Origin: a virus
Reading direction: 5' to 3' (one strand)
IMG/VR virus record: IMGVR_UViG_3300046328_001165
Coordinates: 28,684 to 92,683 of that record
DNA length: 64,000 nt
The first letter of the stretch is position 1, and every line of letters begins with the position of its first letter. Shown here in pieces: positions 1 to 64,000 of the stretch. The notes beneath the pieces are model-generated. The model saw only the letters and a program-made list of their open reading frames with translations. It did not search any database and was not told the origin of the DNA. The position numbers were made by a program, and so were the translations under genes.

Positions 1-649
1 AAAGCTGATCCTCTTTATCAAAATACATAAACTCAACCACGCGATCGGTGGTTCTGAACAGTCCATTTTTAGGTTCGGTCAGAACTTCAACGTCTTGCAG
101 ATCCTTGTTAGGCGAGTTTGCGGCAACATAGTCTACGAACTTACAAGCTTGGATGAATCTGGAAATCCGAGACGAGTTATACCCCACCTTTTTGGCATAA
201 TCGGGCTGGGGCATCCCCGTCTCAACGCAGGTATAATAAGCCAGCCGAGCCAGCCTCCAGTTCTCCATTCTGCGCTGCGTGTTCAGGGTTGAAAGCTTGA
301 TTAGAGCGTCCTCTTCAGTCAACTCTTCATCCACGATCGCGGGAATGTAGTCTTGCTCAATCTCCCTAAGAACCCTCGTGAGCATCCACATAGCGACAAA
401 GCGATGGTTGCCTTCAACAGCCTGTAAGCGATCACCTACAGGTCTTAGCAACATAGGCTTATTAGGGTTGTAGCCCTGAACCCGTAAAAGCTCGATTAGC
501 GCTTCAACTTGAGCTTCTTCAACTTTTACTGGGTAGCCTAATATCTCACTGTATTTTTGCGAAACAGGGGCTGGATTCTGCGGATGGGTAACAATTAGGT
601 CGATAGGTGCTTTGACCAAGCTACCAGAGGGGAGTGGCTCGTAGGGCAT
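1..649 (-). CDS. ParB/Srx-like nuclease-fold protein (3' end cut by window edge)
   Basis: An open frame reads leftward from ATG at 649 (MPYEPLPSG) and runs off the window without a stop, so at least 216 residues are present. The stretch AVEGNHRFVAMW near residue 80, preceded by LLRPVGDRLQ, matches the pattern of the ParB/sulfiredoxin fold ('R-V-x-D-G-x-x-x-x-x-G-x-x-R'), and a helical HTH-like region follows (YAKKVGYNSSRISRFIQ). Phage ParB-like proteins act in segregation, as nucleases or as transcription regulators; which applies here cannot be told. It lies downstream of the Xre gene in the same direction, which suggests a regulatory operon. Family moderately sure, role unknown. Confidence 0.65.
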   Translation of the reverse strand, partial: MPYEPLPSGSLVKAPIDLIVTHPQNPAPVSQKYSEILGYPVKVEEAQVEALIELLRVQGYNPNKPMLLRPVGDRLQAVEGNHRFVAMWMLTRVLREIEQDYIPAIVDEELTEEDALIKLSTLNTQRRMENWRLARLAYYTCVETGMPQPDYAKKVGYNSSRISRFIQACKFVDYVAANSPNKDLQDVEVLTEPKNGLFRTTDRVVEFMYFDKEDQL

Positions 650-680
650 GATGATTTTTCTTGATGATTCCGATCTGAAT

Positions 681-899
681 TTAGATTGAGATTTTAGCCG
701 CCGTAACCTTGGGGCGCGATCGCTTAATCTTCAATTGCTCTTCAAGCGCTAGGTATAACCTTATAGCTTGAGGCAAGATGATTTCTTCTTCGCTGTGAGA
801 GTGGAGGATTAGCACTAGCCCTGGTAACTCTACAACCGTAACTAGCAGCTCGCCACCCTCGCGGCTTTCTCTCACGATAGTACCACTGAAATTACTCAT
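681..899 (-). CDS. Small HicB-like protein
   Basis: 72 aa. The stop of the upstream Xre gene overlaps this ATG by 4 bases (ATGA), so the two are translationally coupled. The pattern of a short beta meander followed by 'VVELPGLVLI…SEEEIILPQAIRLYLALEE' resembles HicB-type antitoxins (VPELPGC…EEAxxNIKEAIxLYL). No HicA-like partner is next to it, so a toxin-antitoxin role is not supported. It could simply be a small partner of the Xre regulator. Confidence 0.5.
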   Translation of the reverse strand: MSNFSGTIVRESREGGELLVTVVELPGLVLILHSHSEEEIILPQAIRLYLALEEQLKIKRSRPKVTAAKISI

Positions 900-1453
900 A
901 GATATTTACTCACACCTTCGGGAAAGGACAGACCTTCAGAGCAAAAAACGACCGCAATTTTATTGCGATCGCTGACGTGCCGATATTTTTGGATACCCTC
1001 GATGCTTCGACCTAGATATTGGTAGGGGGAAAAAGGATCGTTGCTTTCCGCCAAGGCATTTAGCTTGTTAGGGAAGAATGCCTCCATTGGTACGCCCAGA
1101 GCGATGCTAAACAATCTCAGTTCGACCGCTTGCATGATGCGATCGCTATTCTCGACCTTGGACATCCAAGACACGTCGCCCGAAACCTCTGTGTCTATGC
1201 CTACATCATGCAGGTCGTCCCGTAATTTGTTTAGGTCTGCGGCTAAATCTTTTTGTCGCTTACCTTGAAACTCTCGAAACTTGGTGAGGTTTGCAGCGAC
1301 ACCTATCTCTAGCGCGGTAACAACCTCTGAGAATGAGGTTATCTTGTGCATCTCATTGATGACATCTTGCTGACCGCAATCAGCGTCCGTGCGCTCCTCC
1401 TCCAACCTTCGCCCGACGTGGGCGCTAAGCCTGACCTTATTTTTTGCTGACAT
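896..1453 (-). CDS. Xre-family DNA-binding regulator with an enlarged HTH
   Basis: 185 aa, ATG at 1453. Residues ~55-130 follow the Cro/C1 plan: 'LTKFREFQGKRQKDLAADL' for helices 1-2, then 'WMSKVENSDRIMQAVELRLF' and 'IALGVPMEAFF' for helices 3-5. About 20 residues (DDLHDVGIDTEVSGDVS) are inserted before the recognition helix, which is unusual. It heads a leftward operon and is divergent from the DUF2591-like genes. The 15-bp TTTTGTGG element at 1509 lies between the two start codons, so autoregulation through that element is possible (inference). Confidence 0.7.
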   Translation of the reverse strand: MSAKNKVRLSAHVGRRLEEERTDADCGQQDVINEMHKITSFSEVVTALEIGVAANLTKFREFQGKRQKDLAADLNKLRDDLHDVGIDTEVSGDVSWMSKVENSDRIMQAVELRLFSIALGVPMEAFFPNKLNALAESNDPFSPYQYLGRSIEGIQKYRHVSDRNKIAVVFCSEGLSFPEGVSKYL

Positions 1454-1508
1454 ATTTTAACTGGTAACTCTATCTAGATTCTCGCACCGAAACGTGGCTT
1501 TATGGCGG

Positions 1509-1523
1509 TTTTGTGGTAGTATT
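1509..1523 (+). promoter_or_regulatory. Recurrent 15-bp element TTTTGTGGTAGTATT
   Basis: The sequence is identical to an element at 37890-37904 (minus strand). In both places it ends 21-22 nt before a start codon, here ATG at 1546. TGG-TAGTAT could act as an extended -10 promoter, or the whole 15-mer as an operator. It sits in the divergent gap next to the Xre gene. Confidence 0.45.
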
Positions 1524-1545
1524 CAAGAAAATTAGGAGAAATCTC

Positions 1546-2001
1546 ATGGGCGATAAAGTGGATTTGAACTTGCGGTTGAAGGTGGCGACTTTTGATGGCT
1601 ATCACGATTTTCGCACTCACATGCCGCAGAACAGGATTAGCGCGAGAGAAGATGTTGGCGGTAGATTTATAGAGGTTCCCTATTACGAGCTTTCTCTTGA
1701 TGTGATCGCCGAAGCTTGCGATCGGCACAATATAGGCTTTAGTCTTAAAGGGGCTGTGGATGCTAAAGAGGGGTACGAGTATGTTGCTACCTGCACGAAT
1801 GCCGAGCCCATAAGTGGCGCTGGATCTACCAGAGCGATCGCTGTATGCCACTTATTTGTCGCTGTCATGACTGAGCGATCGCTGGAGAAGGAAAGGGCTA
1901 TGAAGCGCGATCGCCTCGGCAGGAAGATCGCCGAAGAAGCGTTAGAGATGGCTTCTCAGTGCCTTGATTTTGAGCAGGTCTATACTCCTTCGTTTTTTTG
2001 A
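1546..2001 (+). CDS. DUF2591-like phage protein, first of a pair
   Basis: 151 aa from ATG at 1546, chosen over an upstream GTG-type start because AGGAGA lies 6 nt before it. Residues ~40-105 (VPYYELSLDVIAEA…GSTRAIAVCHLFVAVMT) match the DUF2591 pattern 'VPxYstd…G.tp..A..ra.va', a small family common in phages and of unknown function. The next gene repeats the same plan (VPRYEESFDAIASL…GKTEAIALCSLFIAVMS), so the pair is an old tandem duplication. It stops at TGA without an overlapping ATG, unlike most TGA stops on this strand. Confidence 0.6.
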   Translation: MGDKVDLNLRLKVATFDGYHDFRTHMPQNRISAREDVGGRFIEVPYYELSLDVIAEACDRHNIGFSLKGAVDAKEGYEYVATCTNAEPISGAGSTRAIAVCHLFVAVMTERSLEKERAMKRDRLGRKIAEEALEMASQCLDFEQVYTPSFF

Positions 2002-2590
2002 CGCGATTGGTTTACGCAAAAAAGTTGCGGCACTGGCTGGTTGGGTTGATATTTGCCATCACTCAACAGTGGGCAGTCATGAGCTACTCGCAAAACGTCA
2101 AAAAGGTTCTGATATTTCTCAGGTTCCTCGCTATGAGGAAAGTTTTGACGCGATCGCTTCGTTACTGTCTGGGTACGGCATATTGTTTACCCTTAGCGGT
2201 ATGGAGGATATGCCCACTTTGGTGGGTAATACCCCTCCAACACTGATCTACAGAGAGATTGGGACTGAGATTGAGGGGCGTGGCAAAACAGAGGCGATCG
2301 CTCTATGCAGCCTTTTTATCGCTGTGATGAGTAGTCCTTCCGTGGAATCCATTCCTAGCGATCACTATCGAGAGTCCTCAATCAAGCAGGCGTTAATAAA
2401 GATTGGAACTCCTTTTACCCGAACTATTCTTCAGCACATAAGGGAGAAAGCCAGTTCGCAGACTAACTCTTGGGGTGGGCTTGATTGGGTTGAAGCGCAT
2501 CGGGATATATCTCGCGCTGCCGACAGGCTTGACGCGATGCTAGCCAGAAAGGAGTTGATTGAGCTTACCTTTCAAACCGAGGCAGGTTAA
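1964..2590 (+). CDS. DUF2591-like phage protein, second of a pair
   Basis: Up to 208 aa. The start is uncertain: TTG at 1964 would overlap the upstream gene by 38 nt, and GTG at 2069 would give 173 aa; neither has a clear Shine-Dalgarno site. The conserved DUF2591-like part begins at VPRYEESFDAIASL and runs to SLFIAVMSSPS. The extra C-terminal helical segment (SIKQALIKIG…RAADRLDAML) is absent from its neighbour. Because it has no good start it may be translated by coupling. Function unknown. Confidence 0.55.
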   Translation: MILSRSILLRFFDAIGLRKKVAALAGWVDICHHSTVGSHELLAKRQKGSDISQVPRYEESFDAIASLLSGYGILFTLSGMEDMPTLVGNTPPTLIYREIGTEIEGRGKTEAIALCSLFIAVMSSPSVESIPSDHYRESSIKQALIKIGTPFTRTILQHIREKASSQTNSWGGLDWVEAHRDISRAADRLDAMLARKELIELTFQTEAG

Positions 2591-2640
2591 TCGCTAATTT
2601 CCACAAAACTGAATAGTACTCTTGACAGAAAGAGAAAGTA

Positions 2641-4155
2641 ATGCCATTGAACCGAGTTATCGAGCCAATGGCATTTCGTTTTGATGATGTAAGTTTTGCG
2701 ACACGCACTGAGATGCGTGAGGACGGTCTGTATGCATACAGCACCGTTTGTCGTGACGGGATACTAACGTATTTCCGAGGTGACGGCAAGCGAGTCCGTG
2801 AATTGCGACCTGCTTCGGCAAACCGCGATCGCGACTTCCTTGAAGCGCTGAAAGATCTGCCGATGACCGTCGAACATCCGACCTCTTTATTAAGGGGGAA
2901 ACGAGATAGTTCTATTGGTGAGTTAACAAGGGCGGGTGAGTACAACGATTCTGAGGGGGTTGTACAGAATATTGCCCGAATCTCTAACCCCGACTTTGCT
3001 CAGTCTGTAAGGGCTGGCAAAAAGAACGGTTTGAGCCTTGGGTATGAATGCGAAATTGTTGAAGCTCCTGGCGGGGTCTGGTTCGATGCGATCGACCAGA
3101 TTACCTATAAGGGCGATTTCGATCGCGTTCAAACCAAGATTCGACCAGACCATTGCGCCGCAACCGACAACCCACGCGGGGGGAGCGATGTCAGGATGCA
3201 CCTAGACAGCGCCGATACCGATGAGGACTCAGTTGTTGGTCTAGAGCGGTTTGACTCAATCCAAGTTGACCGTCCTAGTCCGAACAGCGTTGTTGTTATT
3301 TCCACAAACAAAAATGAGGGTAGCTCCGCTATGTCCGATTTAAAGACGAAAACCTTGCGCGTGGATGGCGCTGATTATTTGGTGGAGGAAGTAGCAGCCT
3401 ACCCTCTAAGTCAAAAGCTTGCCGAACTATCCACAATTAAAGCGCGTGTAGATTCTCTTGAGGCTGAACTCAAAGAGAGGATCGATACTATTGGCGAACT
3501 CACTTCTGATGTTAACCGCGCCAAGGGTCGTGCCGACGCTCTTGAAGATGAGTTAACCGAAACACTATCCGAGCTTGAAACCGCCCGTGCCGACGGAGAA
3601 AAGATGGCTAAGGAAGACGAAGAAGGTGATGAAGATGAAGACGGCGATGAAATGCCCGACTTTATCAAGAAAAAGATGAAGAAGAAGATGAAGTCTGGCG
3701 AGAAGATGGATGCCTCTGATCTGGCAATCATCCTCGACTCTGACCAAGTTCGTGAATTTATAGCCGAAGAAATTAACAACCAGACCGCAGATCGTCTTCA
3801 CGCTATTGGCAAAGCCAATGATTTACTTTCCGCTAAGGGGGTAAAGATTGAGGACGCGGGTATCGTAACCACGATGGATTCTACCGAGATTCGTCGGGCT
3901 GCGCTCAAAGCTATCAATCCTGATAGTGATCTAAGCGATCGCAACGACAGCTACATCGAAGCTCGCTTTGATAGCGCTGTTGAGTATGCTGCTCAAGCCC
4001 CTGCTACTAGCCATGCTGATCGTCTTGAGACCGCCGTAAAAGCTGGACGCACTACTCGTGGTGATTCTGAGCAGAAGAAGGATGCAGCAGAAGCCAACAA
4101 CGAGCGCTACGGTGAGAACCACAAAAAGCCCTTAACTCGTTCTACCAAGAAATAG
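2641..4155 (+). CDS. Prohead protease fused to scaffold (DUF2213)
   Basis: 504 aa. Residues ~10-195 follow the DUF2213 head-maturation protease: TRTEMREDGLYAY, a conserved 'MTVEHPTSLL' His-Pro segment, 'GKKNGLSLGYECEI' and 'DHCAATDNPRGG'. This is the usual strand with Ser (GLSLGY) and the closing NH/DH…R-G. Residues ~230-500 look like scaffold: a long coiled coil (KARVDSLEAELKERIDTIGE), a very acidic run near residue 325 and Lys-rich helices. The product would guide capsid assembly and then cut scaffold and capsid proteins. It is followed by cement and capsid genes in the standard order. Protease plus scaffold in one ORF is common in this family. Confidence 0.8.
   Translation: MPLNRVIEPMAFRFDDVSFATRTEMREDGLYAYSTVCRDGILTYFRGDGKRVRELRPASANRDRDFLEALKDLPMTVEHPTSLLRGKRDSSIGELTRAGEYNDSEGVVQNIARISNPDFAQSVRAGKKNGLSLGYECEIVEAPGGVWFDAIDQITYKGDFDRVQTKIRPDHCAATDNPRGGSDVRMHLDSADTDEDSVVGLERFDSIQVDRPSPNSVVVISTNKNEGSSAMSDLKTKTLRVDGADYLVEEVAAYPLSQKLAELSTIKARVDSLEAELKERIDTIGELTSDVNRAKGRADALEDELTETLSELETARADGEKMAKEDEEGDEDEDGDEMPDFIKKKMKKKMKSGEKMDASDLAIILDSDQVREFIAEEINNQTADRLHAIGKANDLLSAKGVKIEDAGIVTTMDSTEIRRAALKAINPDSDLSDRNDSYIEARFDSAVEYAAQAPATSHADRLETAVKAGRTTRGDSEQKKDAAEANNERYGENHKKPLTRSTKK
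3331..4155 (+). CDS. Possible nested scaffold from an internal start
   Basis: An in-frame ATG at 3331 (residue 231, MSDLKTKTLRVDG) has GAGGG about 10 nt upstream and falls exactly at the boundary between protease and coiled-coil scaffold. Starting here gives a 274-aa free scaffold, as with nested scaffolds in lambda-type phages (C/Nu3). The internal start is an inference from position and RBS only. Confidence 0.35.
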   Translation: MSDLKTKTLRVDGADYLVEEVAAYPLSQKLAELSTIKARVDSLEAELKERIDTIGELTSDVNRAKGRADALEDELTETLSELETARADGEKMAKEDEEGDEDEDGDEMPDFIKKKMKKKMKSGEKMDASDLAIILDSDQVREFIAEEINNQTADRLHAIGKANDLLSAKGVKIEDAGIVTTMDSTEIRRAALKAINPDSDLSDRNDSYIEARFDSAVEYAAQAPATSHADRLETAVKAGRTTRGDSEQKKDAAEANNERYGENHKKPLTRSTKK

Positions 4156-4168
4156 GAGCAACTAGAAA

Positions 4169-5041
4169 ATGCAAAAGAATTATCGCCAGTATTTTACTCA
4201 GGCTCTCGCTGGAATGGTTGAGGGTATGGGTGTCGGCTCCGTTGAAGCTTATCACAACGACAGCGGCTACACCAAGGAAGTTTGGACGGTTACAACCCCT
4301 GTAACTCCCGTAACAGCAACCCTGTATAGCATCACTTTGTATGACAAGGACACCTCTGATAGCCCTATCACCATCTCTTTCACGACCGCTTCAACCTCTC
4401 GCGCCGATCTAGCAACAGGCTTGTTTAACGCTTTCCGCGCTAACCTTCGCGCTAGTCAGATCACTTCTGTGGTTAACGGTACTTCTACCCTGACCTTTAC
4501 CCATCGCAAAGACAACACCCCAATGTTTGTCAGTGTTGGCGGCGGCGGCGCAGCTCCATTGACCGTGCCTACCACTCCAACCACCGCAGCGGCAGCGCCA
4601 ACCCGCATTCTTTTTGGTGTATTTCTCACCAAAGTTGCTGGCGTAGCTCCCCGCGTTGTGGGCAACCTGACTGGCGGCAGCATTCGCCTCCCTAATGCTG
4701 GAGATGCGATTACTGCAATTTGTGGTCTAGCTCGCTTAAACACCTCCGTTCAAAAGGATGTTGTTGGCGAATTGGCAACCGCAGGTTACGAAGCCAATCA
4801 GTTGGCGGTTGATGTTCAGCGCCGATTGGGAGATCTCTCAGGTATGTGGGTTCCTACGCTGGAAACCAGCATTCTTGAGTCCGATCCTGTCTACATCTCT
4901 GTTGCCGCTGGTTCTAAGGGCTTTGCCCAGAAGACCAATGCTAACAGCGCGATCGACGCTTCAAGCCGCGCTTTTTTCCGCTCTGATGTTGTTACAGACA
5001 TCAACAACAATCGAGTTGTTCTAGTTTACGCAAACTTCTAG
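4169..5041 (+). CDS. Capsid cement/decoration protein (Gp24-like)
   Basis: 290 aa, start ATG at 4169 after AGGAGCAACTAG. It lies between the DUF2213 protease and the capsid gene, the usual place of the cement protein. The C-terminal half (ANQLAVDVQRRLGDLSG…LETSILESDPVYISVAAG…NNRVVLVYANF) resembles the P22-like structural cement family, in which a beta barrel ends with 'D.N.ivlvyvn'. The N-terminal half holds a Thr/Pro-rich insert (residues ~45-150) with a GGGG and poly-Ala stretch, more than the family usually has. It would stabilise expanded capsids at the threefold or quasi-threefold sites. Confidence 0.6.
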   Translation: MQKNYRQYFTQALAGMVEGMGVGSVEAYHNDSGYTKEVWTVTTPVTPVTATLYSITLYDKDTSDSPITISFTTASTSRADLATGLFNAFRANLRASQITSVVNGTSTLTFTHRKDNTPMFVSVGGGGAAPLTVPTTPTTAAAAPTRILFGVFLTKVAGVAPRVVGNLTGGSIRLPNAGDAITAICGLARLNTSVQKDVVGELATAGYEANQLAVDVQRRLGDLSGMWVPTLETSILESDPVYISVAAGSKGFAQKTNANSAIDASSRAFFRSDVVTDINNNRVVLVYANF

Positions 5042-5051
5042 GAGGAGTCCA

Positions 5052-5957
5052 ATGGCTACTGAAATTAAAAACGATGACTGGTCAGTGGGCTACTTTAAAG
5101 AGCAGCTCGTTGAACTTGAGCAGACGATGGAAAAAGAAGAGTACGAAGAGCTTTATTGGGCTAATGGTACTCTCGTTCCTCGCGAGGACTGGAATAAGCC
5201 TTGGCTTGAAGAAACTGGCTACCGCAAGGTGACTGGTATCGGTCGGTGGGAAGCTGCTCGCGATTACACTACTCACGTCCCTAACGTTGAGATCGTATCG
5301 AGAGAGTTCCGCCAGCGCGTTTCCGAGCACATCGGTGGCTACACTGTTAACGACAAAGAGCTTGAGCTTTCTCAGCAATTTGGCACAGGCATTGACGCTG
5401 AGAAAGTTCAGATCGTGCTTGAGGCGGGTCAGCAATATCTCGATAAGATGGTATTCCTTGGTGATGGGCAGCTTCGTGGCTTCTTCAACCACCCTGACAC
5501 CCTGAAGTCTTATTCAGCGTATCGCTTTGACAGCAATGCTACTGTTGCTCAGATGCTGGCTGTGTTGAACGACACTGGCAACTCTATGCGTCGCTTGACT
5601 CGTAATATCGAGACCCCCGACACCATCTTGTTTGCTCAGGCTGTTCACGACGAAATCAGCTTCCGTCGTTTGTCCGACTTCAATAGCGACTCGGTTCTTG
5701 ACTATTACCTCAGTAAAGCGACTTACATCAAAGATGTAATGGCTTTACTACCTCTTGAGGGTGTTGGTGATGGTAATTCCAACGTGTCCTGCTATTACAA
5801 GCGCGACCCCAAGAAGATCAAGTTCCGCATCACCGAGCCCTTCCAATTCAAGAAGTGGATCGAACTTCCTCGCGGTATGCAGCGCACTGCTCGCATGAGG
5901 TACGGTGGATTGATCATCAAACGCCCTTACTCTGTGAACTGGGTTCACGGCATGTAA
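5052..5957 (+). CDS. Major capsid protein (DUF2184, HK97 fold)
   Basis: 301 aa. AGGAGG lies 6 nt before ATG at 5052, the strongest ribosome site of the head cluster, as expected for the most abundant protein. The sequence follows the DUF2184 capsid plan: an N-arm rich in Glu, 'RKVTGIGRWEAARDYTTHVP', 'GGYTVNDKELELSQQFG', 'VFLGDGQLRGFFNHP', then a P-domain and a C-terminal 'RTARMRYGGLIIKRPYSVNW'. Length fits the family. A strong intrinsic terminator follows directly, which would set capsid mRNA apart from downstream genes. Confidence 0.85.
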   Translation: MATEIKNDDWSVGYFKEQLVELEQTMEKEEYEELYWANGTLVPREDWNKPWLEETGYRKVTGIGRWEAARDYTTHVPNVEIVSREFRQRVSEHIGGYTVNDKELELSQQFGTGIDAEKVQIVLEAGQQYLDKMVFLGDGQLRGFFNHPDTLKSYSAYRFDSNATVAQMLAVLNDTGNSMRRLTRNIETPDTILFAQAVHDEISFRRLSDFNSDSVLDYYLSKATYIKDVMALLPLEGVGDGNSNVSCYYKRDPKKIKFRITEPFQFKKWIELPRGMQRTARMRYGGLIIKRPYSVNWVHGM

Positions 5958-5969
5958 ATGGCGATCGCC

Positions 5970-6006
5970 AATATCGAGTGTGGACATATCCACACTCGAT
6001 ATTTTT
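5970..6006 (+). terminator. Intrinsic terminator after the capsid gene
   Basis: A perfect 15-bp stem (AATATCGAGTGTGGA and its complement) with a CATA loop is followed by a short T-run. It lies 12 nt after the capsid stop. Confidence 0.85.
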
Positions 6007-6020
6007 GTATCTATTGAGCT

Positions 6021-6458
6021 ATGAAACAGAACCCCGATCACCTCCTCCTTAACGCGCCATTTCTGCGGAATTTTACCTACAGCGATCGCGTAATCGTCGG
6101 AACCATCGCCGACGAGTTTGATGTGGTAGTCAAAAACCACGCCGACACTATCCTTCACGCCAATCGCAATCACATTGGCGAGAGGGGCGTAATCATGTCC
6201 TGCTTTAGCGACCAATTCGGTTTGATCGCAAGGTTTATGAAGCCAGAGACACTGCGAGAACAGGCTGAGGAAGTTCAGGGCGAATCCTATGACGTACTGA
6301 CTACTTACGATCCGCTTGAGGCAATCGCAATAATGCATATCGGCTGGGACAGCCAACCCCACACCGAAGCGGTATTAATTACGAAGCTTCAAGAGTATGT
6401 AGCCAAAAGCAATACTCTGCAAAAACCGAAGTCAGACATCCTTTATTTACCCGCATAA
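6021..6458 (+). CDS. Unknown head-region protein
   Basis: 145 aa, ATG at 6021. It sits between the capsid gene and the DUF4054 head-completion gene, so a head or neck role is likely by position. I recognise no domain; the middle (IADEFDVVVKNHADTIL…MHIGWDSQP) has no clear motif. The spacing to the next gene is 11 nt, consistent with one operon. Confidence 0.6.
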   Translation: MKQNPDHLLLNAPFLRNFTYSDRVIVGTIADEFDVVVKNHADTILHANRNHIGERGVIMSCFSDQFGLIARFMKPETLREQAEEVQGESYDVLTTYDPLEAIAIMHIGWDSQPHTEAVLITKLQEYVAKSNTLQKPKSDILYLPA

Positions 6459-6469
6459 CAGAAGAAATC

Positions 6470-7078
6470 ATGCCAGAAGATATCAAAGAAACAGCACCTA
6501 AAGGGAAAGCCTCCGCAGTCGCCTTGGCGGAGCCACCAGCCCCAGAAGTTACGACTGAAGATCCAGATTCCTATGTAATTTGGCTATTTAAGCATAGCGA
6601 GCTCCGCAATGCGCCATTCTGTATTCAGTTTCCCCCCAACGATCGCGCTAGAGATATTCTTGCCGATGTTAACGTGCCAAAGGGGATGAGTTCATTGCCA
6701 TTAACAAGCGAGTGGATTAACTTTGGTCCCAACAAGCTCAAGCTTAGCGTCGTGAGAGCAATTCAGTCCCACCCAGCCAGTGCCGCTCACGTTGAGCGCC
6801 TTGTCAAAGAAGGTCTACTGCAAATCATGACTCCCGATCGCGCAGATATTGAAGGCATCTCTAACGACACTGCAATGTCGATCCATTTCACCGAAGAAAA
6901 GGCGATCGCGTTGGTTAACGCCTCTTACGATAAGGCTGAGCTGGAACTTTGGAACAGCCGCGAATCCTCTGCCCGTCCCAACGTCTCTCGCTCGATCACA
7001 GCAAGACTCAAGGCGATAAGAGAAGATGAGGAGGAAAGCCTCCGCAGTGCTGAACGCGCTCACGTAGATACGGTCTAA
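6470..7078 (+). CDS. Unknown head-region protein
   Basis: 202 aa, ATG at 6470. The N-terminal 30 residues are Ala/Pro/Lys-rich and probably disordered; the centre (WLFKHSELRNAPFCIQF, LTSEWINFGPNKLKL) looks folded; the C-terminus is a charged helix (AIREDEEESLRSAERAH). The layout is like small neck or capsid-associated proteins, but no family was recognised. It is part of the 6021-7502 operon. Confidence 0.6.
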   Translation: MPEDIKETAPKGKASAVALAEPPAPEVTTEDPDSYVIWLFKHSELRNAPFCIQFPPNDRARDILADVNVPKGMSSLPLTSEWINFGPNKLKLSVVRAIQSHPASAAHVERLVKEGLLQIMTPDRADIEGISNDTAMSIHFTEEKAIALVNASYDKAELELWNSRESSARPNVSRSITARLKAIREDEEESLRSAERAHVDTV

Positions 7079-7082
7079 ATAC

Positions 7083-7502
7083 ATGGCAACATTCCCCGTC
7101 GTTACCTCAGACACCTTTACCTCCGACGCTACGTTTTCGGATTTTATTGGTGAGTCACCAACCTTTATCCAGAGTTGGCTAAACGTTTATTCGCGTTTCT
7201 GCTCGATCGAAGAGTGGGGTGATAATGCGGAAATGGCGGTAATGTTGCTGACCGCCCACTATTTAGCTCTAAACACTGAAGAAGGTACGGTCACGATTTC
7301 CAATGCCAAGGCGATCGATACTGGCGAGTCTATGTCGAATAGACGGACTTCAACCCCCGCCAACAGTAACGGCAAATTCTCCGATGTCTATCTATCGCGA
7401 ACTACCTATGGGCAGCAACTCTTGATGATCAAGGAATTGATATTGTCGGGTGGTTTTATGGGTGACAGTATCCCTGCCGTGCCGCCGTTTATTGCTTTCT
7501 AG
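7083..7502 (+). CDS. Head-completion protein (DUF4054)
   Basis: 139 aa. The pattern 'SWLNVYSRFCSIEEWGDNAEMAVMLLTAHYLAL' followed by a loop and 'TTYGQQLLMIKELI…GGFM' fits DUF4054, an adaptor that binds under the portal and is usually encoded soon after the DUF2184 capsid protein, as here. It starts 4 nt after the preceding stop and is followed by a terminator. Confidence 0.7.
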   Translation: MATFPVVTSDTFTSDATFSDFIGESPTFIQSWLNVYSRFCSIEEWGDNAEMAVMLLTAHYLALNTEEGTVTISNAKAIDTGESMSNRRTSTPANSNGKFSDVYLSRTTYGQQLLMIKELILSGGFMGDSIPAVPPFIAF

Positions 7503-7530
7503 CCTCATGTACCACGAGTACAATGAGATC

Positions 7531-7562
7531 AAAAGCCCTAGAGAATCTTCTCTAGGGCTTTT
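7531..7562. terminator. Bidirectional intrinsic terminator
   Basis: A 14-bp perfect stem (AAAAGCCCTAGAGA and complement, loop AATCT/ATCT) carries an A-run on the left and a T-run on the right. It serves the head operon on the plus strand and the minus-strand Cys-motif gene on the other. Confidence 0.85.
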
Positions 7563-7592
7563 GCGATAGATTATACTGCGGCAATATCTTCT

Positions 7593-8129
7593 CTAGCCAA
7601 AGATTTCCTTTCTCCTTTCTTTGCTCAGGGACATCACCTCTTTGCGCGATACGTCTTTCCCTGTGGCGACAGACTTGGCGATTGCGCCTACAACCTTTAT
7701 GTCGTCCGTAACTGCGGTAGCAGATCTCTTGACTACATTTTTAGCGGCTCTCGCCACACTGCCAACACCACTTTTGACTTCACCTAAGTTCTGCTTTCTC
7801 TCTTGGCTTAAATCGTTAGTTCTACCTCCAAGTAATCTGAGATCGTCTTTTACCGCCTCAGCGGATCTCCCTACCACTTTTTTTTACGGCAGAGCCAAGA
7901 CCACCAGATCCTACCTTACACTTTTCAAGCATAGGTATACAGCGCGAACCACAGGGTTTATTGCCAATCTTGCATTTTGGTGCGTCCTCCCTTTTTTTTT
8001 TATCGAAGCCTCTGCATCTATACGCACTTGGAACTGGGAGATCGCGTATTTAACACTAGAATTAGACACGGTATAATCCTCAACGTTGATATAAGCAATT
8101 AAGACTTGTCGATTAGCAAAAAATACCAC
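7593..8129 (-). pseudogene. Minus-strand Cys-motif family gene split over three frames at two poly-A tracts
   Basis: Three reading frames join into one plausible protein if two A-tracts (A10 at 7992-8001 and A8 at 7878-7885, read on the minus strand) are corrected. Frame one (GTG 8129, or GTG nearer the RID motif) gives 'VRIDAEASIKK'. After a shift of -2 or +1 the second gives 'REDAPKCKIGNKPC' and 'GSRCIPMLEKC'. After a second shift the third gives 'VVGRSAEAVKDDLRLLGG' and ends at 7593. The corrected junction RID…REDA-KC matches the intact gene at 8610 (RIDTLIDQLREDAKCGSG), so the shifts are real relative to the ancestral frame. The C-terminal part holds two copies of a '(R)SAxAVxDDLxxxG' helix. 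The causes could be assembly error in homopolymers, decay, or slippage expression. It is the only minus-strand gene of the plus-strand block. Confidence 0.65.
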
Positions 8130-8208
8130 TTAATCTCAATTAGCGATCACACTATTAATATCTACGGCGATCGCTAATCTCCCAAGAAGGCTGCTTGTCC
8201 ACACATTC

Positions 8209-8613
8209 GTGCCGAACAATATCGTTATGTCGCTAGCTAACAAGATCACCACGAAACTTCAAGGATTGCGCGATCGCCTCGCAGGAGGTGCGATCGGTGC
8301 GCCTAATGTGTTGCCATTGACAGTTGTGACTCGCACCGCATCGGGTGAAACCAGTCTTGAAATCTTGCCGCATCCCACGATTCTGCGGGTAAACCCTAAA
8401 ACTGTAGCCCTGTTTGAAAGTACCAATATCAAGGTTGGTGTTGACGATTTTCAGATCAGCGGTATATCTGCGGCGTACACCGAGGCTCAGCTTACGGGCA
8501 AGGGTAAATATTACATCGTTGATGGGCGAATCAAGTGCAACGAGGTGATGGGCACTATCGAGAATAAGAGTTTTTCTTGGGAAATTATTTTGACGAGGAT
8601 GCCAAACAGATGA
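8209..8613 (+). CDS. Unknown neck/tail-region protein
   Basis: 134 aa from GTG 8209, or 128 aa from ATG at 8227; neither has a clear Shine-Dalgarno site. The first 25 residues are a basic amphipathic helix (LANKITTKLQGLRDRLAGG), the rest looks all-beta (EILPHPTILRVNPKTVALF, GKGKYYIVDGRIKC). Its position after the head-completion gene suggests a connector or tail-completion role (inference only). The stop overlaps the next start by ATGA. Confidence 0.55.
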   Translation: MPNNIVMSLANKITTKLQGLRDRLAGGAIGAPNVLPLTVVTRTASGETSLEILPHPTILRVNPKTVALFESTNIKVGVDDFQISGISAAYTEAQLTGKGKYYIVDGRIKCNEVMGTIENKSFSWEIILTRMPNR

Positions 8614-9023
8614 ACACCATTTACGCAAGAATTGACACTCTTATTGACCAGCTCCGCGAAGATGCAAAGTGCGGATCGGGCAGTAAATCCTGCGGCAAGG
8701 TCTGCATCCCCCAAGAGAAGAATTGCTTAGGCGAAACAGCAAAAGCTTTTGGTGGTGGTGCGGCTCAAGCCCTTGCGGGTCCACTTGGCAGTGGCACTTA
8801 TCGGGCGTTGAGATCGCAGGGTCGTAGTCGAAGGACTTCTATTGCGGGTGCGATCGGAGCGAATGTAGCCGCTTCTGTGGGCAGTGTAGCTCTCGCTTCT
8901 TATGCGATGAACAAGGCTAAAGAAGGGCTTCGAGATCCTGTTAACAAGGGTGTAAGTCTTGGCAAAGGTATAACCAAGATGGCTGACAAAGATTTCGAGA
9001 AAGCCAAGAAAAAGGGTAAGTAA
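8610..9023 (+). CDS. Cys-motif modular protein (targeting segment, four-Cys motif, Gly-rich helix)
   Basis: 137 aa from ATG at 8610, preferred to an upstream start because it gives the standard ATGA overlap. Modules in order: residues 1-17 'IYARIDTLIDQLRED' (shared with the middle of the next protein), residues ~18-37 four-Cys motif CGSGSKSCGKVCIPQEKNC, a Gly/Ala-rich region (AFGGGAAQALAGPLGSG; AGAIGANVAASVGSVALAS) that may cross or insert in a membrane, and a Lys-rich tail. The Cys spacing resembles small metal or disulfide knuckles, but no known family was recognised. Role unknown; possibly a virion-packaged protein. Confidence 0.7.
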   Translation: MNTIYARIDTLIDQLREDAKCGSGSKSCGKVCIPQEKNCLGETAKAFGGGAAQALAGPLGSGTYRALRSQGRSRRTSIAGAIGANVAASVGSVALASYAMNKAKEGLRDPVNKGVSLGKGITKMADKDFEKAKKKGK

Positions 9024-9025
9024 TT

Positions 9026-10870
9026 ATGTACGAGATCGCATCTCTATCAAAGGTAGTCCGCCACGATGTCCAAACAGAGGTTAAGGTTCCAGCGCAGAAC
9101 GGACGTAAGGCTTACTCGTATTTTCGCAATGCTAGCGCAGTTAAGAAAGGCGCTGCGGGTGTTGGCGCAGCTCTTGCTATTGGCGGACTGACTGCGGCGG
9201 CGATCGCGCTCAGGAAGAAGTCAGAAGAGTCAAATGCTTTGCCAGCACCAGTTGGGGTTCTCACTCCTATCGTTGCACCTCAATCCACTGCAAGTCGAGC
9301 TGGTGAGTTCGCCAAGAAAGCGGCGATCAAGGCTGGTAGGGTCGCAGGCGGAGCAGTCCTTAATGCTGCGGGAGCCGTAGTTATTGGTCAGGTCTCTGGA
9401 CGTGTTATCAAGGAAGCAGTAAAAGACAGAAGATCTCCTGAGCAAAAAGCGGCAGCTTGGAAGCAAAAGGAGGAAGAAGAAAGAGAAGGGAGGGAAGCTC
9501 GATACGCCGCGTTTTTGCAATCAGATCCTAGGGCTACGGCGAAAGATAATATTGAATATCAAGAGGGGATGGCTCAGAGGGTCGTCGAAAGAGTTCGAGG
9601 CGAGGAGCTAGCGCCCCTCATTGAGCAGGATGTATCAAAATATCTCAAAGAAGTGGAAGTGGCGGAAAAAGATCTTCTAAGCAAGATGTCTAGACCCGAT
9701 CGCCTGCCACCACCAAAGCCAAGACTAGAGGTTGGCGGAGCATTAGCCCCTGTCAACCAACCTCAAACCACTACACCCCCTATTCCAGATCGATTGCCAT
9801 ACAATCCTCGCGCACCCAAGGTGTCTACTAGCGGACTAACTTTTGCTGCAAGCGAACCTTCGGCACAACCTCAAAAACCCAAATTCGTCCAAGTTGCTGG
9901 TCAGGCTGGCGCTGCTTTGGGGCGCTTATATCGGCAAAGTAAAGAGCGGGATCGTATGGCTAGAGAAAATCTGGCGAATAATACCGTAGATCTTAATAAA
10001 GTCGCTGAAGGTGTAGGTCGAGGCGCTAGGTCTGTGTTGAGTGCTGTTGAGGGGTTCGCCCGTAAAGCCAAGCAAAGAGTTTCTGAAGATATCCAAACAA
10101 TTGACATAAAAGCCGAAGAGGTAAAAGAGTCGAAGGCATCTGAGGATCTCAAGGGAGTTCAGACCAACGCGCTTCCCGAAGGTGGCAAGAGAAAACCTGG
10201 TCGCCCGAAGACCAAGTTTACGCCTAAAGATTTTATTAGCCCAGACAGTAAACGGGCGAGAAACAACTCCATTTATATGCGTATTGACAGCTTTGTTGAT
10301 CGGCTCCGCAAGGATACCCAAATCGAAGTCAAAGTCCCAGCGCAGAACGGGCGCAAGGCTTACTCGTATTTCCGCGAAGGCAATGAAGGCGAGGTGGGTT
10401 CTCCACGGATACCCTCCCGCAAAATTGTAGCGGGTGTTGGAGGCGCGATTGCGGCGGCTGGGTTGGCTGGATTAGCAGCGATCGCACTGAGAAACAGATC
10501 GGAAGCGATGAAGACTGTTGCGCCCGATGCGAAGCCTAAAAAAGCGATTGATATCAAAAAAGATATTGTTATCCCTTCAGTGATTGGGGCGAGTAAAATC
10601 GTTTTAACCGCAGAACTGGTGAAAGGTCTTAATGGTGTGGTATCTAAAGTTAGGGGAGTTAAACCCTCGGTGAAGGAAGAGTCGAAGACTGTTCCCGATC
10701 TGAAAGCCCCCAAGCCCGATCCTAGTGGCAAGGAAACGATTACGCCCGAAGAATCGGCAAAAGTAGATCCAGTAGTGGAAGTACCCTCCTTACCCGCCGA
10801 GCCAGAAGAGTCGAAGGTAGTTGCTCCAAAACGAGGAAGGAAGCCTCGCGCTGTCAAGCAGGCTTCGTAA
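9026..10870 (+). CDS. Modular protein with duplicated VPAQNGRKAYSY-plus-helix unit and AT-hook-like ends
   Basis: 614 aa. Two copies of a unit occur. Residues ~17-75 hold 'EVKVPAQNGRKAYSYFR' then a hydrophobic helix (GVGAALAIGGLTAAAIAL). Residues ~415-490 repeat 'EVKVPAQNGRKAYSYFR' then 'VGGAIAAAGLAGLAAIAL', preceded by 'IYMRIDSFVDRLRKD', the same N-terminal module as the gene before. Between them lie charged coiled segments and Pro-rich linkers. Near residue 388 KRKPGRPKTK and near the end PKRGRKPRAVK are AT-hook-like and could bind the minor groove. The layout looks like a fusion of two family members. Function unknown. Confidence 0.7.
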   Translation: MYEIASLSKVVRHDVQTEVKVPAQNGRKAYSYFRNASAVKKGAAGVGAALAIGGLTAAAIALRKKSEESNALPAPVGVLTPIVAPQSTASRAGEFAKKAAIKAGRVAGGAVLNAAGAVVIGQVSGRVIKEAVKDRRSPEQKAAAWKQKEEEEREGREARYAAFLQSDPRATAKDNIEYQEGMAQRVVERVRGEELAPLIEQDVSKYLKEVEVAEKDLLSKMSRPDRLPPPKPRLEVGGALAPVNQPQTTTPPIPDRLPYNPRAPKVSTSGLTFAASEPSAQPQKPKFVQVAGQAGAALGRLYRQSKERDRMARENLANNTVDLNKVAEGVGRGARSVLSAVEGFARKAKQRVSEDIQTIDIKAEEVKESKASEDLKGVQTNALPEGGKRKPGRPKTKFTPKDFISPDSKRARNNSIYMRIDSFVDRLRKDTQIEVKVPAQNGRKAYSYFREGNEGEVGSPRIPSRKIVAGVGGAIAAAGLAGLAAIALRNRSEAMKTVAPDAKPKKAIDIKKDIVIPSVIGASKIVLTAELVKGLNGVVSKVRGVKPSVKEESKTVPDLKAPKPDPSGKETITPEESAKVDPVVEVPSLPAEPEESKVVAPKRGRKPRAVKQAS

Positions 10871-10897
10871 TCACAGAAAAATGGCAGACAGGTAATC

Positions 10898-13525
10898 ATG
10901 TACGCGATCGCACCAACACCAGTAATTCAAAACGCAGATCCACTCGCAGCCAGAAAGATAATCGCGAGAATATTAACTCGCATAATTTCTCGCGCTTACG
11001 GAAGCATCGACCAAATCGTTAGTATCGACATTGCTGATGATGGTCTGATTACCTGTCTATTTCGTGACGACGACAAAGATCGAAAGTTAATTCGATTAGT
11101 GTTAGGCGATCGCGCTGAATACAGACAAATTCTTGATGGGCGTAATGATTCGCTAAATATCGATACAGATCAGTATTTAGTCGCGTATGCCAATAGTATT
11201 GGTCAGCGTACCGACAAGGTATCTAAACCGAATAACTGCAAAATAGGTACATCCTGTAAGGGCGCTTGCATCTCTAAGACCGATGTTTGTCGTGTCGATG
11301 TACCAGAGGTTTTGAATAGGCAGGAGATTTCCGATCTGAATGACGCGGTAAACGACGTTCAGAGGGCAAAATTTGTTGGTGTTGCGCCAGTTTCGGACGA
11401 ACTTGATAGCAAGAATATTCGCGAATTGAAGGATGAAGCCCGTAAAAGGGGCGTGTACCGCTATTCGTACATGAATCAATCTCAGTTGCGAGAGTCTATT
11501 CGTTTGCAACAGGCTAATCCCGAACGCCAAAATATTGTGCGAGAAGGGCTAAGCCGTAATGCGGCGAGTAAGAAAGCGCTCAAAAGCTTACTGCCTCAGC
11601 CTGTGGCTGGAGCATGGAAAGACATTGAGAAAATCAGTAAATTCTTTGGCGACAATCGCCCTGCGGCAGGAGTATTGGCGGCAAGCGTATTGCTAGGTAT
11701 TCCATCGTCGGTAATGCTTTCAGCTCGCGATCGCTACAAAGAAGGCTTACCCGAATCGGCACTAATGGCATATCAAAGATCGCAAACCACCCCCGTAGAG
11801 CCAACTAGCAAACCTCAAATCACTTTTGCTGTAGGTGGGTTCTCTAATCTCGGATCTTCGGGCAGTAAAGTTGCTGAATACTTGAAGACACCTTTAGACA
11901 CATCGAAGCGCGAGCAGTGGTTTAACAAGACCCAAGAAATCATCGCCTTTGATAGTCCTGAATTTAATGTTCCTCCTACAAAAATCGACAAAAAAGACAA
12001 GGATGGTAAATACAATCCGTTGTACTTGGGGTATGTTGCCAAGGAAAGTTTTGGTAAATATCTAAGCAATGTTGTAGGCGGCAGAAATGAAGCTGCTGTA
12101 GACTTGGCTTCCAAGTTATATGCTTATGGCTCCAAGTACCGTAACAAACCTTTAAACGTCGTTAGCTATGGTTCTGGTGGCAATGTAATCGACGAAGCTG
12201 CGGAAATCGTTAGCCGCATCAAGCCAGAAAAGGGGCTTGATGGCAGGGAGATCTTAAAGCGGCTAAATATTGCCAGACTTGGCGGAGCCTCTTTTGGTTT
12301 AACTGGTGGCACAACTCAAGACGAAAAGAACTGGGCAAGTATTAATAACCGTACTATCACGTCAAAAAACGATCCGTTTTCGATCCTACCCAAGAGGTTC
12401 TCTCAATTTGTTAGCTCTGTAAAGGGTGGTGAGATTGAGGATTACCTGACGAATAGCGATGCTAGAGACAAGATTCGTGAGGTGTTTGGCTTCTTCTCCA
12501 ACTCTGCTGCGGGAAGTAAGATAACCAATGAAGCGAGTGACGAGATCAAGAAATCCTTGAAGGATGTAGCTAAGACGATCAATCCAAAGCTCGGAAAGTT
12601 GGCGAACCTGATTGACGGCATCTCGTCGAAATACTCAAACAACCCCGTAGCGGCGGCGATCGATACTGCTGGGGCTTTAGCTGTCACGGGTGTTGCCGTG
12701 GTCGCTAAGTCCAAGCTTAATTACAAAGAGAATCTTGGCAACTCGGCAAGCAAAGCTCAGGAGATGGTTTCTAGTGGGCAGGTCTCCCCCATCTCCATTT
12801 CCAAGCCCAACGTTATTATCACTGTCGGAGATGCCGAGATAGATGGCGATGAGATGAAGAGAAAAATCGAAGGCGCAAAACAAAGCTCTGGGCGGGGGTT
12901 GGTAGCGAATAACTACCTAAATAACAGTGAAGTAATTGCATTTGACAGACCTTTTCTAACACCGCCCTCAAGGAATAAATTTATGGCTCCTGTAGATCTA
13001 ATGGCAAAGACCTATGAAGCTGTTATGAATAGAACGCTAGCAGCGGGTACAGATCCAGAAGCCATTCGACTGGCTGCAAATATTTACGCGATCGCAAACA
13101 CCCCCTACGCGGGTACTGCTAACTCCTATCCGTCTGTCTCCGTCGTGGGACTGAAGCAGGGTGGCGAAACAACGAAAAGGGCTTTGGATATTTTGGAAAA
13201 AATGACCAAGGTTCAGGTTGGGGCAAAGGCAGATCCCAATATAGTTGGTGGAAGATCTGTTTCCTCTGGTCAGGTGCATATCATCACGTTAGGAACCCCT
13301 GAACTCGATTTCGGGGGTAAAGGCGCAAACGCCGCTAGAAATGATTTATGGGTAGATGGGGACATATTTGGGCAAACACCTTTAAAAGGGTCTGCCCCAT
13401 CGTACATCTCTACACAAGGTAATGGCAGTGCTAGTGATTACCTTGAAGCTCCTGTGGTTGCGGATCTATTGGGCAAGCTATCCTCAACCTCGTTTGCGAG
13501 AGCGAAGAAAAATAGGAGGCAGTAA
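10898..13525 (+). CDS. Cys-motif protein with two tandem alpha/beta-hydrolase-like domains
   Basis: 875 aa. An N-terminal domain (1-105) is followed by the four-Cys motif at ~114-131 (CKIGTSCKGACISKTDVC), then a Rho-N/SAP-like helix pair at ~170-200 (ELKDEARKRGVYRYSYMN). From ~305 an alpha/beta-hydrolase-like fold starts (ITFAVGGFSN); near 424 'NVVSYGSGGNVI' sits at the nucleophile elbow, though the first Gly of G-x-S-x-G is Tyr, and near 490 'TSKNDPFS' could supply the acid. From ~638 the plan repeats (VIITVGDAEID…VIAFDRPF), but at the elbow it reads VVGLKQGGET, so this copy lacks a Ser nucleophile. A hydrophobic helix precedes each copy. A lipase or esterase acting in the host envelope is possible (inference). 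Confidence 0.65.
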   Translation: MYAIAPTPVIQNADPLAARKIIARILTRIISRAYGSIDQIVSIDIADDGLITCLFRDDDKDRKLIRLVLGDRAEYRQILDGRNDSLNIDTDQYLVAYANSIGQRTDKVSKPNNCKIGTSCKGACISKTDVCRVDVPEVLNRQEISDLNDAVNDVQRAKFVGVAPVSDELDSKNIRELKDEARKRGVYRYSYMNQSQLRESIRLQQANPERQNIVREGLSRNAASKKALKSLLPQPVAGAWKDIEKISKFFGDNRPAAGVLAASVLLGIPSSVMLSARDRYKEGLPESALMAYQRSQTTPVEPTSKPQITFAVGGFSNLGSSGSKVAEYLKTPLDTSKREQWFNKTQEIIAFDSPEFNVPPTKIDKKDKDGKYNPLYLGYVAKESFGKYLSNVVGGRNEAAVDLASKLYAYGSKYRNKPLNVVSYGSGGNVIDEAAEIVSRIKPEKGLDGREILKRLNIARLGGASFGLTGGTTQDEKNWASINNRTITSKNDPFSILPKRFSQFVSSVKGGEIEDYLTNSDARDKIREVFGFFSNSAAGSKITNEASDEIKKSLKDVAKTINPKLGKLANLIDGISSKYSNNPVAAAIDTAGALAVTGVAVVAKSKLNYKENLGNSASKAQEMVSSGQVSPISISKPNVIITVGDAEIDGDEMKRKIEGAKQSSGRGLVANNYLNNSEVIAFDRPFLTPPSRNKFMAPVDLMAKTYEAVMNRTLAAGTDPEAIRLAANIYAIANTPYAGTANSYPSVSVVGLKQGGETTKRALDILEKMTKVQVGAKADPNIVGGRSVSSGQVHIITLGTPELDFGGKGANAARNDLWVDGDIFGQTPLKGSAPSYISTQGNGSASDYLEAPVVADLLGKLSSTSFARAKKNRRQ

Positions 13526-13983
13526 TGAAATTAGATACCAAAATCAAGGTTGACGTGCCAGCAGCGCAAGGGCGAAAAGCGTACAGCTACGCTTTAGCTC
13601 TTAAAAGCCTAAAGCGACGCGAAAAAAGGGCTCAGTCTAATTCAGACTCAAGCAGATTAGACACAACATGCGATCGCGGCAAACCATGCCAAGGCGAAGA
13701 CGGACAAACTTACTGCATCCCCCAAGGGGCTACCTGCGGTAAAGGCAAGGTCGGCAGAATCATCAAAGGTGTTGCTGGCGCGGTTGGTCGCGGCGTGATT
13801 ACTGGCTTAACTGCCGCCGCGATCGCCAAACTTGCTAGCAAGGGTAAGGCTGGGTTGAAAGAGGATTTTAATACGGCGAAGATCATTTTTAATGCGGGTC
13901 GCACCACTGGCAAGATTGAGTCCAAGGTGGCGAATGGGGTCAAAGCTGTTAGTCGGATAATTAAGAACCGAGGTAAGAAATGA
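13525..13983 (+). CDS. Cys-motif modular protein (VPAAQGRKAYSY, four Cys, Gly/Ala helix)
   Basis: 152 aa. ATG at 13525 shares one base with the preceding TAA; GGAGG is 6 nt upstream. Residues 7-22 'IKVDVPAAQGRKAYSYAL' is the same module found twice in the 9026 gene. Residues ~50-74 hold a four-Cys motif with a longer middle loop (CDRGKPC…YCIPQGATC). Then come Gly/Ala helices (GVAGAVGRGVITGLTAAAIA) and a basic C-terminus. The combination V-module plus C-module plus helix differs from its neighbours and shows module shuffling. Unknown function. Confidence 0.7.
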   Translation: MKLDTKIKVDVPAAQGRKAYSYALALKSLKRREKRAQSNSDSSRLDTTCDRGKPCQGEDGQTYCIPQGATCGKGKVGRIIKGVAGAVGRGVITGLTAAAIAKLASKGKAGLKEDFNTAKIIFNAGRTTGKIESKVANGVKAVSRIIKNRGKK

Positions 13984-15095
13984 CAAGAGATTTAGCGGAC
14001 GACCTAGCCTACCTTGAGGGGCAGATATCCGTGGCTCTACGCCATGATGCTGGCAGAAAGCTCAAATGTAAAGAAGGCTACGTTCAGCGCGGGAATGCCT
14101 GCCAAAAAGTCACTAAGAAGGCTTCTGGAGGTAATCTCGCGAGGAGTATTGGTACGGGCTTGGGTGTTGCGGCTTTAGCTGGAGGTGCGGCGGCTGGAGT
14201 GGCGATCGCGTCAAGACGGGGCAGTCAATCAGGCAATTCGCCTGTAAGCAAACCAGATACTTTGCCTGCAAAAATCGAGACGGTTTCCTCGGCTTTACTC
14301 CCCAAAAGAAGAGAATTGATCGCGTATAAAGCGTCAAAGGTGCTCTCAGATAAGCGGGTTCGCAAAGCGGCGATCGCGGCAGGTAGTACTGGAGCTGTAA
14401 TTGCAACAGTTGTCGGAATAGGCAGTGTAAAGCTAACCAAAGATTATGCGGTTAAAGACATTGCATTGATAATGACCTACAAGCAGAGCTTGATACTAGG
14501 GAAAGCCGCAGATCGCATCCTAGATAAATCCGATATAAACCCAGACTTAAAAGGTAAGGCTAAGGACTTGATTGGTATGACCAAATTAGCCTTGGCTAGA
14601 AAAACTATGTCCGTCAAGGGTCGCGACCTTATCGATGTGGATAAGGAGTCAAACAGCTTTACATATAGAGACAGAAAGAATGGAGGGATTTATACAGTAG
14701 CTTCTGTTGGTCCAGCCTTGTATACCTTTACCAGCGTGTTTAAAAAAGAGGTTTCCGCAGGGAAAGTTTACGAGGTTTCTTTTGCTATAAACGAATCCAA
14801 CAATAGGGAAGAATCAGCGAATCTTGGGGCTTCAGGAGCTAAGCAAATTATAAGATTAACAAGACAGTCTTTCGACAAGCATGTTGAAGCCGTGCCCGAC
14901 AATGTAATTCTAACCGCAGGTGCTTACGACAAAGATGGTGCAGGAAAAAAGCGTAAAAACATCTATGAGAATGTCGGTTTTGCCCCTATGGAGGGTCAAG
15001 ATCCTATGGTCTTGTACGCAGCAAAGAAGGATGGAAAACTTCAGCCGCTGTCGAGTGTCTACAGCGTGAAGAAACCCCCAGAAGCTAAGACTTAA
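13980..15095 (+). CDS. Modular protein with Cys motif, two hydrophobic helices and acetyltransferase-like C-terminus
   Basis: 371 aa, ATGA overlap with the previous gene. Residues ~13-45 'YLEGQISVALRHDAG' plus 'LKCKEGYVQRGNACQK' form a reduced Cys motif. Two Gly/Ala hydrophobic helices follow (LGVAALAGGAAAGVAIA; AIAAGSTGAVIATVVGIG). The C-terminal ~150 residues run 'KVYEVSFAINES…SGAKQIIRLTRQSFDKHVEAVPDNVILTAG…RKNIYENVGF'. That order of 'y.V.F…A..v…v..~i..~v…p..i.f.a…K..~Y..l.' resembles GNAT-like domains seen in phage virion proteins; I give this only as a lead. Confidence 0.6.
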   Translation: MTRDLADDLAYLEGQISVALRHDAGRKLKCKEGYVQRGNACQKVTKKASGGNLARSIGTGLGVAALAGGAAAGVAIASRRGSQSGNSPVSKPDTLPAKIETVSSALLPKRRELIAYKASKVLSDKRVRKAAIAAGSTGAVIATVVGIGSVKLTKDYAVKDIALIMTYKQSLILGKAADRILDKSDINPDLKGKAKDLIGMTKLALARKTMSVKGRDLIDVDKESNSFTYRDRKNGGIYTVASVGPALYTFTSVFKKEVSAGKVYEVSFAINESNNREESANLGASGAKQIIRLTRQSFDKHVEAVPDNVILTAGAYDKDGAGKKRKNIYENVGFAPMEGQDPMVLYAAKKDGKLQPLSSVYSVKKPPEAKT

Positions 15096-15153
15096 TCATG
15101 AGGTTTATAACAGGCGATGATCGCGCTATAATGCCACAAAACTATGTAAAGCG

Positions 15154-15498
15154 ATGAGAAAGATCTTAATCGGATTAACGGGTGGATTGGCAGCTATTAT
15201 AGTTTTCAACCACATTCGCGCTGACCTTGCAGCCTCAGCCATACACAAGGAATACAAGCGATGTGAAACAGGCTATAAGCTTCTAGGTAAAAAGGAGCGC
15301 TTTTTAAAAAATCTTGCAGAATCAGGCGAGAGTCAGGAAAAACATGCATCCACAATAAAAAGCATGGATGAGGTGGAGGATAGTTGTGCAAAATACAGTA
15401 AATACTTCGGCGAGTGGGGCGAAGGGAGAATCAAGCCATCAGACAATCTGGTATGGGCGTTATTGTCGCGATATGAGCCAGAAAAATTAAAGCAGTAG
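15154..15498 (+). CDS. Small protein with N-terminal membrane anchor
   Basis: 114 aa. Residues 1-24 (MRKILIGLTGGLAAIIVF) form one membrane segment or an uncleaved signal; the rest is charged and helical with three Cys. A perfect -10-like TATAAT lies 26 nt before the start at 15127, inside one copy of the TTTTGTGG element, so it may have its own promoter. It ends just before the hairpin covering the tape-measure start. It could be a small inner-membrane or lysis-linked protein, but nothing shows this. Confidence 0.6.
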   Translation: MRKILIGLTGGLAAIIVFNHIRADLAASAIHKEYKRCETGYKLLGKKERFLKNLAESGESQEKHASTIKSMDEVEDSCAKYSKYFGEWGEGRIKPSDNLVWALLSRYEPEKLKQ

Positions 15499-15504
15499 TG
15501 AACA

Positions 15505-15548
15505 CCATAAAAATAACTGAGAAGAATATTTCTCGGTTATTTTTATGG
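15505..15548. terminator. Terminator-like hairpin that contains the tape-measure start codon
   Basis: Arms of 19 bp (CCATAAAAATAACTGAGAA and complement, one G-T pair) enclose loop GAATAT. The right arm includes ATG 15545-15547 of the tape-measure gene. A/T runs flank the GC-poor stem, so terminator strength is moderate. Confidence 0.65.
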
Positions 15549-18500
15549 CTTCCCAGCAAACAAACGTTGTCGAGATCTTAATACAAGCCAAAGATCAAGC
15601 CTCAAAGACGATTGGCACATTAAGCGACTCACTTGGCACGGCTGGAGCCGCAGCTCAGTTTGCTCAGGGAAAAATAACAGCTCTTGGTGGCGCATTGCTC
15701 ACCACGTCTGTTTCTGGTATCAAGTCTTTAGGGTTGTTAGGTAGCGCGATTCAGTCGATTCGCTCGTCACTGGATACCCCTGTTGGGCAAACATTGATCC
15801 AACAGATCTCCTTGGCAGCGGACGAGGCTCTTGGCAAAGCAGCTAAACTCTCGACGCTAGTTAAAGAAGTATCTGGTGTATCCAAGGATTTTGGATCGGG
15901 CTTTGCGTCAAGGTCTTCGAGTAGCACGATTCAGCTATTCGACCCGTCGGTAACTGGGAAGCAGTTAGAAAACGTAGTTATCAAGACGGCTGATACATTT
16001 TCTAGGTCTCTTGAACAAAAGGTTAGAAATTCCGATCTAGCAACAGCGTTTGAATCCAAACTCGGCGTAAGTATAGATTCGATCGCTTCTCAGTTGGACA
16101 GCTCACTGTCTGAAACTCTTCTTTCAGGATTTGTGGGTAAGACGCTACCCAGCGCCCTTGACACGGCGTTAGGTAGCGTCTTCGGCGTGAACCTCACCTC
16201 AAAAATTGTTCAATCTATACAAGCCGCAGGTAAGTCAAACCTTCTTGGCGGAGCTGTTGGTAAACTGGCTCAGGGGTCCGTAAGCGGGGCGGCAAGAGAA
16301 TTGGTGATCGGAGAGCTAACCCCAAATCTTGAAGGGGCGCAGTTGGCTGGAGCCAAACTGTCTAATGTCTTTGGTAAGAAAGTAGCTCAAGCGGTATTAG
16401 GAGAAAGAACTCCTGCTAGCGCAGAATTTAAGCAGATTGACGAGCAATTAGGTGGGGCGCTTGGTGATGTCATTAGCCGCCTTGGGCAAAGATTCCCTGA
16501 TGTTCTTGGAAAAAGCGACCTCCCTATCGGCAAGTTACTTGCCACCAAGTTGAGGGGGCTTGCTGAGGTTACATCAAAAAACGAATTACAGGCAGCAGGG
16601 AATCTGTTTGTTGAAACAGCCTTTTCTGGGTTAAGGGGCATTCGCAAGGACTTTTTGGGCGACGACTTGAATGCGGTTTTTGATCTTGTCATAGCACCAG
16701 CTTTCGACGCTCAGAAGGAAAACCTGAAAAAGCTGATTGGCATAGATTCCGACACATTTTCTCAAGGGTTTTTAGACCCGCTCAAAAAAGCGTCTAAAAA
16801 TCTAGCGAAGGGCTTTGACGACAGCTTAGAGGCAGGGCTTGGTGCGCTAGGGAATGGAGGTGCAATCGCCGAGTACTTGGGGGATGTTGATGAGTTTTTA
16901 GGTGGTGGGATAACAGAAGCCTTATCTCTTGCGGGGAATAAAGCCGCCTCCAGTTTTGCTGACGGGTTTAGAAGCGCAATTTTTGAGGAAATTACTGGCG
17001 TAATCGACAATGTTGACGCTTTTGTTCTGGGAAATTTAGAACAGGTTAAACAGATCCCCCAGAAGCTTACACAGCCCGTTGGCTTGGTGTCATTGGTTGC
17101 AGATCCACTCGCGGGTGCTACCGAGCCGCTAGAGCTTTTTGAGTTGCTTGAAGCGGGTGCGGGTAAGGCAACCAACGCCATTTTTGAGGTTTCTCAGCGA
17201 CTAACATTCCTTTCTTTTGGCTTTCAAGCTCTCCAAGGTTTCGTTCAAAACGGTCCATTCGATCTGCTTATTGGGCAGAATGCGAGACTGCAAGAACAAC
17301 TTCTAGCGACACAGGCGAGCCTTGTAGCCACAAACAAGATTCTTCAGAATGGCGTCGTAATTTCCGATCCGACAGCAGCTATCAAGGCTTTGGGTCCTGC
17401 GGTTGAAGGTGCGATCGCCAAAATTCGGAAAGACTCACTAGAGCTTGTCGGCGTAACCTCCAAAGATCTCGTAGATTTATTTCAGATTGTTGCTGGTCAG
17501 GCAAGTAATATTGGGGCGAACCTAGATCAGTCCGCCAATATTGTCACGTCAACCGCTGCTGCGCTCGGAACTCTAGGCATCCCTTTGTTTCAGGCAAGGC
17601 AAGAAATCACCTCAATCGTGCAGGGGACGATTGACCAAAACTCTTTGCTAGCCAAAAACTTGAATCTCAACAATGAGATGGTCAACAAGTGGAAGGCACA
17701 GGGAACCTTCGTTGACGAGCTGTTAAAAAGACTGGAAGCGTTTAGGGCGGGGAACAAACTCGCCAGTCAGACGATATCGGGGATTACGAGTAACATTACC
17801 GAACTTTTTGATGAGATTGGACGCAAGGCAGGGGCTAAATTTTTAAGCCCGATTGTCAAGGAATTGGACAATGTTTATCAGTTTCTTGCGGCAAACCAAG
17901 AGACGATTTCAGCCCAAGTTGAGCAGCTTGTTTCTACGTTATTCGTAGCCTTTGACAAGATCGTAGTCCTGTTTAAGTCTTTGGGAGATCCGATCGCCAA
18001 AATCTTTGGTGGCATTCCTGCTTACTTAACAGGTTCGTTGGTCGGGGCTATTACCGCGTTCTCTGATGCAATAGTTTTTACCGTAAACGTTCTCAAGCCA
18101 GCTATCTCTGTGTTTGCCGAGGTTTTTAAACTTATTGCGCCGCTAGGGGGCTTATTTATAACGGCTTCCATCGGTGCAAAGGTCCTATCCGCAGGGATAC
18201 TAGGTCTGGGGCAAGGGTTTGGGTTTCTCGCAAAACTTCTACCTGGTCTTGGCGAACTACTCTTTCTTGTTGATAAGAGATCTAACAGTCTTTTTAATCA
18301 GTTTCTAAACCTTACATCGGTATTAGGTAATAGGGGAGCGGCAGGTTTTCTAACCTTTGCGGCAAATTTAGACAAGATACCTGGAGCCGCAGGTTTCGCT
18401 ACCAAGCAATTGCAGGGTCTTCTTGGTAGTCTAGCTCCTTTGTCTGGGTTTCTGGTCTCTTTAGCGCCTCAAGTCGGGGGGTTGGGAATAAAGCTGGCGG

Positions 18501-21500
18501 GTTTAGCCCAGGCGTTTCCTGCCCTTAAAAATGTTTTTGAGAAGGCTTTTATTGGCGCTCCAGGCGCTTTGTTGGTCTTGTCGAGAGTCGTTGGCAAGAG
18601 CGAGATCTTTGGAAGTCTCGCCCCCCTCATTGGGGATGCATCAAAGCAGCTTGCGAAGTTTACGGGTATTGCTGGTAATGCGGAGAAGGCGAATTCCTTA
18701 CTCGCCAAGAGCTTGCAACTAGGTGGCGCAGCCGCTAGAGAGTTCGCCGTAAATAGCGTATTACTTGGCGCTGGAATTGGTATCGGGTTCATCTTCTTTG
18801 ACCAGCTAATCCTAAAGAATAAGGGTCTCCAAAAAATTATTCAAGACCTAATAGGAACTATCCGTAAATTTGCGGACACGGTGGGTGCGGTTCTTGGTCC
18901 AGTGTTTAAACTGATTGGCGACACAATTTTGCCGCTGTTTACTTTTGGGGAGAATTCTAATCCTTTCCAGAAGATTGTTGGTGGATTGCTGATTGCGATC
19001 GCGGTTGTAAAACTTTTTGGTGGAACGATAACCAATGTATTTAAAACCGTAAACGTCAGTATCGGAACTCTTGGGACTGGCATTTCGGAGACTTTTACTA
19101 AAATCAAGAGGGCTAATGACAGCCTAAAGGAAATACTGGGGCTTGCAAGCGAGGAGGGTAAAAGCAAGACTTTTACCAGCCCCGTCCTAGAGGAAGACCC
19201 AAAGAAAAGAAGGGAAGCTAGATCTGCTCTACTCAAGGAAGCTTTGGCAGCTAAGAAGCAAGAGTCGCTCGCTTTAAGTTCTGGGGAAGCTGAAGCCGCA
19301 AGGAGTAAAAAGAATTCACTTACGCAGGTAGCGCAATCCTTGGTAACAGGGGAGGCAAAAATTTCGATCCCTTCGGCGGGGATTATAACTCAGCGGGATG
19401 TGACCCAAGCCAAACTGCGTGTATCCGAGATAACAAAAGATATCATTCGGTTCTCGAAAGAGGCTAGACAGAGCGCGACCGTAGACCCTGTGGCTTCAAG
19501 TATCGCAACAGCGAGAAGGGAGTTTGCGATCGCTCAGGCAAATGCGGTTAGAGCAGGTATAGAGAATCAGAAACTTATAGCCCCTTTAAGTCAGTTGCTG
19601 TTTGAGAAGCCCACTGCTTTACTGTTTCAGCTCGGAGCTTCTGCATCTGAAGGGTTCAGATCAAACCTTTTGAAAGCTGGAGACGCGATTAATAATTTCG
19701 CCCTGAGAGGTGGGTTCGCATTATTAGAGCTTGAAAACAAAATAAGAAGTGTCCCAAAAGTCTTTAACGACATAGCTTTGAAAGGAGGCTTTGCTCTGCT
19801 GAGCCTTGAAAACGGATTGAGAAACATTCCAAAATCCCTTGATACTATAACCACAAAAGCTGGGTTTGCCTTGCTAAGCCTTGAAAACGGTCTTAGAAAT
19901 ATTCCCAAGACTTTTGACAACATTGCTCTGCGAGGAGGGTTTGCCTTACTAGAAATAGAGAAGGGTTTAAGAAACATTCCCACGGCTTTTTCTGGGGCGA
20001 TCGCCTCTGTTGATCAGAAAATCAAAAGCCTGTTTAGTGGTGGAGCAAAAAGGTTTGATTTCGGCGAGGCTCTCAGGGACTTGGATACAAGGGCAGGCAA
20101 CTTTGTCGATCCTGACCGAGCAGAAAGGCTGAAAACTCTAGAAGAAATAAAATCCTTTAACGAAAAGCGCAAAGCACTCATTGCTGACGCTAAAACCATA
20201 GATGCTGGTACAGGGCTGTCTGCGGAGGGCTTTACCGCCGAGAAGATCGGGAAGGAAGTCCAAAGTGTAGATGCTAATATTCAGGCGTTAAGCGCAAAAG
20301 CTGAGCAGCTAGATATTCCCGTAAGAAAAGCGGCGAAGGGGCTTGTCAACTCCTTTAAAAACGTTATTGCAGAAATCGGTCCAACCTTACTGCTCACGGC
20401 TTTGTTCGCTGGCATTACTACCTATATCGGTTTCATTGATGAGCAGTCAAAAATTGCCGCCGACGGCGCTGAGCGATTAGGTAACACCCTCAGAGAAAGT
20501 AAGGCGAAACTCGATATCCTCAACAAGTCTCAGGGTAGAGATGCTTTGGGTGAACTAACAAAGCTTACTGCGGAAAGACAAAGGTATGTAGATGCTATCA
20601 AAGATCCTAAAGTACTTAATGACGACCCAACCCTAAAGCTTTACGATCGCCAAATAAAGAAACTTCAAGAACTTAGGGCATTACAAGCTAAACCTGTAAA
20701 TGCCGAAGGACAAATCAGACAGGAGACAGACAAGGAATTTGAGTCCTTCGATAAGAAGTTTATCTCCTTCTTGGGTGGTCTCACTGGAACCAACGTAAAG
20801 GAATCAACCAATCAGGTAAAGATAGCCTCAGAGAATGTCAACTTAGCCCAAAGCCAAGCTGAGGGTCGTGAGCTGAGGTCTCAGCTTCGCGAACAAGCAG
20901 CTTTGCAGGAAGGGCTGATCAAGCTTGAACAGAGAAAGAATCTGCTTCAAGGGCAAGGTGACAGCGACGGGGTGGCTCAGATAGAGATTGAAATAGAGAC
21001 ACAGAAAGAATCCATCGCGGTAAGAAAGAGCTTTCTTGATACGGTTATCAAGGGTGTTGAAACCAATAAGTTAGACAGCCAAAGTAAAAGAGATCTTTTG
21101 GAAGATCTAAAAAAGCTTAAAGTTGCCTACGATCCCGCTAACTTAAAAATCGCACCTATCGACCTACCTCGTATTGGTGGTGCTATTGAACAGGCTGCGT
21201 CGAGATACCAAGCTGCGGTTACGGCGCTTGCTAGATCTGCTGGAGATCCAACCCTGTTTAAGACAAAAATAACAGAGCTGCTCGAAACGGCAACCGCATT
21301 ACAAGATGCAGGTATATTGCGAGCCGATGAAGTAGCCAAAAACTTTATCGGTATCGCTGCCAACGTATCTGCTGATCGCGATCAGCAGATTAAAGCCCAG
21401 CAAGCTATCACTGAGGCTTACCAGAAAGAGTCTCAGAAGCGTATTGCTACGATCGATGCACAGCAGGCGAAGATCCAAGCTTTGCTCGCTACTGGGAAGA

Positions 21501-24316
21501 TCTCTGAGTCTGAAGCCAGCTTACTAACAGGTAAGAATGAAATAGATAAAATCGACGCTCAACTTGAAGCGGAAAGGAAAGCATTTGAAGCGAGGAGGGC
21601 GATTAGAGAGCGAACTGCCAAGGATCAGCAGGAGCAAATTAGCCGCGATCGCCTTATAGCTGAGGCTCAGGTTGCTGCGGCAACTGGCGATCCTTCCAAG
21701 ATTCAAGCCCTTCGAGATCAACAGGCTCCAATACTTGATGAGAAACTATCTAAGTTAAATCAAGAGTTAAAGGCTGAGCAAGCCAAGAGAGACTCTTTGG
21801 ACTCACTCAACAAGAGTGGATTGGGGACATCCGAAAGCGTCAAACAGTTTGACGCGGCTTCTACTTCCATTAGCAACCTTGAAAAGCAGATATCGGGTAT
21901 TACCGAACAAAGAGGAAAAATTGACTCAGCCTTGAAGATAAGCACTGGCACTCAAAAAGAGCTGAATGATATCACAGCGCAACTAGGTGGAACCAGTAAA
22001 GCTCTTGCTAATGCTAGATCTGAAAGGGATCGTTTCCAGAAGGCTGTTGAGAAGCCTTTGTTAAAAGCTAGATTCCTGTCTGTAGACGAAATTACGAGTG
22101 TAGGCAAAGAAGCTAGGAAGTCCGAGTTTGAGCCACCAACCGTGGAAGACACGGACAGAGTTGTAGAAAAACGCAGGGATGCTGCCGCAAAAAGGGTTGC
22201 GGAGTTAGAACTACAAGAAAGAACCCAGTCAGAACGTAAAACCCAACTCGAAGATATTGCTAAGAAGAACCCCGAAGCCGAAGCTCGTGGCAGGGCTACG
22301 ATCGCCAGCCTCAAGAAGGCGGGAGATGATGCCACGGCTTTTGCTCTTGCTCAGAAAAAGGAGGAGGAGAGGAAATTTAACGAAGTCGCTCAGGTTGCGG
22401 CGGCGAACAGGGCTAAAGCTTTAGCCGAACAGGAGCTAAGAACCCTTGATGCTCGTATTAAGGAAACCCTCCAAGCCGAAAAAGTGGGTGAGACTCAGCG
22501 CCTCGCTCAGATTACTCAGCTTCGCAAATCAGGTATTAAACTTGAATCCGAAATCAAGCTTCAAGAAACCGCTGAACGCAAGCGCAGCATAGCTCTTGAG
22601 CTACAGCTTGAGCAGCAAAAGCAGAAGCAGATTGAGGATCTGGAAAAGAAGGGTATTGGCGTTAACCAAGAAACTCAGAACGCCAATCGAATCAAAGTTG
22701 CTGAACTGACCAAGACCCTCGCCGAAGCCGAACTCGCCGCGATTGAGGGGCTAGTTTCCGCAGTGCGCGATCGCCTTAATCTTGAGGCTCAAAAGTATGC
22801 AGCCACAATCGAGCAGCAAAACCTCAAGCTTGAGCGCCAAAAGCTGCTGTTTACCGCATTGGAAAAGGGACTTGAAAATCAAAGCCGTCTTTCCGAATCG
22901 ACCAACAAGCTAGCTCAGTCAACGGTAGCTCTGCGCGAGTCTGAGCTTAATACCCTCAACAAGATCTTTGACCGCCAACAAGCCGCCATCCGAAAAGCGG
23001 GTGGTGAAGGTAACTTTGCCGACCTTGAACTCGAAGAGAAAAAGCTGATTCTTGCCGAAAAGTTGGCTGTACTCAAACTGAATTCCCTCAAGGAGCAGCA
23101 GAAATTTGAGGCTGAGTCCTTAGAGCGCGATATTCAGAAGCGTGATTTAGCGCTGGAACGAAAGAGGGTTGAGAATGAAATCGCGATCGAGAGGAAGAAG
23201 GTTGACATCGCGGCACAGGATGCTGTAATCAAATCTGCCGAGCTTGAGGTTAAACAGCGCCCTGAATCCGAGGAAGCCAAGTTAAAGCTAGCTCAGGCAA
23301 GGTTGGGACAAGACAAGAACCTTCTTGAACTTGGCGGTTTGCAGCAGGAAAAGGGCTTTATCGGCGACGAAGCTAGAGTCGGTGAACTTGTTAACAACAA
23401 CGATCGCCGTAATCTCGCTATCAATCAAGAGGCTCAAACTAATAACGCGATCGGTGACGTTATCGGGGCAACGAGAGACCCTGCACTGCAAGAGCGGTTA
23501 CAACAGGAGCAGCTTACTCGCATATCCCAAAATACTGGGCAGGGCGCATTGACCAGTACCGATGTAAGCAATGCGGTAGCTTTGGCGAGTCAACCTATCA
23601 ACATTCGTGGAGCCAGTTTCAAAAACCCTACATCTGCTTTGCTTGGACAGGTAGAGCAGGGCGGATTTACGGCGGCGAAGGTAGACAAACCAGAAAATAC
23701 ACCATTTGCCACCAGCTTTGAGGAGCTGGCTGCTAGGTATCCTGACAAGAGTATCGCGAGTAGCTTTGACGACTTAAATAAAAAATATCCTGTTCAGGTC
23801 AACTCTTTTGAGGAACTCAATAATAAGTTCAGTGGCAAGCCTGAGCCTGAACAGCCAATTGTTTCTTCGTTTGACAAGTTGACTACGCAGATAAACGAAG
23901 GCTTTTTCAAAGTACTGGTCGCCCCAGACATCAAGGTGAGAGACTTGACTTTGAGCTTAGAGGCTGAGTTTGAGAGGGTGTCAAAGAAAATCAGCGAGAA
24001 TCCCGTCAAGCTAGAAATCGACGAGAAGCGCTTAGAGCAGATTCGCGAAGAATACAAGAAGCCTTTAGCTGTGTTTGACGAAAGGCAGTTGGAACGGCTT
24101 GAGGGTATTGTTGGCGCTCTAGGCAAGGGCGAGGCTAATATCGCCAACTCAGGTATAGTTGGCGCTGCCGCAGGTGGAAACCTAACTATCAATGCACCAA
24201 CAACAATTAATTCTCAGGGTGGTGGTGTCACGGATAGCGAAGTCAAGAAAGCTGTCAATGATTCACTAGACAGGATACTAAAGGGTGTTGGGCGCGTTAC
24301 CAGCAACGTGAGGTAG
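15545..24316 (+). CDS. Tail tape-measure protein, 2923 aa
   Basis: The largest gene of the window. Tape-measure features are a start with 'VVEILIQAKDQASKTIGTL', Ala/Gly-rich helices throughout, hydrophobic segments near residues 860-910, 1070-1100 and 1615-1640, and a long charged coiled coil from ~1750 to ~2650 rich in Glu/Lys/Gln. Four 25-residue repeats lie at ~1389-1488. At about 1.5 angstrom per residue, the established ruler rule, it predicts a tail near 0.44 micrometre, so a long-tailed siphovirus morphology is likely; no sheath gene was seen. No clear lysozyme or peptidase motif was found. No Shine-Dalgarno site precedes the start, which sits in a hairpin. Confidence 0.9.
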   Translation: MASQQTNVVEILIQAKDQASKTIGTLSDSLGTAGAAAQFAQGKITALGGALLTTSVSGIKSLGLLGSAIQSIRSSLDTPVGQTLIQQISLAADEALGKAAKLSTLVKEVSGVSKDFGSGFASRSSSSTIQLFDPSVTGKQLENVVIKTADTFSRSLEQKVRNSDLATAFESKLGVSIDSIASQLDSSLSETLLSGFVGKTLPSALDTALGSVFGVNLTSKIVQSIQAAGKSNLLGGAVGKLAQGSVSGAARELVIGELTPNLEGAQLAGAKLSNVFGKKVAQAVLGERTPASAEFKQIDEQLGGALGDVISRLGQRFPDVLGKSDLPIGKLLATKLRGLAEVTSKNELQAAGNLFVETAFSGLRGIRKDFLGDDLNAVFDLVIAPAFDAQKENLKKLIGIDSDTFSQGFLDPLKKASKNLAKGFDDSLEAGLGALGNGGAIAEYLGDVDEFLGGGITEALSLAGNKAASSFADGFRSAIFEEITGVIDNVDAFVLGNLEQVKQIPQKLTQPVGLVSLVADPLAGATEPLELFELLEAGAGKATNAIFEVSQRLTFLSFGFQALQGFVQNGPFDLLIGQNARLQEQLLATQASLVATNKILQNGVVISDPTAAIKALGPAVEGAIAKIRKDSLELVGVTSKDLVDLFQIVAGQASNIGANLDQSANIVTSTAAALGTLGIPLFQARQEITSIVQGTIDQNSLLAKNLNLNNEMVNKWKAQGTFVDELLKRLEAFRAGNKLASQTISGITSNITELFDEIGRKAGAKFLSPIVKELDNVYQFLAANQETISAQVEQLVSTLFVAFDKIVVLFKSLGDPIAKIFGGIPAYLTGSLVGAITAFSDAIVFTVNVLKPAISVFAEVFKLIAPLGGLFITASIGAKVLSAGILGLGQGFGFLAKLLPGLGELLFLVDKRSNSLFNQFLNLTSVLGNRGAAGFLTFAANLDKIPGAAGFATKQLQGLLGSLAPLSGFLVSLAPQVGGLGIKLAGLAQAFPALKNVFEKAFIGAPGALLVLSRVVGKSEIFGSLAPLIGDASKQLAKFTGIAGNAEKANSLLAKSLQLGGAAAREFAVNSVLLGAGIGIGFIFFDQLILKNKGLQKIIQDLIGTIRKFADTVGAVLGPVFKLIGDTILPLFTFGENSNPFQKIVGGLLIAIAVVKLFGGTITNVFKTVNVSIGTLGTGISETFTKIKRANDSLKEILGLASEEGKSKTFTSPVLEEDPKKRREARSALLKEALAAKKQESLALSSGEAEAARSKKNSLTQVAQSLVTGEAKISIPSAGIITQRDVTQAKLRVSEITKDIIRFSKEARQSATVDPVASSIATARREFAIAQANAVRAGIENQKLIAPLSQLLFEKPTALLFQLGASASEGFRSNLLKAGDAINNFALRGGFALLELENKIRSVPKVFNDIALKGGFALLSLENGLRNIPKSLDTITTKAGFALLSLENGLRNIPKTFDNIALRGGFALLEIEKGLRNIPTAFSGAIASVDQKIKSLFSGGAKRFDFGEALRDLDTRAGNFVDPDRAERLKTLEEIKSFNEKRKALIADAKTIDAGTGLSAEGFTAEKIGKEVQSVDANIQALSAKAEQLDIPVRKAAKGLVNSFKNVIAEIGPTLLLTALFAGITTYIGFIDEQSKIAADGAERLGNTLRESKAKLDILNKSQGRDALGELTKLTAERQRYVDAIKDPKVLNDDPTLKLYDRQIKKLQELRALQAKPVNAEGQIRQETDKEFESFDKKFISFLGGLTGTNVKESTNQVKIASENVNLAQSQAEGRELRSQLREQAALQEGLIKLEQRKNLLQGQGDSDGVAQIEIEIETQKESIAVRKSFLDTVIKGVETNKLDSQSKRDLLEDLKKLKVAYDPANLKIAPIDLPRIGGAIEQAASRYQAAVTALARSAGDPTLFKTKITELLETATALQDAGILRADEVAKNFIGIAANVSADRDQQIKAQQAITEAYQKESQKRIATIDAQQAKIQALLATGKISESEASLLTGKNEIDKIDAQLEAERKAFEARRAIRERTAKDQQEQISRDRLIAEAQVAAATGDPSKIQALRDQQAPILDEKLSKLNQELKAEQAKRDSLDSLNKSGLGTSESVKQFDAASTSISNLEKQISGITEQRGKIDSALKISTGTQKELNDITAQLGGTSKALANARSERDRFQKAVEKPLLKARFLSVDEITSVGKEARKSEFEPPTVEDTDRVVEKRRDAAAKRVAELELQERTQSERKTQLEDIAKKNPEAEARGRATIASLKKAGDDATAFALAQKKEEERKFNEVAQVAAANRAKALAEQELRTLDARIKETLQAEKVGETQRLAQITQLRKSGIKLESEIKLQETAERKRSIALELQLEQQKQKQIEDLEKKGIGVNQETQNANRIKVAELTKTLAEAELAAIEGLVSAVRDRLNLEAQKYAATIEQQNLKLERQKLLFTALEKGLENQSRLSESTNKLAQSTVALRESELNTLNKIFDRQQAAIRKAGGEGNFADLELEEKKLILAEKLAVLKLNSLKEQQKFEAESLERDIQKRDLALERKRVENEIAIERKKVDIAAQDAVIKSAELEVKQRPESEEAKLKLAQARLGQDKNLLELGGLQQEKGFIGDEARVGELVNNNDRRNLAINQEAQTNNAIGDVIGATRDPALQERLQQEQLTRISQNTGQGALTSTDVSNAVALASQPINIRGASFKNPTSALLGQVEQGGFTAAKVDKPENTPFATSFEELAARYPDKSIASSFDDLNKKYPVQVNSFEELNNKFSGKPEPEQPIVSSFDKLTTQINEGFFKVLVAPDIKVRDLTLSLEAEFERVSKKISENPVKLEIDEKRLEQIREEYKKPLAVFDERQLERLEGIVGALGKGEANIANSGIVGAAAGGNLTINAPTTINSQGGGVTDSEVKKAVNDSLDRILKGVGRVTSNVR
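19709..20008 (+). repeat. Four tandem 75-bp units inside the tape-measure gene
   Basis: Units start at 19709, 19784, 19859 and 19934. Each encodes 25 residues on the plan GGFALLSLENGLRNIPK plus eight variable residues. Copies two and three are closest; the outer copies differ more. Tandem units in a tape measure change tail length in fixed steps. Confidence 0.9.
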
Positions 24317-24349
24317 GGGGCGATTCCTGATTTCGCAACAATCAAACAT

Positions 24350-24391
24350 CAAAAAGGCGATTGCACCTTAAATAAAGCGATCGCCTTTTTG
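24350..24391 (+). terminator. Intrinsic terminator after the tape-measure gene
   Basis: A 15-bp stem (CAAAAAGGCGATTGC with GCGATCGCCTTTTTG, one G-T pair) with a T-run in the right arm. It contains a HIP1 octamer and ends 8 nt before the next start codon. Confidence 0.8.
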
Positions 24392-24399
24392 GTGCGCCA

Positions 24400-25851
24400 A
24401 TGATATCCCTCCTGCAATTCGACAACTTCGCGATCGCGCCAGATGGTATTCAGTTTGGCGAGGCGGAGTCAAGGGAATTTACCAAACAAGGCGAAACCAA
24501 TCTTCAGAAGTTCAGGGCTTACCGCCCAAATATCGGAATAACCATTACTGGGGTTACGGATTCTGATGTTGTCTTTTATCAGTCCGCAGTAGAGGCGGGT
24601 TCTGATTTCCGTGAGATCATTTCTTATGGCGGTCGCGGCTTGACGGGTTGCCGCTTAATCTCGGCAGAGGTATCAAATATATTGCAAGTTGGCGACATCC
24701 AATTAGTTGATACTCTTAGACTTCTTTACGAGAGCAATACATGGACGCATGGGGTCGCTTTTGAAAGGTTTAAGGGCTTTGTTGTTGACTTGGATGGTAT
24801 TCAGTTCGGCGATGGCGATTCAATTAGTGTTCAATACGCGGATTCGGGCGTGGTTCGTACCGCTATTGTTAAACGTCGAAAAGTGGGAATCACTTTAAAA
24901 GGTACTTCTCCATCCGACTATCAGACATTCCTCAGCTTGCTTAACAGCGATCTGCTAAACCCCCTGACCGAGGATATTACTCTGGGTGGTATCACCTTAA
25001 ACGATGCAGTATTAACGTCGGTAACGCCAACCGCATCAATTACCACAGGTTTAGGAGAGATTAGTGACTCATTGGTGCTTGAATACGAGACTAGGAATTA
25101 TGATGTCCCATTCTCTCAGGGGACTTTCGATGGCTTCCCGATCGCGAATATTAATGTTAGCGCTGACACAAAGATATTTGTAATCAATCAGTCGGGTTCA
25201 GGGCGGCGAGATGTTCCGACATTTAAGCGGAAGATATCTTTCTCAGTCATTGGTACTCCAGCGGAGTATGCGGTTGGCTATATAAGCAAGGTTGAAAATG
25301 TTGCCGACGCGCTCAATCCTGAGATTATCTCGCTGACAGTTGCGGGTTACACGATTGCTTCAGCGATTCTTGTTAATGTCACCCCGTCGGAGACTGTGGC
25401 CGTAGGTGGAAGGGAGATACGGGCATCAACGCAGCTAGAGTTTATTAGTAGGTACTGGTCTTACGATCTGACTGGCGAAGGAGAAGCCAATTTCTTTGAT
25501 GGATATGAAGTTGACTCGTTTTCGCTTAACGATGTTGACGGTCAACAGGTTTTACTTAATCGCAACGGTGTTCAGTCGCAGGTCGCCATAGCTCGCCAGT
25601 CTGCAACTATAGGGCTGGCAGGTGTTAAGGTTAGCGATGTTGTTTTGTGGAGATCCGCAGCCGCTGCATCGAGGAGAAATCTAGTTAATGGCTCTTCCCC
25701 TGACCTGAGATCTGTGGGTTTACTTGGGGTAGCACTGGATAGCTGCTACCTTATTAGCGCCGTGCCTTCGGGTAAAGAATACCTTGTTGGGACGGAGAAG
25801 CTCGTTGACTCAATAACCCTGATCTACGAAACTCTTGAATGGAACTACTAA
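24400..25851 (+). CDS. Tail protein made of four tandem homologous domains
   Basis: 483 aa, about 120 residues per repeat. Each repeat carries an N-strand (F.GF.vd..d/gIqFg), a middle 'KRKiGiTl.Gt…dy' and a closing 'lVDsl.L.YEtr.W'; the closings are 'LVDTLRLLYESNTW', 'ISDSLVLEYETRNY', 'IRASTQLEFISRYW' and 'LVDSITLIYETLEW'. The single-domain 36005 protein repeats the same plan. Directly after the tape measure, a distal-tail or tail-tube-like ring protein is the natural guess; four fused subunits per chain would be unusual. ATG lies 9 nt after the terminator with no Shine-Dalgarno site. Confidence 0.65.
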   Translation: MISLLQFDNFAIAPDGIQFGEAESREFTKQGETNLQKFRAYRPNIGITITGVTDSDVVFYQSAVEAGSDFREIISYGGRGLTGCRLISAEVSNILQVGDIQLVDTLRLLYESNTWTHGVAFERFKGFVVDLDGIQFGDGDSISVQYADSGVVRTAIVKRRKVGITLKGTSPSDYQTFLSLLNSDLLNPLTEDITLGGITLNDAVLTSVTPTASITTGLGEISDSLVLEYETRNYDVPFSQGTFDGFPIANINVSADTKIFVINQSGSGRRDVPTFKRKISFSVIGTPAEYAVGYISKVENVADALNPEIISLTVAGYTIASAILVNVTPSETVAVGGREIRASTQLEFISRYWSYDLTGEGEANFFDGYEVDSFSLNDVDGQQVLLNRNGVQSQVAIARQSATIGLAGVKVSDVVLWRSAAAASRRNLVNGSSPDLRSVGLLGVALDSCYLISAVPSGKEYLVGTEKLVDSITLIYETLEWNY

Positions 25852-25866
25852 ATTCAGATCGGAATC

Positions 25867-26718
25867 ATGTTTAAGTTAACCTCCAACGATCTCCCTGCCA
25901 TCGCGCTGCCTAGCCTGTCACAGCCTAGCGCTAGTTTTACACGGCTGTGGAACGGAGCATCTCGAAGCATGGCTCCAATTGCTAATTGCGACTATCTTGC
26001 CCTTTACGCAAACGCGGTTGGATTGCAGCCAGTCGTTTACCATGCGATCTCACCTATTTATTCAGGTGTTCACTACCGATACGCTTTCCCATTCACAGCC
26101 TCACTTGTATCCGTAACGGGATCTAGCGAGGTGGAGCCAAGGTTGGCTACACCTTATTCGTTTTGGCTGAACACCGACTCAAACACCGTCCATATATATC
26201 GACCTAGAAAAGGGGAGATCATAGAATTGGATATACTGGTGTCGGCAACCGCGATCGCTACAAACACTGCAAACGTATATCGCATTGACACATCGACATG
26301 GGGGGCTTTTACCAGCCCCGACCCGATCTCTGTGGATGGTATCCTCTTCCCCTATTCAGCCATTCTTGGGGTTGCAGGAACTTATGGTATCGAAGCTGGG
26401 GCGATATTCGTTTATTCGACCGCACCATTCCCCAATGGTGCTACATTGCTCCATCTACAGCAAGATCTGGAACTGGAGCCCGTAGCTGCGATCGCCACTT
26501 ACGAACTGACCAACTTTGCGCTGGTCTGCGATTTTGCGGGACGCACATATTTTAGAGCCGCAGATTTACAATCTCCTGAAATCTACGAATTTCTTTCTGA
26601 CGATGAAAGGTATGTTTCGCTGTATATGCCAATCTCGTCGCTTACAGCAATTCAGATTGAGCCGCTCAAGCCCGTGGGTGGTATACAGGCAGTGGGCAGT
26701 ATTACCTACAACTCCTAA
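25867..26718 (+). CDS. Unknown tail protein
   Basis: 283 aa, all-beta looking (FPFTASLVSVTGSSEVEP, YSFWLNTDSNTVHIYRP). It begins 16 nt after the four-domain tail protein with GATCGGAATC before ATG. By position between that protein and the hub-like protein it is probably a tail-tip component. No family recognised. Confidence 0.6.
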   Translation: MFKLTSNDLPAIALPSLSQPSASFTRLWNGASRSMAPIANCDYLALYANAVGLQPVVYHAISPIYSGVHYRYAFPFTASLVSVTGSSEVEPRLATPYSFWLNTDSNTVHIYRPRKGEIIELDILVSATAIATNTANVYRIDTSTWGAFTSPDPISVDGILFPYSAILGVAGTYGIEAGAIFVYSTAPFPNGATLLHLQQDLELEPVAAIATYELTNFALVCDFAGRTYFRAADLQSPEIYEFLSDDERYVSLYMPISSLTAIQIEPLKPVGGIQAVGSITYNS

Positions 26719-26733
26719 TAAACACCCAAAAAT

Positions 26734-29184
26734 ATGTCAACAGTCACCCAAAAACTATCAAATTACCCTTTATTGCCCTACCCTTTGCAGGTGGGCAATT
26801 TGCAATGGTCAGAGAAACTAGAAGACTACCCATCGGGCGAGATTCTATATAAGGGGAATACCTTGGAAGTCGCCAACGCGATCGCCGCAGCATACCCAGA
26901 TCTCAAGGTCGTAACTATCGAAGGTATCGGCTTTGTAGTTGCCCCTGCTGGCGTATCGGTCAAGAGATCTCGTTTTGGTCGAGGTGATATTGAAACTTAT
27001 GATGTAACTGTGCAGCTAGAATCAAAGTGGAAAGCTAAGTGTCAGCGCAAGATCGGTATCGCTCCATTCTTACAAAGAGATGCATTCTCGAAGTTCAAAT
27101 ATGCATCTAGTGTCAGTGTTAGCGCGATCGCCTCTTTCTTGGGTATCTCGTATATTGGACCAGCCATTTTCTACTCACCTGAACAAATCGAAACGACTTT
27201 TGAAGAAATACTGAGGACTAATTGCAGGAGGCTTGGGTGTTTTATTAGCTTTTCAAACCCTCAAGCAGTTAAATTGGTAGCGATCGATGGTGTCGGAGAT
27301 TATGCATTTCCAAATTCGGTAGTGATCGATAGTGGCAGTAGTAAAAGAGATCCTGTCCTGCCGATCATTGATAATGTCCTTGTAACAGGTAAATTTTCTA
27401 GAGATCCTTTCGATGAGCAGGATGCCTTATTACTGCCATTGGAACCAGTTCGGGAAGTGATTAAACAGGGTGAAGATGCTAGCAGGTTAACCGAAAAGGA
27501 AAGCTACGGAACGCTGACCAATCTGGACTTAAATTTTGACGTATCTGGACCAAAAAAAGTCTACACAGAGACAACTTTTATCGACAATATCGTTGTTAAG
27601 GAGATTAGTAAAACTTACGGGTTTGCGTACAGAGGTATTGATATTGCAGTCTTTGGCAATATTCAGGGCGTGAATACGATTATCAAGTTAAACGGTTCCC
27701 CTCAACTTTATTGGACGCAAGTTGAGGAACAGATTACAGACTACAACTATGAATCGATAACTTCTGACTTTAATGTGATTGCCACTTATGAAGGTCGGAC
27801 AGTCTCTATCTATGTAAATCCAGACTCCGTAAATATCCTGTCGGTAAATGGCAACCAAGTTTTTTTAAAAAATGCCAAATACCTTTTAGGCACTAAAACG
27901 TCTGGATGGAAACTTGTACGCCTCCAAAAAGAAGAGACAAAGCCTTTGGGGTCTTGGGTCAAAGCCCCTCCAGCGGTAAGTGCTCAGACGTATCAAACGC
28001 TAAGATATGGGGCTGAACTTTGTCGGTTCAACAAGGTTGAAATAAGAGGCAGCTCTGGTGTTGAGGTTGAACCGCTAAGAAAACTTTATGGGAAATCTAC
28101 GCCAATACCTTTCACTTTAGAGGTCAAAAAATACACCGATCTTGATCCAAGTACGATTACAAGGGCGGGAATTCCAGCAAGACTTATAGAGCGTAATGGC
28201 GTTATGGTCGTTGACCCTGAGTATGTCGTGGGGATAGTTAGCGCAAATGTTTCTGATTCAGAACCGTACTGGCTAAAATCGGAGTCGAGTTTTAGATCGG
28301 CGTTTACTTACGGCAAGAGCCCGAAATACAACCCCTACCTCCCAGACAACACACAAAAGCTGCGGAAAGCTGGCGATGTTAGCCCTGAATATATCTTTGC
28401 AGGGGACGAAAGCTACACCAGCGCGGTTCGCAGGGTTTTTGTTGATTCCAAAGACCAGAATATTACGGGTAAATCCTCTTCGGAGCCTTTTGATTACGCC
28501 GAGCTTTACGAAGAAGTCCTGCTGAACGACACAGCTCAGGGACCCAATTTCTTGGAAGCAGCAAGTGAAGCGACCAAGGAAATAAAAAGAGGTAAACCCC
28601 CGATCGCTCAGGTTCAGCTCAAGCGTTGGGGGACAGCCAAGGAAAAAGCCCGAATTGCCAGCCCAAACAGTGTTCGTCGCTACACTTATGCAAAATACTA
28701 CGCAACATCGGATTTGCTGACCACATTCCCTGCGGATATTATTTTGAGGTACACCGACAGCGATGTGATCGATCTCCCTTACGCCAACACCGTGCAAGAA
28801 GCTCAAAAGACTCTGGAAACTGATTTGCGGGTAGCTGGCATGAATAATGCGATCGCTGCAAAGAAATTGGCATGGTATTACCCAAATATCCGCGTGGGCG
28901 ATCGCGTTACGTTTAGCGAAGGTCGGCTACGAGCTATTTCAGTGTCGAACAACCTTGAGTATAGGGGCTTGCAAAATGGGGCGTTGATGGTTGTTTCTGA
29001 GGGTACGCAGGTAGAATGTGGGTATGACAAAGCCCGATCTGTTACGATAAAACAGGCGACCTACAGCCGTAACCTTGACAGCGAGATCGCCCCTGATGTC
29101 AGAATCAAGGGTAACGACAGCATATCGGCTGGCGAGTTTGTCTACAACACTTCTAGGAGGAGGGACTTCAATGCCAAGCGATAA
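26734..29184 (+). CDS. Large tail-tip / hub-like protein
   Basis: 816 aa. The order after the distal-tail-like gene and before fibres is that of a tail-hub protein. Residues ~125-145 (SSVSVSAIASFLGISYIGP) recall the segment of hub proteins in which a helix precedes the barrel, but the match is weak. The C-terminal part (IASPNSVRRYTYAKYYATSD…DLPYANTVQEAQKTLETDL…RVGDRVTF) also fits a hub-like beta domain. The ORF ends inside the AGGAGG-led start region of the next small gene. Confidence 0.6.
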   Translation: MSTVTQKLSNYPLLPYPLQVGNLQWSEKLEDYPSGEILYKGNTLEVANAIAAAYPDLKVVTIEGIGFVVAPAGVSVKRSRFGRGDIETYDVTVQLESKWKAKCQRKIGIAPFLQRDAFSKFKYASSVSVSAIASFLGISYIGPAIFYSPEQIETTFEEILRTNCRRLGCFISFSNPQAVKLVAIDGVGDYAFPNSVVIDSGSSKRDPVLPIIDNVLVTGKFSRDPFDEQDALLLPLEPVREVIKQGEDASRLTEKESYGTLTNLDLNFDVSGPKKVYTETTFIDNIVVKEISKTYGFAYRGIDIAVFGNIQGVNTIIKLNGSPQLYWTQVEEQITDYNYESITSDFNVIATYEGRTVSIYVNPDSVNILSVNGNQVFLKNAKYLLGTKTSGWKLVRLQKEETKPLGSWVKAPPAVSAQTYQTLRYGAELCRFNKVEIRGSSGVEVEPLRKLYGKSTPIPFTLEVKKYTDLDPSTITRAGIPARLIERNGVMVVDPEYVVGIVSANVSDSEPYWLKSESSFRSAFTYGKSPKYNPYLPDNTQKLRKAGDVSPEYIFAGDESYTSAVRRVFVDSKDQNITGKSSSEPFDYAELYEEVLLNDTAQGPNFLEAASEATKEIKRGKPPIAQVQLKRWGTAKEKARIASPNSVRRYTYAKYYATSDLLTTFPADIILRYTDSDVIDLPYANTVQEAQKTLETDLRVAGMNNAIAAKKLAWYYPNIRVGDRVTFSEGRLRAISVSNNLEYRGLQNGALMVVSEGTQVECGYDKARSVTIKQATYSRNLDSEIAPDVRIKGNDSISAGEFVYNTSRRRDFNAKR

Positions 29185-29344
29185 CGATATTGTCCAGAGA
29201 TTTACTGAAATAATCAAGCAAGCCTCCCCAAGCGTCACAAGATCGCCGTCTGGTATATCTATAACCCAAGGCGAGCAAACTTACGAGATTCCCTTTAGGA
29301 TTGATGCCACATCCGTAGCTAAAGTGGTCTTACTAAAAAAATGA
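29171..29344 (+). CDS. Small tail-region protein
   Basis: 57 aa from ATG at 29171, chosen over an upstream in-frame start because AGGAGGAGGG precedes it. It overlaps the hub-like gene by 14 nt and the next gene by ATGA, which locks it into the tail operon. Content: a short helix (IVQRFTEIIKQA) then a beta hairpin. Unknown function. Confidence 0.65.
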   Translation: MPSDNDIVQRFTEIIKQASPSVTRSPSGISITQGEQTYEIPFRIDATSVAKVVLLKK

Positions 29345-31659
29345 GCACCCCCGAAGAGCTGCTAGTTCAAATTCTGGCGAATGATAAGAAAATTGCTTTT
29401 GGGACAACTCTTGGTACTGACGTTAATGATAATTGTACCGTCCAGACAACAAGTGGCAGTATTTTGGCGCGATCGCCTGATCGTATATCTGCGGGTAATT
29501 GTATAGCTCTTAAAACTGATGACGGTGAATGGTATGCCCTTTCCGCCAGCCTTTCTGGGAGTGTGCAAAAATCTACAATATTCAAGAAGGTAAACAGGAC
29601 TGAAAAAGGCGATCGGGGGACAACTGAGGTTATTTTTCTTTTTCAAAAGACCAACGGGAATATTCTTGATTTTTATGTTGGGGGAGACAGGGATAGCCCC
29701 GAAGTTTTTTACAGGATAGAGAAATTTAAGGTAGGTAAGGTTCTGTCGCTTGTTTACGGGTCGATTCAGAAAACAGGGATTTATAAAAACAGCTTTGTCG
29801 TAAATCTGCTTATAAAAGAAGATCCTTATGTCGCTAGGTTTGACGACATCACGGAGCCTTCTACTTACTATCTATACACCATCAGAAGTATAGATGAAGG
29901 CAGTAAAGAGGAAGATGCCGAGATTGATGCCTTAGACGATTCAAGGCTTGAGGATGGCATTTACCTCTCACCAACGTTAAGCGCTTTTAAACAGAGCTTG
30001 GTTTTACCTCGATACCCAAGTCGTGATGGGTCTCAATTGTTGCAAAACTTCAGAGCTACATTAAGCGATCGCGGCTTTTACTTTGGCTTTGGTGAACCAG
30101 ACCCGCAAGAGGTTAAAGGCTTCGCCGATTTTATTTTTCAATACGGATATTTTGGCAGCTTTGAGATTGGGCTAGGAACTATATCTGAGAATCGCAGTGG
30201 AGCGTGGCACGAATTAAATATCCCCTTTGACGAGATCCCTGTCGGCTCGGTTATTCCAAGCGCAAACCTCGACTCTATTCCCCAGTTTTCGCCTGGTCAA
30301 CTCAAATATCAGCAAGAACCTTTCCAGACGGAATACGACTACACCCATGTTAAGAACCAGTATGTCGATCCACCAGTCGGGGCAGGCGTTTTTTACCGTG
30401 TGTATTTGCAGGTACAGTCAAGATCGGATTCTCAGTATGGGGGTGCGACTCTGTACGTTACCTCAGCCAGTCCTGGCGGTAATAGGCTTTTAAACCCTCC
30501 CACAAATTTATTTATAAGAACCTCTGGTTTTCGGCTTGCAGGTCCCGTTTCGGTCGTGGGTTATCGAGACACTCTTAATGTTGGCAACCAGAACGGGACA
30601 AGTACGACTAGAGGGCAAGGTATAGAATTTTCGACTGGGAATGGCAATGTAATTGTATTTGCTGGTATTTACAACTTTGACGACCCTCCCTTTAGTGGGA
30701 CTGGCGACACTGTTGAAGGAACTGCATCAGTTTACAAAATACTCAGAGAGGATGGTCCAGAAGGCGATGATGGATGTAGCGACGTTGATGCGAATAACTA
30801 TGTTGAAAGACAGCCTCCTCAATATCCAGATGAGTATGATTTTGAGGATGACAGGCGAACACCAAAAACTTGTACTTACAACCCTTTTGTAGTCAGAGCA
30901 AACCAACGTACTGTCGAATGTTCTTTCGAGTTGGATACTGATATCGAAGTAGATGTTTTGCCTGAGCCAGAAATTACGCCAACCCAGCAGATATTCTCCT
31001 TTAACAATCCAATCCGAACGCTCACAACAACTTTCCCTGACGAAGAGATCCTTGACACTCGCGAATACAGTATCCCGATCGCTGGCGGAGGGCTAACTTC
31101 GCAACAAATTGTCGTAACCCACATCCCTAGAGATCCTTTTACCATTGGCAGGGTCGAACCACAGAGGTTACTTTTTGAGGGAGAGTATTTTGATACAAAA
31201 TTTTTGACTGTCAGCCATGATAAGCAGACTGTTTTGGTGAAAAAGCTTCCTAAGTACCCGACAGAAATCCAGAATGAGATTGAGGCGACAACGATCGGTA
31301 ACACCCCAACGATAAGCTCTGAGCAGATCGCCTTGCGGGATACTGTGGTTACTGGGCTAGGTCAGGATATACCTTATTCTCAGTTTAAGATACCGAGCAA
31401 CTTCTTTGATGCCCCCAGCATAAACAATGGCAACTACATCTTTGACCTTTACTCTGCAAATTTTGCGTTCGATGACACTATTTTTGTTGTGGCAGCGATC
31501 GCTATTCCCGAAGATGGTAAAACTATTGAAATTATAAAAACCAAGACAAGAACACCTCAAGGGGCTATATCAATCAGTCACGAACCACTATATAGCGATT
31601 TCGTTGGTGATACGATTGGAGATATCGTTGATGCCAGCGCTTTCTTCGAGGCAGATTAA
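29341..31659 (+). CDS. Large tail-tip or fibre-base protein
   Basis: 772 aa, ATGA overlap with the small gene before. Mostly beta-rich. Residues ~475-520 hold 'GCSDVDANNY' followed ~25 residues later by 'PKTCTYNPF', the 'GC.D..A.NY…D..TC.Y' pattern of calcium-binding-like adhesin repeats, here as a single copy. The N-terminal 90 residues (LASSLSGSVQ-like beta and ILARSPDRISAGNC) look like an OB-type tail-spike base. Its place before the fibres suggests an attachment role. Confidence 0.55.
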   Translation: MSTPEELLVQILANDKKIAFGTTLGTDVNDNCTVQTTSGSILARSPDRISAGNCIALKTDDGEWYALSASLSGSVQKSTIFKKVNRTEKGDRGTTEVIFLFQKTNGNILDFYVGGDRDSPEVFYRIEKFKVGKVLSLVYGSIQKTGIYKNSFVVNLLIKEDPYVARFDDITEPSTYYLYTIRSIDEGSKEEDAEIDALDDSRLEDGIYLSPTLSAFKQSLVLPRYPSRDGSQLLQNFRATLSDRGFYFGFGEPDPQEVKGFADFIFQYGYFGSFEIGLGTISENRSGAWHELNIPFDEIPVGSVIPSANLDSIPQFSPGQLKYQQEPFQTEYDYTHVKNQYVDPPVGAGVFYRVYLQVQSRSDSQYGGATLYVTSASPGGNRLLNPPTNLFIRTSGFRLAGPVSVVGYRDTLNVGNQNGTSTTRGQGIEFSTGNGNVIVFAGIYNFDDPPFSGTGDTVEGTASVYKILREDGPEGDDGCSDVDANNYVERQPPQYPDEYDFEDDRRTPKTCTYNPFVVRANQRTVECSFELDTDIEVDVLPEPEITPTQQIFSFNNPIRTLTTTFPDEEILDTREYSIPIAGGGLTSQQIVVTHIPRDPFTIGRVEPQRLLFEGEYFDTKFLTVSHDKQTVLVKKLPKYPTEIQNEIEATTIGNTPTISSEQIALRDTVVTGLGQDIPYSQFKIPSNFFDAPSINNGNYIFDLYSANFAFDDTIFVVAAIAIPEDGKTIEIIKTKTRTPQGAISISHEPLYSDFVGDTIGDIVDASAFFEAD

Positions 31660-31713
31660 TCGTTCATTCCGCCACAAAAATACAACGCGATCGCTGCATC
31701 GTAAAATCAAAAT

Positions 31714-34065
31714 ATGAGATATCAATATCAAGGCACACCAGAAACCCCGCCAGCACTTCAATTAAGCCTATTCTCTGGCAGTAGCGGTGTGGGGGGTGAA
31801 AAATACTTTTGGCTCCAATACCGTAACCGCGCTGGGTATAGTGCGGTTGGTCAGGTGTCCTCAATTAATGCGATTAATGGGACGATTTCGATTACTATCC
31901 CTTCAGGCGCAAAGCCTCTCGCGAATGGCACTGTTTTTGGCGTTGATATTCAAGAGTATGTAATCCTCTCTTCTAAAACGAATGACCCTAGCTCGGCATT
32001 TGTTATTGCAACGTTCCCTGGGTATCAAGTCGATGGGACACCTTATGAGCTTCCCGCAGTTGTAAGCGTATTTGGATACCCTGAAGTCTCGGAATTGACC
32101 GTAGCAAACGAAGCGGCGCTGCCACTTAACCCTATTCATGGCATGAGAAGGGCGGTCGCCAATCCAAGCCAAGTCTTTGCCTATGACGCAATATTTAGCC
32201 CTATCGGATGGAAACCAGCTTACCCACCACTACTCTCGACTTACGTTTTAAACACTCAGTTTGAGAATGGTGCTGACATACCTATTTCCGACATTGTTGA
32301 CGGGTCGGTGGTTATAACTCCAAGTTACGGGGTGGATGGGACTTTCAGCAAATCGGTCGGATTCTGGCTGGTTAACGACAGCAACAACGAAATTCCAGAA
32401 GGCATTCAAATTGGTGTCTCTTTTGATCTTGACAACGTAGATGTTTCGAGCCAGTTCATCGGTCTAGCCTCAATCACCTTTCAAGGCTATGTGGATACGA
32501 ATACAGGAACTTTGGATGTGTCGGGCATGATTGTGAATACGAGCGTTCCCTATTCGGGCGCACAGACTGGCATGGTTTTGCAGAAAGCCTTGCCAGTTGG
32601 TATCGCAATCCTAATCCAATTCCAGTTAAATTTTAGGGCTTTTCAATTAGCTAACCGCCCAGTACAAGGATCTGTACTCAGGGTTTCTCCATACATTTAT
32701 TCTGAGGTTGCTAGATTCGATCCAAATGGGGCGATCAATGGCTCATTAATTGCGGCAGAGTTTGGGCGGCGAAGAATCGTGCCAACCGCAGGAGCAAATG
32801 CCGCCAAAGCCTTAAAAGGGACTGGAAATATATCGATCGCAGGAGTAGGCGCTTATACTTTTACGGGCGTGACAGAATTGGATGTGATTGGATTAGAACC
32901 AAATACAGCTAACCAGAAAGCGTTTATTTCAATCAATGGTCCCCTCTATGTCGCCGACTCCACGATCGCAGGAGCAAGGCAACGTGCTTTAATCGGCACA
33001 ATTGATGGCATTGGGCATATCACCGATTGGAGTGGAAGCTATGCCCTTGACGAGACAAAAGCCCTACAAGTTGTAGCTACCTATCCTGCAAACATCTCAA
33101 ATATCTACCCCGATGTAGTCTCAGGAAATTCGGACGGAATTTTTAACGCCTCCGATATTCGGGTCTATGTGCGACCTGTTGGTGGTGGAGATATAAAATC
33201 ATTCGATACCAGTGTTACAGTTGGTGCGCCGCAAAATTTTGTTGTGGGTATAACTGGTACTGGCTCTGTAGATACCATTCCGCCAACTCCTGCTGATAAC
33301 TTTGGCTTGTACCGAGCCGAAGATGGAGTTTACGATGTCAGCGTTATCCTTACGACCAGCGACTTTGTGGCTGGTAATTACGAGATCGCGATCGCCTATG
33401 TGTTCAGTGGTAAAGTAACCAGCATTAGCCATAGTACCGATGACGGCAATATCTATGAAGCTTCGGGGACATGGGCAGAATTGTATCAAGCCGCCGACTA
33501 CTGGAAATACGCCGTAACTAACCCAGCAGCACTTAGGGCTTTGCCTTCTGCGGGGTATGTCAATTTCCATAGACGGGCGATCGCTAGTTTAGGATTAGAG
33601 GTTGTCTGGAATGCTTTGTCGGTGGAAGTTGATGATGGTATTAATTTCTTCAAGCCTAGCGATCGGGATGTTTTGCAGCCTGGTCGCTATGAAGCGATCA
33701 TCGCTCAGCTAAACAAAAGCCAAACCTATCGGGCGGCTCAATCTGTTCAAGTTGTTGAATACATCGCAGTACTCGGTGGTACAACCACCATTGACTTATC
33801 CGCAGGGAATGCGCGAGTTGTCTTTGAGGCAACGGGTGATACGGCGATCTCCTTTATTAACTCTTTTGATGGCGGGTCTTGGGTTATCCACCTTATTCAG
33901 CCCGATACAGGGGCGCTCTGTAATATTGAGTGGATAGACCTATTTATTGACTGGGGTGTTTTTGGTGAACCACCTCTAAGTGAAAATAAGCGAGATATAG
34001 TCACATTGGTCGGAGATAGTGGTTTGCTATTCGGCTTTTCAACCCCAAACTTTAGGAGGGTGTAA
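31714..34065 (+). CDS. Tail fibre protein
   Basis: 783 aa, beta-rich with many Gly/Asn/Thr residues, typical of fibres. It opens with a fibronectin-like module (YFWLQYRNRAGYSAVG). The middle holds 'GTGNISIAGVGAYTFTGVTELDV', a compact repeat-like strand set, and the end 'TTIDLSAGNARVVFEATGD' looks like a fibre stalk or knob. A TTTTGTGG-type element and 54 nt of untranslated sequence precede ATG at 31714. The stop overlaps the next ATG (TAATG). Confidence 0.6.
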   Translation: MRYQYQGTPETPPALQLSLFSGSSGVGGEKYFWLQYRNRAGYSAVGQVSSINAINGTISITIPSGAKPLANGTVFGVDIQEYVILSSKTNDPSSAFVIATFPGYQVDGTPYELPAVVSVFGYPEVSELTVANEAALPLNPIHGMRRAVANPSQVFAYDAIFSPIGWKPAYPPLLSTYVLNTQFENGADIPISDIVDGSVVITPSYGVDGTFSKSVGFWLVNDSNNEIPEGIQIGVSFDLDNVDVSSQFIGLASITFQGYVDTNTGTLDVSGMIVNTSVPYSGAQTGMVLQKALPVGIAILIQFQLNFRAFQLANRPVQGSVLRVSPYIYSEVARFDPNGAINGSLIAAEFGRRRIVPTAGANAAKALKGTGNISIAGVGAYTFTGVTELDVIGLEPNTANQKAFISINGPLYVADSTIAGARQRALIGTIDGIGHITDWSGSYALDETKALQVVATYPANISNIYPDVVSGNSDGIFNASDIRVYVRPVGGGDIKSFDTSVTVGAPQNFVVGITGTGSVDTIPPTPADNFGLYRAEDGVYDVSVILTTSDFVAGNYEIAIAYVFSGKVTSISHSTDDGNIYEASGTWAELYQAADYWKYAVTNPAALRALPSAGYVNFHRRAIASLGLEVVWNALSVEVDDGINFFKPSDRDVLQPGRYEAIIAQLNKSQTYRAAQSVQVVEYIAVLGGTTTIDLSAGNARVVFEATGDTAISFINSFDGGSWVIHLIQPDTGALCNIEWIDLFIDWGVFGEPPLSENKRDIVTLVGDSGLLFGFSTPNFRRV

Positions 34066-35117
34066 TGGGATTTCCTCAACTACCTTTTAGCGCGTTCAGA
34101 AACAGGCGAGGTTTGCCCAATATTGTCGCGAGGCTCCTGCCTCGAACTAAGGGAGAGCGAGATAAAACCATGTTTGCGAGGTTGATTACTCGAAATACGT
34201 CAAGTGTATTAACCTCATTGCTTATGCGTTTGACAGGTGGCGCGAGTACAGAGAGAGACGCAACTATGTTTTCAAGGCTGATTGCTAGAGGGTCTGCCGC
34301 GATCCAAGTCTTAAACGAAATCGCTGGCAAATACATCGCTTACTGGGCTTTTGAGAGCTACACAAGCGACTTCAACTCAGGTATTTATCAGTGGAATGAT
34401 TCAACACCCAGCAATATCGGGTTAAACCCAAGCAATACTAATTTTGTTCAAGACGGGGTGACGGCTGGGCTTATCGGCAATGGATCTAAATCAATTGGGG
34501 GAGCATATCAGCCACCAAACTATGCTCCTGTTTCTGTACCTTTAACCTCTTACCCTTATTTTGTTTTTACGGGATGGATTAAATTTGACGGCATATTTAC
34601 GGCTGAGGACGCTGACGAAACTTCGGGAAGGCAGTTCACGCCCGAATCATATAGTTTTCAGTTGCTTAATGTAAATGTTGCTCCAAACTCCCTTTTTATA
34701 AATGTAGTTGCAGTACCTGGGGTTACTGGAGGAAGCGTTTTTGAAGAGCCTGGAGGAATGAGAACCAATGCAATTAGGGTTAACTACTATTACAACAGTG
34801 CGCTGGCTAGTATAGATATTCGATTCACAAACCAGTGGGTTTTTATATACGCAGAAATGGATGTGAGCAACAGGATACTTACTTTGGAGGTGAACGACAG
34901 CAGCCAGACAATTAATGGCTCTGGCTCCCCATCAGCAACCTTTACCGACGACATAATCGATGCTGTCGGTATTACTGTTAGTGGGTACAGTGGATACCAA
35001 GGCGATGATTTTATCGTGTTGATAGACGAAATGGGTTTCACTAACAACAGGCTAACGCCAGCAGAAAGAAGTTACATTTACAACAACGGCGCAGGGCGCA
35101 CTTATCCATTCAGCTAA
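34065..35117 (+). CDS. LamG/concanavalin-A-like tail fibre or adhesin
   Basis: 350 aa. Residues 1-85 hold a duplicated helix (KTMFARLITRN…ATMFSRLIARG) that may be an attachment or trimer stalk. From ~95 a LamG-like beta sandwich follows: 'YIAYWAFES', 'GLIGNGSKSIGGAY', 'YFVFTGWIKFDG', 'RILTLEVNDS' and the closing 'VLIDEMGFTNNRLTPAE', the usual 'vDEvriwnraLt.aEi..ly' end of such domains. It would bind host surface glycans. The preceding stop overlaps its start. Confidence 0.75.
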   Translation: MGFPQLPFSAFRNRRGLPNIVARLLPRTKGERDKTMFARLITRNTSSVLTSLLMRLTGGASTERDATMFSRLIARGSAAIQVLNEIAGKYIAYWAFESYTSDFNSGIYQWNDSTPSNIGLNPSNTNFVQDGVTAGLIGNGSKSIGGAYQPPNYAPVSVPLTSYPYFVFTGWIKFDGIFTAEDADETSGRQFTPESYSFQLLNVNVAPNSLFINVVAVPGVTGGSVFEEPGGMRTNAIRVNYYYNSALASIDIRFTNQWVFIYAEMDVSNRILTLEVNDSSQTINGSGSPSATFTDDIIDAVGITVSGYSGYQGDDFIVLIDEMGFTNNRLTPAERSYIYNNGAGRTYPFS

Positions 35118-35126
35118 ACTAAAACT

Positions 35127-35912
35127 ATGTCTCAGTCTACTTATTTAAAGGAAGAAGATGTCAAGTGGGTAAGGAATGTTGGGGCGTATGCGCCACCGCC
35201 CACTTCCTTGTGGATATCAATTCACGATGGCAATCCTCTACTTACAGGTGCGAACGAAATAGCTTTTTCCCGTGTTGAGGCAACCAGCTTTGGGGCTATT
35301 GTCACAAGCGACATTCTTAGGCAATTCCCTATCAGTCAATCTTTGGACTTTATAAACTCTCCGATCACTGGAACGGCGACCCATGTAGGCGTATGGGATT
35401 CACCTCTTGATGGAAACTTCTTGATCGGTGGTGAATTTGTAGGCGCTGATGGATTGCCAGCTCCAATAGCATTGGCGATCGCCAATGATGTGACGATCGC
35501 GGCAGGGGTGATTAAAATCTCTTACCAATTAGGCGTTTTTAGTGAATACTTTATTGATGCAAAGCTTAATTGGTATCAGGGCGTTGCTTTTCCAGTATTA
35601 CCCAGTGTTACCAACCCCATTTTTATTCAGATTGGGACTGGACTTGACTCTAGTGGCGCTGGAACTCCTTTCCTTGATCGGCAGGCTGTTTCTTGGGGTA
35701 GCGGAGTCACGATCGCTAATTATATTCGGGTATCGAATGATGCAACAGTAACAATAGGAACTGCTCCGCCACTTACTTCTTGTAACTCAGCAGCCTTTTA
35801 CGATGCTCAGGCTAATGGTAATTTGTTGTGGGCATCACAGTATCCAACTCAAACCTTCCTAAACGAGTCGCCTGTGTTCTTCTCTGCGGGGCAAATCAAC
35901 GCTGACTTCTAG
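35127..35912 (+). CDS. Tail fibre protein with two Gp80-like domains
   Basis: 261 aa. The pattern 'SLWISIHDGNPLLTGANEI…F.r…ATHVGVWDSPLDGNFL…ltaGvikIsyqLG' fits the short tail-fibre family in which a beta domain ends with 'THVGIfDa..gGnll…'. A second, shorter copy spans ~145-261 (FIQIGTGLDSSG…SCNSAAFYDAQANGNLL…VFFSAGQINAD). Two domains in tandem are unusual. It starts 9 nt after the LamG gene. Confidence 0.65.
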   Translation: MSQSTYLKEEDVKWVRNVGAYAPPPTSLWISIHDGNPLLTGANEIAFSRVEATSFGAIVTSDILRQFPISQSLDFINSPITGTATHVGVWDSPLDGNFLIGGEFVGADGLPAPIALAIANDVTIAAGVIKISYQLGVFSEYFIDAKLNWYQGVAFPVLPSVTNPIFIQIGTGLDSSGAGTPFLDRQAVSWGSGVTIANYIRVSNDATVTIGTAPPLTSCNSAAFYDAQANGNLLWASQYPTQTFLNESPVFFSAGQINADF

Positions 35913-36004
35913 AAGTTATTGAGGAGCGATCGCCAATTTCTCCACCCCTGCGATTACTTGTTGGGCAAAGGTCATATTCAGGGAAACTATTGGTAGCTAC
36001 CTCT

Positions 36005-36403
36005 ATGTCAATTGCAATCGCCCTCGTGGAGATCCCCGATTTAATCGGGCGCGTCTGCCAGCCCAACGAAGTAACTTTGGGTGAAGGTAACTCGATTACC
36101 TTTAACGTTAATTACGCTGGAGACATTACGCCGTTCAACGCGGCTAAGCGTACTATCCAGTATTCTGTGTCTGGTCTCTCTGGAACTGAAGTTACAAGTC
36201 TCCAGTCGCTTGCTGAGACAAATCTTGGCAACTTGGTTAAAAAGACTGACCCCTCCTACTCCGACATTTACCTTTCTGGATTGCTGCTTGAAGACAGCTT
36301 CCTGCGAAGTGTAAAGCCTTCGGGATCTCTGACCGTTGATTCTGAGGCGATCGTCGAAAAGACCGATCTAGTCTACGAAACCAAGGGTCGTTACTTAGTC
36401 TAA
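36005..36403 (+). CDS. Single-domain homologue of the four-domain tail protein; possible tail tube
   Basis: 132 aa from ATG 36005; a TTG at 35990 would add five residues. Both the middle (FNAAKRTIQYSVSGLSGTE) and the closing (VEKTDLVYETKGRYL) match the repeat of the 24400 protein. One-domain size and position just before a very strong terminator would suit an abundant ring protein such as the tail tube, but this is inference, because a tube gene normally precedes the tape measure. No other tube candidate was found in the window. Confidence 0.6.
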   Translation: MSIAIALVEIPDLIGRVCQPNEVTLGEGNSITFNVNYAGDITPFNAAKRTIQYSVSGLSGTEVTSLQSLAETNLGNLVKKTDPSYSDIYLSGLLLEDSFLRSVKPSGSLTVDSEAIVEKTDLVYETKGRYLV

Positions 36404-36409
36404 GTTCCG

Positions 36410-36460
36410 ATCTGAATAAAGCAAAAGCCCGTCAATGACGGGCTTTTGCTTTATTCAGAT
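36410..36460. terminator. Bidirectional terminator between structural and minus-strand regions
   Basis: A near-perfect 25-bp palindrome (arms from ATCTGAATAAAGC to GCCCGTCA, central AA) with A/T runs on both sides. It separates the rightward structural block from the leftward small-gene block, and the minus-strand gene 36451-36777 ends inside it. Confidence 0.95.
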
Positions 36461-36777
36461 TCTTCTTTTATAATGAGTCTGTAAGCCTTGCCTTGACCTC
36501 CAGCCTCAGCTTTTTCAAGACCATAGGGGAAGCACATCTTTAATCCGATAATGTTTGTTTGTATCATGCAGATAATTTCAGCCCCCGTTGCAACCCACCC
36601 CCAATAATCAATACCTCGAAAATCGTTTCGAGTTTGATCTGGGGAGATGCTTACCTTTAAGGGACAAACAAACTGACTTCCGCACATTTTTACCTGACCC
36701 TTTGTGGGGTAGATATGAGACCAGTACGCCGCCCCGTCTCGCCCTACAACTTTGCTGCCGTAATAGATTTCTCTCAT
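36451..36777 (-). CDS. Unknown small protein, last gene of the minus block
   Basis: 108 aa, ATGA overlap with the upstream 267-aa gene. Strand-like composition with four Cys (KMCGSQFVCPL, EIICMIQ, KMCFPYG) and Trp/Tyr. Its stop codon lies inside the terminator stem. No family recognised. Confidence 0.6.
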   Translation of the reverse strand: MREIYYGSKVVGRDGAAYWSHIYPTKGQVKMCGSQFVCPLKVSISPDQTRNDFRGIDYWGWVATGAEIICMIQTNIIGLKMCFPYGLEKAEAGGQGKAYRLIIKEESE

Positions 36778-37577
36778 GCTGACTTCTGCTGCTCTTGCAT
36801 CTGATTTAAACCCTTTAGGTATTGCTGTAGTTGGGGGATGCTCAATTCATTTACTCTCGCACCATTGAAGTGCCTTGCTGAGTATTCAGCACCTTTAGCT
36901 TTGAAATTTTCCATGCCCCAAACCTGTTTTGCTTTATCAACAAGCAAAGGGACTATATCTTCTGGTTTGGCAAATGGGTCGAACGTGGTGTGGATTTTGC
37001 GGATTCTAGCGATCGCCTGTTCAATGTATTCTGAAGAGTTTCGCTTCCAGTCGCTTTTTATTTCATCCTTGTGTCGGTCATCTCTGTAGGAAAGGGGGGT
37101 CTTCTGAGAGTCGAATAGCAAGGGTATGACTACTTTTGGATCTTCATCCCCCTTTCTTCCACCGATGTATATCGGCGATTTTAAGGGTTCTTCTGGTAGG
37201 TTCAAAATGGTTAGGATAAAAATTCTGGCAAAAACAGATTTGGCTCCTACCCGAATACTGTAGTTAGACCCCTCACTATAGACGTGGATAGCTATTTTTT
37301 CGGCATCGTCATATTTTGAGTTGGTAGATGGTTGGGTATATGCACTAAGGTTGTTAAAGATTCCTTTTAAGCATTCGGCATCGGTGTCTACCCAAACGTT
37401 TTTTGAGACTTCCCTCTCGAAAATAACTCTATCTTTGGCGGATATGCTGAGCTTAGGGTACAAACCAGCCGATGAGGGGAGGGGGACAAACCCAGATCCC
37501 TCCAAGGCATCTATTTTAGCCTCAAGAGTTTCTAGTTTTTTGAGTAGCATCTCCATCAATTGAGCTTGATTGATCAT
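36774..37577 (-). CDS. Unknown protein with N-terminal coiled coil
   Basis: 267 aa. Residues 4-28 (LMEMLLKKLETLEAKIDA) form a coiled coil; the central part looks alpha/beta (EREVSKNVWVDTDAE, IAIHVYSEGSNYSIRVG); the C-terminus is a short helix after 'RVNELSIPQLQQYL'. That helix-after-linker end is common in phage recombination and ssDNA-binding proteins, but there is no real match. Start ATG 37577. Confidence 0.6.
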   Translation of the reverse strand: MINQAQLMEMLLKKLETLEAKIDALEGSGFVPLPSSAGLYPKLSISAKDRVIFEREVSKNVWVDTDAECLKGIFNNLSAYTQPSTNSKYDDAEKIAIHVYSEGSNYSIRVGAKSVFARIFILTILNLPEEPLKSPIYIGGRKGDEDPKVVIPLLFDSQKTPLSYRDDRHKDEIKSDWKRNSSEYIEQAIARIRKIHTTFDPFAKPEDIVPLLVDKAKQVWGMENFKAKGAEYSARHFNGARVNELSIPQLQQYLKGLNQMQEQQKSA

Positions 37578-37598
37578 GTTTTTGCGAATTTTTATAGG

Positions 37599-37868
37599 TT
37601 AATTTGATTGGGGCGTGGTCATCTCAGACTCAAGCTTGTCCAAAAGTAGCCACGCCTGAGCTTGATCTACTGCTTGATATTCGGCGGTGTCAGGTGGTGT
37701 CAAAAAGATTCGAGTACCTTCAACCTCAACACTGAAGCCCATAGCCAAGGCGCGATTTCGTATTTGGTCAATGCTGTAGGACTTTTTGCTGCGCTTGGAT
37801 TTTTTTGCCAAGCCTTTGGGCTCACCCATTTCGATACGATCAAACAGATCTAAAAATTCAGAACTCAT
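37599..37868 (-). CDS. Unknown small basic protein
   Basis: 89 aa. A Lys/Ser-rich run (GLAKKSKRSKKSYSIDQ) precedes a helix and a beta hairpin. The TTTTGTGGTAGTATT element lies 21 nt before its ATG, the same spacing as at 1546, so it may start a transcript for the last three genes of the block. Unknown function. Confidence 0.6.
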   Translation of the reverse strand: MSSEFLDLFDRIEMGEPKGLAKKSKRSKKSYSIDQIRNRALAMGFSVEVEGTRIFLTPPDTAEYQAVDQAQAWLLLDKLESEMTTPQSN

Positions 37869-37889
37869 GTTTTGATACTTCCTTGAATT

Positions 37890-37904
37890 AATACTACCAC
37901 AAAA
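37890..37904 (-). promoter_or_regulatory. Recurrent 15-bp element TTTTGTGGTAGTATT
   Basis: Identical in all 15 bases to the element at 1509 and at almost the same distance (21 nt) from the downstream ATG. Candidate extended -10 promoter or operator. Confidence 0.45.
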
Positions 37905-37960
37905 GCAGATCGCGGACTTAATATAGGCTAAGCCCTAACGTTGTTTGCCGCGATCGCTGA

Positions 37961-38257
37961 TCACCCTTCCGAGGGAGGAACCTCTTCCACAGGCTTTTCC
38001 CAGAAGTCTATGAGATCCCAGAACTCCGCAAGTTGGATCTCAAATTCATCCCAAGTACATGGGTAGTCAATGTCTTGATCAAGTGTGAGCCTGTCATCAG
38101 TCGCTCTGTAATCAAGGCAATAATTCTCACCCTCAACCGTTTCCATTACTTCGGTATCCATTTTGATACGCACGAAATCATCGGGAAAACTTGAGTTATT
38201 CTTGGCGAAGTCAGCTAAAGCCTCGCTCAGATCTTTGTAAGTATTCAGTGTTGTCAT
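37961..38257 (-). CDS. Unknown acidic small protein
   Basis: 98 aa, strongly acidic in the C-terminal half (DRLTLDQDIDYPCTWDEFE). Seven bases separate its start from the stop of the 58-aa gene upstream, which is in the same frame. After its TGA stop the frame stays open for ten codons containing a HIP1 octamer. No family recognised. Confidence 0.6.
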   Translation of the reverse strand: MTTLNTYKDLSEALADFAKNNSSFPDDFVRIKMDTEVMETVEGENYCLDYRATDDRLTLDQDIDYPCTWDEFEIQLAEFWDLIDFWEKPVEEVPPSEG

Positions 38258-38263
38258 AGCATT

Positions 38264-38440
38264 TCATCTGTTTTGATTGTTGTCTTGATTAACCTCAACA
38301 CCCCATCGACCAGCGACAGGGTAAACACGCCGATCGCTGTGCAAGTCATAGATAATATTCTTTGCCTCCTCCTCTGTGCTAGCCTTAATAGTTTCCCTGT
38401 AGCCAAGCGGATTTCCGACAGTGTAAGACCATGATTTCAT
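38264..38440 (-). CDS. Small protein, 58 aa
   Basis: ATG at 38440 with AAGGAG seven nt upstream; ends at TGA 38264. Starts MKSWSYTVGN and includes a short helix (STEEEAKNIIYDL), which gives it a beta-hairpin-helix look. Too short for most gene callers but well placed between its neighbours. Confidence 0.6.
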   Translation of the reverse strand: MKSWSYTVGNPLGYRETIKASTEEEAKNIIYDLHSDRRVYPVAGRWGVEVNQDNNQNR

Positions 38441-38463
38441 TGTTTTTCTCCTTGTTTATGTTT

Positions 38464-38814
38464 TTAAAAACTATATTTAAGACGGTTTTCCCACAAAGCC
38501 TTTAAAGCCTCGTCACGACTCTCGCCTTCATAGACAACTTCGCAGTCTGAATCGGTTTCTTCGTGCCAGTCATGATACAAGGTCGCCGTCCATTTCTTGT
38601 AGCCCACGATCGTATCGCCATCATATATAGCGTTTCGACCGCCAACGCCGCCAATGCAGTTGTATTCTGTGAGGCGAATCGCCTGACACAGAAAACAGTT
38701 ACCTTGACCTGCTGGGTAATTCGTGTTTTCATCAATCCAATAGTTGTAGCCAAGATCGTGGAATAGGATTCGGATATCCTGATTCATTTTGTAATAGTCG
38801 AACGCTGGACTCAT
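38464..38814 (-). CDS. Unknown Cys-containing small protein
   Basis: 116 aa, AGAGAGGATT before ATG 38814. Contains NCFLCQAIRL, YNCIGG and a Gly-rich loop (GGVGGRNAIYDGD). The C-terminal helix (ESRDEALKALWENRL) is like the 'ea..al' helices of many small phage proteins. Unknown function. Confidence 0.6.
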   Translation of the reverse strand: MSPAFDYYKMNQDIRILFHDLGYNYWIDENTNYPAGQGNCFLCQAIRLTEYNCIGGVGGRNAIYDGDTIVGYKKWTATLYHDWHEETDSDCEVVYEGESRDEALKALWENRLKYSF

Positions 38815-38866
38815 AATCCTCTCTAATAAATTGTTTTAATTATTGATTGTGGTTGCGATCACCTAA

Positions 38867-39298
38867 CTACAGATCTGGACTCCATTCGCACATCGACTCC
38901 GCACATTCCGCTCCTCGCATGTGCGGCACGAGATCTAGCCCGTATTTAACTCTGGCGAAATCGATAAAGGACAAGACGAACATCTCATGGCAGATACCAG
39001 AATCAAGAGCCTCTTGTAGGCGCTCATAACCAAAGGCGAGTTCATCCGCATTGTCCAACCCGAACGGGTCGTCCAATTCTTGAATCCACTCATCGGTATC
39101 CTCGGACATGTTCACAAACGTGAGGCATAGCTCCTTCGGCATCTCATCAACATATTCTTTGGCGATCGCTCGAATCTGGGCGGACAATTCCTTCATGGGT
39201 TCAAGCCAAGAAGATGAAATGTCGTCAGCGCTGATTGCCTCCATAACAGTGGGAAGCCCATCGACTTCTCGAAGGCAAAATCCAATTCTGTAGCTCAT
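38867..39298 (-). CDS. Unknown acidic protein
   Basis: 143 aa with many Glu/Asp (NMSEDTDEWIQELDDPFG). The start overlaps the upstream gene's stop by ATGA. The N-terminus resembles a beta strand pair (MSYRIGFCLREVDGLP), the rest is helical. Unknown. Confidence 0.6.
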   Translation of the reverse strand: MSYRIGFCLREVDGLPTVMEAISADDISSSWLEPMKELSAQIRAIAKEYVDEMPKELCLTFVNMSEDTDEWIQELDDPFGLDNADELAFGYERLQEALDSGICHEMFVLSFIDFARVKYGLDLVPHMRGAECAESMCEWSPDL

Positions 39299-39600
39299 AT
39301 TCTCCTCGCGTTCATTCTGTTTCGTTCATTCTGTGCTGCAACCTTAGCATCTACCCGTCTTTGCCAGTTGGCTTCACGAGCGAGATCCTCAGCGATCGCG
39401 TCAATGAGTAGCTGCGGATATAAGTTACCCGCCTCGTCCACGATCACCAGTTTAGATCTCTCCGCAGGCTCAAGAAAGCTGTCTTTGTCTCGTAAGCGCC
39501 ACAGATTCCATTTGAGAATACGAATGTTGTCTGTGGCGCTAGGGGAGTATAGAATGTCTCCGTTAGGAAGGATTTGTCTGATCCGATACTCCTTTCCCAT
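39295..39600 (-). CDS. Unknown small protein
   Basis: 101 aa; beta-rich N-terminus (KEYRIRQILPNGDILYSP), helical basic C-terminus (AQNERNRMNARRI). Four-base overlap with the downstream gene. Unknown. Confidence 0.6.
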   Translation of the reverse strand: MGKEYRIRQILPNGDILYSPSATDNIRILKWNLWRLRDKDSFLEPAERSKLVIVDEAGNLYPQLLIDAIAEDLAREANWQRRVDAKVAAQNERNRMNARRI

Positions 39601-39605
39601 GCATT

Positions 39606-39872
39606 TTAGCTATTCTCCTTAGCCCTGCAATACTCTTCTTTGGACACTTCTTCCCAGTTGCCGTTAAAGAAGTCAACGCCCCAAACCTCTTTGGGGTAGT
39701 CTCGTCCCACAAAGGTCAAGATATACTTGGTTGTATGATAGCCTTCAAGAGATCTCGTAGACCTGACATTGTGAACTTGGTCAAGAGTAGCAACAAGCCC
39801 TGATGGGATGTACCTGTAGTACTCGTTAGTAACTTCGATAACTTCAATAACTGCCTCAAATTTCCGCGCCAT
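39606..39872 (-). CDS. Unknown small protein
   Basis: 88 aa with alternating strands (FEAVIEVIEVTNEYYRYI, TKYILTFVGRDYPKEVW) and a short C-terminal helix. Follows the 93-aa winged-helix-like gene after a 37-nt gap. Unknown. Confidence 0.6.
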   Translation of the reverse strand: MARKFEAVIEVIEVTNEYYRYIPSGLVATLDQVHNVRSTRSLEGYHTTKYILTFVGRDYPKEVWGVDFFNGNWEEVSKEEYCRAKENS

Positions 39873-39909
39873 GTCAATCCTCTAGTGTTTTTGTTTTGAG
39901 CCCGATTGT

Positions 39910-40191
39910 TTAAAATGGTATGTCGTAGTAGGTGTAGGGTTTGTCGTCAGTGTCAACATCATCTACCTTTTCAATCCTTCCATCTCTGATGAGGTTAGCG
40001 ATCGCGAGATCCGTAATCTTGTCCGCGTTCGATTTGTCTACGCCGATTGTCTGTTCGTAAACTTCGACTTTTAGCTGATAAAGCTCTTGAGGACCACGAG
40101 CTTCGATCAAGTCTACGATGTGCGTAGCGGCGGCGATCCCTATATATTCCAAGCTGTTCATTACTTTCGCCATATATTCCAAGCTGTTCAT
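39910..40191 (-). CDS. Possible winged-helix protein with a duplicated start
   Basis: 93 aa. Residues ~20-90 (IVDLIEARGP…ITDLAIANLIRDGRIEKV…TYYDIPF) suggest a winged helix; the same 'TYYxIP' ending occurs in the 116-aa protein at 40802. The first ten codons are a tandem copy of the next ten (MNSLEYMAKV, MNSLEYIGI), so translation can start at 40191 or 40161. ATG 40191 shares one base with the upstream stop. Confidence 0.6.
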   Translation of the reverse strand: MNSLEYMAKVMNSLEYIGIAAATHIVDLIEARGPQELYQLKVEVYEQTIGVDKSNADKITDLAIANLIRDGRIEKVDDVDTDDKPYTYYDIPF

Positions 40192-40197
40192 TACTTT
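40142..40197 (-). repeat. Two direct copies of 26 bp across a start codon
   Basis: Copies at 40142-40167 and 40172-40197 are identical over ATATATTCCAAGCTGTTCAT plus TACTTT and are spaced 30 bp, keeping frame. It looks like a recent slippage duplication of an RBS/start region. Confidence 0.85.
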
Positions 40198-40508
40198 TTG
40201 AACCTAATAGTTGTGCAATTGTGATTTTCGGGCGCGATGGATGGGCGAACATGCCATGTCTCCTCATGGTCGCAGAGCAGAAACCATGGATCGTAATCGA
40301 TCGCAGTTTCCACGACCTCCTTGAAGTAAAGTGTCCAGCCATCAAACTCAAAACCAGTAAGTCGGTTTTGAGTTTGCTTTTTAGCCCAGTCCACGAGTTG
40401 CCGCTTGATCGCCCTTTCGGATGGCAGATCGGCTTCGGGGATGTCGCCAAGCCCGATATCGTCATAGCAAATAGCTTGTTGGAAGTAAAGCTCAACCGTC
40501 CGCTGCAT
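40191..40508 (-). CDS. Unknown small protein
   Basis: 105 aa, ATG 40508. Strands and a central helix (SERAIKRQLVDWAKKQT), then 'WHVRPSIAPENHNCTTIRF'. One-base overlap with the downstream gene. Unknown. Confidence 0.6.
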   Translation of the reverse strand: MQRTVELYFQQAICYDDIGLGDIPEADLPSERAIKRQLVDWAKKQTQNRLTGFEFDGWTLYFKEVVETAIDYDPWFLLCDHEETWHVRPSIAPENHNCTTIRFKK

Positions 40509-40516
40509 ATCTTTCC

Positions 40517-40750
40517 CTATACCTGTGTTAGTGGCGACGATGGGTATATATTGATGTCGGTCAGGTCGATAAGACCTTTGACATCCTCTTCGAGAACGTG
40601 AGGCTCAATCTCGTAAACGGTAATAGTGGATTGGGTGAACGGATGGCGGCGGACAGGATCGGCAGCGAAGTGAAGTCTAGACGGCAGTAGATAGTCGCGG
40701 ATAAAACGAAGCAGAGCCTCGTCATGTTGCATTCTAATTTTTGTAGCCAT
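40517..40750 (-). CDS. Unknown small protein
   Basis: 77 aa, basic N-terminal half (DEALLRFIRDYLLPSRLHF) and acidic C-terminal half (EIEPHVLEEDVKGLIDLTD). Eight nt to the next gene. Unknown. Confidence 0.55.
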   Translation of the reverse strand: MATKIRMQHDEALLRFIRDYLLPSRLHFAADPVRRHPFTQSTITVYEIEPHVLEEDVKGLIDLTDINIYPSSPLTQV

Positions 40751-40801
40751 GTTTTTACTTGCGTGAATTTATTGTAAAGCGCGATCGTTTGCTCAGGTGT
40801 T

Positions 40802-41152
40802 CTAGTCGTCACTTTCCGCTGGCAGGTTGTAGTAAGTGGTTACAACATTCTCTTCATCCTCGTCCTCCCATTCCTCAATCAAATTGTAGGCAAGGAGTGT
40901 GGTGATCGCATTTTCAATAGCCTCTTCAATTTCCGAGATCTCAGCCAAGGGGGAATCCGTGGACGCGCTTAGGGACGTGGCATAGCTAGCAAAGTTTGAT
41001 CTTATGCAGTGCTTGTCTGCACAGCCATCGCCAAGGAGGTTGATAACGTAATCAGCGGCTTTGGCGGCAAGAGGAGTAGGAAATAGCCTCTCCCAAAACT
41101 GCCTGTTACGGGTGTCGCAAAGAAAACTCATAGTTGCATCTAGACTTGCCAT
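40802..41152 (-). CDS. Possible winged-helix protein
   Basis: 116 aa. The C-terminal part (SEIEEAIENAITTLLAYNL then an acidic loop and VTTYYNLPAE) matches in plan the protein at 39910, suggesting a shared winged-helix-like fold. The N-terminus holds Cys (FLCDTRN, GDGCADKHC). Unknown role. Confidence 0.55.
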   Translation of the reverse strand: MASLDATMSFLCDTRNRQFWERLFPTPLAAKAADYVINLLGDGCADKHCIRSNFASYATSLSASTDSPLAEISEIEEAIENAITTLLAYNLIEEWEDEDEENVVTTYYNLPAESDD

Positions 41153-41215
41153 TATTTTTCCTCAGTGTTTTGCTGTGTAGGTGCGATCGCCCGACATGAA
41201 CGAATCGCACTGGAA

Positions 41216-41556
41216 TTAATCCTTACCTATTGCGGCGCTGAAAATCTCGTAGAGCCCGTAAGCAACCAGCCCTACACCTATAGAACCCTTGATCCCATGA
41301 CCAACCGCTTCGATCTTCCTACCCTTTCGATTAGCCCTTGACATCGCAAAGAACTCGTTAACAGCAAGTTCGGTGCAGTCGCCCATCGAATCGTTGATCT
41401 GACCGCTAAACTCTGCGAGAGTCATACTCTCGTAGTCTTCTTGTGATGCGATCGCTTTTTTTCTTTTCCTAACGCTTGATTTAGCTCCCTTCTGCTGCTT
41501 GTAAGCAGCCAAAAGCTCACGCAAGCCGTTCAACTCTTCTTCGGTCATCGCCATTC
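41216..41556 (-). CDS. Small protein with a C-terminal membrane helix
   Basis: 113 aa from ATG 41556 (GGGAG seven nt upstream), preferred to a longer start. A basic stretch (SSVRKRKKAIA) and a single hydrophobic C-terminal helix (IKGSIGVGLVAYGLYEIF) suggest a membrane tether. Unknown function. Confidence 0.6.
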
Positions 41557-41638
41557 GCAGTCTCCCTGTTTTGATTTTGTTGTGTTGAAATCGCAAAGGA
41601 GTGGAGGTGGCGATCGGGCTTTAGTTGGCATAGGCTAG

Positions 41639-41989
41639 TTAAGCCTCAAGGTTTTCAATAGCGATTTTGCCTGACCCTACGGGCTGCGAGAAGTGTTTGA
41701 CAAATGAGCTTATCGCAAACTCAGAAATAGGTTGTGAGCATTTAGACCAACCCATCCAAGACCAGACTTCGCAGTGGTAGAAAATCTGCGCGTCAAGTAG
41801 TTCAGCCCCAGAAACAAAAGCCGACAAAACTCGAAACTTTTCTGTCTTCTCGCCTACATCGCGGGAAAATTCAAAGCCGTCGGGATACAGTCGAGTCTTC
41901 TCAGTAAGTGCTTGAAGCTCAACTCGCTTCAAGCCATCAAAGTGGCTGATGATTTCTTGAGCCGATTCGGTTAAGTTTTTTGAATACAT
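41639..41989 (-). CDS. Member 3 of a tandem paralogue trio
   Basis: 116 aa. It shares with the two genes upstream a plan 'L..L..k.r.YPdgfeF…g…ilsAfvsG…iwyhCeV.sw…i.e.ai…i.kfg.p', seen here as 'ALTEKTRLYPDGFEF', 'LSAFVSGAELLDAQIFYHCEVWSW' and 'KHFSQPVGS'. The three genes abut with no gap. Unknown family; beta sheet with a closing helix. Confidence 0.65.
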   Translation of the reverse strand: MYSKNLTESAQEIISHFDGLKRVELQALTEKTRLYPDGFEFSRDVGEKTEKFRVLSAFVSGAELLDAQIFYHCEVWSWMGWSKCSQPISEFAISSFVKHFSQPVGSGKIAIENLEA

Positions 41990-42313
41990 CTAAACCTCCT
42001 GTTCTGGTGTTCCAAATTTAGCGATCGCCCTGTCAATCGCGCTCTCCGAGAGAGGCATAACCTCATGATCTTCTGGAGTCCAAGAAGGGACATGACAGCG
42101 ATACCAAACTTGAATATCGTCATCAGCAAAGCCGCTTAGGTAAGCCCCAAGAATGTAGCTCCCCTCTAGTTCGCCCGAAACAGAGGGGTAATAGAACTTG
42201 AAGTTGCTGGGGTATTTACGGGATTGTTCTGCGAGGTCTTGGAGTCTCTTCGCTTTAATTTCTTCCGCCCAGACTATTATTTTATTCGCAGCATCGTGTA
42301 CTTTTGGATTCAT
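41990..42313 (-). CDS. Member 2 of a tandem paralogue trio
   Basis: 107 aa; 'LAEQSRKYPSNFKFYYPS', 'ILGAYLSGFADDDIQVWYRCHVPSW' and 'AIAKFGTPEQEV' align with both neighbours. Starts directly after the TGA of the upstream copy. Unknown function. Confidence 0.65.
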   Translation of the reverse strand: MNPKVHDAANKIIVWAEEIKAKRLQDLAEQSRKYPSNFKFYYPSVSGELEGSYILGAYLSGFADDDIQVWYRCHVPSWTPEDHEVMPLSESAIDRAIAKFGTPEQEV

Positions 42314-42664
42314 TCAAGCCTCCTGTCTTGGTGTTCCAAATTTAGCGATCGCCATACTGATTGTCTTTTCTTCCAAAGGGACAATCTCTCCTTCATGAGT
42401 GTATAACGTAGGTATAGAGCAGGAATACCAAATGCCTATGCCCCCGATTTCTGCGTTAGGCAGGTAGCCGCAAACGATGCTCCCTAGATGAAGTTCTCCG
42501 TCTTCTGGTGAAGGATAATAGAACTCGTGTCCGTCTGGGTACATCCTATATCTCTCCAACAGAGCTAGTAAATCATGATGCCTATCCCTCGAAATGCGGG
42601 TATAGGCATCATGAAAACGCTGCTCAATCTCAATCATCCCGTTAACTACTTTGTTATCTTGCAT
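42314..42664 (-). CDS. Member 1 of a tandem paralogue trio
   Basis: 116 aa; 'LLERYRMYPDGHEFYYPS', 'IVCGYLPNAEIGGIGIWYSCSIP' and 'AIAKFGTPRQEA' align with the next two genes. ATG 42664 follows the TAG of the 40-aa gene with no gap, with GGAGG inside that gene as ribosome site. Confidence 0.65.
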   Translation of the reverse strand: MQDNKVVNGMIEIEQRFHDAYTRISRDRHHDLLALLERYRMYPDGHEFYYPSPEDGELHLGSIVCGYLPNAEIGGIGIWYSCSIPTLYTHEGEIVPLEEKTISMAIAKFGTPRQEA

Positions 42665-42787
42665 CTAAGCCTCCTTGTTGTCGTATGATTTGACCACGAT
42701 AAAAATGACCCCGTTACGGCGAACGGGGTACTGAGCTGATCGGCGAGGCGATCGCGCTTTGTTGTGAGCAGTGTTAGTTTTAGCCAT
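42665..42787 (-). CDS. Small basic protein, 40 aa
   Basis: ATG 42787 after GGAGGATTA. Arg/Lys-rich (AHNKARSPRRSAQYPVRR) then a short hydrophobic strand (GVIFIVVK). A hairpin CCCCGTT…AACGGGG lies within it. Its end carries the Shine-Dalgarno site of the paralogue trio, so it may couple their translation. Confidence 0.55.
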   Translation of the reverse strand: MAKTNTAHNKARSPRRSAQYPVRRNGVIFIVVKSYDNKEA

Positions 42788-42817
42788 TAATCCTCCAAGG
42801 TTGCTTTCGGCTTTATC

Positions 42818-43144
42818 TTAGCTGTCCAAATATGAAAGCTCGCGAGGCGAAAGCTCCCCCTCTTGGTAAAAGTTGAGAGATCCAAAACCATACGAAGCGG
42901 ACTGCTTCCAATCGTCTCCATACTCTTCGACCATGAATTCTTGAGCGTCTTTATGGGCTTGCTTTATACCTGCGGAGATCTTCTCGGCGCGATTGTCGCC
43001 ATCCTCCAATGTGCAAACACTGAAGTGGTTTACTGATCGCTTCTGGGGATGGACAAGAGTTGCGTTAGATCCTAATGGAGTGGAATCGAAATAGCCTGGG
43101 CTGCGAGAGTGGAAGAAGTCGATAAGAACGTGCGTTTTAGACAT
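42818..43144 (-). CDS. Unknown small protein
   Basis: 108 aa, ATG 43144. Contains His/Ser-rich strands (FFHSRSPGYFDST) and 'MVEEYGDDWKQSASYGFGSL'. Thirty nt gap to the 40-aa gene. Unknown. Confidence 0.6.
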   Translation of the reverse strand: MSKTHVLIDFFHSRSPGYFDSTPLGSNATLVHPQKRSVNHFSVCTLEDGDNRAEKISAGIKQAHKDAQEFMVEEYGDDWKQSASYGFGSLNFYQEGELSPRELSYLDS

Positions 43145-43164
43145 AGCGGAATCTCCTGTGATAA

Positions 43165-43470
43165 TTATTCAATGTAAATAAGCCAGCGAGTGTTAACTGT
43201 CTGACCGCGATCGCTTAAATAGTCATAAATGCTACCGAAAGACTCTACCTGAACCTCCTCAACATCATTATTCTCAGCAATCCAAGTATTAGCGTACTCG
43301 TTATTGATGAAGGGGTGTAGCTTTGCCACAACGCCTTCAACCTCCGTACCGTTGACTCTGGGATAGGCTTGAGTATTACTTGGAATTTCATTCGTGCCTG
43401 CGAGCACTCCAAAGAACTCGATCGTATCAAGGAAGTCAATTACGATTGATGTGATTAAAAATTTTTTCAT
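43165..43470 (-). CDS. Unknown small protein
   Basis: 101 aa. Beta-rich; the sequence ends 'RGQTVNTRWLIYIE'. ATG 43470 lies just after the corrected stop (43476) of the frameshifted gene upstream, so the spacing fits that corrected frame better than the broken one. Unknown. Confidence 0.6.
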   Translation of the reverse strand: MKKFLITSIVIDFLDTIEFFGVLAGTNEIPSNTQAYPRVNGTEVEGVVAKLHPFINNEYANTWIAENNDVEEVQVESFGSIYDYLSDRGQTVNTRWLIYIE

Positions 43471-43475
43471 GTGCC

Positions 43476-43807
43476 CTACTTTAAATCCGATTCAAGAGCG
43501 TACAGAGCAAAAGCTTGATCTTCACCCATATAGTCAACCTCAACAGAACCCTCAATAGGTCTCGTATAAAGGCGAATTTCTTTGCGAATCCAAGGCTTAG
43601 TGATCGGGTGGTTTTGAAGCCATAGTACTTCCCCGCCGCTCTAGTAGATCCGTATTTCTGCCCCTCCTTTACGGGTGTAAAGGTAGAGGTGAACCTTGTC
43701 AATAACACACCGACTTGGCGGTTAAATTTATCAGCTCCTAGACCCGCAACATGAACCTCAGATTCTACAAAGCGGTCTTCTTCTGTTAGGACTTGACTTT
43801 CAGCCAT
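43476..43807 (-). pseudogene. Small gene broken by a one-base deletion in a G-run
   Basis: From ATG 43807 the frame reads MAESQVLTEEDRFVES… to 'KYGSTRAAG', then a GGGG at 43631-43634 (minus strand) shifts it into a basic nonsense tail. Adding one G restores 'EVLWLQNHPITKPWIRK' and 'VDYMGEDQAFALYALES', ending at TAG 43476-43478, six nt before the next start. The restored protein is ~110 aa. The corrected spacing supports a lesion or a sequencing error rather than a real alternative C-terminus. Confidence 0.6.
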
Positions 43808-43810
43808 AAT

Positions 43811-44242
43811 TCACCCCTCAATTGGTAGTGGTTGATTGTTGGCGATCGCGTTCTGAACAAGCTGGTTGAGCCAGAGCATAGCGGCTTCCTTCTCCGCGTC
43901 CCACCTGTCGGGAAGCTTAGGTAGTAGTGGATTAAAATGTGCGATCGCTACTTTGCAAAACATAGCCTCAACATCAATACCCTCCGCTTCGTCAATGGTG
44001 TCAATCCAGTCTAGGCATTCATCAACGAATTTCAGCAGCAATGAACCCTCTCCTTTTGGAAGGCGAGAATGAGGGGTGTCGCGAAGCCAGTTGTAGTAGT
44101 CCTCCTCGCAGGTCTTGAACAGGTTGTCAAGAACTGCATCTCTCGTCCAGTAACCCGCAATCAAGGTAACATAAGGCTCAAGAAGCTTTCTCGCTTCTGA
44201 ATCTAGGCGGAGTGTGTCAATAAAAACGACTCTAGATGCCAT
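43811..44242 (-). CDS. Unknown protein
   Basis: 143 aa from ATG 44242 (TGAGGA nine nt upstream); a longer start would overlap the upstream gene. Helical and acidic in the centre (FVDECLDWIDTIDEAEG), ending 'AIANNQPLPIEG', a tail also seen in the next gene. Unknown. Confidence 0.6.
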   Translation of the reverse strand: MASRVVFIDTLRLDSEARKLLEPYVTLIAGYWTRDAVLDNLFKTCEEDYYNWLRDTPHSRLPKGEGSLLLKFVDECLDWIDTIDEAEGIDVEAMFCKVAIAHFNPLLPKLPDRWDAEKEAAMLWLNQLVQNAIANNQPLPIEG

Positions 44243-44246
44243 GAAT

Positions 44247-44654
44247 TCATTCCTCAGTTGGTAGTGGCTGGTTATTGGCGATCGCATCTAATTCTTCAAG
44301 GCTCAGGTAAGGCGTGTTCTGGCGATTACTGGAGTCATAAACTTCCCAGAACACCGCAGGCTCATCACCTTCAACATCAATCCAAACCCCTGTTGACTCG
44401 TGACGGCACTCAATTAGATGTTCGTCGTTCGGAAGGGTAAAGAAATCGTCAGGCAGATACGGTCTTTTTTGGGTGTACCTGCTAAACACGTAAAGCCTCT
44501 CAAAAGCGAACCGACTAAGCCGAATCTCAGAGACATCTTCAATTCTGGGTAAGGAATAAATCTCTCTCGCCCTGCCAGCGATCGCACTCGCCATCTCAGG
44601 GGTCAGTTCTATAGCCAATCCACTGCCGCTGCGATCATAGAATCCTAACAACAT
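44247..44654 (-). CDS. Unknown protein
   Basis: 135 aa; 'ELTPEMASAIAGRAREIYSL' helices then strands (GVWIDVEGDEPAVFWEVYD). Ends 'AIANNQPLPTEE', nearly the same tail as its downstream neighbour. Overlaps the upstream gene by 10 nt. Unknown. Confidence 0.6.
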   Translation of the reverse strand: MLLGFYDRSGSGLAIELTPEMASAIAGRAREIYSLPRIEDVSEIRLSRFAFERLYVFSRYTQKRPYLPDDFFTLPNDEHLIECRHESTGVWIDVEGDEPAVFWEVYDSSNRQNTPYLSLEELDAIANNQPLPTEE

Positions 44655-45049
44655 CTATTTATCTCCTCATGACGTTGAGCAAAGTATTCGTGAACCTCTT
44701 GAAATCTCCCTTTAATCCAAGACCATTGGGCAATGCTACCCTCTAAGTCGGGATCGGGTTGAATGTCTTGGCAGTAAGAGCAGTGACCGTTTTGGCTTCC
44801 GTCTATTGCTACAGGTACAGAATAGACACTATAGAAGATTCTTCCTGTCCGTCTTTCCGCCCTTTCGCCAAGAGCGAGGAATCTAAACTTCCCGCCAGAC
44901 ATCGAATTCTGGGAATAGGGTTTAGGGGCGATTAGCAGGAAGGCTCCTGTATTCCATGTAATATCCCAGTCCTCATTTATGTGAGCGGTGAGATTCCCTT
45001 CGCGCCATCCCAATAATTTCGAGACAGCTAGAGACAATTCGTTGTCCAT
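44645..45049 (-). CDS. Unknown protein with HCSYC motif
   Basis: 134 aa; AGGAGATCTT before ATG 45049, a leader also used at 45741. It holds 'GHCSYCQDIQPDPDLEG' and a C-terminal 'EYFAQRHEEINRCC', so Cys/His could bind metal. Unknown. Confidence 0.55.
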   Translation of the reverse strand: MDNELSLAVSKLLGWREGNLTAHINEDWDITWNTGAFLLIAPKPYSQNSMSGGKFRFLALGERAERRTGRIFYSVYSVPVAIDGSQNGHCSYCQDIQPDPDLEGSIAQWSWIKGRFQEVHEYFAQRHEEINRCC

Positions 45050-45057
45050 AAGATCTC

Positions 45058-45525
45058 CTAGTTGTCGTTGAAAACGTGACCGTCGTGCAAAACATATCCA
45101 TTGGAGAAGAGATCGTTAGCGATCGCCTCGTAATCAATGCAATACTCAAGGAAAGTGGGGATCTCCATAAGGTTATCTGCATAGAAGTGAGCGAGTTTAA
45201 CCTCTGTCTCAAACTCCCCTTCGTGTCGCTCTTGATACTTCCGAACATCGTCCCAATGCTTGATATATACCAGAAACCCTTCGCCATGCTCCTCAACAGC
45301 TTCGGCGATCTCAATAACTCGATCTATATCGGGATTGGTTCCAAGATTCGGCATATCCTCGTAGTCGTGAATAGCCCATTCTTCGGCATCCTCAATGGGT
45401 GATTCTTCGAGAAGCTTTTCGATTTGATCCTCAAGGTCGGAATCAGAAGCGCAAAGCCATTCCCCATGCGTACAACCTGCGTTGTACGATGCTAAACAAA
45501 CAACGTAGACTTGTGGATTGTGCAT
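45058..45525 (-). CDS. ardA: ArdA-type antirestriction protein
   Basis: 155 aa. The order 'IYVVCLASYNAG…HGEWLCA', '…LLEESPIEDAEEWAIHDYED', 'IAEAVEEHGEGFLVYI', 'YIKHWDD…HEGEFETE', then 'IPTFLEYCIDYEAIANDLF' is that of ArdA, a DNA-mimic dimer that occupies the DNA-binding site of type I restriction-modification enzymes. The high acidity (Asp/Glu) fits the mimicry. ArdA is usual on conjugative elements and phages that enter restricting hosts. Its position in the middle of the small-gene block supports an anti-defence role for the block. Length fits the family. Confidence 0.85.
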   Translation of the reverse strand: MHNPQVYVVCLASYNAGCTHGEWLCASDSDLEDQIEKLLEESPIEDAEEWAIHDYEDMPNLGTNPDIDRVIEIAEAVEEHGEGFLVYIKHWDDVRKYQERHEGEFETEVKLAHFYADNLMEIPTFLEYCIDYEAIANDLFSNGYVLHDGHVFNDN

Positions 45526-45558
45526 TGCTGTGTCTCCTTATTTCGATTTGTTTTGATG

Positions 45559-45741
45559 CTAAACGGCGGTAGATTTGCCGAGTTTCGGGGCGGCGTAAAC
45601 TCTGACGTGGCTCCACCCAACTTTTTTCAACTCAGATTTAATGTATCCAACGTTCTCTTTCGCCACATAAACACTGCTCGACTCCTCATAGGCTTGAAAC
45701 GCCCACAAGGTAAGTCTCTGTTTCATAAACTCAAAAAGCAT
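45559..45741 (-). CDS. Unknown small protein, 60 aa
   Basis: ATG 45741 with AGGAGATCTT directly upstream, preferred to a longer start. Sequence MLFEFMKQRLTLWAFQAYEE then 'SVYVAKENVGYIKSELKK' and a basic strand. Unknown. Confidence 0.55.
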   Translation of the reverse strand: MLFEFMKQRLTLWAFQAYEESSSVYVAKENVGYIKSELKKVGWSHVRVYAAPKLGKSTAV

Positions 45742-45810
45742 AAGATCTCCTAGATTTTTCCAACGCGAAGCTGAGGCGATCGCCTGTCGTAATATTGATT
45801 TTAAACAAAT

Positions 45811-45825
45811 GTTTGTGGCAGTATT
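45811..45825 (+). promoter_or_regulatory. Variant of the TTTTGTGG element in an intergenic gap
   Basis: GTTTGTGGCAGTATT differs at two positions from the 1509 element. The 117-nt gap 45742-45858 holds it and two HIP1-type sites and has no ORF; a promoter for the 45741 gene may lie here. Confidence 0.35.
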
Positions 45826-45858
45826 ATTGCAGCGATCGCGCTCTAAAGTCAATTAAAT

Positions 45859-46281
45859 TCAGCCGTACATCTCGTTAGATTCCCAGTAGTCAAATTCAAT
45901 GCGCTGGTAGTTACAGTTCATGTGGTGGACAGTGTGGATACCGCCTGCGTCTATAGTCACCTTCCCTTCTGTCCAGTCCCCGTTATCCATCACGCGAATT
46001 GAATAGACGGGAGATATAGCGCAAAATTCCTCATAGTTCCGATGGCTGCATTCTTTGAATCTGCCGATAATTCCCACTCCGCCAGATGTTTTGTGTAGTG
46101 GCAATTCTCCGCCAAGGGTTAACCCTCGGTGTTCAAGCCAATTTAAAAAGTTCTGACGCTTGTTGAATGCGACGTAAGATAAAGCGGCTGTTGTGACCGT
46201 GTACCAATAGTTACAACATTTGCTGTTTGCGTCTTCGTCTAGGGTGCATACAAATAGCTGCGAGTAGTTTGTCGTGTGCAT
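45859..46281 (-). CDS. Unknown conserved-looking phage protein
   Basis: 140 aa. 'FLNWLEHRGLTLGGELP' and 'SIRVMDNGDWTEGKVTIDAGGIHTVHHMN' have the pattern of a small protein seen in several phages and plasmids as 'FL.WL..rGL…yMvl.NGeyT.g.v…giktvhylN'. Function unknown. Confidence 0.6.
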   Translation of the reverse strand: MHTTNYSQLFVCTLDEDANSKCCNYWYTVTTAALSYVAFNKRQNFLNWLEHRGLTLGGELPLHKTSGGVGIIGRFKECSHRNYEEFCAISPVYSIRVMDNGDWTEGKVTIDAGGIHTVHHMNCNYQRIEFDYWESNEMYG

Positions 46282-46362
46282 TTGTTTATCCTTGCTTGAG
46301 GTTTACTGGTCGGAGTGGACGAGCTGGCGATCGCTATACCCGATATAGAGGCTAAAGTTTGT

Positions 46363-46602
46363 TTATTCTTCGGTGTCGCCATAAACCAAATCGCGACTTG
46401 CTGTATCCAAAAACTGATACTCAGTCGCGGTAACTAAAATCTCAACGTATTCACCATCAATGTTTAACGGGATAGCATCAGCCTCCTGTATTGAAATGTT
46501 GATACCCTCTTGAGCGTATGCCTGTTCAGCGCCCCTGTAAAAGCCTTCCAATCGCCAGCGCATAAAATCAAACACCGTAGCCGTGATATGAATACCTTTC
46601 AT
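46363..46602 (-). CDS. Unknown small protein
   Basis: 79 aa from ATG 46602, which shares a base with the upstream stop (TAATG) and has GGAGG nine nt upstream. Alternating strands (VEILVTATEYQFLDTASRD). Unknown. Confidence 0.6.
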   Translation of the reverse strand: MKGIHITATVFDFMRWRLEGFYRGAEQAYAQEGINISIQEADAIPLNIDGEYVEILVTATEYQFLDTASRDLVYGDTEE

Positions 46603-46967
46603 TAGATGTGCCTCCGCACGATTTCTACACAATCCGATTTGGAGTAGACATTCAGAACCGCTTCTGTTAGCGCTCGATAGGTGTATCCCACGCTATCCTG
46701 ATCCGTGTCTCTGTACTTATCAAGGATTGCATCAAAAGCAACACCCTCGTCTTCAAGGAGCTTACCAGCCATTGTCCAGTGATCCTCAATAGTTATATTC
46801 TCGCCAGCGATGTTGACTATATCCACAGCCACGGCATAGCTGTCGGCTGCAATGACAACGTTCTCGGAGAAGCGATCGCATACAGCACCAATATCCAAAA
46901 GGTCTCCCCCAAATTGGCGCTGAAGTTCTTGGGCGAGTCCGCAAATGTCTGTGATTGCCTTAGCCAT
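46602..46967 (-). CDS. Unknown acidic small protein
   Basis: 121 aa; 'GENITIEDHWTMAGKLLEDEG' then 'YTYRALTEAVLNVYSKSD'. Overlaps the upstream gene by 8 nt. Unknown. Confidence 0.6.
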   Translation of the reverse strand: MAKAITDICGLAQELQRQFGGDLLDIGAVCDRFSENVVIAADSYAVAVDIVNIAGENITIEDHWTMAGKLLEDEGVAFDAILDKYRDTDQDSVGYTYRALTEAVLNVYSKSDCVEIVRRHI

Positions 46968-47244
46968 TGGTGTTTGCTCCGTAAGTTGATTGAATAAACG
47001 CCTCGGCGTTGTCGGGATCGACTTCGCGCAAGATTAATTTAGAGTGCTCGTAAAGCCCAGAAGCTCTAGAGATAACTTCTTCGTGTTCAAACTTGCTGTT
47101 TCCTCGTCGCAAGGTAGCACCCTTTGTTTTGAGTAGCATCTGGTAGTTGTAGCGAGCCTCGCGAACCATGATTTCTGCGTAGCGAATAACTTCCTCGTTC
47201 TTGGCAAGCAATCGCCGAATATTTTTTTTGTAACCATTAAGCAT
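46960..47244 (-). CDS. Unknown basic helical protein
   Basis: 94 aa from ATG 47244 after GGAGGAGACG. Basic N-terminal helix (YKKNIRRLLAKNEEVIRY), then 'ATLRRGNSKFEHEEVISRA'. Unknown. Confidence 0.6.
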   Translation of the reverse strand: MLNGYKKNIRRLLAKNEEVIRYAEIMVREARYNYQMLLKTKGATLRRGNSKFEHEEVISRASGLYEHSKLILREVDPDNAEAFIQSTYGANTNG

Positions 47245-47395
47245 CGTCTCCTCCTGAATAGTCAAACTTGACGAAATCTTGAAGGCTGTATGCGACAACT
47301 TCTCCGTCCTCATCCACAGACCCTATGACTGTGTACTTGATCGGAGTGACCGTGTAAAGGATATACAGGTCGTCAATAGCCTCTAGCGGGATCAC
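47237..47395 (-). CDS. Short ORF from GTG inside an inverted repeat
   Basis: 52 aa from GTG 47395, overlapping the upstream stop as GTGA. Reads MIPLEAIDDLYILYTV… and is beta-rich and acidic. A longer frame up to 47485 exists but would overlap the 49-aa gene out of frame. Unknown. Confidence 0.5.
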   Translation of the reverse strand: MIPLEAIDDLYILYTVTPIKYTVIGSVDEDGEVVAYSLQDFVKFDYSGGDDA

Positions 47396-47443
47396 GGCGC
47401 ATTGATATCCATCTTTTCGATAGAAATCAATGCGCCGTGATCC
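47389..47443. repeat. 18-bp perfect inverted repeat
   Basis: Arms GGATCACGGCGCATTGAT and complement at 47389-47406 and 47426-47443, loop 19 nt. It lies across the junction of the 49- and 52-aa ORFs and contains their stop and start. Confidence 0.9.
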
Positions 47444-47541
47444 TGTTGGTATAGTTGTTCGACTGCGCCAATTAGATTGCGCCAACCCTTGAGTAGCAGC
47501 GGTGCGTCAAGGGTTACTTGGATTGGCTGAACTCTAGGCAT
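47392..47541 (-). CDS. Unknown small protein, 49 aa
   Basis: ATG 47541 lies in AGGAGGGATTAATG and overlaps the previous gene by 8 nt. MPRVQPIQVTLDAP then 'LLLKGWRNLIGAVEQLY'; the frame ends at TGA 47392-47394 inside the inverted repeat. It may be the N-terminal part of a gene broken by the repeat, with the 52-aa ORF as the rest. Confidence 0.55.
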   Translation of the reverse strand: MPRVQPIQVTLDAPLLLKGWRNLIGAVEQLYQQDHGALISIEKMDINAP

Positions 47542-47959
47542 TAATCCCTCCTAAATAACGATTATCGGCGGCAACAACCATCTCCAGAACAGACTCCATT
47601 CCGTCGTAAACGTATGACATGGCATCTTCGATGGCGTTGTTTAGGTAAAAGTCGTTCTCCCATTCGCTTTCGATACGATCAATGATTGCCTCTGTATCAA
47701 GTAGGCTTTCGAGATTGCCTTTAACACCGTAATAGCGACTTTCATCAAAATTAACGCCGTGGAATTCTTCGCAAGATAGGTCGTGTTGATCGTCAGCCCA
47801 ACTGATCACCCAGTCGGTGATATCGTCAACGGTGACTGCAATCACCGCATCGGTTGTGTATGCAGCAAAGGCTTCGGCGATCTTTGCTCTGTTGTGTTCG
47901 CCAAAAGTGGCGGCAAATGCGTTGATTAGGCGATCAGGATTTGCGATAATTTTAGTCAT
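47534..47959 (-). CDS. Unknown acidic protein
   Basis: 141 aa; 'VTVDDITDWVISWADDQHD' and 'LDTEAIIDRIESEWENDF' look helical and acidic. Upstream lies the decayed 48014-48260 gene. Unknown. Confidence 0.6.
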   Translation of the reverse strand: MTKIIANPDRLINAFAATFGEHNRAKIAEAFAAYTTDAVIAVTVDDITDWVISWADDQHDLSCEEFHGVNFDESRYYGVKGNLESLLDTEAIIDRIESEWENDFYLNNAIEDAMSYVYDGMESVLEMVVAADNRYLGGINA

Positions 47960-48013
47960 TACTTAAAAGATCCATTTTTAGTTGTTAATACTGATTCGAT
48001 AGCGAGAACCGAT

Positions 48014-48260
48014 CTAGGGGGTGAGCCAAAGATCAGTAGATGGAGAATACTCGTAATGCTTATTGATTTCTGGCTCAGCACAGGAGCGCCAGAAGTCTGA
48101 AGGCTTTTCTCGGCACAGCCATTCCTTTTAGCCGCTAAACATGTAGGATTTTCCGTGTGAGTCCTCGCTGGAATACTGGATCATCGACTTAGTTTCGTAT
48201 CGCGTCCACTCCTCGCCTTCAAACTGAATGCGAACCGTCAAAAGTTTATACGTGATCATA
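48014..48260 (-). pseudogene. Decayed small gene: one-base frameshift plus in-frame TAA
   Basis: This explains the 286-nt gap. ATG 48260 overlaps the upstream gene, but a T5 at ~48240 shifts the frame after seven codons. Removing one T gives 'LLTVRIQFEGEEWTRYE' and 'QYSSEDSHGKSYMFSG', then TAA at 48128-48130, after which the same frame continues 'KEWLCREKPSDFWRSC' and 'HYEYSPSTDLWLTP' to TAG 48014. The restored product would be ~81 aa. Two lesions in one gene favour decay over a single sequencing error. Confidence 0.5.
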
Positions 48261-48443
48261 AAATCCAATCTCTCTAGACTCTTTTAAATACTTCGACTTC
48301 AACTCGGACATCGCTTTCGCGCATTGCCAGCCATGCTGCAAGGATCGCTTACCGCTAGTAGGCTCCTCGTAACCATCGTGAAACAAATCCATTCCACGAT
48401 GGAAATCTTTGTCCCACTGCGCCAGAAGTTGCTCTTTCGTCAT
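48246..48443 (-). CDS. Unknown small protein
   Basis: 65 aa, ATGA overlap with the upstream gene. Helical: 'KDFHRGMDLFHDGYEEPT', 'CAKAMSELKSKYLKESRE'. Unknown. Confidence 0.6.
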   Translation of the reverse strand: MTKEQLLAQWDKDFHRGMDLFHDGYEEPTSGKRSLQHGWQCAKAMSELKSKYLKESREIGFYDHV

Positions 48444-48715
48444 TTCTTAATCCATGAATAAAGTGGTTCTAAATAGCTGTCGGTAACGAGAGAAAGGCGC
48501 TTGTTGCCTTTATTCATCGTCTCCTTTTTGTGTTTTCCATCGGCATCGGTCATCTGGTAGAAGAGATTGCCCTTTCCTTCAACAAGAGTGAAGTAAACCT
48601 CAAGGCTCTCACCCCAGTCGGGGCTGGGGTCTGCGACCTCGAACACGTAGCGATCGCGTGGTCGCATGTGTTCGATTAGGTCTTTGAATTCGGTGAATGA
48701 TTTAGGCGATCGCAT
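48440..48715 (-). CDS. Unknown small protein
   Basis: 91 aa from ATG 48715, right after the upstream stop; a longer frame from 48751 overlaps the upstream gene and lacks support. MRSPKSFTEFKDLIEH then 'YVFEVADPSPDWGESLEVYF'. Unknown. Confidence 0.55.
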   Translation of the reverse strand: MRSPKSFTEFKDLIEHMRPRDRYVFEVADPSPDWGESLEVYFTLVEGKGNLFYQMTDADGKHKKETMNKGNKRLSLVTDSYLEPLYSWIKK

Positions 48716-48717
48716 AG

Positions 48718-49002
48718 TTAAAATACCGATAGTTCGACAACCATCTTCCACTCGTCTTCGGTCAGGTCTCTACCGAAATAAGTGAAGTCCTGCTCATCAT
48801 CAAAGATGATGTCTTCGTTTGCAGCTAAGTCAGCCCAAAGATCTGGGTGAACGGCGCAAGGCTCTCTATCGCACTCAAGGAGAGAATCGACGAACTCCCA
48901 CCCTTCCTGTTTAAGTTGCAGAGACAAGGACTGCCCTTCTTCTCGCAGGCTTTGCAGTGACTCTTGGTATTCACTGATTTTGGCTTGCAGTTGTTCGTTC
49001 AT
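48718..49002 (-). CDS. Member 4 of a tandem paralogue quartet
   Basis: 94 aa. The plan N-helix, 'QEGWEFVDSLL', '…HPDLWADLA…', acidic loop, C-terminal 'EDEWKMVVELSVF' recurs in the three genes upstream. This copy is the most divergent. Unknown. Confidence 0.65.
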   Translation of the reverse strand: MNEQLQAKISEYQESLQSLREEGQSLSLQLKQEGWEFVDSLLECDREPCAVHPDLWADLAANEDIIFDDEQDFTYFGRDLTEDEWKMVVELSVF

Positions 49003-49039
49003 ATTTTTGTTGTTTTGATAGGTTTACAAGGCGATCGCA

Positions 49040-49327
49040 CTAGGCTCCAATCAATATCTCAACGATATGATCTCCCCATTCTTCGCCTTCTGATTGAAGA
49101 AGATCGAACAAGGAACCGAAGGCATTCCATTCAATGTCGGGACTCCACCCGTCAGAACTAGCGAGTTTGGGGCTGATCATTAGGATTCCTCCGTTGTGAC
49201 CTTGGATGCCATAAATGACTGTCCAACCAGCTTTTTCTAGACTCTCACGCAAAGCCCTCCCGCTTGGGATGAGCGTGTCAAGCAGCCGATTGTAGCTGTC
49301 AATCTTCTCTTTTAATGCTAAATCCAT
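49040..49327 (-). CDS. Member 3 of a tandem paralogue quartet
   Basis: 95 aa; 'LEKAGWTVIYGIQGHNGGIL' , 'MISPKLASSDGW' and 'DHIVEILIGA' align with the 49337 and 49625 genes. Unknown. Confidence 0.65.
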   Translation of the reverse strand: MDLALKEKIDSYNRLLDTLIPSGRALRESLEKAGWTVIYGIQGHNGGILMISPKLASSDGWSPDIEWNAFGSLFDLLQSEGEEWGDHIVEILIGA

Positions 49328-49336
49328 AACTGTTTC

Positions 49337-49615
49337 CTAAAATAAAATGTAATCAAGGTTCTCAACCCACTTGGGGTCAGGCTCTTCTAGCATCTCTGGT
49401 GTTTCGCCTCCATCGAAAGTATCCAACTCCAAGGAGCCGTACATCTCAGGAGATACCAGCCAATACTGGTATCGAGAGTCTGGGTTGTACTCGCCAATGT
49501 CTTTTGCAACCCATTCCCAACCACAGTCTTTTAATATCGCCTGAGCTTCGGTGGTTGCCTCATCAAAAGACTTCTTCGCTAATTGGTAAACAGCGATCGC
49601 TTCTTGAGAAATCAT
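49337..49615 (-). CDS. Member 2 of a tandem paralogue quartet
   Basis: 92 aa; 'AILKDCGWEWVAKDIGEYN', 'YWLVSPEMYGSLEL', 'PDPKWVENLDYILF'. Closest to the 49625 copy. Nine nt apart from it. Unknown. Confidence 0.65.
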   Translation of the reverse strand: MISQEAIAVYQLAKKSFDEATTEAQAILKDCGWEWVAKDIGEYNPDSRYQYWLVSPEMYGSLELDTFDGGETPEMLEEPDPKWVENLDYILF

Positions 49616-49624
49616 AATTAGCTC

Positions 49625-49900
49625 CTAAAATAACAAATAATCAACAAATTCATTCCAGATGTCGAGATCTGGCTCACCATCGAATTCTGGGTATGGCTGA
49701 CCATCCCGAATAATGAGAGGCGTTTCATCAAACATCTTTGGCGAAACGAGCCACTCTTGATAGTTACCCTCAATACCCTTCAGAACCCACTGCCAGCCAC
49801 ATTCTCTCAAGGAGAGTTGAATCTCGGTAGTTTGCCTTTCAAAATGTTCTATATAGCCTACATACCGAGCGATCAAGCTCTGTATCTGGAATTCAGTCAT
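49625..49900 (-). CDS. Member 1 of a tandem paralogue quartet
   Basis: 91 aa; 'SLRECGWQWVLKGIEGNYQ', 'EWLVSPKMFDETPL', 'DIWNEFVDYLLF'. ATGA overlap with the 61-aa gene upstream. A compact helix-strand fold with a conserved Cys/Gly-Trp and 'VSPKM' core. Unknown function. Confidence 0.65.
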   Translation of the reverse strand: MTEFQIQSLIARYVGYIEHFERQTTEIQLSLRECGWQWVLKGIEGNYQEWLVSPKMFDETPLIIRDGQPYPEFDGEPDLDIWNEFVDYLLF

Positions 49901-50082
49901 CGTTCCCCTCCTTGATTTGTAGACAGCTTTGAGATTTCGCCTCGAACATAAGCGCGAAACATCGACTTTGCTTCGCGCTTGGTGTGTCCGATATACATCT
50001 GCTTGTAATACTGGTTGCCGATGATTGTAGACAGTTTGAGATACCCGTTGGGGGTAACTTGTTCTGAGATGTCAATCTTCAT
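49897..50082 (-). CDS. Unknown small protein
   Basis: 61 aa from ATG 50082: MKIDISEQVTPNGYLKL then 'QYYKQMYIGHTKREAKSM', a strand-helix layout with many Lys. The overlapping frame 49893-50075 is rejected because this one has the ATGA coupling and protein-like composition. Unknown. Confidence 0.6.
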   Translation of the reverse strand: MKIDISEQVTPNGYLKLSTIIGNQYYKQMYIGHTKREAKSMFRAYVRGEISKLSTNQGGER

Positions 50083-50302
50083 CGTCTTCTCCTGTAGTTA
50101 CTTGCCACCAGCCACGAAACTCAAATTCCTGATCGTTGTCTCCGCTGACCAGAGCGCAAAGCTCGCCTTGCGTATGCCCTTGTGGGTACATCTCGAAGAT
50201 TCTAGCGATCGCAGCCTCTTCCAGTTCCTTCGCGTAATCCTCACGAGGGGGATTGTCCTCCTCGTTCCGCCATTGATACCAGATCTTTAGTGTGCGTTCC
50301 AT
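50072..50302 (-). CDS. Unknown small protein
   Basis: 76 aa from ATG 50302, sharing a base with the TAA of the upstream gene. 'KIWYQWRNEEDNPPREDYAKE', 'EEAAIARIFEMYPQG' and a C-terminal acidic 'GEDDED'. Unknown. Confidence 0.6.
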   Translation of the reverse strand: MERTLKIWYQWRNEEDNPPREDYAKELEEAAIARIFEMYPQGHTQGELCALVSGDNDQEFEFRGWWQVTTGEDDED

Positions 50303-50691
50303 TATTCTTGTACCCAATATAGTTTTGATCCGTGTGTAATCATTTGGCGAAACTCTGCGCGATCGCAGGGTTCGCCGTCGCGAATCCAGTGCGGGATGAC
50401 GCGAGGATTGTAAGTAATCTCACCCTGAGCCTCAATGTCTTGAGGATAGTCAAGATGTACTTCAACCATCTCGCACTCAACCCAAGCGCAAACAGATTTG
50501 TTCGCGCCGTCGTGGATTCTCTGCGCTGTTTTTGCGGCGTTATGCAGCCGACAGTCCCATAAGATGAGGCTGTACTGCGAGGGTTCGTAGTAGTGAACTT
50601 CCGACCCTCGCTTGACTTGCCAGTGGCGGCAATACTCGCCCTTGGCAAGATGGAAACGGACGGTTGTGGTTATTATTGGTAACGCTCGCAA
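50302..50691 (-). CDS. Unknown protein
   Basis: 129 aa; the only in-frame start near the upstream gene is TTG 50691, overlapping it by 19 nt, with GAAGATC upstream. 'YEPSQYSLILWDCRLHNAA' and 'EITYNPRVIPHWIRDGEP'. Unknown. Confidence 0.55.
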   Translation of the reverse strand: MRALPIITTTVRFHLAKGEYCRHWQVKRGSEVHYYEPSQYSLILWDCRLHNAAKTAQRIHDGANKSVCAWVECEMVEVHLDYPQDIEAQGEITYNPRVIPHWIRDGEPCDRAEFRQMITHGSKLYWVQE

Positions 50692-50846
50692 AGATCTTCA
50701 AGTGTTAAAATGATCGCGCTAGACTCAGGAATAAACCCGTCTTTTTCCAACCAAGAAGCAAGGGCTTCCGTGAGCGTAAGAGCGTCACGGCGATCGCCTT
50801 CTAAAAGTGCAGCGATTAGTTGTCTGATTGTTGTGGTTACGTCCAT
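50673..50846 (-). CDS. Small helical protein, 57 aa
   Basis: ATG 50846 overlaps the upstream gene by 10 nt. MDVTTTIRQLIAALLEG then 'DALTLTEALASWLEKDGF'. The '..aL..gd..eAl..aeal.~WL.kgGf.P' plan is common in small phage proteins. Unknown function. Confidence 0.6.
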   Translation of the reverse strand: MDVTTTIRQLIAALLEGDRRDALTLTEALASWLEKDGFIPESSAIILTLEDLCERYQ

Positions 50847-51115
50847 GCTTTAAAATGTTTGAGGTTTTCGAGTTCGGAGAGAATTTTTTCGTTGGCAAGA
50901 GACGTGTAAATATCGGCTAGATCACGAATTGCAGCGGTTGCAAGAATTTGAGCCAGCACTTGTCTTCTGCCATCCGCTCCACCGTCTGAGTCATCCATGT
51001 AGGAGTCCACATCTATCGCTCCAGACTCGTAAAAGTGTTTAGCCTTTTCGTTTAGCGCCAAAATAGATCCCTGAAAAAGGACTGCGACTTCGTGTAAGAC
51101 TCGCTCTTTGTTCAT
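50837..51115 (-). CDS. Unknown small helical protein
   Basis: 92 aa, ATG 51115. 'VLHEVAVLFQGSILALNEKA' and 'LAQILATAAIRDLADIYTSL', with an acidic loop (DSYMDDSDGGADG). Unknown. Confidence 0.6.
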   Translation of the reverse strand: MNKERVLHEVAVLFQGSILALNEKAKHFYESGAIDVDSYMDDSDGGADGRRQVLAQILATAAIRDLADIYTSLANEKILSELENLKHFKAWT

Positions 51116-51147
51116 GATTTTGTTTTAGTTTTGTTGATGGTTGACTG

Positions 51148-51423
51148 CTAAACTTCGTGTTCCCTTTTAGTGGAAAGCGTATGAGAAATGTAGATGCAGC
51201 GCCAGACCGATTGAAAGCCGTAGCCAATTAAGATGAAATTCGCAGCTACAGAGCCATCCTGAAAATACAGGGGCAAGACAATATCGCCGATTTCTCCGTC
51301 TAAATCTCTGTCGCCATCAAAAGGCTCAAGACAGCCGCAGATTTTCTCATAAAGATCGTTAGCTTTCGCAAGTGCTTCAATCTTCTCGAAGTTGTATTGC
51401 CTATGCAGCTCAAGGTTTCCCAT
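51148..51423 (-). CDS. Unknown small protein
   Basis: 91 aa, AAGGAGAAAACT before ATG 51423. 'GCLEPFDGDRDLDGEIGDIV' is acidic, then 'FILIGYGFQSVWRCIYISH'. Unknown. Confidence 0.6.
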   Translation of the reverse strand: MGNLELHRQYNFEKIEALAKANDLYEKICGCLEPFDGDRDLDGEIGDIVLPLYFQDGSVAANFILIGYGFQSVWRCIYISHTLSTKREHEV

Positions 51424-51497
51424 TAGTTTTCTCCTTGTTTGATTTTTTGTTGATTGATAGTGCGATCGCTAACGCTGTTCGCAGGCAGCACCAAGAG

Positions 51498-51848
51498 TTA
51501 TTCTTGAGGCTTGTAATTAGGAATGTACTCGACCATCCAAGGGTAGCTCTCCAGCTCCTTGCAGTCAGTGGTATAGTCAAGTTCGTCAAGCTTGGCTTCA
51601 TATACAGGTCTAAAAGATTCGCCTACTTCGTGGAGTAGCTGGTAATGATAGCGTTCCGAATCGTTACCGTAAATGAAGTGGACTTCTCCGTTCGATTCAT
51701 CAATGAATAGCAGCAGGGATTCAATCGTGTACTTCTGGTTAAACACATCTTGATTTGCTGTTAGATCCTCACATCGGAATTCGCCAAATTTAGGGTCATC
51801 TTCACAGGTACTTGCGTAGAGATCGAATTCGTTTTCTTGTTCAAGCAT
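51498..51848 (-). CDS. Unknown acidic protein
   Basis: 116 aa, overlaps the next gene upstream by 8 nt. 'IESLLLFIDESNGEVHFIYG' suggests a strand hairpin, then an acidic helix. Unknown. Confidence 0.6.
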   Translation of the reverse strand: MLEQENEFDLYASTCEDDPKFGEFRCEDLTANQDVFNQKYTIESLLLFIDESNGEVHFIYGNDSERYHYQLLHEVGESFRPVYEAKLDELDYTTDCKELESYPWMVEYIPNYKPQE

Positions 51849-52098
51849 CTAATTTATTCTCCTGATTCAAAAACATTTCTTCGTAGCAACCCGAATGGGT
51901 TTGAAGCATATATCTGCCATTAAGGGTAACGGCGTGTTCGTCGATCTCTAGCCGCTCAATTTCGTCATCACACATACCATTGTCGGAATAAGTCCAACTT
52001 CCGCAGTACGGAGTGATGATACGACCACTCCCTCTCTCTAAGAGAGCGACACCATAGCCGCCCTCTTTTTTGTTGTTACAATACTCTTCGATTGTCAT
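51841..52098 (-). CDS. Unknown small protein
   Basis: 85 aa from ATG 52098 (ATGA overlap). MTIEEYCNNKKEGGYG then 'YSDNGMCDDEIERLEIDEH'; four Cys. Unknown. Confidence 0.6.
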   Translation of the reverse strand: MTIEEYCNNKKEGGYGVALLERGSGRIITPYCGSWTYSDNGMCDDEIERLEIDEHAVTLNGRYMLQTHSGCYEEMFLNQENKLDA

Positions 52099-52445
52099 TT
52101 GTCGCACCTCAGCGCTGTAATTGAATAAGGCTCATACTGAATTGATTCCTCAACGTCCTCAAAGGAGGCTTCGGGGATTGAGGCTCTCAACTTTGTGAGG
52201 TAGTCGGCAATCGCGTCATCAAGAACCCAGCCCTCCTTTTTATAAGTTTCTGGCTCTAAGCGATCGTCACCCTCCATGTCCTCGTCAGCCCACAGAGCAT
52301 CTTCATGCTCCATGTCAGCATCGGATAGGATGTCAAGCCAAGGGAAATTACACTTGATTCGCACCAGAAGGACGAAGCTCCCATCAATCCAAATCTTTCT
52401 GTCGTAATAGTCTTGCAGCGATCTCCGCGCTAATTGGATTTTCAT
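52095..52445 (-). CDS. Unknown acidic protein
   Basis: 116 aa; 'DADMEHEDALWADEDMEGDD' is very acidic and could mimic DNA charge (inference). The start shares its first base with the last base of the upstream stop. Unknown. Confidence 0.6.
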   Translation of the reverse strand: MKIQLARRSLQDYYDRKIWIDGSFVLLVRIKCNFPWLDILSDADMEHEDALWADEDMEGDDRLEPETYKKEGWVLDDAIADYLTKLRASIPEASFEDVEESIQYEPYSITALRCDK

Positions 52446-52729
52446 TATAGATTCACCGTAAAAGGAAACTTCTGCGTGTATCCACTATCGTCAAAAGCCC
52501 ATGTGTTTGACCATGTGTGGATGGCTTCAACAATCGCCCTGCGAAAGTAGTCGCCATCAAACTTAGCTGTCGGATCGTCAAGGTCGATGACTGCTAACTG
52601 ACTGGTGTTCTCAAAGGCGATCGCCATCATGTTTTTATGGATAACTCGATTTTGCTGAAAGAATACTTGAGTGAATCCTTCGCAGCCTCCTGAGCCATTG
52701 CGGTGGTAAACGATGTTAGTTATCTTCAC
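52445..52729 (-). CDS. Unknown small protein
   Basis: 94 aa from GTG 52729 (TGGAG eight nt upstream), overlapping the upstream gene by 14 nt; a longer start is less likely. 'IVYHRNGSGGCEGFTQVFF' then 'AVIDLDDPTAKFDGDYFRR'. Beta-rich. Unknown. Confidence 0.6.
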   Translation of the reverse strand: MKITNIVYHRNGSGGCEGFTQVFFQQNRVIHKNMMAIAFENTSQLAVIDLDDPTAKFDGDYFRRAIVEAIHTWSNTWAFDDSGYTQKFPFTVNL

Positions 52730-53054
52730 AATTAAAACTCCAAACTGACGCAGGGTAATTACCTTCAAACCATCTCAAGTTGCGATCGCCTTCTTCGCTT
52801 CGATAAATCTCGATAAAAGGAATTACAACTTTGACCAAAAACTCCTCAGAAGGAGTGAACCAGTTTAGCCCTTTACTCCAGCCACAGCGTAAAGGTGCAG
52901 GCAGGATAAGCCCTTCTGAGGCGACTTTTGAGATGCTTTGCCAAGACTGAAGCCCCCAGAGCCCAATTTTGCGGGGATCTTCGCTATTGTGGAACTCAAC
53001 GTACCGCCGAGTAAGGTCGGCGGCGATGACGCGGTGGCGCTTTAGCAATTTCAT
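52716..53054 (-). CDS. Unknown protein
   Basis: 112 aa, shares a base with the upstream stop. 'LTRRYVEFHNSEDPRKIGLW', 'GLILPAPLRCGWSKGLNWF'. Unknown. Confidence 0.6.
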   Translation of the reverse strand: MKLLKRHRVIAADLTRRYVEFHNSEDPRKIGLWGLQSWQSISKVASEGLILPAPLRCGWSKGLNWFTPSEEFLVKVVIPFIEIYRSEEGDRNLRWFEGNYPASVWSFNCEDN

Positions 53055-53641
53055 TATTGTTTAAACCCTAGCATTTGCTCTTTAAAATATTTTGCCTGCG
53101 ATTCGGCGATCGCTTCCATGCGCTCTTCGGTTAAGTCAGCGATCGCTACCGATACTTTTTCCCAGTCGCTGAATGTACCTTTGTCTTGACCGTATTCGTC
53201 GGGATCGGCGAATACGTCAAAGTAGAAGTGAGGCTCATCCATCATTCGCCCAGAGAAAGAGCTGGTTGAATTAGAAGACCCAACGTGATCGAAGAAAAAG
53301 CATTGAAATTTGACCCGAAGGAATACATCTCTTTGCCATTCATCTATAGCGTCGTAGTATTCTTCGCTACCAACTTCGTGACTCTCTTTGGCGTGGTCGG
53401 AAGCGTATTCGTACATCCGATTAGCCCACACCCCGATAGATCCAGAATTCGTGTCGTCACAGTTTAGCGAGCCTTCAATGATGCCGCCGCCGTCCGTCCA
53501 CGCCCAAAACCCGTCGTAATTATGGGTGCAGTTTGGGGTGTATTCCCAGTTAGTGTCAACGAGTTCCGATATAAGATCAAGGAGCTTTTGCGTCCAAGCA
53601 TCGATCAAAATATTGACCTGTTTTAGATCTGAGCTACCCAC
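53054..53641 (-). CDS. Unknown larger acidic protein
   Basis: 195 aa from GTG 53641, overlapping the upstream gene by 19 nt. Trp/Tyr/Asp-rich (NWEYTPNCTHNYDGFWAW; DEPHFYFDVFADPDEYG) with a C-terminal coiled helix (LTEERMEAIAESQAKYF). Unknown. Confidence 0.6.
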   Translation of the reverse strand: MGSSDLKQVNILIDAWTQKLLDLISELVDTNWEYTPNCTHNYDGFWAWTDGGGIIEGSLNCDDTNSGSIGVWANRMYEYASDHAKESHEVGSEEYYDAIDEWQRDVFLRVKFQCFFFDHVGSSNSTSSFSGRMMDEPHFYFDVFADPDEYGQDKGTFSDWEKVSVAIADLTEERMEAIAESQAKYFKEQMLGFKQ

Positions 53642-53865
53642 GGTTCATCTCCTGAAGTATTTTGTAAATTTGCTCCAAATTTGCGTTTGCGGAAGCCCCC
53701 GCAAACTTTGCGAATTCGACCCATTACGCCATCATCAACTGGGTTGAAGGGGCTGGGATCTGTGCAGACAAGGCTCTTGAGCGCCCATTGAATAAACCCA
53801 AACTTGTTTAGCTTCCTAGCCTTTCTTCTTAGTTGCTTCAGTAGTTTTAGATCTGGTTCAGTCAT
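53623..53865 (-). CDS. Unknown small basic protein
   Basis: 80 aa; 'LKLLKQLRRKARKLNKFGF' and 'MGRIRKVCGGFRKRKFGAN' make it basic, unlike its acidic neighbours, so DNA or RNA binding is possible (inference). ATGA-type overlap upstream. Confidence 0.6.
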   Translation of the reverse strand: MTEPDLKLLKQLRRKARKLNKFGFIQWALKSLVCTDPSPFNPVDDGVMGRIRKVCGGFRKRKFGANLQNTSGDEPWVAQI

Positions 53866-54100
53866 TTTTGAGAGCCTCTATCTCGGTGTCAATCATGTCA
53901 TCAAATTCGACAGAAGACACCTTGCGATGCCAGCCATCTTTTTTTAGCTTGTCAACTGCGGCGATATAGCGATCGCACTCTTCTCTTTCCAAGGCTTTCC
54001 GCTTTAAATCAGCCTCAGTATAGCCGTGATAGTTAGCAGAAAGAGGATCTCCGTAGAGACCCTCACAAAGTTGAGGACAAGTCTCGTAAGGTTTTTTCAC
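53858..54100 (-). CDS. Unknown small protein
   Basis: 80 aa; 'YTEADLKRKALEREECDRYI', 'SSVEFDDMIDTEIEALKND'. The start shares a base with the upstream stop. Unknown. Confidence 0.6.
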   Translation of the reverse strand: MKKPYETCPQLCEGLYGDPLSANYHGYTEADLKRKALEREECDRYIAAVDKLKKDGWHRKVSSVEFDDMIDTEIEALKND

Positions 54101-55023
54101 TAATATTCACTCCTTGTTTTGCGAATCAAAGCTGCAATCTCGTCCTCAGTGTCCTCGTCAATAGCCGCCTCAACCCTTTCCAGCCACAGAGCAATTTTCT
54201 CGTCCTGATCGTCAAGATTGAAATTTGGGTAGAAGAGCCCATACTTGGCATCTCTCAGATCTACAAAGCTCTTTATAGCTTCGGGTATAGGACGAAGCCA
54301 TACGCCACCTACCAAAGCGTAGCGAATGAAAGCGGTACGGGGAAACTCTTTGGCAAGGTTTTTGTTATGACAAACCATTTGAAGAGCAAGGAACGCCTCC
54401 AATGAGTCCCCTGCAACGCCCCAGTACTGCTCGAAGGAGTCATTTTGATTAGACTCTTTGCTTCCCAGCTCTACGTGGGACTCACTATCTTCTCCTACGA
54501 CTAACACCAAAAGGCATCCTTGTACTTCAGGCAGATCCTCTGAAGGGTATGAAAGGTAGGCATCACTCACGTTAAGGGTATAGAGGAAATGTTCGCTCTC
54601 CCACCACCGCTTCGTTACAGGCATTTGCTCTATAATCCAGCTAGGAAGTTCTGCATCTCGAATAGGTAAGTCTGAGATATCAGAACACCCCACATGATAG
54701 TAGATAGCGTCGCGCCACCCCTGAAAGTTCATGCACTCGGCAATTTTCTCAGGGATTTGCGGATCTACACTCCCGCCAGAGGTGTATCGCTCCAACAAGA
54801 GGGTTAGGAATAGCTTGGCTTCAGCCCAATCCTCACACCGAACCTGTCCCGAACACATTGTTGAGACTGACGAATAATGTTCGGAGAGATATTCGCCCAC
54901 TCCATGCCCGACATAATCAAGCTTGTAGATGATGTTGCCCCATCCTGTGATTGTGCGAGTGAGGTATGTATGCTCGCCGATCTGTTCCTCAAGGCGATCG
55001 CATTCTTCCTGAAGTGTGTTCAT
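54100..55023 (-). CDS. Unknown 307-aa protein
   Basis: One of the larger proteins of the block, acidic. An N-terminal helix (LQEECDRLEEQIGEHTYL) is followed by mixed alpha/beta: 'SEHFLYTLNVSDAYLSYPSE', 'GCLLVLVVGEDSESHVELG'. The C-terminus is acidic (VEAAIDEDTEDEIAALIRK). No family recognised. Confidence 0.6.
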   Translation of the reverse strand: MNTLQEECDRLEEQIGEHTYLTRTITGWGNIIYKLDYVGHGVGEYLSEHYSSVSTMCSGQVRCEDWAEAKLFLTLLLERYTSGGSVDPQIPEKIAECMNFQGWRDAIYYHVGCSDISDLPIRDAELPSWIIEQMPVTKRWWESEHFLYTLNVSDAYLSYPSEDLPEVQGCLLVLVVGEDSESHVELGSKESNQNDSFEQYWGVAGDSLEAFLALQMVCHNKNLAKEFPRTAFIRYALVGGVWLRPIPEAIKSFVDLRDAKYGLFYPNFNLDDQDEKIALWLERVEAAIDEDTEDEIAALIRKTRSEY

Positions 55024-55047
55024 AATGATTTCTCCACTGTTTTTAGA

Positions 55048-55419
55048 TTAGTCATGGCATAGATATTGATCCATGCCGTTAGTTACGTCGAACTCGATCG
55101 CTGCTAAATTCTGCAAATCATAGCGATCGCCAAAATTACCGAGGCTCACATAACGATCTTCTGGATCGAATTCATCGCCAGGTTTGATGTAATTCAAAAG
55201 CTCGGCATCGGCGGCGATGTCGAGAGCCTCTTCTAGGTGCTTAGCAAAAGCCACCCCCAATACGCAGCCAAAGTTACCGCTGGGGACAGCCAGTAGGAAC
55301 CCCGTGAGCCCGTGCTCGTAGGTTTCACCCTCACCGCAAGGACAAGTCGTGAGGTCGTCAAGGTTGGCGACACGATCTTTCTGGACGACCATGGAATCAA
55401 TTAGATAGTATTCCTTCAT
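55048..55419 (-). CDS. Unknown protein with CPCGEG motif
   Basis: 123 aa. 'LTTCPCGEGETYEHGLTG' and 'PSGNFGCVLGVAFAKHLEE'. One-base gap to the upstream gene. Possible Cys-metal site. Unknown. Confidence 0.6.
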   Translation of the reverse strand: MKEYYLIDSMVVQKDRVANLDDLTTCPCGEGETYEHGLTGFLLAVPSGNFGCVLGVAFAKHLEEALDIAADAELLNYIKPGDEFDPEDRYVSLGNFGDRYDLQNLAAIEFDVTNGMDQYLCHD

Positions 55420-55731
55420 TTAATCCTCCAAAGCAAATTCGGTCTCATCAATACTGAGGTATTCGACCCCATAACGAGGATAGGCATCAATCATGACGGC
55501 GACCCCAAAAGTCTTGCCTCCGCCCCAATTAAAGAGTCGAATTACTTCCATGTTCTTCTCGGAAACGGCGGAGAGCCCTCCTTTGAGGAAGTCGTATTGA
55601 AGGGTATTTGCAAGCCTGTGAATCTCGAAATAGTTCTCGACAACTTCTTGGAAAGTTGCTATCCACACATATTTTTTGTGGAACGCATTCCAATAGTGAA
55701 GCCGAATAAGAATCTTTTCGTTAGTTCCCAT
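55420..55731 (-). CDS. Unknown small protein
   Basis: 103 aa; 'WNAFHKKYVWIATFQEVVEN' then 'IRLFNWGGGKTFGVAVMID'. GGGKT superficially recalls a P-loop but lacks its context. Overlaps the upstream gene by 11 nt. Confidence 0.6.
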   Translation of the reverse strand: MGTNEKILIRLHYWNAFHKKYVWIATFQEVVENYFEIHRLANTLQYDFLKGGLSAVSEKNMEVIRLFNWGGGKTFGVAVMIDAYPRYGVEYLSIDETEFALED

Positions 55732-56461
55732 ACTTGATGTCCTCCCCAGCGACTTTCAACAGATCGTGATAGCAAGCTTCGATATGCTCGGACATACCGT
55801 TCTCAAAAGGGTTGGAGCCGAAAAATCCGCCGCAGGAGTCAATTTGTTCGCCTTCAGCATCTAAAGTGCTAAAACCATAGATGTCTCCCTGCAAGTATTG
55901 CTCATAGGTCTTTATCTCGGCTTCAAAACACGCGATCGCTTTGGCGCGACTCTCGGCAGAAAGATCGCCGTATTCCTCAATGATTTTCTCGTTCTCTGCA
56001 TAGATAATTCCAGCGAAGGACGTGTCCCACTGGCAGGTATAGCCGTTAAAACTCTTGGTGGTTGAAAGCCAAATGCCAGAATGAACTAGGGCATAAATAG
56101 GAAGCCAAACGAGAGGCTCTTTTTTATACTTGTTGATAAGTTCTTGCCCTTCAGCCCTGTATTCCTTTTCAGAAATCTCGTCGTTATCGTATCGCTCTAC
56201 AAGGTCATCGTGTTCGGGATAGTCTCCAGACTCCCAATCGGGAAGTCCACGGCAACGATCCATTAGCGATCGCATGTCATCATCACCAACAGTGCGATCG
56301 CCACAAAGATCCATCACCTTCCGAATAACCATCTCGCCAAGATTGTCCCATTTGCGAGGGTTAGGTGGGATCTGATCGTGCCAAATCTCGATCTTCTCAA
56401 CAGTGCGAAGCGAGTCGTCGTGATAATCGGCTAACGAAACAAGTTCTAGCTGCCTATTCAT
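55721..56461 (-). CDS. Conserved phage/mobile-element protein of unknown function
   Basis: 246 aa. The order 'VWLPIYALVHSGIWLSTTKS', 'CQWDTSFAGIIYAENEKI', 'EIKTYEQYLQGDIYGF' and 'GEQIDSCGGFFGS' matches a widespread phage and plasmid family with 'lplY.ydHSG.tlst..f.CpWDs.qvGfiyv…EvktYdqYLtGDVYGf…DSCwGFfG'. No function is established that I know of. The N-terminus is acidic and unrelated-looking. Confidence 0.7.
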   Translation of the reverse strand: MNRQLELVSLADYHDDSLRTVEKIEIWHDQIPPNPRKWDNLGEMVIRKVMDLCGDRTVGDDDMRSLMDRCRGLPDWESGDYPEHDDLVERYDNDEISEKEYRAEGQELINKYKKEPLVWLPIYALVHSGIWLSTTKSFNGYTCQWDTSFAGIIYAENEKIIEEYGDLSAESRAKAIACFEAEIKTYEQYLQGDIYGFSTLDAEGEQIDSCGGFFGSNPFENGMSEHIEACYHDLLKVAGEDIKYGN

Positions 56462-56479
56462 GGTAAGCCCTCATACAGA

Positions 56480-56752
56480 TTACGGAACAGAAATAGCCCT
56501 TAATAGCTTTAGGGCGAGCGCCAAAGCCATCGCTCTCGGTCGAGTAGGGCATGATTCTGGAGTTAATTCGTTGCCATTACCCTGCGATATATAGCCGCCA
56601 TAGACGGGGATTAGCGTTGCTTCGCAGGGGCACTCATAGCGATCGCGATACTTGATGACGATGCGACGATCTTCGTAGCGATCGTCCTCTTCTTCAAGAT
56701 CTTCGGCGTTCTCGTTTTCGCCGAAGATGAATTCAATAGATGAAATTTGCAT
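56480..56752 (-). CDS. Unknown acidic small protein
   Basis: 90 aa, very acidic near residue 15-30 (GENENAEDLEEEDDRYEDR), then 'YRDRYECPCEATLIPVYG' and a helical C-terminus. Abuts the upstream gene. Unknown. Confidence 0.6.
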   Translation of the reverse strand: MQISSIEFIFGENENAEDLEEEDDRYEDRRIVIKYRDRYECPCEATLIPVYGGYISQGNGNELTPESCPTRPRAMALALALKLLRAISVP

Positions 56753-56956
56753 TTATCTCCTCCCAGTGATTTTGTACTTGCCAACCAAGTTGCCGTTGAT
56801 GTCAAGCAAGATGCCTTCCTTGTTACCTTCGTCAACCTTCTGGGCGGCAACCTCTAGAAGTCGGCGAATCTCAGCTTCTATATAGCCATCACCAAGTACT
56901 GCGCCTTCTCTACCAAATGCTGCGTTATCACAGTCGAATTCGAGTTTGAATTTCAT
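56753..56956 (-). CDS. Small conserved-looking phage protein
   Basis: 67 aa from ATG 56956. MKFKLEFDCDNAAFG, 'EAEIRRLLEVAAQKVDEG', 'GILLDINGNLVGKYKI'. This 'f.l.id.DNAAF…Ei.riL..~a..v..g…~.D.NGN.vG.~~i' plan is frequent in phages and plasmids. Function unknown. Confidence 0.65.
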   Translation of the reverse strand: MKFKLEFDCDNAAFGREGAVLGDGYIEAEIRRLLEVAAQKVDEGNKEGILLDINGNLVGKYKITGRR

Positions 56957-56958
56957 AG

Positions 56959-57531
56959 TTACCACTTAGGGATGCCGTACAGTAGGGAGAGAGCCTCAAT
57001 ATCCCACTCGGCGAGAGTACCGAGGGTTGCGTAGCAAATTCCGTTGCTCTCAATAGCGACGAAGTAAGCGTCTTCGTCGCTATTTGGAATGGAACTCCAA
57101 GCTTCCATGTGCACGAAGCCCCCACGCCCCATGCGAATAGGAGGGAGAGATCCCAACATGTAGTCAAAGTACTCCTTGGAGATAGGTCTCCAAAGACGAG
57201 TGTTTGACCGCAAATCAGCTTCAAGCGCATCGCATACCTGCTGATCTTTGGCTCGTCGGTCAGCCTCGGCAGCTTCAGCGATCGCGTGGCGATTACCGTA
57301 AGCAATAATATTGTCGATATTGTCATGGAAGATCTCACGAGCAACAGTGGCGGCATTGCGGAGGCGCGATTCAAAGTGCTTGGTCAACGTTTCTCTGTTG
57401 ACAACACCGCCAGCGATAGATCCTGTCTCTATCTCTAGGATCAGGGTGTCGAAGGTTATCCCATCCAATATGGGCAGTCAACCTTCGCGCTCTAGGTCAA
57501 CGTTTGACCAGTCAGTTTCAAATGTGGACAT
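56959..57531 (-). pseudogene. Gene with in-frame TGA at codon 18 (169 aa from TTG restart)
   Basis: ATG 57531 has AGGAGATTTA upstream and a TAATG overlap with the previous gene; it reads MSTFETDWSNVDLEREG then TGA (57478-57480), and the same frame continues to 56959. A restart at TTG 57468 would still give 169 aa. The main part ends 'FDYMLGSLPPIRMGRGGF' then 'DAYFVAIESNGICYATLG', similar in plan to the DUF1419 C-terminus (weak). TGA could be a TGG Trp mutated, a readthrough site or an error. The main domain is intact. Confidence 0.55.
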
Positions 57532-57800
57532 TAAATCTCCTGTGGATTTTCAAAAACGAACACGGATGCGGAATGAGATAGGGAGCCTTTGTGTAAAGGG
57601 AGGTTTATCTCCCACCCAAGCTTTTCTATTAAAGCGATCGCCGCCAAGAGGCTTGGATCTTGATTACCCTCAATGGGGTCGTCACAGATTAGCGATCGCC
57701 GCTTTCCACCTGCGTTGTGAGGCTCAACAGAAGCCCTCCACTTGCGCGGTGTAAAGTTGGTAGCAGGTATTACCTCTACGGTAATTGCCAGTCTCAACAT
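57531..57800 (-). CDS. Unknown small protein
   Basis: 89 aa from ATG 57800 (AGGAGG eight nt upstream, TGATG overlap). 'LRLAITVEVIPATNFTPRKW' then 'DPSLLAAIALIEKLGWEI'. Unknown. Confidence 0.6.
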   Translation of the reverse strand: MLRLAITVEVIPATNFTPRKWRASVEPHNAGGKRRSLICDDPIEGNQDPSLLAAIALIEKLGWEINLPLHKGSLSHSASVFVFENPQEI

Positions 57801-58090
57801 CAATAGCCTCCTGCGGGTTTGGGTGTGGTTGCGGGTTTTGGTGTTTCAGGCTTCTTGTCTCTGGGCTTGTCGCAAATCCAGATAGTTTTATCGGGCTTGC
57901 CCTCCTCTTTGACCGTGACTTTGATGCAGTCATTCTTCGCGACCTTCGGAGGTACGCACATTTTTGTCCCGTTTGGGAGAGTGACTATAGTGCAAGGCGC
58001 AACCTCAACAGGGATATTAAGTTTGTCTGCCGCCACTAAAGGCATGGGAAAGATTAAAGCCGACAACGCGATTGGAAGTATTAATTTCAT
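57800..58090 (-). CDS. Secreted or periplasmic Cys-rich protein
   Basis: 96 aa from ATG 58090. A clear signal peptide (MKLILPIALSALIFPMPL, cleavage likely after VAA) precedes 'PCTIVTLPNGTKMCVPP', 'NDCIKVTVKEE', 'IWICDKP', so four Cys for two disulfides, and a Pro/Lys/Thr-rich tail. It is the only evident exported protein of the block; an envelope role, e.g. superinfection exclusion, is possible but unproved. Confidence 0.7.
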   Translation of the reverse strand: MKLILPIALSALIFPMPLVAADKLNIPVEVAPCTIVTLPNGTKMCVPPKVAKNDCIKVTVKEEGKPDKTIWICDKPRDKKPETPKPATTPKPAGGY

Positions 58091-58108
58091 TTTGCAGATA
58101 TAGAGACA

Positions 58109-58149
58109 CACTGAAGTCCACCAGACCGCAGACTTCAGTGATTTTTTTT
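58109..58149 (+). terminator. Hairpin plus T8 facing against the surrounding genes
   Basis: Stem CACTGAAGTC/GACTTCAGTG with 12-nt loop is followed by eight T on the plus strand. The genes around it are on the minus strand, so it would stop antisense transcription or act only weakly for them. Confidence 0.6.
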
Positions 58150-58360
58150 ATTTAATAGTGATTCGCAAGTTCTTTGCGGCGATCTCAAAGGCTTGTTTTT
58201 GATCCGCGTTACGCAATACTACCACAAATTCGTGGCGGTATCCTAAAAGATCTTGCTGCCTCTGTGGGGACAGTTTGTAAAGCCTGAGTTGGCTGATAAT
58301 GCGATCAGTCACATTGCCGACGAGCAGCGCAGCCTTGCCTGATACGGTGGCTACTACCAT
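58148..58360 (-). CDS. Unknown small protein
   Basis: 70 aa from ATG 58360 after GGAGGTGGCTCCAAT. MVVATVSGKAALLVGN, 'DRIISQLRLYKLSPQRQQ', 'EFVVVLRNADQKQAFE'. Overlaps the upstream gene by 7 nt. Unknown. Confidence 0.6.
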   Translation of the reverse strand: MVVATVSGKAALLVGNVTDRIISQLRLYKLSPQRQQDLLGYRHEFVVVLRNADQKQAFEIAAKNLRITIK

Positions 58361-58602
58361 ATTGGAGCCACCTCCCAATCAATAGCGATTGGATGGAGTT
58401 CGCCATGCGTCTCAAGGAAAGTTGAGACCTCTTGGGTTATGTACCCAAGATCTACGATGGGGTCTAGCACTCCCAAGTTAAAAAGGAACGCTTCAATTGC
58501 GTCCCGAACCTTGGTCTTGTCCCATTCAGGGATAGGAGAAAAGGTCAAATCCAAGTCAGCGCCAATCGAGGCGACGGGGTACACGTTTTTGCGAGTAGGC
58601 AT
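58354..58602 (-). CDS. Unknown small protein, first after a terminator
   Basis: 82 aa, CAGGAGAATTTCTG before ATG 58602. 'DKTKVRDAIEAFLFNLGVL' helix and a Pro/Glu C-terminus. It lies just downstream of the 58645 terminator, so it may begin a transcript. No clear promoter seen. Confidence 0.6.
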   Translation of the reverse strand: MPTRKNVYPVASIGADLDLTFSPIPEWDKTKVRDAIEAFLFNLGVLDPIVDLGYITQEVSTFLETHGELHPIAIDWEVAPIW

Positions 58603-58644
58603 CAGAAATTCTCCTGTTTTGATTTTTTGATTTGATTTGATTAC

Positions 58645-58688
58645 ATCAAAAAGCCACTAACTTCGCATGGAAGCAGTGGCTTTTTGAT
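58645..58688. terminator. Bidirectional intrinsic terminator
   Basis: A 14-bp perfect stem (ATCAAAAAGCCACT and complement) with a 16-nt loop carries A/T runs on both sides; separates the 58738-58995 gene from the 58602 operon. Confidence 0.85.
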
Positions 58689-58737
58689 TTGCTTGATTGT
58701 TCGTAGTCAGCCCACCAGACATAGCAGGCAGCGAGAG

Positions 58738-58995
58738 CTAGGCATTATTTTTTTTGCAACAGGTGTTAGCAAACTCGATCGCGGCTTCCTTCGCCAAGGA
58801 AAGCGATCTTTTCCTATTGATGGTGATGAGAGTTTGGGGGCGATGCCCGCTCCTCTTTAAGACATAGGCAGTCCAAATATGCTTGGCATCTTTGGAGAAC
58901 TCAATCCAGTATGGCTCCTCTCGGAACGCTCACTGATGAGTGCAGCGCACCCACTTGTCATCTTTGAAGCGATAGCAGTCTTCGGTTCGATTCAT
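58738..58995 (-). pseudogene. Small gene with in-frame TGA at codon 22
   Basis: ATG 58995 has the ATGA overlap with the upstream gene and GGAGATCGCC before it, so the start is intact. It reads MNRTEDCYRFKDDKWVR…CTHQ, then TGA (58930-58932), then the same frame gives 'AFREEPYWIEFSKDAKHIW' and 'RSLSLAKEAAIEFANTC' to TAG 58738. The full length would be 85 aa. A TGG (Trp) one base away would restore it. This fills most of the 58690-58991 gap. Confidence 0.55.
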
Positions 58996-59480
58996 GTGGC
59001 GATCTCCTTATGTCTCAGGTCGTAGGGAGAGTAACTATCGGGTTTCCACCCGCCAGCGATCCTAGACAGGGGCAAGTCGTCGGGGTAATAGCCGTTACCC
59101 TGCAAAGACTCTCTAATCATCTCCATCTCGTCATCGACTGCTTTTTCGGGATCTGGCGAGTGGTACTGAATAACAGTCGGATTGCCATCGATCTGATGGC
59201 AATGGACATATATAGAGCTGCTGTTAGACTCTAGCTCAAAGTTGTAGAACTCATCCCTATCCTCCTCGGACAAAGACTCAGTATAAGCCTCTAGCTCAGG
59301 GGATGGCTCGGTAATAATACCAACGAATTGAAGCCAGTACGAAGGGGTAAATTCACACAAGTGAGTCACCTCAGCATCATTGAAGATGTATACTGAGTAT
59401 ATTTTAGACCCCAATACTTTTTGCTGGATCTCGTCAGCCCAGTCGTGGGTTTCGTCAAGCGCGACTACATTGATTGTCAT
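58992..59480 (-). CDS. Unknown protein
   Basis: 162 aa from ATG 59480 with AAAGGAGGTTCA upstream; a longer frame from 59543 is rejected. MTINVVALDETHDWADE, 'THLCEFTPSYWLQFVG', 'SLQGNGYYPDDLPLSRI'. Acidic. Unknown. Confidence 0.65.
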   Translation of the reverse strand: MTINVVALDETHDWADEIQQKVLGSKIYSVYIFNDAEVTHLCEFTPSYWLQFVGIITEPSPELEAYTESLSEEDRDEFYNFELESNSSSIYVHCHQIDGNPTVIQYHSPDPEKAVDDEMEMIRESLQGNGYYPDDLPLSRIAGGWKPDSYSPYDLRHKEIAT

Positions 59481-59589
59481 TGAACCTCCTTTGGATGGGT
59501 TATACCTTGGAACACAGATAGATTTTGTATTGCCCTGCGGCAAGTTGATTCGGGTATATTTTGCCGCAAGTAGCCAAAGCAGAGTCGAA

Positions 59590-60000
59590 TCATGGTTCTT
59601 GCTCCCCTAACAATCGCTGCACAGGCAGCTCGTCAGAAAAATGGATATACAGCTTGGCGATCGTCAACTGTGTGACGGCGCAGAAATCGCCGCCATCGAC
59701 CACGCAGATGTATTTGTTCTCGACAAGCCAACGGAAGGCGGTCGAGTTTTCAGCCAGTCCCGCCCCCCCATCAGGTTTGAGGTTAATTAGCGAGGTTAGA
59801 TTCCCATAACTTCTCCAGTTCGCAACCATCTGGCAGATGGTTTGGCGGACAATATGCTCTTTCTCGGCAGCCTGTCCTGTGCCGCTAAAGAGGGACATGT
59901 ACTCACCAGACGATCGCTCGGAAAGCCAAGTCAGGAAATTGAGAGTTTCAGGAATAGGTCTCTCAATGGAGGTCTTTTGAATTTTTGATAGTTGTGTCAT
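59590..60000 (-). CDS. Unknown protein, possibly read through a TGA
   Basis: 136 aa, ATG 60000. Ends 'QRLLGEQEP' at TGA 59590-59592. The same frame then stays open for 29 residues (…CGKIYPNQLAAGQYKIYL…) to TAA 59500, ahead of the next gene's ribosome site. If TGA were Trp the protein would be 166 aa. The extension is protein-like but unproved. Helical N-terminus; unknown function. Confidence 0.6.
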   Translation of the reverse strand: MTQLSKIQKTSIERPIPETLNFLTWLSERSSGEYMSLFSGTGQAAEKEHIVRQTICQMVANWRSYGNLTSLINLKPDGGAGLAENSTAFRWLVENKYICVVDGGDFCAVTQLTIAKLYIHFSDELPVQRLLGEQEP

Positions 60001-60002
60001 GG

Positions 60003-60179
60003 TTAGATCCTTAAATCGTCAGAATTTGTGCCAGTTACTACTCTTAAACTGTCAAAGTAGTCAAGAGGGTCTTGTTTATTGTTTACAAGCCTTTGGAACA
60101 ACCCGACATAGGCAATCCATTGCTCTCGTGAAACTTTAGACCTGTTCACGAACTGGGACGCATAGAATTTCCCGTCCAA
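60003..60179 (-). CDS. Small protein, 58 aa, TTG start
   Basis: TTG 60179 lies seven nt after AAGGAGG, the only start with such a site here; ends TAA 60003, three nt before the next gene's ATG. MDGKFYASQFVNRSKVS then 'EQWIAYVGLFQRLVNN'. A helical small protein. Fills the 60001-60203 gap. Confidence 0.6.
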   Translation of the reverse strand: MDGKFYASQFVNRSKVSREQWIAYVGLFQRLVNNKQDPLDYFDSLRVVTGTNSDDLRI

Positions 60180-60203
60180 AATAACCTCCTTGTGGTTACT
60201 AAA

Positions 60204-60587
60204 CTAATTTTGCTCGTCGTCCAAGGTTTCCATAATCCCTTGGATCGTCATGTCCGTGACGATCGCTGCGATCGCTTCTAAACGCTTTGGCAATCCATAG
60301 ACGACTGTGGGGATACCAACATCTATAGATGGAGGAGTGTCGCGATCTCCTCCGTCATAGACCATTGGAAACAGGGTGTATCGGGTAGTCTCGACAGATA
60401 TGTTTCGAGTGATAATCCCTACACACTCCTCTTCCACAGTGACGTTAGAGAACCAAATCTCTAAGCCGAGGTTGTCAAGAACTAGGACATTCTCATCCCC
60501 TCCCTCCTCGTTTTCACGGAGACCGTCATCCGTGATGGAGCAAGGATGCTTGAGGCTTTCGAGTAGTTTGGCGATCGCTGCTAGAGT
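60204..60587 (-). pseudogene. Open frame without a canonical start
   Basis: From the stop at 60588 to TAG 60204 the frame gives a protein-like sequence ('LAAIAKLLESLKHPCSIT', 'NVLVLDNLGLEIWFSNVT', 'IITRNISVETTRYTLFP'). No ATG, GTG or TTG occurs before GTG 60437, which lies inside a strand and would remove 50 residues. The start was probably lost. If translated from 60437 it is 77 aa. Unknown family. Confidence 0.45.
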
Positions 60588-60604
60588 TTAATGTTTTGAA
60601 TAAA

Positions 60605-60709
60605 TCATTTGCTATAACGAAGTTTAGGGTAAAGTTCAGCGGCTTTCTTCTTCATTGATTCAGGTATGGGGTAGTTATCGCCATCCTCCTCGTCAATGTT
60701 TTTGCACAT
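60605..60709 (-). CDS. Possible 34-aa protein
   Basis: ATG 60709, weak ribosome site, TGA 60605. MCKNIDEEDGDNYPIP then 'KKKAAELYPKLRYSK'. The frame is open further upstream with no start, so a longer gene may have been lost. Evidence is composition only. Confidence 0.35.
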   Translation of the reverse strand: MCKNIDEEDGDNYPIPESMKKKAAELYPKLRYSK

Positions 60710-60756
60710 TTCGCCAGATATAGAGAGGGTAAGCAGTTTTAAGAAAGCTAGCTTTC

Positions 60757-60802
60757 TTTTGTGGCACTATTGTAGCAAGTTTGCGCCAATACCGCCACAA
60801 GA
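60757..60802. promoter_or_regulatory. Inverted pair of TTTTGTGG elements plus an 18-bp palindrome beside it
   Basis: TTTTGTGGCACTATT (plus, 60757) faces TCTTGTGGCGGTATT (minus, 60788-60802), 16 nt between. Overlapping its left end (60741-60758) is the palindrome AAGAAAGCTAGCTTTCTT. The region has no gene. Possible two-site operator. Confidence 0.4.
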
Positions 60803-60803
60803 A

Positions 60804-61268
60804 TTAGTCCATGCAGTGACCACGCTGTATGGGGCATGGCATCCGCTTGTGGCGATCGCTTCTTAACTCGAACTCGCGGTTGTCCACGACCCCGAAAGGT
60901 GCGACATAACGCCCTGCTAGTCTTTGGTTTGAATATTCTCCGTAATTCTGGCTATTCACTTCCAGTCGCCCCGCGTCCCATACGGAGCACAAAAACTCCC
61001 ACCCTTTTTGGGTTAGCGGAGAAAGTCCACCGCCCTTGCCGATAAGGATGTCGGCGTTTTTCTCGCTATATTTAGAGCAAGAGCACCCAGACTCTTTTAT
61101 GAAAGCCTCCAAGGGGCTTTCTCCGCCCGAATACTCTGGCGAGTATTCAGACAGGTTCGCGCATCCGTCCTCGCGCTGGACAACCAAACCACTTGCGTAA
61201 TTTTGATTAAAACTGTCTTGCAGTTTTTGGGTTAGGGTTAACCCCTCAGTTCTCACTTTAAAAGCCAT
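60804..61268 (-). CDS. Unknown protein
   Basis: 154 aa, ATG 61268 after GGAGATTTTTT. Ser/Gly-rich with five Cys (DGCANLSEYSPEYSGGES, GCSCSKYSE) and a C-terminal basic 'RSDRHKRMPCPIQRGHC'. Unknown. Confidence 0.6.
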   Translation of the reverse strand: MAFKVRTEGLTLTQKLQDSFNQNYASGLVVQREDGCANLSEYSPEYSGGESPLEAFIKESGCSCSKYSEKNADILIGKGGGLSPLTQKGWEFLCSVWDAGRLEVNSQNYGEYSNQRLAGRYVAPFGVVDNREFELRSDRHKRMPCPIQRGHCMD

Positions 61269-61333
61269 AAAAAATCTCCAAATATCTTGTAACTAACGCC
61301 CCTTATGGTACATGGGGAATAAACCAAAGTCCA

Positions 61334-61426
61334 ATGAATAAAGATATCCAGCAAAACCCTACAAACGTTAGCCAGAGCTATTTTGAGGGCTTTGCTAGAT
61401 ATTGCTATAACCTTGGCAGAAGTTAG
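61334..61426 (+). CDS. Doubtful 30-aa plus-strand ORF
   Basis: MNKDIQQNPTNVSQSYFEGFA… ends at TAG 61426, overlapping the minus gene by four bases. It has protein-like composition but is alone on the plus strand and has no clear ribosome site. The rest of the 61269-61422 gap shows nothing else. Confidence 0.25.
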   Translation: MNKDIQQNPTNVSQSYFEGFARYCYNLGRS

Positions 61427-61764
61427 GCGTAATGCTTAACCTCGGCTGGCGTAAAGCCTGGTCTAGAGTTTTTAAACTTGTCGAACAAGGGAAGCTTTTC
61501 AGTCCATCGGCTAAGAAGTGCGTAGGGAACGTGGGTAAACAAGCCGCCACCTGAATGATGCTCGTCAAACTCGATCGCCATACCATCAGGCATATCGCCC
61601 GAAATAATCATAACTTCAAAAGACCCACCGCCCTTGACAGTGCAATCACAGTAGTGATCTGGTGATTGCTGCACAGATAGCGTCACACCTTTGAGCTTTA
61701 AGGCGATCTCGTTCCTGCTTGCTCTGGGAAAGCAGCATTTTGAGTAGTAATCGTAAAAAGTCAC
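61423..61764 (-). CDS. Unknown protein
   Basis: 113 aa, ATG 61764 after GGAGATTTTCG. 'CCFPRASRNEIALKLKGVT', 'CDCTVKGGGSFEVMIISGD', 'AIEFDEHHSGGGLFTHVP'; strands with Cys pairs. Unknown. Confidence 0.6.
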   Translation of the reverse strand: MTFYDYYSKCCFPRASRNEIALKLKGVTLSVQQSPDHYCDCTVKGGGSFEVMIISGDMPDGMAIEFDEHHSGGGLFTHVPYALLSRWTEKLPLFDKFKNSRPGFTPAEVKHYA

Positions 61765-61820
61765 AACGAAAATCTCCAGAGTAAACCGCCGATGATCTAC
61801 GCCTCGGCAACAGCAAAAGA

Positions 61821-61859
61821 TAACCCGATCACATCTTGGGTAAAGTGGCGATCGGGTTA
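61821..61859 (-). terminator. Stem-loop with TAACCCGATC arms
   Basis: A 10-bp stem (TAACCCGATC/GATCGGGTTA) with a 19-nt loop lies 8 nt after the stop of the minus gene 61867, followed on the minus strand by ATCTTTTG. One of three stem-loops with the AACCCGATC arm. Confidence 0.6.
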
Positions 61860-61866
61860 GCGGTGG

Positions 61867-62184
61867 TTATGTTGGCAGATACCGAACTCTCACGCGAGAG
61901 GATATCTGTTTGGTTTTGCCAGAGATCGCTATCTTGATAAACGGTTTATCGGATAGGCGATCGCGCAAGTCTTCGCACTGGGATTTTGTACCCCTAAAAA
62001 GACAATAATCCCCCTTAAAGGAAGTGAGAATATAGTCTTTTTTACCTAGCGCATCCCTCACGCTAGGCGGAACTAAAATGTCTCGATCCTTGTAATGATC
62101 GGGCATATTATCCCTCTGGGTTTCTTGCCAAAGGGAGAGTAGTTCTGGGGCGTATTGCTCCAGCCACTCCTGATCTATAAGCAC
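61867..62184 (-). CDS. Unknown protein
   Basis: 105 aa from GTG 62184 next to AGAGGAG. 'VPPSVRDALGKKDYILTSF' and 'DKPFIKIAISGKTKQISSR'; mixed alpha/beta, basic C-terminus. Unknown. Confidence 0.6.
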   Translation of the reverse strand: MLIDQEWLEQYAPELLSLWQETQRDNMPDHYKDRDILVPPSVRDALGKKDYILTSFKGDYCLFRGTKSQCEDLRDRLSDKPFIKIAISGKTKQISSRVRVRYLPT

Positions 62185-62237
62185 CTCCTCTTTGTTGATC
62201 TACTTGTTACAGCGCCGATCGGGTAGGCGCATCACTA

Positions 62238-63161
62238 CTACAGGTAAGGGTGAGGCGCAACGATCGCGCCGTCAAGATCCTTAATGTCCACAATCGCGGG
62301 GTAGCCGATCTTGCCCTTCTCGCGGTATGCGAGCGAGTGTTTCGCATAGTTAACGCGACACTCGGCGAGAGTACCCTCAAAGAGTACTTTGGTGAAGTAG
62401 GTAGTCTTGCCAGTCTTTTTGGCTGTGCGGGGCAAGGATACAACGATCCTATGGATCTCTTCGTGGTTTTTGTGGGCGATCGCCTTCTCGCCTATGGCGG
62501 CGAGTTCCTGTCTATAAGCGCGGCGACACTCTGCCAGCGTACCTGTAACCTCACGATCGCCGCATTCCATAGTGTAAGTTTTGTCTGTAGCGATCGCGCC
62601 CGTGGGCGGTTTTAAAGGCGCGATCGGCTCACCCGCAGGGGACAAAATAGATAGATCTGCCCTGTCAAAGCACAGATCTATCTTATTCACTTTAATTTTG
62701 ATCGGCTTGGAGTTGCGATCGCGGTACATTTGCGAGATCTCCTCATGCGTACCCATAGCGATCGCGTATTGCCCCGATAGGACTAACTTAAACCCGCGAT
62801 CAGGCTTGTGAAAGCCTAAAAACCGCACTAGGATGATCTCGCGATCGTGATCATCCATAGTGGCGTAGTTTTGATCTAAGTACTCGATCCCCTTACCGTA
62901 GGAGATAATATGCTTCATTTCTTGGGCGATCGCGCCAAGATCCCGCATTTTTAAAGAGAATGTCTTTGCGACGGCGATCGGCTTTGCGGTTCTATTTTCC
63001 GCTATGACTTGCGGGAGGGCAATTTTATTGCCACTCCTAGACATAGCTAGGTTAGATGTATTATGTTTGGCGCAATGCTTTGCGCTAAACATCTTGCAGG
63101 CGTACTCACTGCCCGAAAATAATTTTTTGCCAGCCGTATTGAATACTGAAAAAGTAGCCAT
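62238..63161 (-). CDS. Unknown 307-aa protein with internal repeats
   Basis: Start ATG 63161 (GATAGGATCAAT upstream); the longer frame begins in the terminator and is rejected. The second half holds three units on the plan 'GTxxExxxxYR': 'MGTHEEISQMYRDRNSK', 'TGTLAECRRAYRQELAA', 'EGTLAECRVNYAKHSLAY'. Before them lie basic, Cys/His-containing helices (CKMFSAKHCAKHNTS). No family recognised. Confidence 0.65.
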   Translation of the reverse strand: MATFSVFNTAGKKLFSGSEYACKMFSAKHCAKHNTSNLAMSRSGNKIALPQVIAENRTAKPIAVAKTFSLKMRDLGAIAQEMKHIISYGKGIEYLDQNYATMDDHDREIILVRFLGFHKPDRGFKLVLSGQYAIAMGTHEEISQMYRDRNSKPIKIKVNKIDLCFDRADLSILSPAGEPIAPLKPPTGAIATDKTYTMECGDREVTGTLAECRRAYRQELAAIGEKAIAHKNHEEIHRIVVSLPRTAKKTGKTTYFTKVLFEGTLAECRVNYAKHSLAYREKGKIGYPAIVDIKDLDGAIVAPHPYL

Positions 63162-63237
63162 ATTGATCCTATCGGCGATCCCGCCGATCCTATAGTTGAT
63201 AAAGTTGATAAAATTGGACAAAAAAAACCACAAAAAA

Positions 63238-63286
63238 CAGCCAATAAAAAACCCGATCGGGCGGCGATCGGGTTTTTTATTGGCTG
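63238..63286 (-). terminator. Strong terminator with 22-bp stem
   Basis: Arms CAGCCAATAAAAAACCCGAT+CG and complement are perfect over 22 bp with loop GGCGG; followed on the minus strand by TTTTTT. It ends the 63298-63720 gene. Shares the AACCCGATCG core with the stem-loops at 61821 and 63752. Confidence 0.9.
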
Positions 63287-63297
63287 TTAGCAAAAAA

Positions 63298-63720
63298 TTA
63301 GAAAATTTCTATATCTAATCTGTAACCGTATTTAGATAAATATCGTGCTAATCTTCTTAAAAAGTCTTTAGGTTTTAAAACCGCTTTACTAGCGATATCT
63401 GTAGGAAGATAGGAAGTGGTAAAGTTGGCAGTCTTGTCATAGTTCAAGATTGCTATGCATAAACGTTTAATCTTGCCATCGATCGAAAATTCGATATAAC
63501 AATAATTACCCAAAATATAACAAAGCGCTTTACCTATAGCGCTTTGCGTCTCAAACCTATTCTTGTCTATAGCAGACATTAAGACGGGCTTTGTAGTTGA
63601 TAGCCTATCTTTACCTGCAACGATATCACCATGAATGATCGACTTATAGTCAGCTTTTTTAAATCTGTCTTGTCTTTCTCCAGTGTTTGGATTGATTTTA
63701 TTTTTATGTTTGTTTGCCAT
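63298..63720 (-). CDS. Unknown basic protein
   Basis: 140 aa, ATG 63720. Lys/Asn-rich N-terminus (HKNKINPNTGERQDRFKKA), then 'IGKALCYILGNYCYIEFSID' and 'PKDFLRRLARYLSKYGYRL'. The composition is more A/T-rich than its neighbours, suggesting separate origin. Bounded on both sides by AACCCGATCG terminators, so it forms its own transcription unit. Confidence 0.65.
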   Translation of the reverse strand: MANKHKNKINPNTGERQDRFKKADYKSIIHGDIVAGKDRLSTTKPVLMSAIDKNRFETQSAIGKALCYILGNYCYIEFSIDGKIKRLCIAILNYDKTANFTTSYLPTDIASKAVLKPKDFLRRLARYLSKYGYRLDIEIF

Positions 63721-63751
63721 ACTCTTTAATTTTTTATAGGGTTAAAAATAA

Positions 63752-63789
63752 AATAACCCGATCGCCGTAGAGTAGGCGATCGGGTTATT
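63752..63789 (-). terminator. Stem-loop with AATAACCCGATCGCC arms
   Basis: A 15-bp perfect stem with an 8-nt loop (GTAGAGTA) lies just downstream of the KNGTA-repeat gene. Third member of the AACCCGATCG stem-loop family. Confidence 0.85.
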
Positions 63790-63794
63790 GTTAG

Positions 63795-64000
63795 TTACGC
63801 TACAATGTCAGCAGTAACTAGCTCTGTAGCTGTGCCATTCTTGGCTGTGCCATTCTTGGCTGTGCCATTCTTGGCTGTGCCATTCTTGGCTGTGCCATTC
63901 TTGGCTGTGCCATTCTTGGCTGTGCCATTCTTGGCTGTGCCATTCTTGGCTGTGCCATTCTTGGCTGTGCCATTCTTGGCTGTGCCATTCTTGGCTGTGC
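63795..64000 (-). CDS. 3' end of a gene with KNGTA pentapeptide repeats (cut by window edge)
   Basis: The minus frame runs from the window edge to TAA 63795-63797. It encodes repeated K-N-G-T-A, then 'TATELVTADIVA' before the stop. The 68 visible residues are almost only repeats; the gene's N-terminal function is not visible. A flexible linker or tail is likely. The stop is 5 nt before the terminator stem. Confidence 0.6.
   Translation of the reverse strand, partial: TAKNGTAKNGTAKNGTAKNGTAKNGTAKNGTAKNGTAKNGTAKNGTAKNGTAKNGTATELVTADIVA
63830..64000 (-). repeat. Perfect 15-bp tandem repeat, over 11 copies
   Basis: Unit TGTGCCATTCTTGGC (plus strand) repeats without a mismatch to the window edge, so the array is longer than seen. 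Fifteen bases keep frame, so slippage changes only the number of KNGTA units. Confidence 0.95.

What the first reader, a model, noticed from the sequence alone, without database searches (positions are those of the whole stretch)
7593..15095. A modular family of Cys-motif proteins sits between head and tail genes
Six genes share reusable pieces: an N-terminal 'RID…LRxD' segment (8610, the middle of 9026, and the broken 7593 gene; a looser form in 13980), 'VPAQNGRKAYSY' (9026 twice, 13525), a four-Cys motif of the form C-x(3-5)-[KPS]-x-C-x(3)-C-I-[PS]-x(4)-C (8610, 10898, 13525, 7593), and Gly/Ala-rich helices that could insert in a membrane. The pieces occur in different orders and are joined to different cargo: AT-hook-like tails, duplicated alpha/beta-hydrolase-like domains, and a GNAT-like C-terminus. 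Seen: the shared motifs and their order. Inferred: they may be packaged in the capsid or tail, with the N-terminal piece acting as a targeting or cleavage signal for the prohead protease, and be ejected into the host. I know of no named family with this layout.
Basis: partly seen in the sequence, partly recalled or inferred. Interest (0 to 1): 0.8.

Follow-up and report, generated by a model that had tools for sequence, protein, structure and literature searches.

The report
Probable capsid-delivered cyanophage effector cassette
Between its head and tail genes this freshwater cyanobacterial virus carries a set of proteins in which one short address tag is joined to interchangeable enzyme domains; relatives carry the same tag on other enzymes, and part of the tag recurs in the capsid-maturing protease and the coat protein, so these are probably effectors packed in the virus head and delivered into the host.

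Summary
The window is part of a 92.7-kb IMG/VR record with strong cyanobacterial-host signatures.

The block is conserved between the DUF4054 neck gene and the tape-measure gene in relatives: two IMG/VR contigs (68% identity), Aphanizomenon phage CL131, Planktothrix phage PaV-LD, a Nostoc prophage and several other contigs. The order and partners of the modules change. The same leader (R-x-D-[A/S] a few residues before a four-Cys knuckle) sits on alpha/beta-hydrolases, JAB peptidases, ADP-ribosyltransferases, HExxH proteins, a GNAT-like domain, a DnaJ domain and a HipA-like kinase.

New here: R-x-D is the most enriched residue pair of 1,600 tested in the DUF2213 head maturation protease/scaffold. 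R-x-D-[A/S] also lies at residues 8-11 of the major capsid protein in most relatives, but is not enriched in tape-measure or neck proteins.

Best reading: capsid-internal effectors, targeted and probably processed through R-x-D, then ejected. This resembles T4 internal proteins, P1 DarA and polyvalent proteins, but with a leader I found in no library. Packaging, cleavage and ejection remain unproven.

The parts
2641..4155 (+). DUF2213 head maturation protease with C-terminal scaffold-like region; rich in R-x-D-[A/S/T]
   Evidence: PF09979 E=2e-11; PHROG_530 head maturation protease E=1.5e-46; 7 R-x-D-[AST] sites, 1.1 expected; invariant EHP, S-x-G-Y and N-terminal R-x-D
5052..5957 (+). Major capsid protein (DUF2184 type); N-terminus IKNDD here where most relatives have [IL]R-x-D-[AS]
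   Evidence: PF09950 E=3.6e-24; PHROG major head protein; N-terminal comparison
7083..7502 (+). DUF4054 neck/head-completion protein, upstream border of the block
   Evidence: PF13262 E=4e-8
7593..8129 (-). Broken antisense copy of a leader-Cys gene (RIDA, REDAPKC, C-x5-C-x3-C-IP-x5-C at 7974-7918, coiled tail); reading frame broken at T-runs 7878 and 7992
   Evidence: three-frame translation; profile hit E=2e-8
8209..8613 (+). Neck/tail protein conserved in L003 (91% identity), not part of the Cys family
   Evidence: BLASTP; PHROG_27999 E=4e-8
8610..9023 (+). Leader (RIDT...REDA) + four-Cys module (8670-8726) + Gly/Ala-rich hydrophobic helices, no catalytic domain
   Evidence: profile hit E=2e-11; 70% identical over 106 aa to the C-terminus of a different protein in L003
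9026..10870 (+). Two leader copies (VPAQNGRKAYSY at 9086-9121 and 10334-10369; RIDS...RKDT at 10280-10318), hydrophobic helices, AT-hook-like stretches (about 10181-10219 and 10820-10867)
   Evidence: second leader 75.5% identical to the N-terminus of a JAB-like protein in L003
10898..13525 (+). N-terminal alpha/beta leader domain, four-Cys motif (11237-11290), Rho_N/SAP-like segment (about 11399-11518), two alpha/beta-hydrolase repeats (about 11810-12490 and 12803-13387) with degenerate nucleophile elbows
   Evidence: Rho_N weak, E=0.02; Foldseek top hits cutinases/lipases; homologue CL131 gp048 hits DUF676/Lipase_3; alignments
13525..13983 (+). VPAAQGRKAYSY leader + RLDT + wider Cys motif (13669-13737) + Gly/Ala-rich helix
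   Evidence: L003 homologue begins at the MRLDTTC position, 82% over 98 aa
13980..15095 (+). Leader LRHDA + C-x10-C + hydrophobic helices + GNAT-like C-terminal domain (about 14547-15092)
   Evidence: AlphaFold pLDDT 69; nearly all top Foldseek hits are GNATs, first the toxins TacT and GmvT (E about 1e-3, TM low)
15545..24316 (+). Tape-measure protein, downstream border of the block
   Evidence: position and length; CL131 gp049 equivalent; R-x-D-[AST] 2 found, 1.6 expected

Best explanation
The block encodes a cassette of capsid-internal effectors. Each carries a leader made of, at most, a small alpha/beta domain or a VPAQNGRKAYSY strand, then R-x-D-[A/S/T], then a basic four-Cys knuckle. The leader brings the proteins into the prohead with the DUF2213 protease/scaffold. 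The protease probably cuts at R-x-D|[A/S], removing the leader and splitting the multi-domain proteins at their internal R-x-D sites, as it probably also cuts the scaffold and, in most relatives, the capsid protein N-terminus. The matured proteins, starting with the Cys knuckle and often a hydrophobic helix, stay with the DNA and are ejected into the cyanobacterium, where the domains (hydrolase-derived, GNAT-like, DNA-binding here; JAB, ADP-ribosyltransferase, HExxH, DnaJ, kinase-like in relatives) act on host proteins, membrane or nucleoid. Shown: shared leader, cargo exchange, conserved location, R-x-D sharing with protease and capsid protein. Inferred: packaging, cleavage, ejection, host action.
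For: (1) R-x-D-[AST] observed/expected: protease-scaffold 22/3.2, capsid protein 5/1.1, cargo 34/9.4, but tape measure 3/3.9, neck 1/2.1, decoration 0/0.65. Per genome: CL131 set 11/2.0 vs rest 14/10.3; PaV-LD ORF71-87 15/2.7 vs rest 10/6.5. (2) Of 1,600 gapped residue pairs, R.D ranks first (p=2e-11) and DS second in six protease-scaffolds. (3) Capsid N-terminus carries [IL]R-x-D-[AS] at residues 8-11 in CL131, L006, L010, L042 and L045, and TTRLDA and TRADA in PaV-LD and L007. (4) R-x-D lies within 20 aa upstream of 49 of 62 Cys modules, downstream of 3; random 8%. (5) DUF2213 is PHROG head maturation protease, E=1.5e-46. (6) The JAB cargo is fused to Phage_Mu_F or Phage_min_cap2 elsewhere. 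(7) ART, DnaJ, HipA-like and hydrolase domains on the same leader. (8) Leader and cargo exchanged between window and L003. (9) Known prohead proteases cut after a short motif ending in an acidic residue shared by scaffold, shell and ejected proteins (T4 L/I-x-E, PMC9026906); in P1 one protease cuts both DarA and the capsid protein (PMC12810830).
Against: No direct evidence of packaging or cleavage. The window and L003 capsid proteins have K-x-D-D. In single protease sequences R.D enrichment is modest (p from 5e-4 to 0.5), and R.D did not reach the top pairs of the cargo set, where the Cys motif dominates. Some Cys modules lack R-x-D (13 of 62). R-x-D might be a docking motif that is never cut. 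The block lies between neck and tape-measure genes, where tail proteins are also expected.
Confidence: 0.6

Rival explanations
1. Packaged but not processed: R-x-D is only a docking motif by which cargo, capsid protein and protease bind the scaffold or shell, and no cleavage takes place at it.
For: The motif is very short and degenerate (K-x-D-D in the window's capsid protein, K-x-D or R-x-D-K in some cargo). In T4 the capsid-targeting sequence has separable targeting and cutting residues. At capsid residue 8-11 cutting would remove only about ten residues.
Against: The motif repeats many times in the scaffold part of the protease gene and between the domains of the giant polyproteins, which fits cutting better than docking.
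Confidence: 0.2
2. The proteins are structural or chaperone parts of the neck or tail (tail completion, tape-measure partners), and the enzyme-like folds are reused as structural pieces.
For: Location between DUF4054 and the tape measure in the relatives examined. The window's hydrolase repeats have lost the nucleophile serine.
Against: Cargo is swapped wholesale between close relatives and ranges over ART, JAB, DnaJ and kinase-like domains. CL131 and Nostoc homologues keep GHSAGG/GHSGGG elbows. R-x-D is not enriched in tape-measure or neck proteins.
Confidence: 0.1
3. Late-expressed, non-virion proteins (morons) that act in the cell before lysis; the Cys knuckle is just a zinc or redox module.
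For: No direct virion evidence was read here; hydrophobic helices would also fit membrane-active proteins made in the cell.
Against: R-x-D shared with protease, scaffold and capsid protein and the JAB-MuF fusions point into the prohead. PaV-LD ORF85 (Cys + ART-like) falls in PHROG_16619 'minor head protein'.
Confidence: 0.1

Closest known systems
Polyvalent proteins of phages and conjugative elements (Iyer et al. 2017, PMC5512222)
   Same: Multi-domain proteins in the head gene region predicted to be injected; shared cargo classes (metallopeptidase, ART, GNAT, kinase, JAB/RadC, Rho-N/SAP, InPase fused to the portal).
   Different: No zincin-type MPTase-PolyVal, ArdC-N or LPD domain was recognised in the window proteins; release seems assigned to the prohead protease through R-x-D rather than to a built-in peptidase; the Cys leader is not described there ('cysteine', 'lipase', 'hydrolase' and 'DnaJ' have 0 occurrences). 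That paper reports a particular paucity of such proteins in cyanobacteria.
T4 internal proteins IPI-III and Alt with capsid-targeting sequence, cut by gp21 (PMC9026906)
   Same: Short N-terminal signal shared by unrelated cargo; a short cleavage motif ending in an acidic residue (L/I-x-E) is shared with scaffold and shell proteins; cargo includes an ART; cargo varies between relatives.
   Different: Motif here is R-x-D followed by A/S, coupled to a four-Cys knuckle; a DUF2213-type protease instead of gp21; repeated inside polyproteins; cleavage not shown.
Phage P1 DarA/DdrB internal anti-restriction proteins (PMC12810830)
   Same: Head-internal proteins, DarA processed by the same prohead protease as the capsid protein, then ejected.
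   Different: Sequence similarity was not tested; different cargo; no Cys knuckle known to me.
MuF/minor capsid proteins with C-terminal effector domains
   Same: The same JAB domain is carried C-terminal to Phage_Mu_F or Phage_min_cap2 in other phages; CL131 portal carries InPase + MuF.
   Different: In the cyanophage block the JAB rides on the R-x-D/Cys leader, not on MuF.
CL131 gp044-gp048 and PaV-LD ORF78-81 and 85 (annotated hypothetical or virion proteins)
   Same: Direct homologues or the same leader in cultivated cyanophages.
   Different: I found no description of the shared leader, the R-x-D link to protease and capsid protein, or the cargo exchange.

Membership tests
Polyvalent proteins | Several domains of disparate biochemical activity in one polypeptide | tested here: met
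   10898: Cys + Rho_N-like + two hydrolase repeats; L006 9821: Cys x4 + hydrolases + DnaJ; L010 11738: hydrolases + HipA-like
Polyvalent proteins | Hallmark domains (zincin MPTase-PolyVal, ArdC-N, LPDs) | tested here: not met
   No such Pfam/PHROG/NCBIfam hit in the window proteins; HExxH by eye in PaV-LD ORF80/81 only, not hit by a model
Polyvalent proteins | Encoded with portal-terminase phage head genes and packaged | tested here: inconclusive
   Location met; packaging not testable here
T4-type capsid-targeted internal proteins | Cargo shares a short signal with scaffold and shell, recognised by the prohead protease | tested here: inconclusive
   Shared R-x-D-[AS] motif met; recognition and cutting not shown
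T4-type capsid-targeted internal proteins | Processed and ejected into the host | not testable with these tools
   Needs virion proteomics and translocation assay
DUF2213 head maturation protease (gene 2641-4155) | Family profile match and conserved candidate catalytic residues | tested here: met
   PF09979 E=2e-11, PHROG_530 E=1.5e-46, invariant H79, S132, H171 in eight sequences
Alpha/beta hydrolases (10898) | Fold | tested here: met
   Foldseek hits almost all hydrolases (prob 0.9 or more, TM about 0.5 by target, E about 0.1); homologue gp048 passes Pfam DUF676 and Lipase_3 cut-offs
Alpha/beta hydrolases (10898) | Nucleophile Ser in G-x-S-x-G | tested here: not met
   GSGG and LKQGG in the window; GHSAGG/GHSGGG in CL131, L007 and L010
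GNAT acetyltransferases (13980 C-terminus) | Fold and acetyl-CoA site | tested here: inconclusive
   Most top Foldseek hits are GNATs but TM 0.2-0.3, two-sequence alignment, no Pfam hit

The most novel reading that the evidence does not exclude
Cyanophages have their own delivery code: an R-x-D/four-Cys leader that loads any cargo into the prohead, where the DUF2213 protease cuts a multi-effector polyprotein into separate enzymes that are ejected with the DNA. It would be a capsid-targeting and polyprotein-processing system unrelated in sequence to T4 CTS or P1 Dar, in a host group reported to lack polyvalent proteins.
Probability: 0.4. Interest if true: 0.85.

Novelty: new variant of a known kind. 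Interest (0 to 1): 0.72.

Why it matters
If true, it fills the reported gap in polyvalent-type proteins of cyanobacterial phages, gives a readable sequence tag by which unknown proteins in dark phage genomes can be called capsid-delivered effectors, suggests the substrate rule of the widespread DUF2213 protease (tblastn finds a relative in 1,777 phage records), and offers a candidate address tag for loading proteins into cyanophage heads. It is testable with an existing cultivated phage (CL131) whose virion mass spectra already exist.

Tried and rejected
Pfam, PHROGs and NCBIfam on the window proteins gave no family for the leader. tblastn of 13980 in phage records and a pattern scan in IMG/VR found nothing, likewise a pattern scan with 9026 in IMG/VR, so these two are known only from the window and L003/L004. 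A scan of bacterial genomes with the hydrolase alignment found nothing; the Cys profile matched 1 of 386 cyanobacterial genomes, so I rejected a host-gene origin as the main reading. A transmembrane helix as a universal part of the module was rejected (57% vs 21%, mostly absent after JAB and ART modules). R-x-D as a universal DUF2213-phage motif is only partly supported: in T1, B054, S-CBS4, phiEt88 and E217 proteases R.D ranks fourth (p=5e-4), and E217 lacks R-x-D-[AST]. The CL131 MS list could not be read (supplement not available here), and I did not infer membership from counts.
Full report
WHAT WAS CHECKED. The window is G000:C1:28684-92683 of a 92,683-base IMG/VR virus record. The palindrome GCGATCGC, typical of cyanobacterial DNA, occurs 98 times where 0.75 are expected, so the host is almost certainly a cyanobacterium (inference). 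The strict Cys motif occurs 3 times in ORFs of the window and 0.0 times on average in shuffled ORFs. Pieces of 20-22 aa are shared significantly between 8610, 9026 and 13525. The gene at 13525 has a wider Cys spacing, 13980 has only two Cys, and the 7593 gene is broken in two places at T-runs of 8 and 10 bases.

NEIGHBOURS. Upstream lie a DUF2213 protein (2641-4155), a probable decoration protein (4169-5041), a DUF2184-type major capsid protein (5052-5957) and a DUF4054 neck protein (7083-7502). The DUF2213 protein matches PHROG_530 'head maturation protease' at E=1.5e-46. Downstream is a 2,923-aa tape-measure protein. The same gene order is found in Pbunavirus, where the protein two genes upstream of the capsid gene (gp24 of Pa193) is proposed as scaffold, remains in the virion and may be cut, and the first 65 residues of the E217 capsid protein are invisible and may be cleaved (PMC11042391, PMC10329688).

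RELATIVES. Two IMG/VR contigs (L003, L004) carry the whole block at 68% identity for 10898. More distant ones are L006, L007 and L008, the cultivated Aphanizomenon phage CL131, a Nostoc linckia prophage (L010), L042-L048 and Planktothrix phage PaV-LD, whose ORF78-81 and 85 (and 61, 65) carry the same Cys motif. Among the JAB relatives fetched, only the cyanobacterial and cyanophage-like ones have the Cys motif. The Cys profile hits 1 of 386 cyanobacterial genomes: it is phage-borne.

MODULE EXCHANGE. Between the window and L003 the 8610 module (70% over 106 aa) has moved to the C-terminus of the 9026 homologue, and the second leader of window 9026 (75.5% over 49 aa) heads a different protein with a JAB-like THNHP motif. 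Across relatives the leader is joined to alpha/beta-hydrolases (DUF676 E=3e-8, Lipase_3), JAB proteins, an ADP-ribosyltransferase (PF01129 E=2e-5; a second ART-like domain in ORF85 by alignment), HExxH proteins (by eye), a DnaJ domain (E=1e-13) and a HipA-like kinase (E=3e-4, below the Pfam cut-off). In other phages the JAB domain is fused to Phage_Mu_F or Phage_min_cap2 head proteins. In the window, 10898 has two hydrolase repeats with degenerate nucleophile elbows, so it is probably a binding or inactivated version; fold search supports the fold (cutinases and lipases). The C-terminus of 13980 is GNAT-like by fold search only.

THE R-x-D MOTIF. R-x-D-[AST] is enriched over shuffles in the DUF2213 protease/scaffold (22 vs 3.2), the capsid protein (5 vs 1.1) and the cargo (34 vs 9.4), but not in tape-measure (3 vs 3.9), neck (1 vs 2.1) or decoration proteins (0 vs 0.65). 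Per genome, CL131 shows 11 vs 2.0 in protease, capsid and cargo against 14 vs 10.3 in the rest; PaV-LD shows 15 vs 2.7 in ORF71-87 against 10 vs 6.5 in the rest. Without choosing the motif beforehand, R.D is the most enriched of 1,600 gapped pairs in six protease-scaffolds (p=2e-11), with DS second. A and S are the commonest residues after R-x-D. The capsid N-terminus carries [IL]R-x-D-[AS] at residues 8-11 in CL131, L006, L010, L042 and L045, with TTRLDA in PaV-LD and TRADA in L007; the window and L003 have IKNDD. R-x-D sits within 20 aa upstream of 49 of 62 distinct Cys modules, downstream of 3, and in 8% of random 20-mers. The N-terminal R-x-D of the protease is invariant in eight sequences. 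Caveats: homologous modules are not independent; single sequences give p from 5e-4 to 0.5; outgroup DUF2213 phages show it weakly and E217 not at all.

MECHANISM. Known prohead proteases cut after a short motif ending in an acidic residue that is shared by scaffold, shell and ejected proteins: L/I-x-E for T4, with capsid-targeting propeptides on the internal proteins (PMC9026906), and a similar case in SPN3US (PMC5694885); in P1, DarA and the capsid protein are cut by one protease (PMC12810830). R-x-D followed by A/S has this format. The most likely mechanism is therefore targeting into the prohead through the leader, probable cutting at R-x-D, retention with DNA and ejection. The Cys knuckle would then form the new N-terminus; its role (zinc, DNA or shell binding) is unknown. 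Packaging, cutting and ejection are inferred. CL131 virions were analysed by LC-MS/MS with 23 proteins found (PMC6293099), but the list is in a supplement that could not be opened here.

NOVELTY. In function this is like polyvalent proteins and T4-type internal proteins; the leader, the polyprotein layout and the cargo set are a new variant. The polyvalent-protein survey reported a particular paucity in cyanobacteria, and literature searches found no description of this system (open-licence papers only).

Noticed in passing
7593-8129 (-): Antisense remnant of a leader-Cys gene, broken at T-runs of 8 and 10 bases; could be homopolymer assembly errors or real decay. L003 has an unrelated 107-aa ORF at this place.
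   Followed up: partly
L029:8800-12981 (CL131 gp012): Portal protein fused to an inorganic pyrophosphatase domain (E=1e-18) and a Mu F domain (E=5e-12), an architecture named for polyvalent proteins.
   Followed up: no
L006:9821-14470: C-terminal DnaJ domain (E=1e-13) on a capsid-block polyprotein: a possible delivered co-chaperone.
   Followed up: no
L010:11738-16987, residues about 1425-1498: HipA-like kinase signature between two Cys modules in a Nostoc prophage.
   Followed up: no
window 24400-63293: Ten further large ORFs of the tail and early regions have no Pfam match at 0.001.
   Followed up: no
L012-L028, L049-L095: The JAB domain is widespread in Firmicute and methanogen genomes and phage contigs, in several tested cases as a C-terminal part of minor head proteins, and occurs in a 3,487-aa ORF of Kangiella (L017).
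   Followed up: partly
G001:C14:38850-38942: A second, separate Cys-module gene (693-aa frame) in the Nostoc linckia genome, away from the prophage of L010.
   Followed up: no
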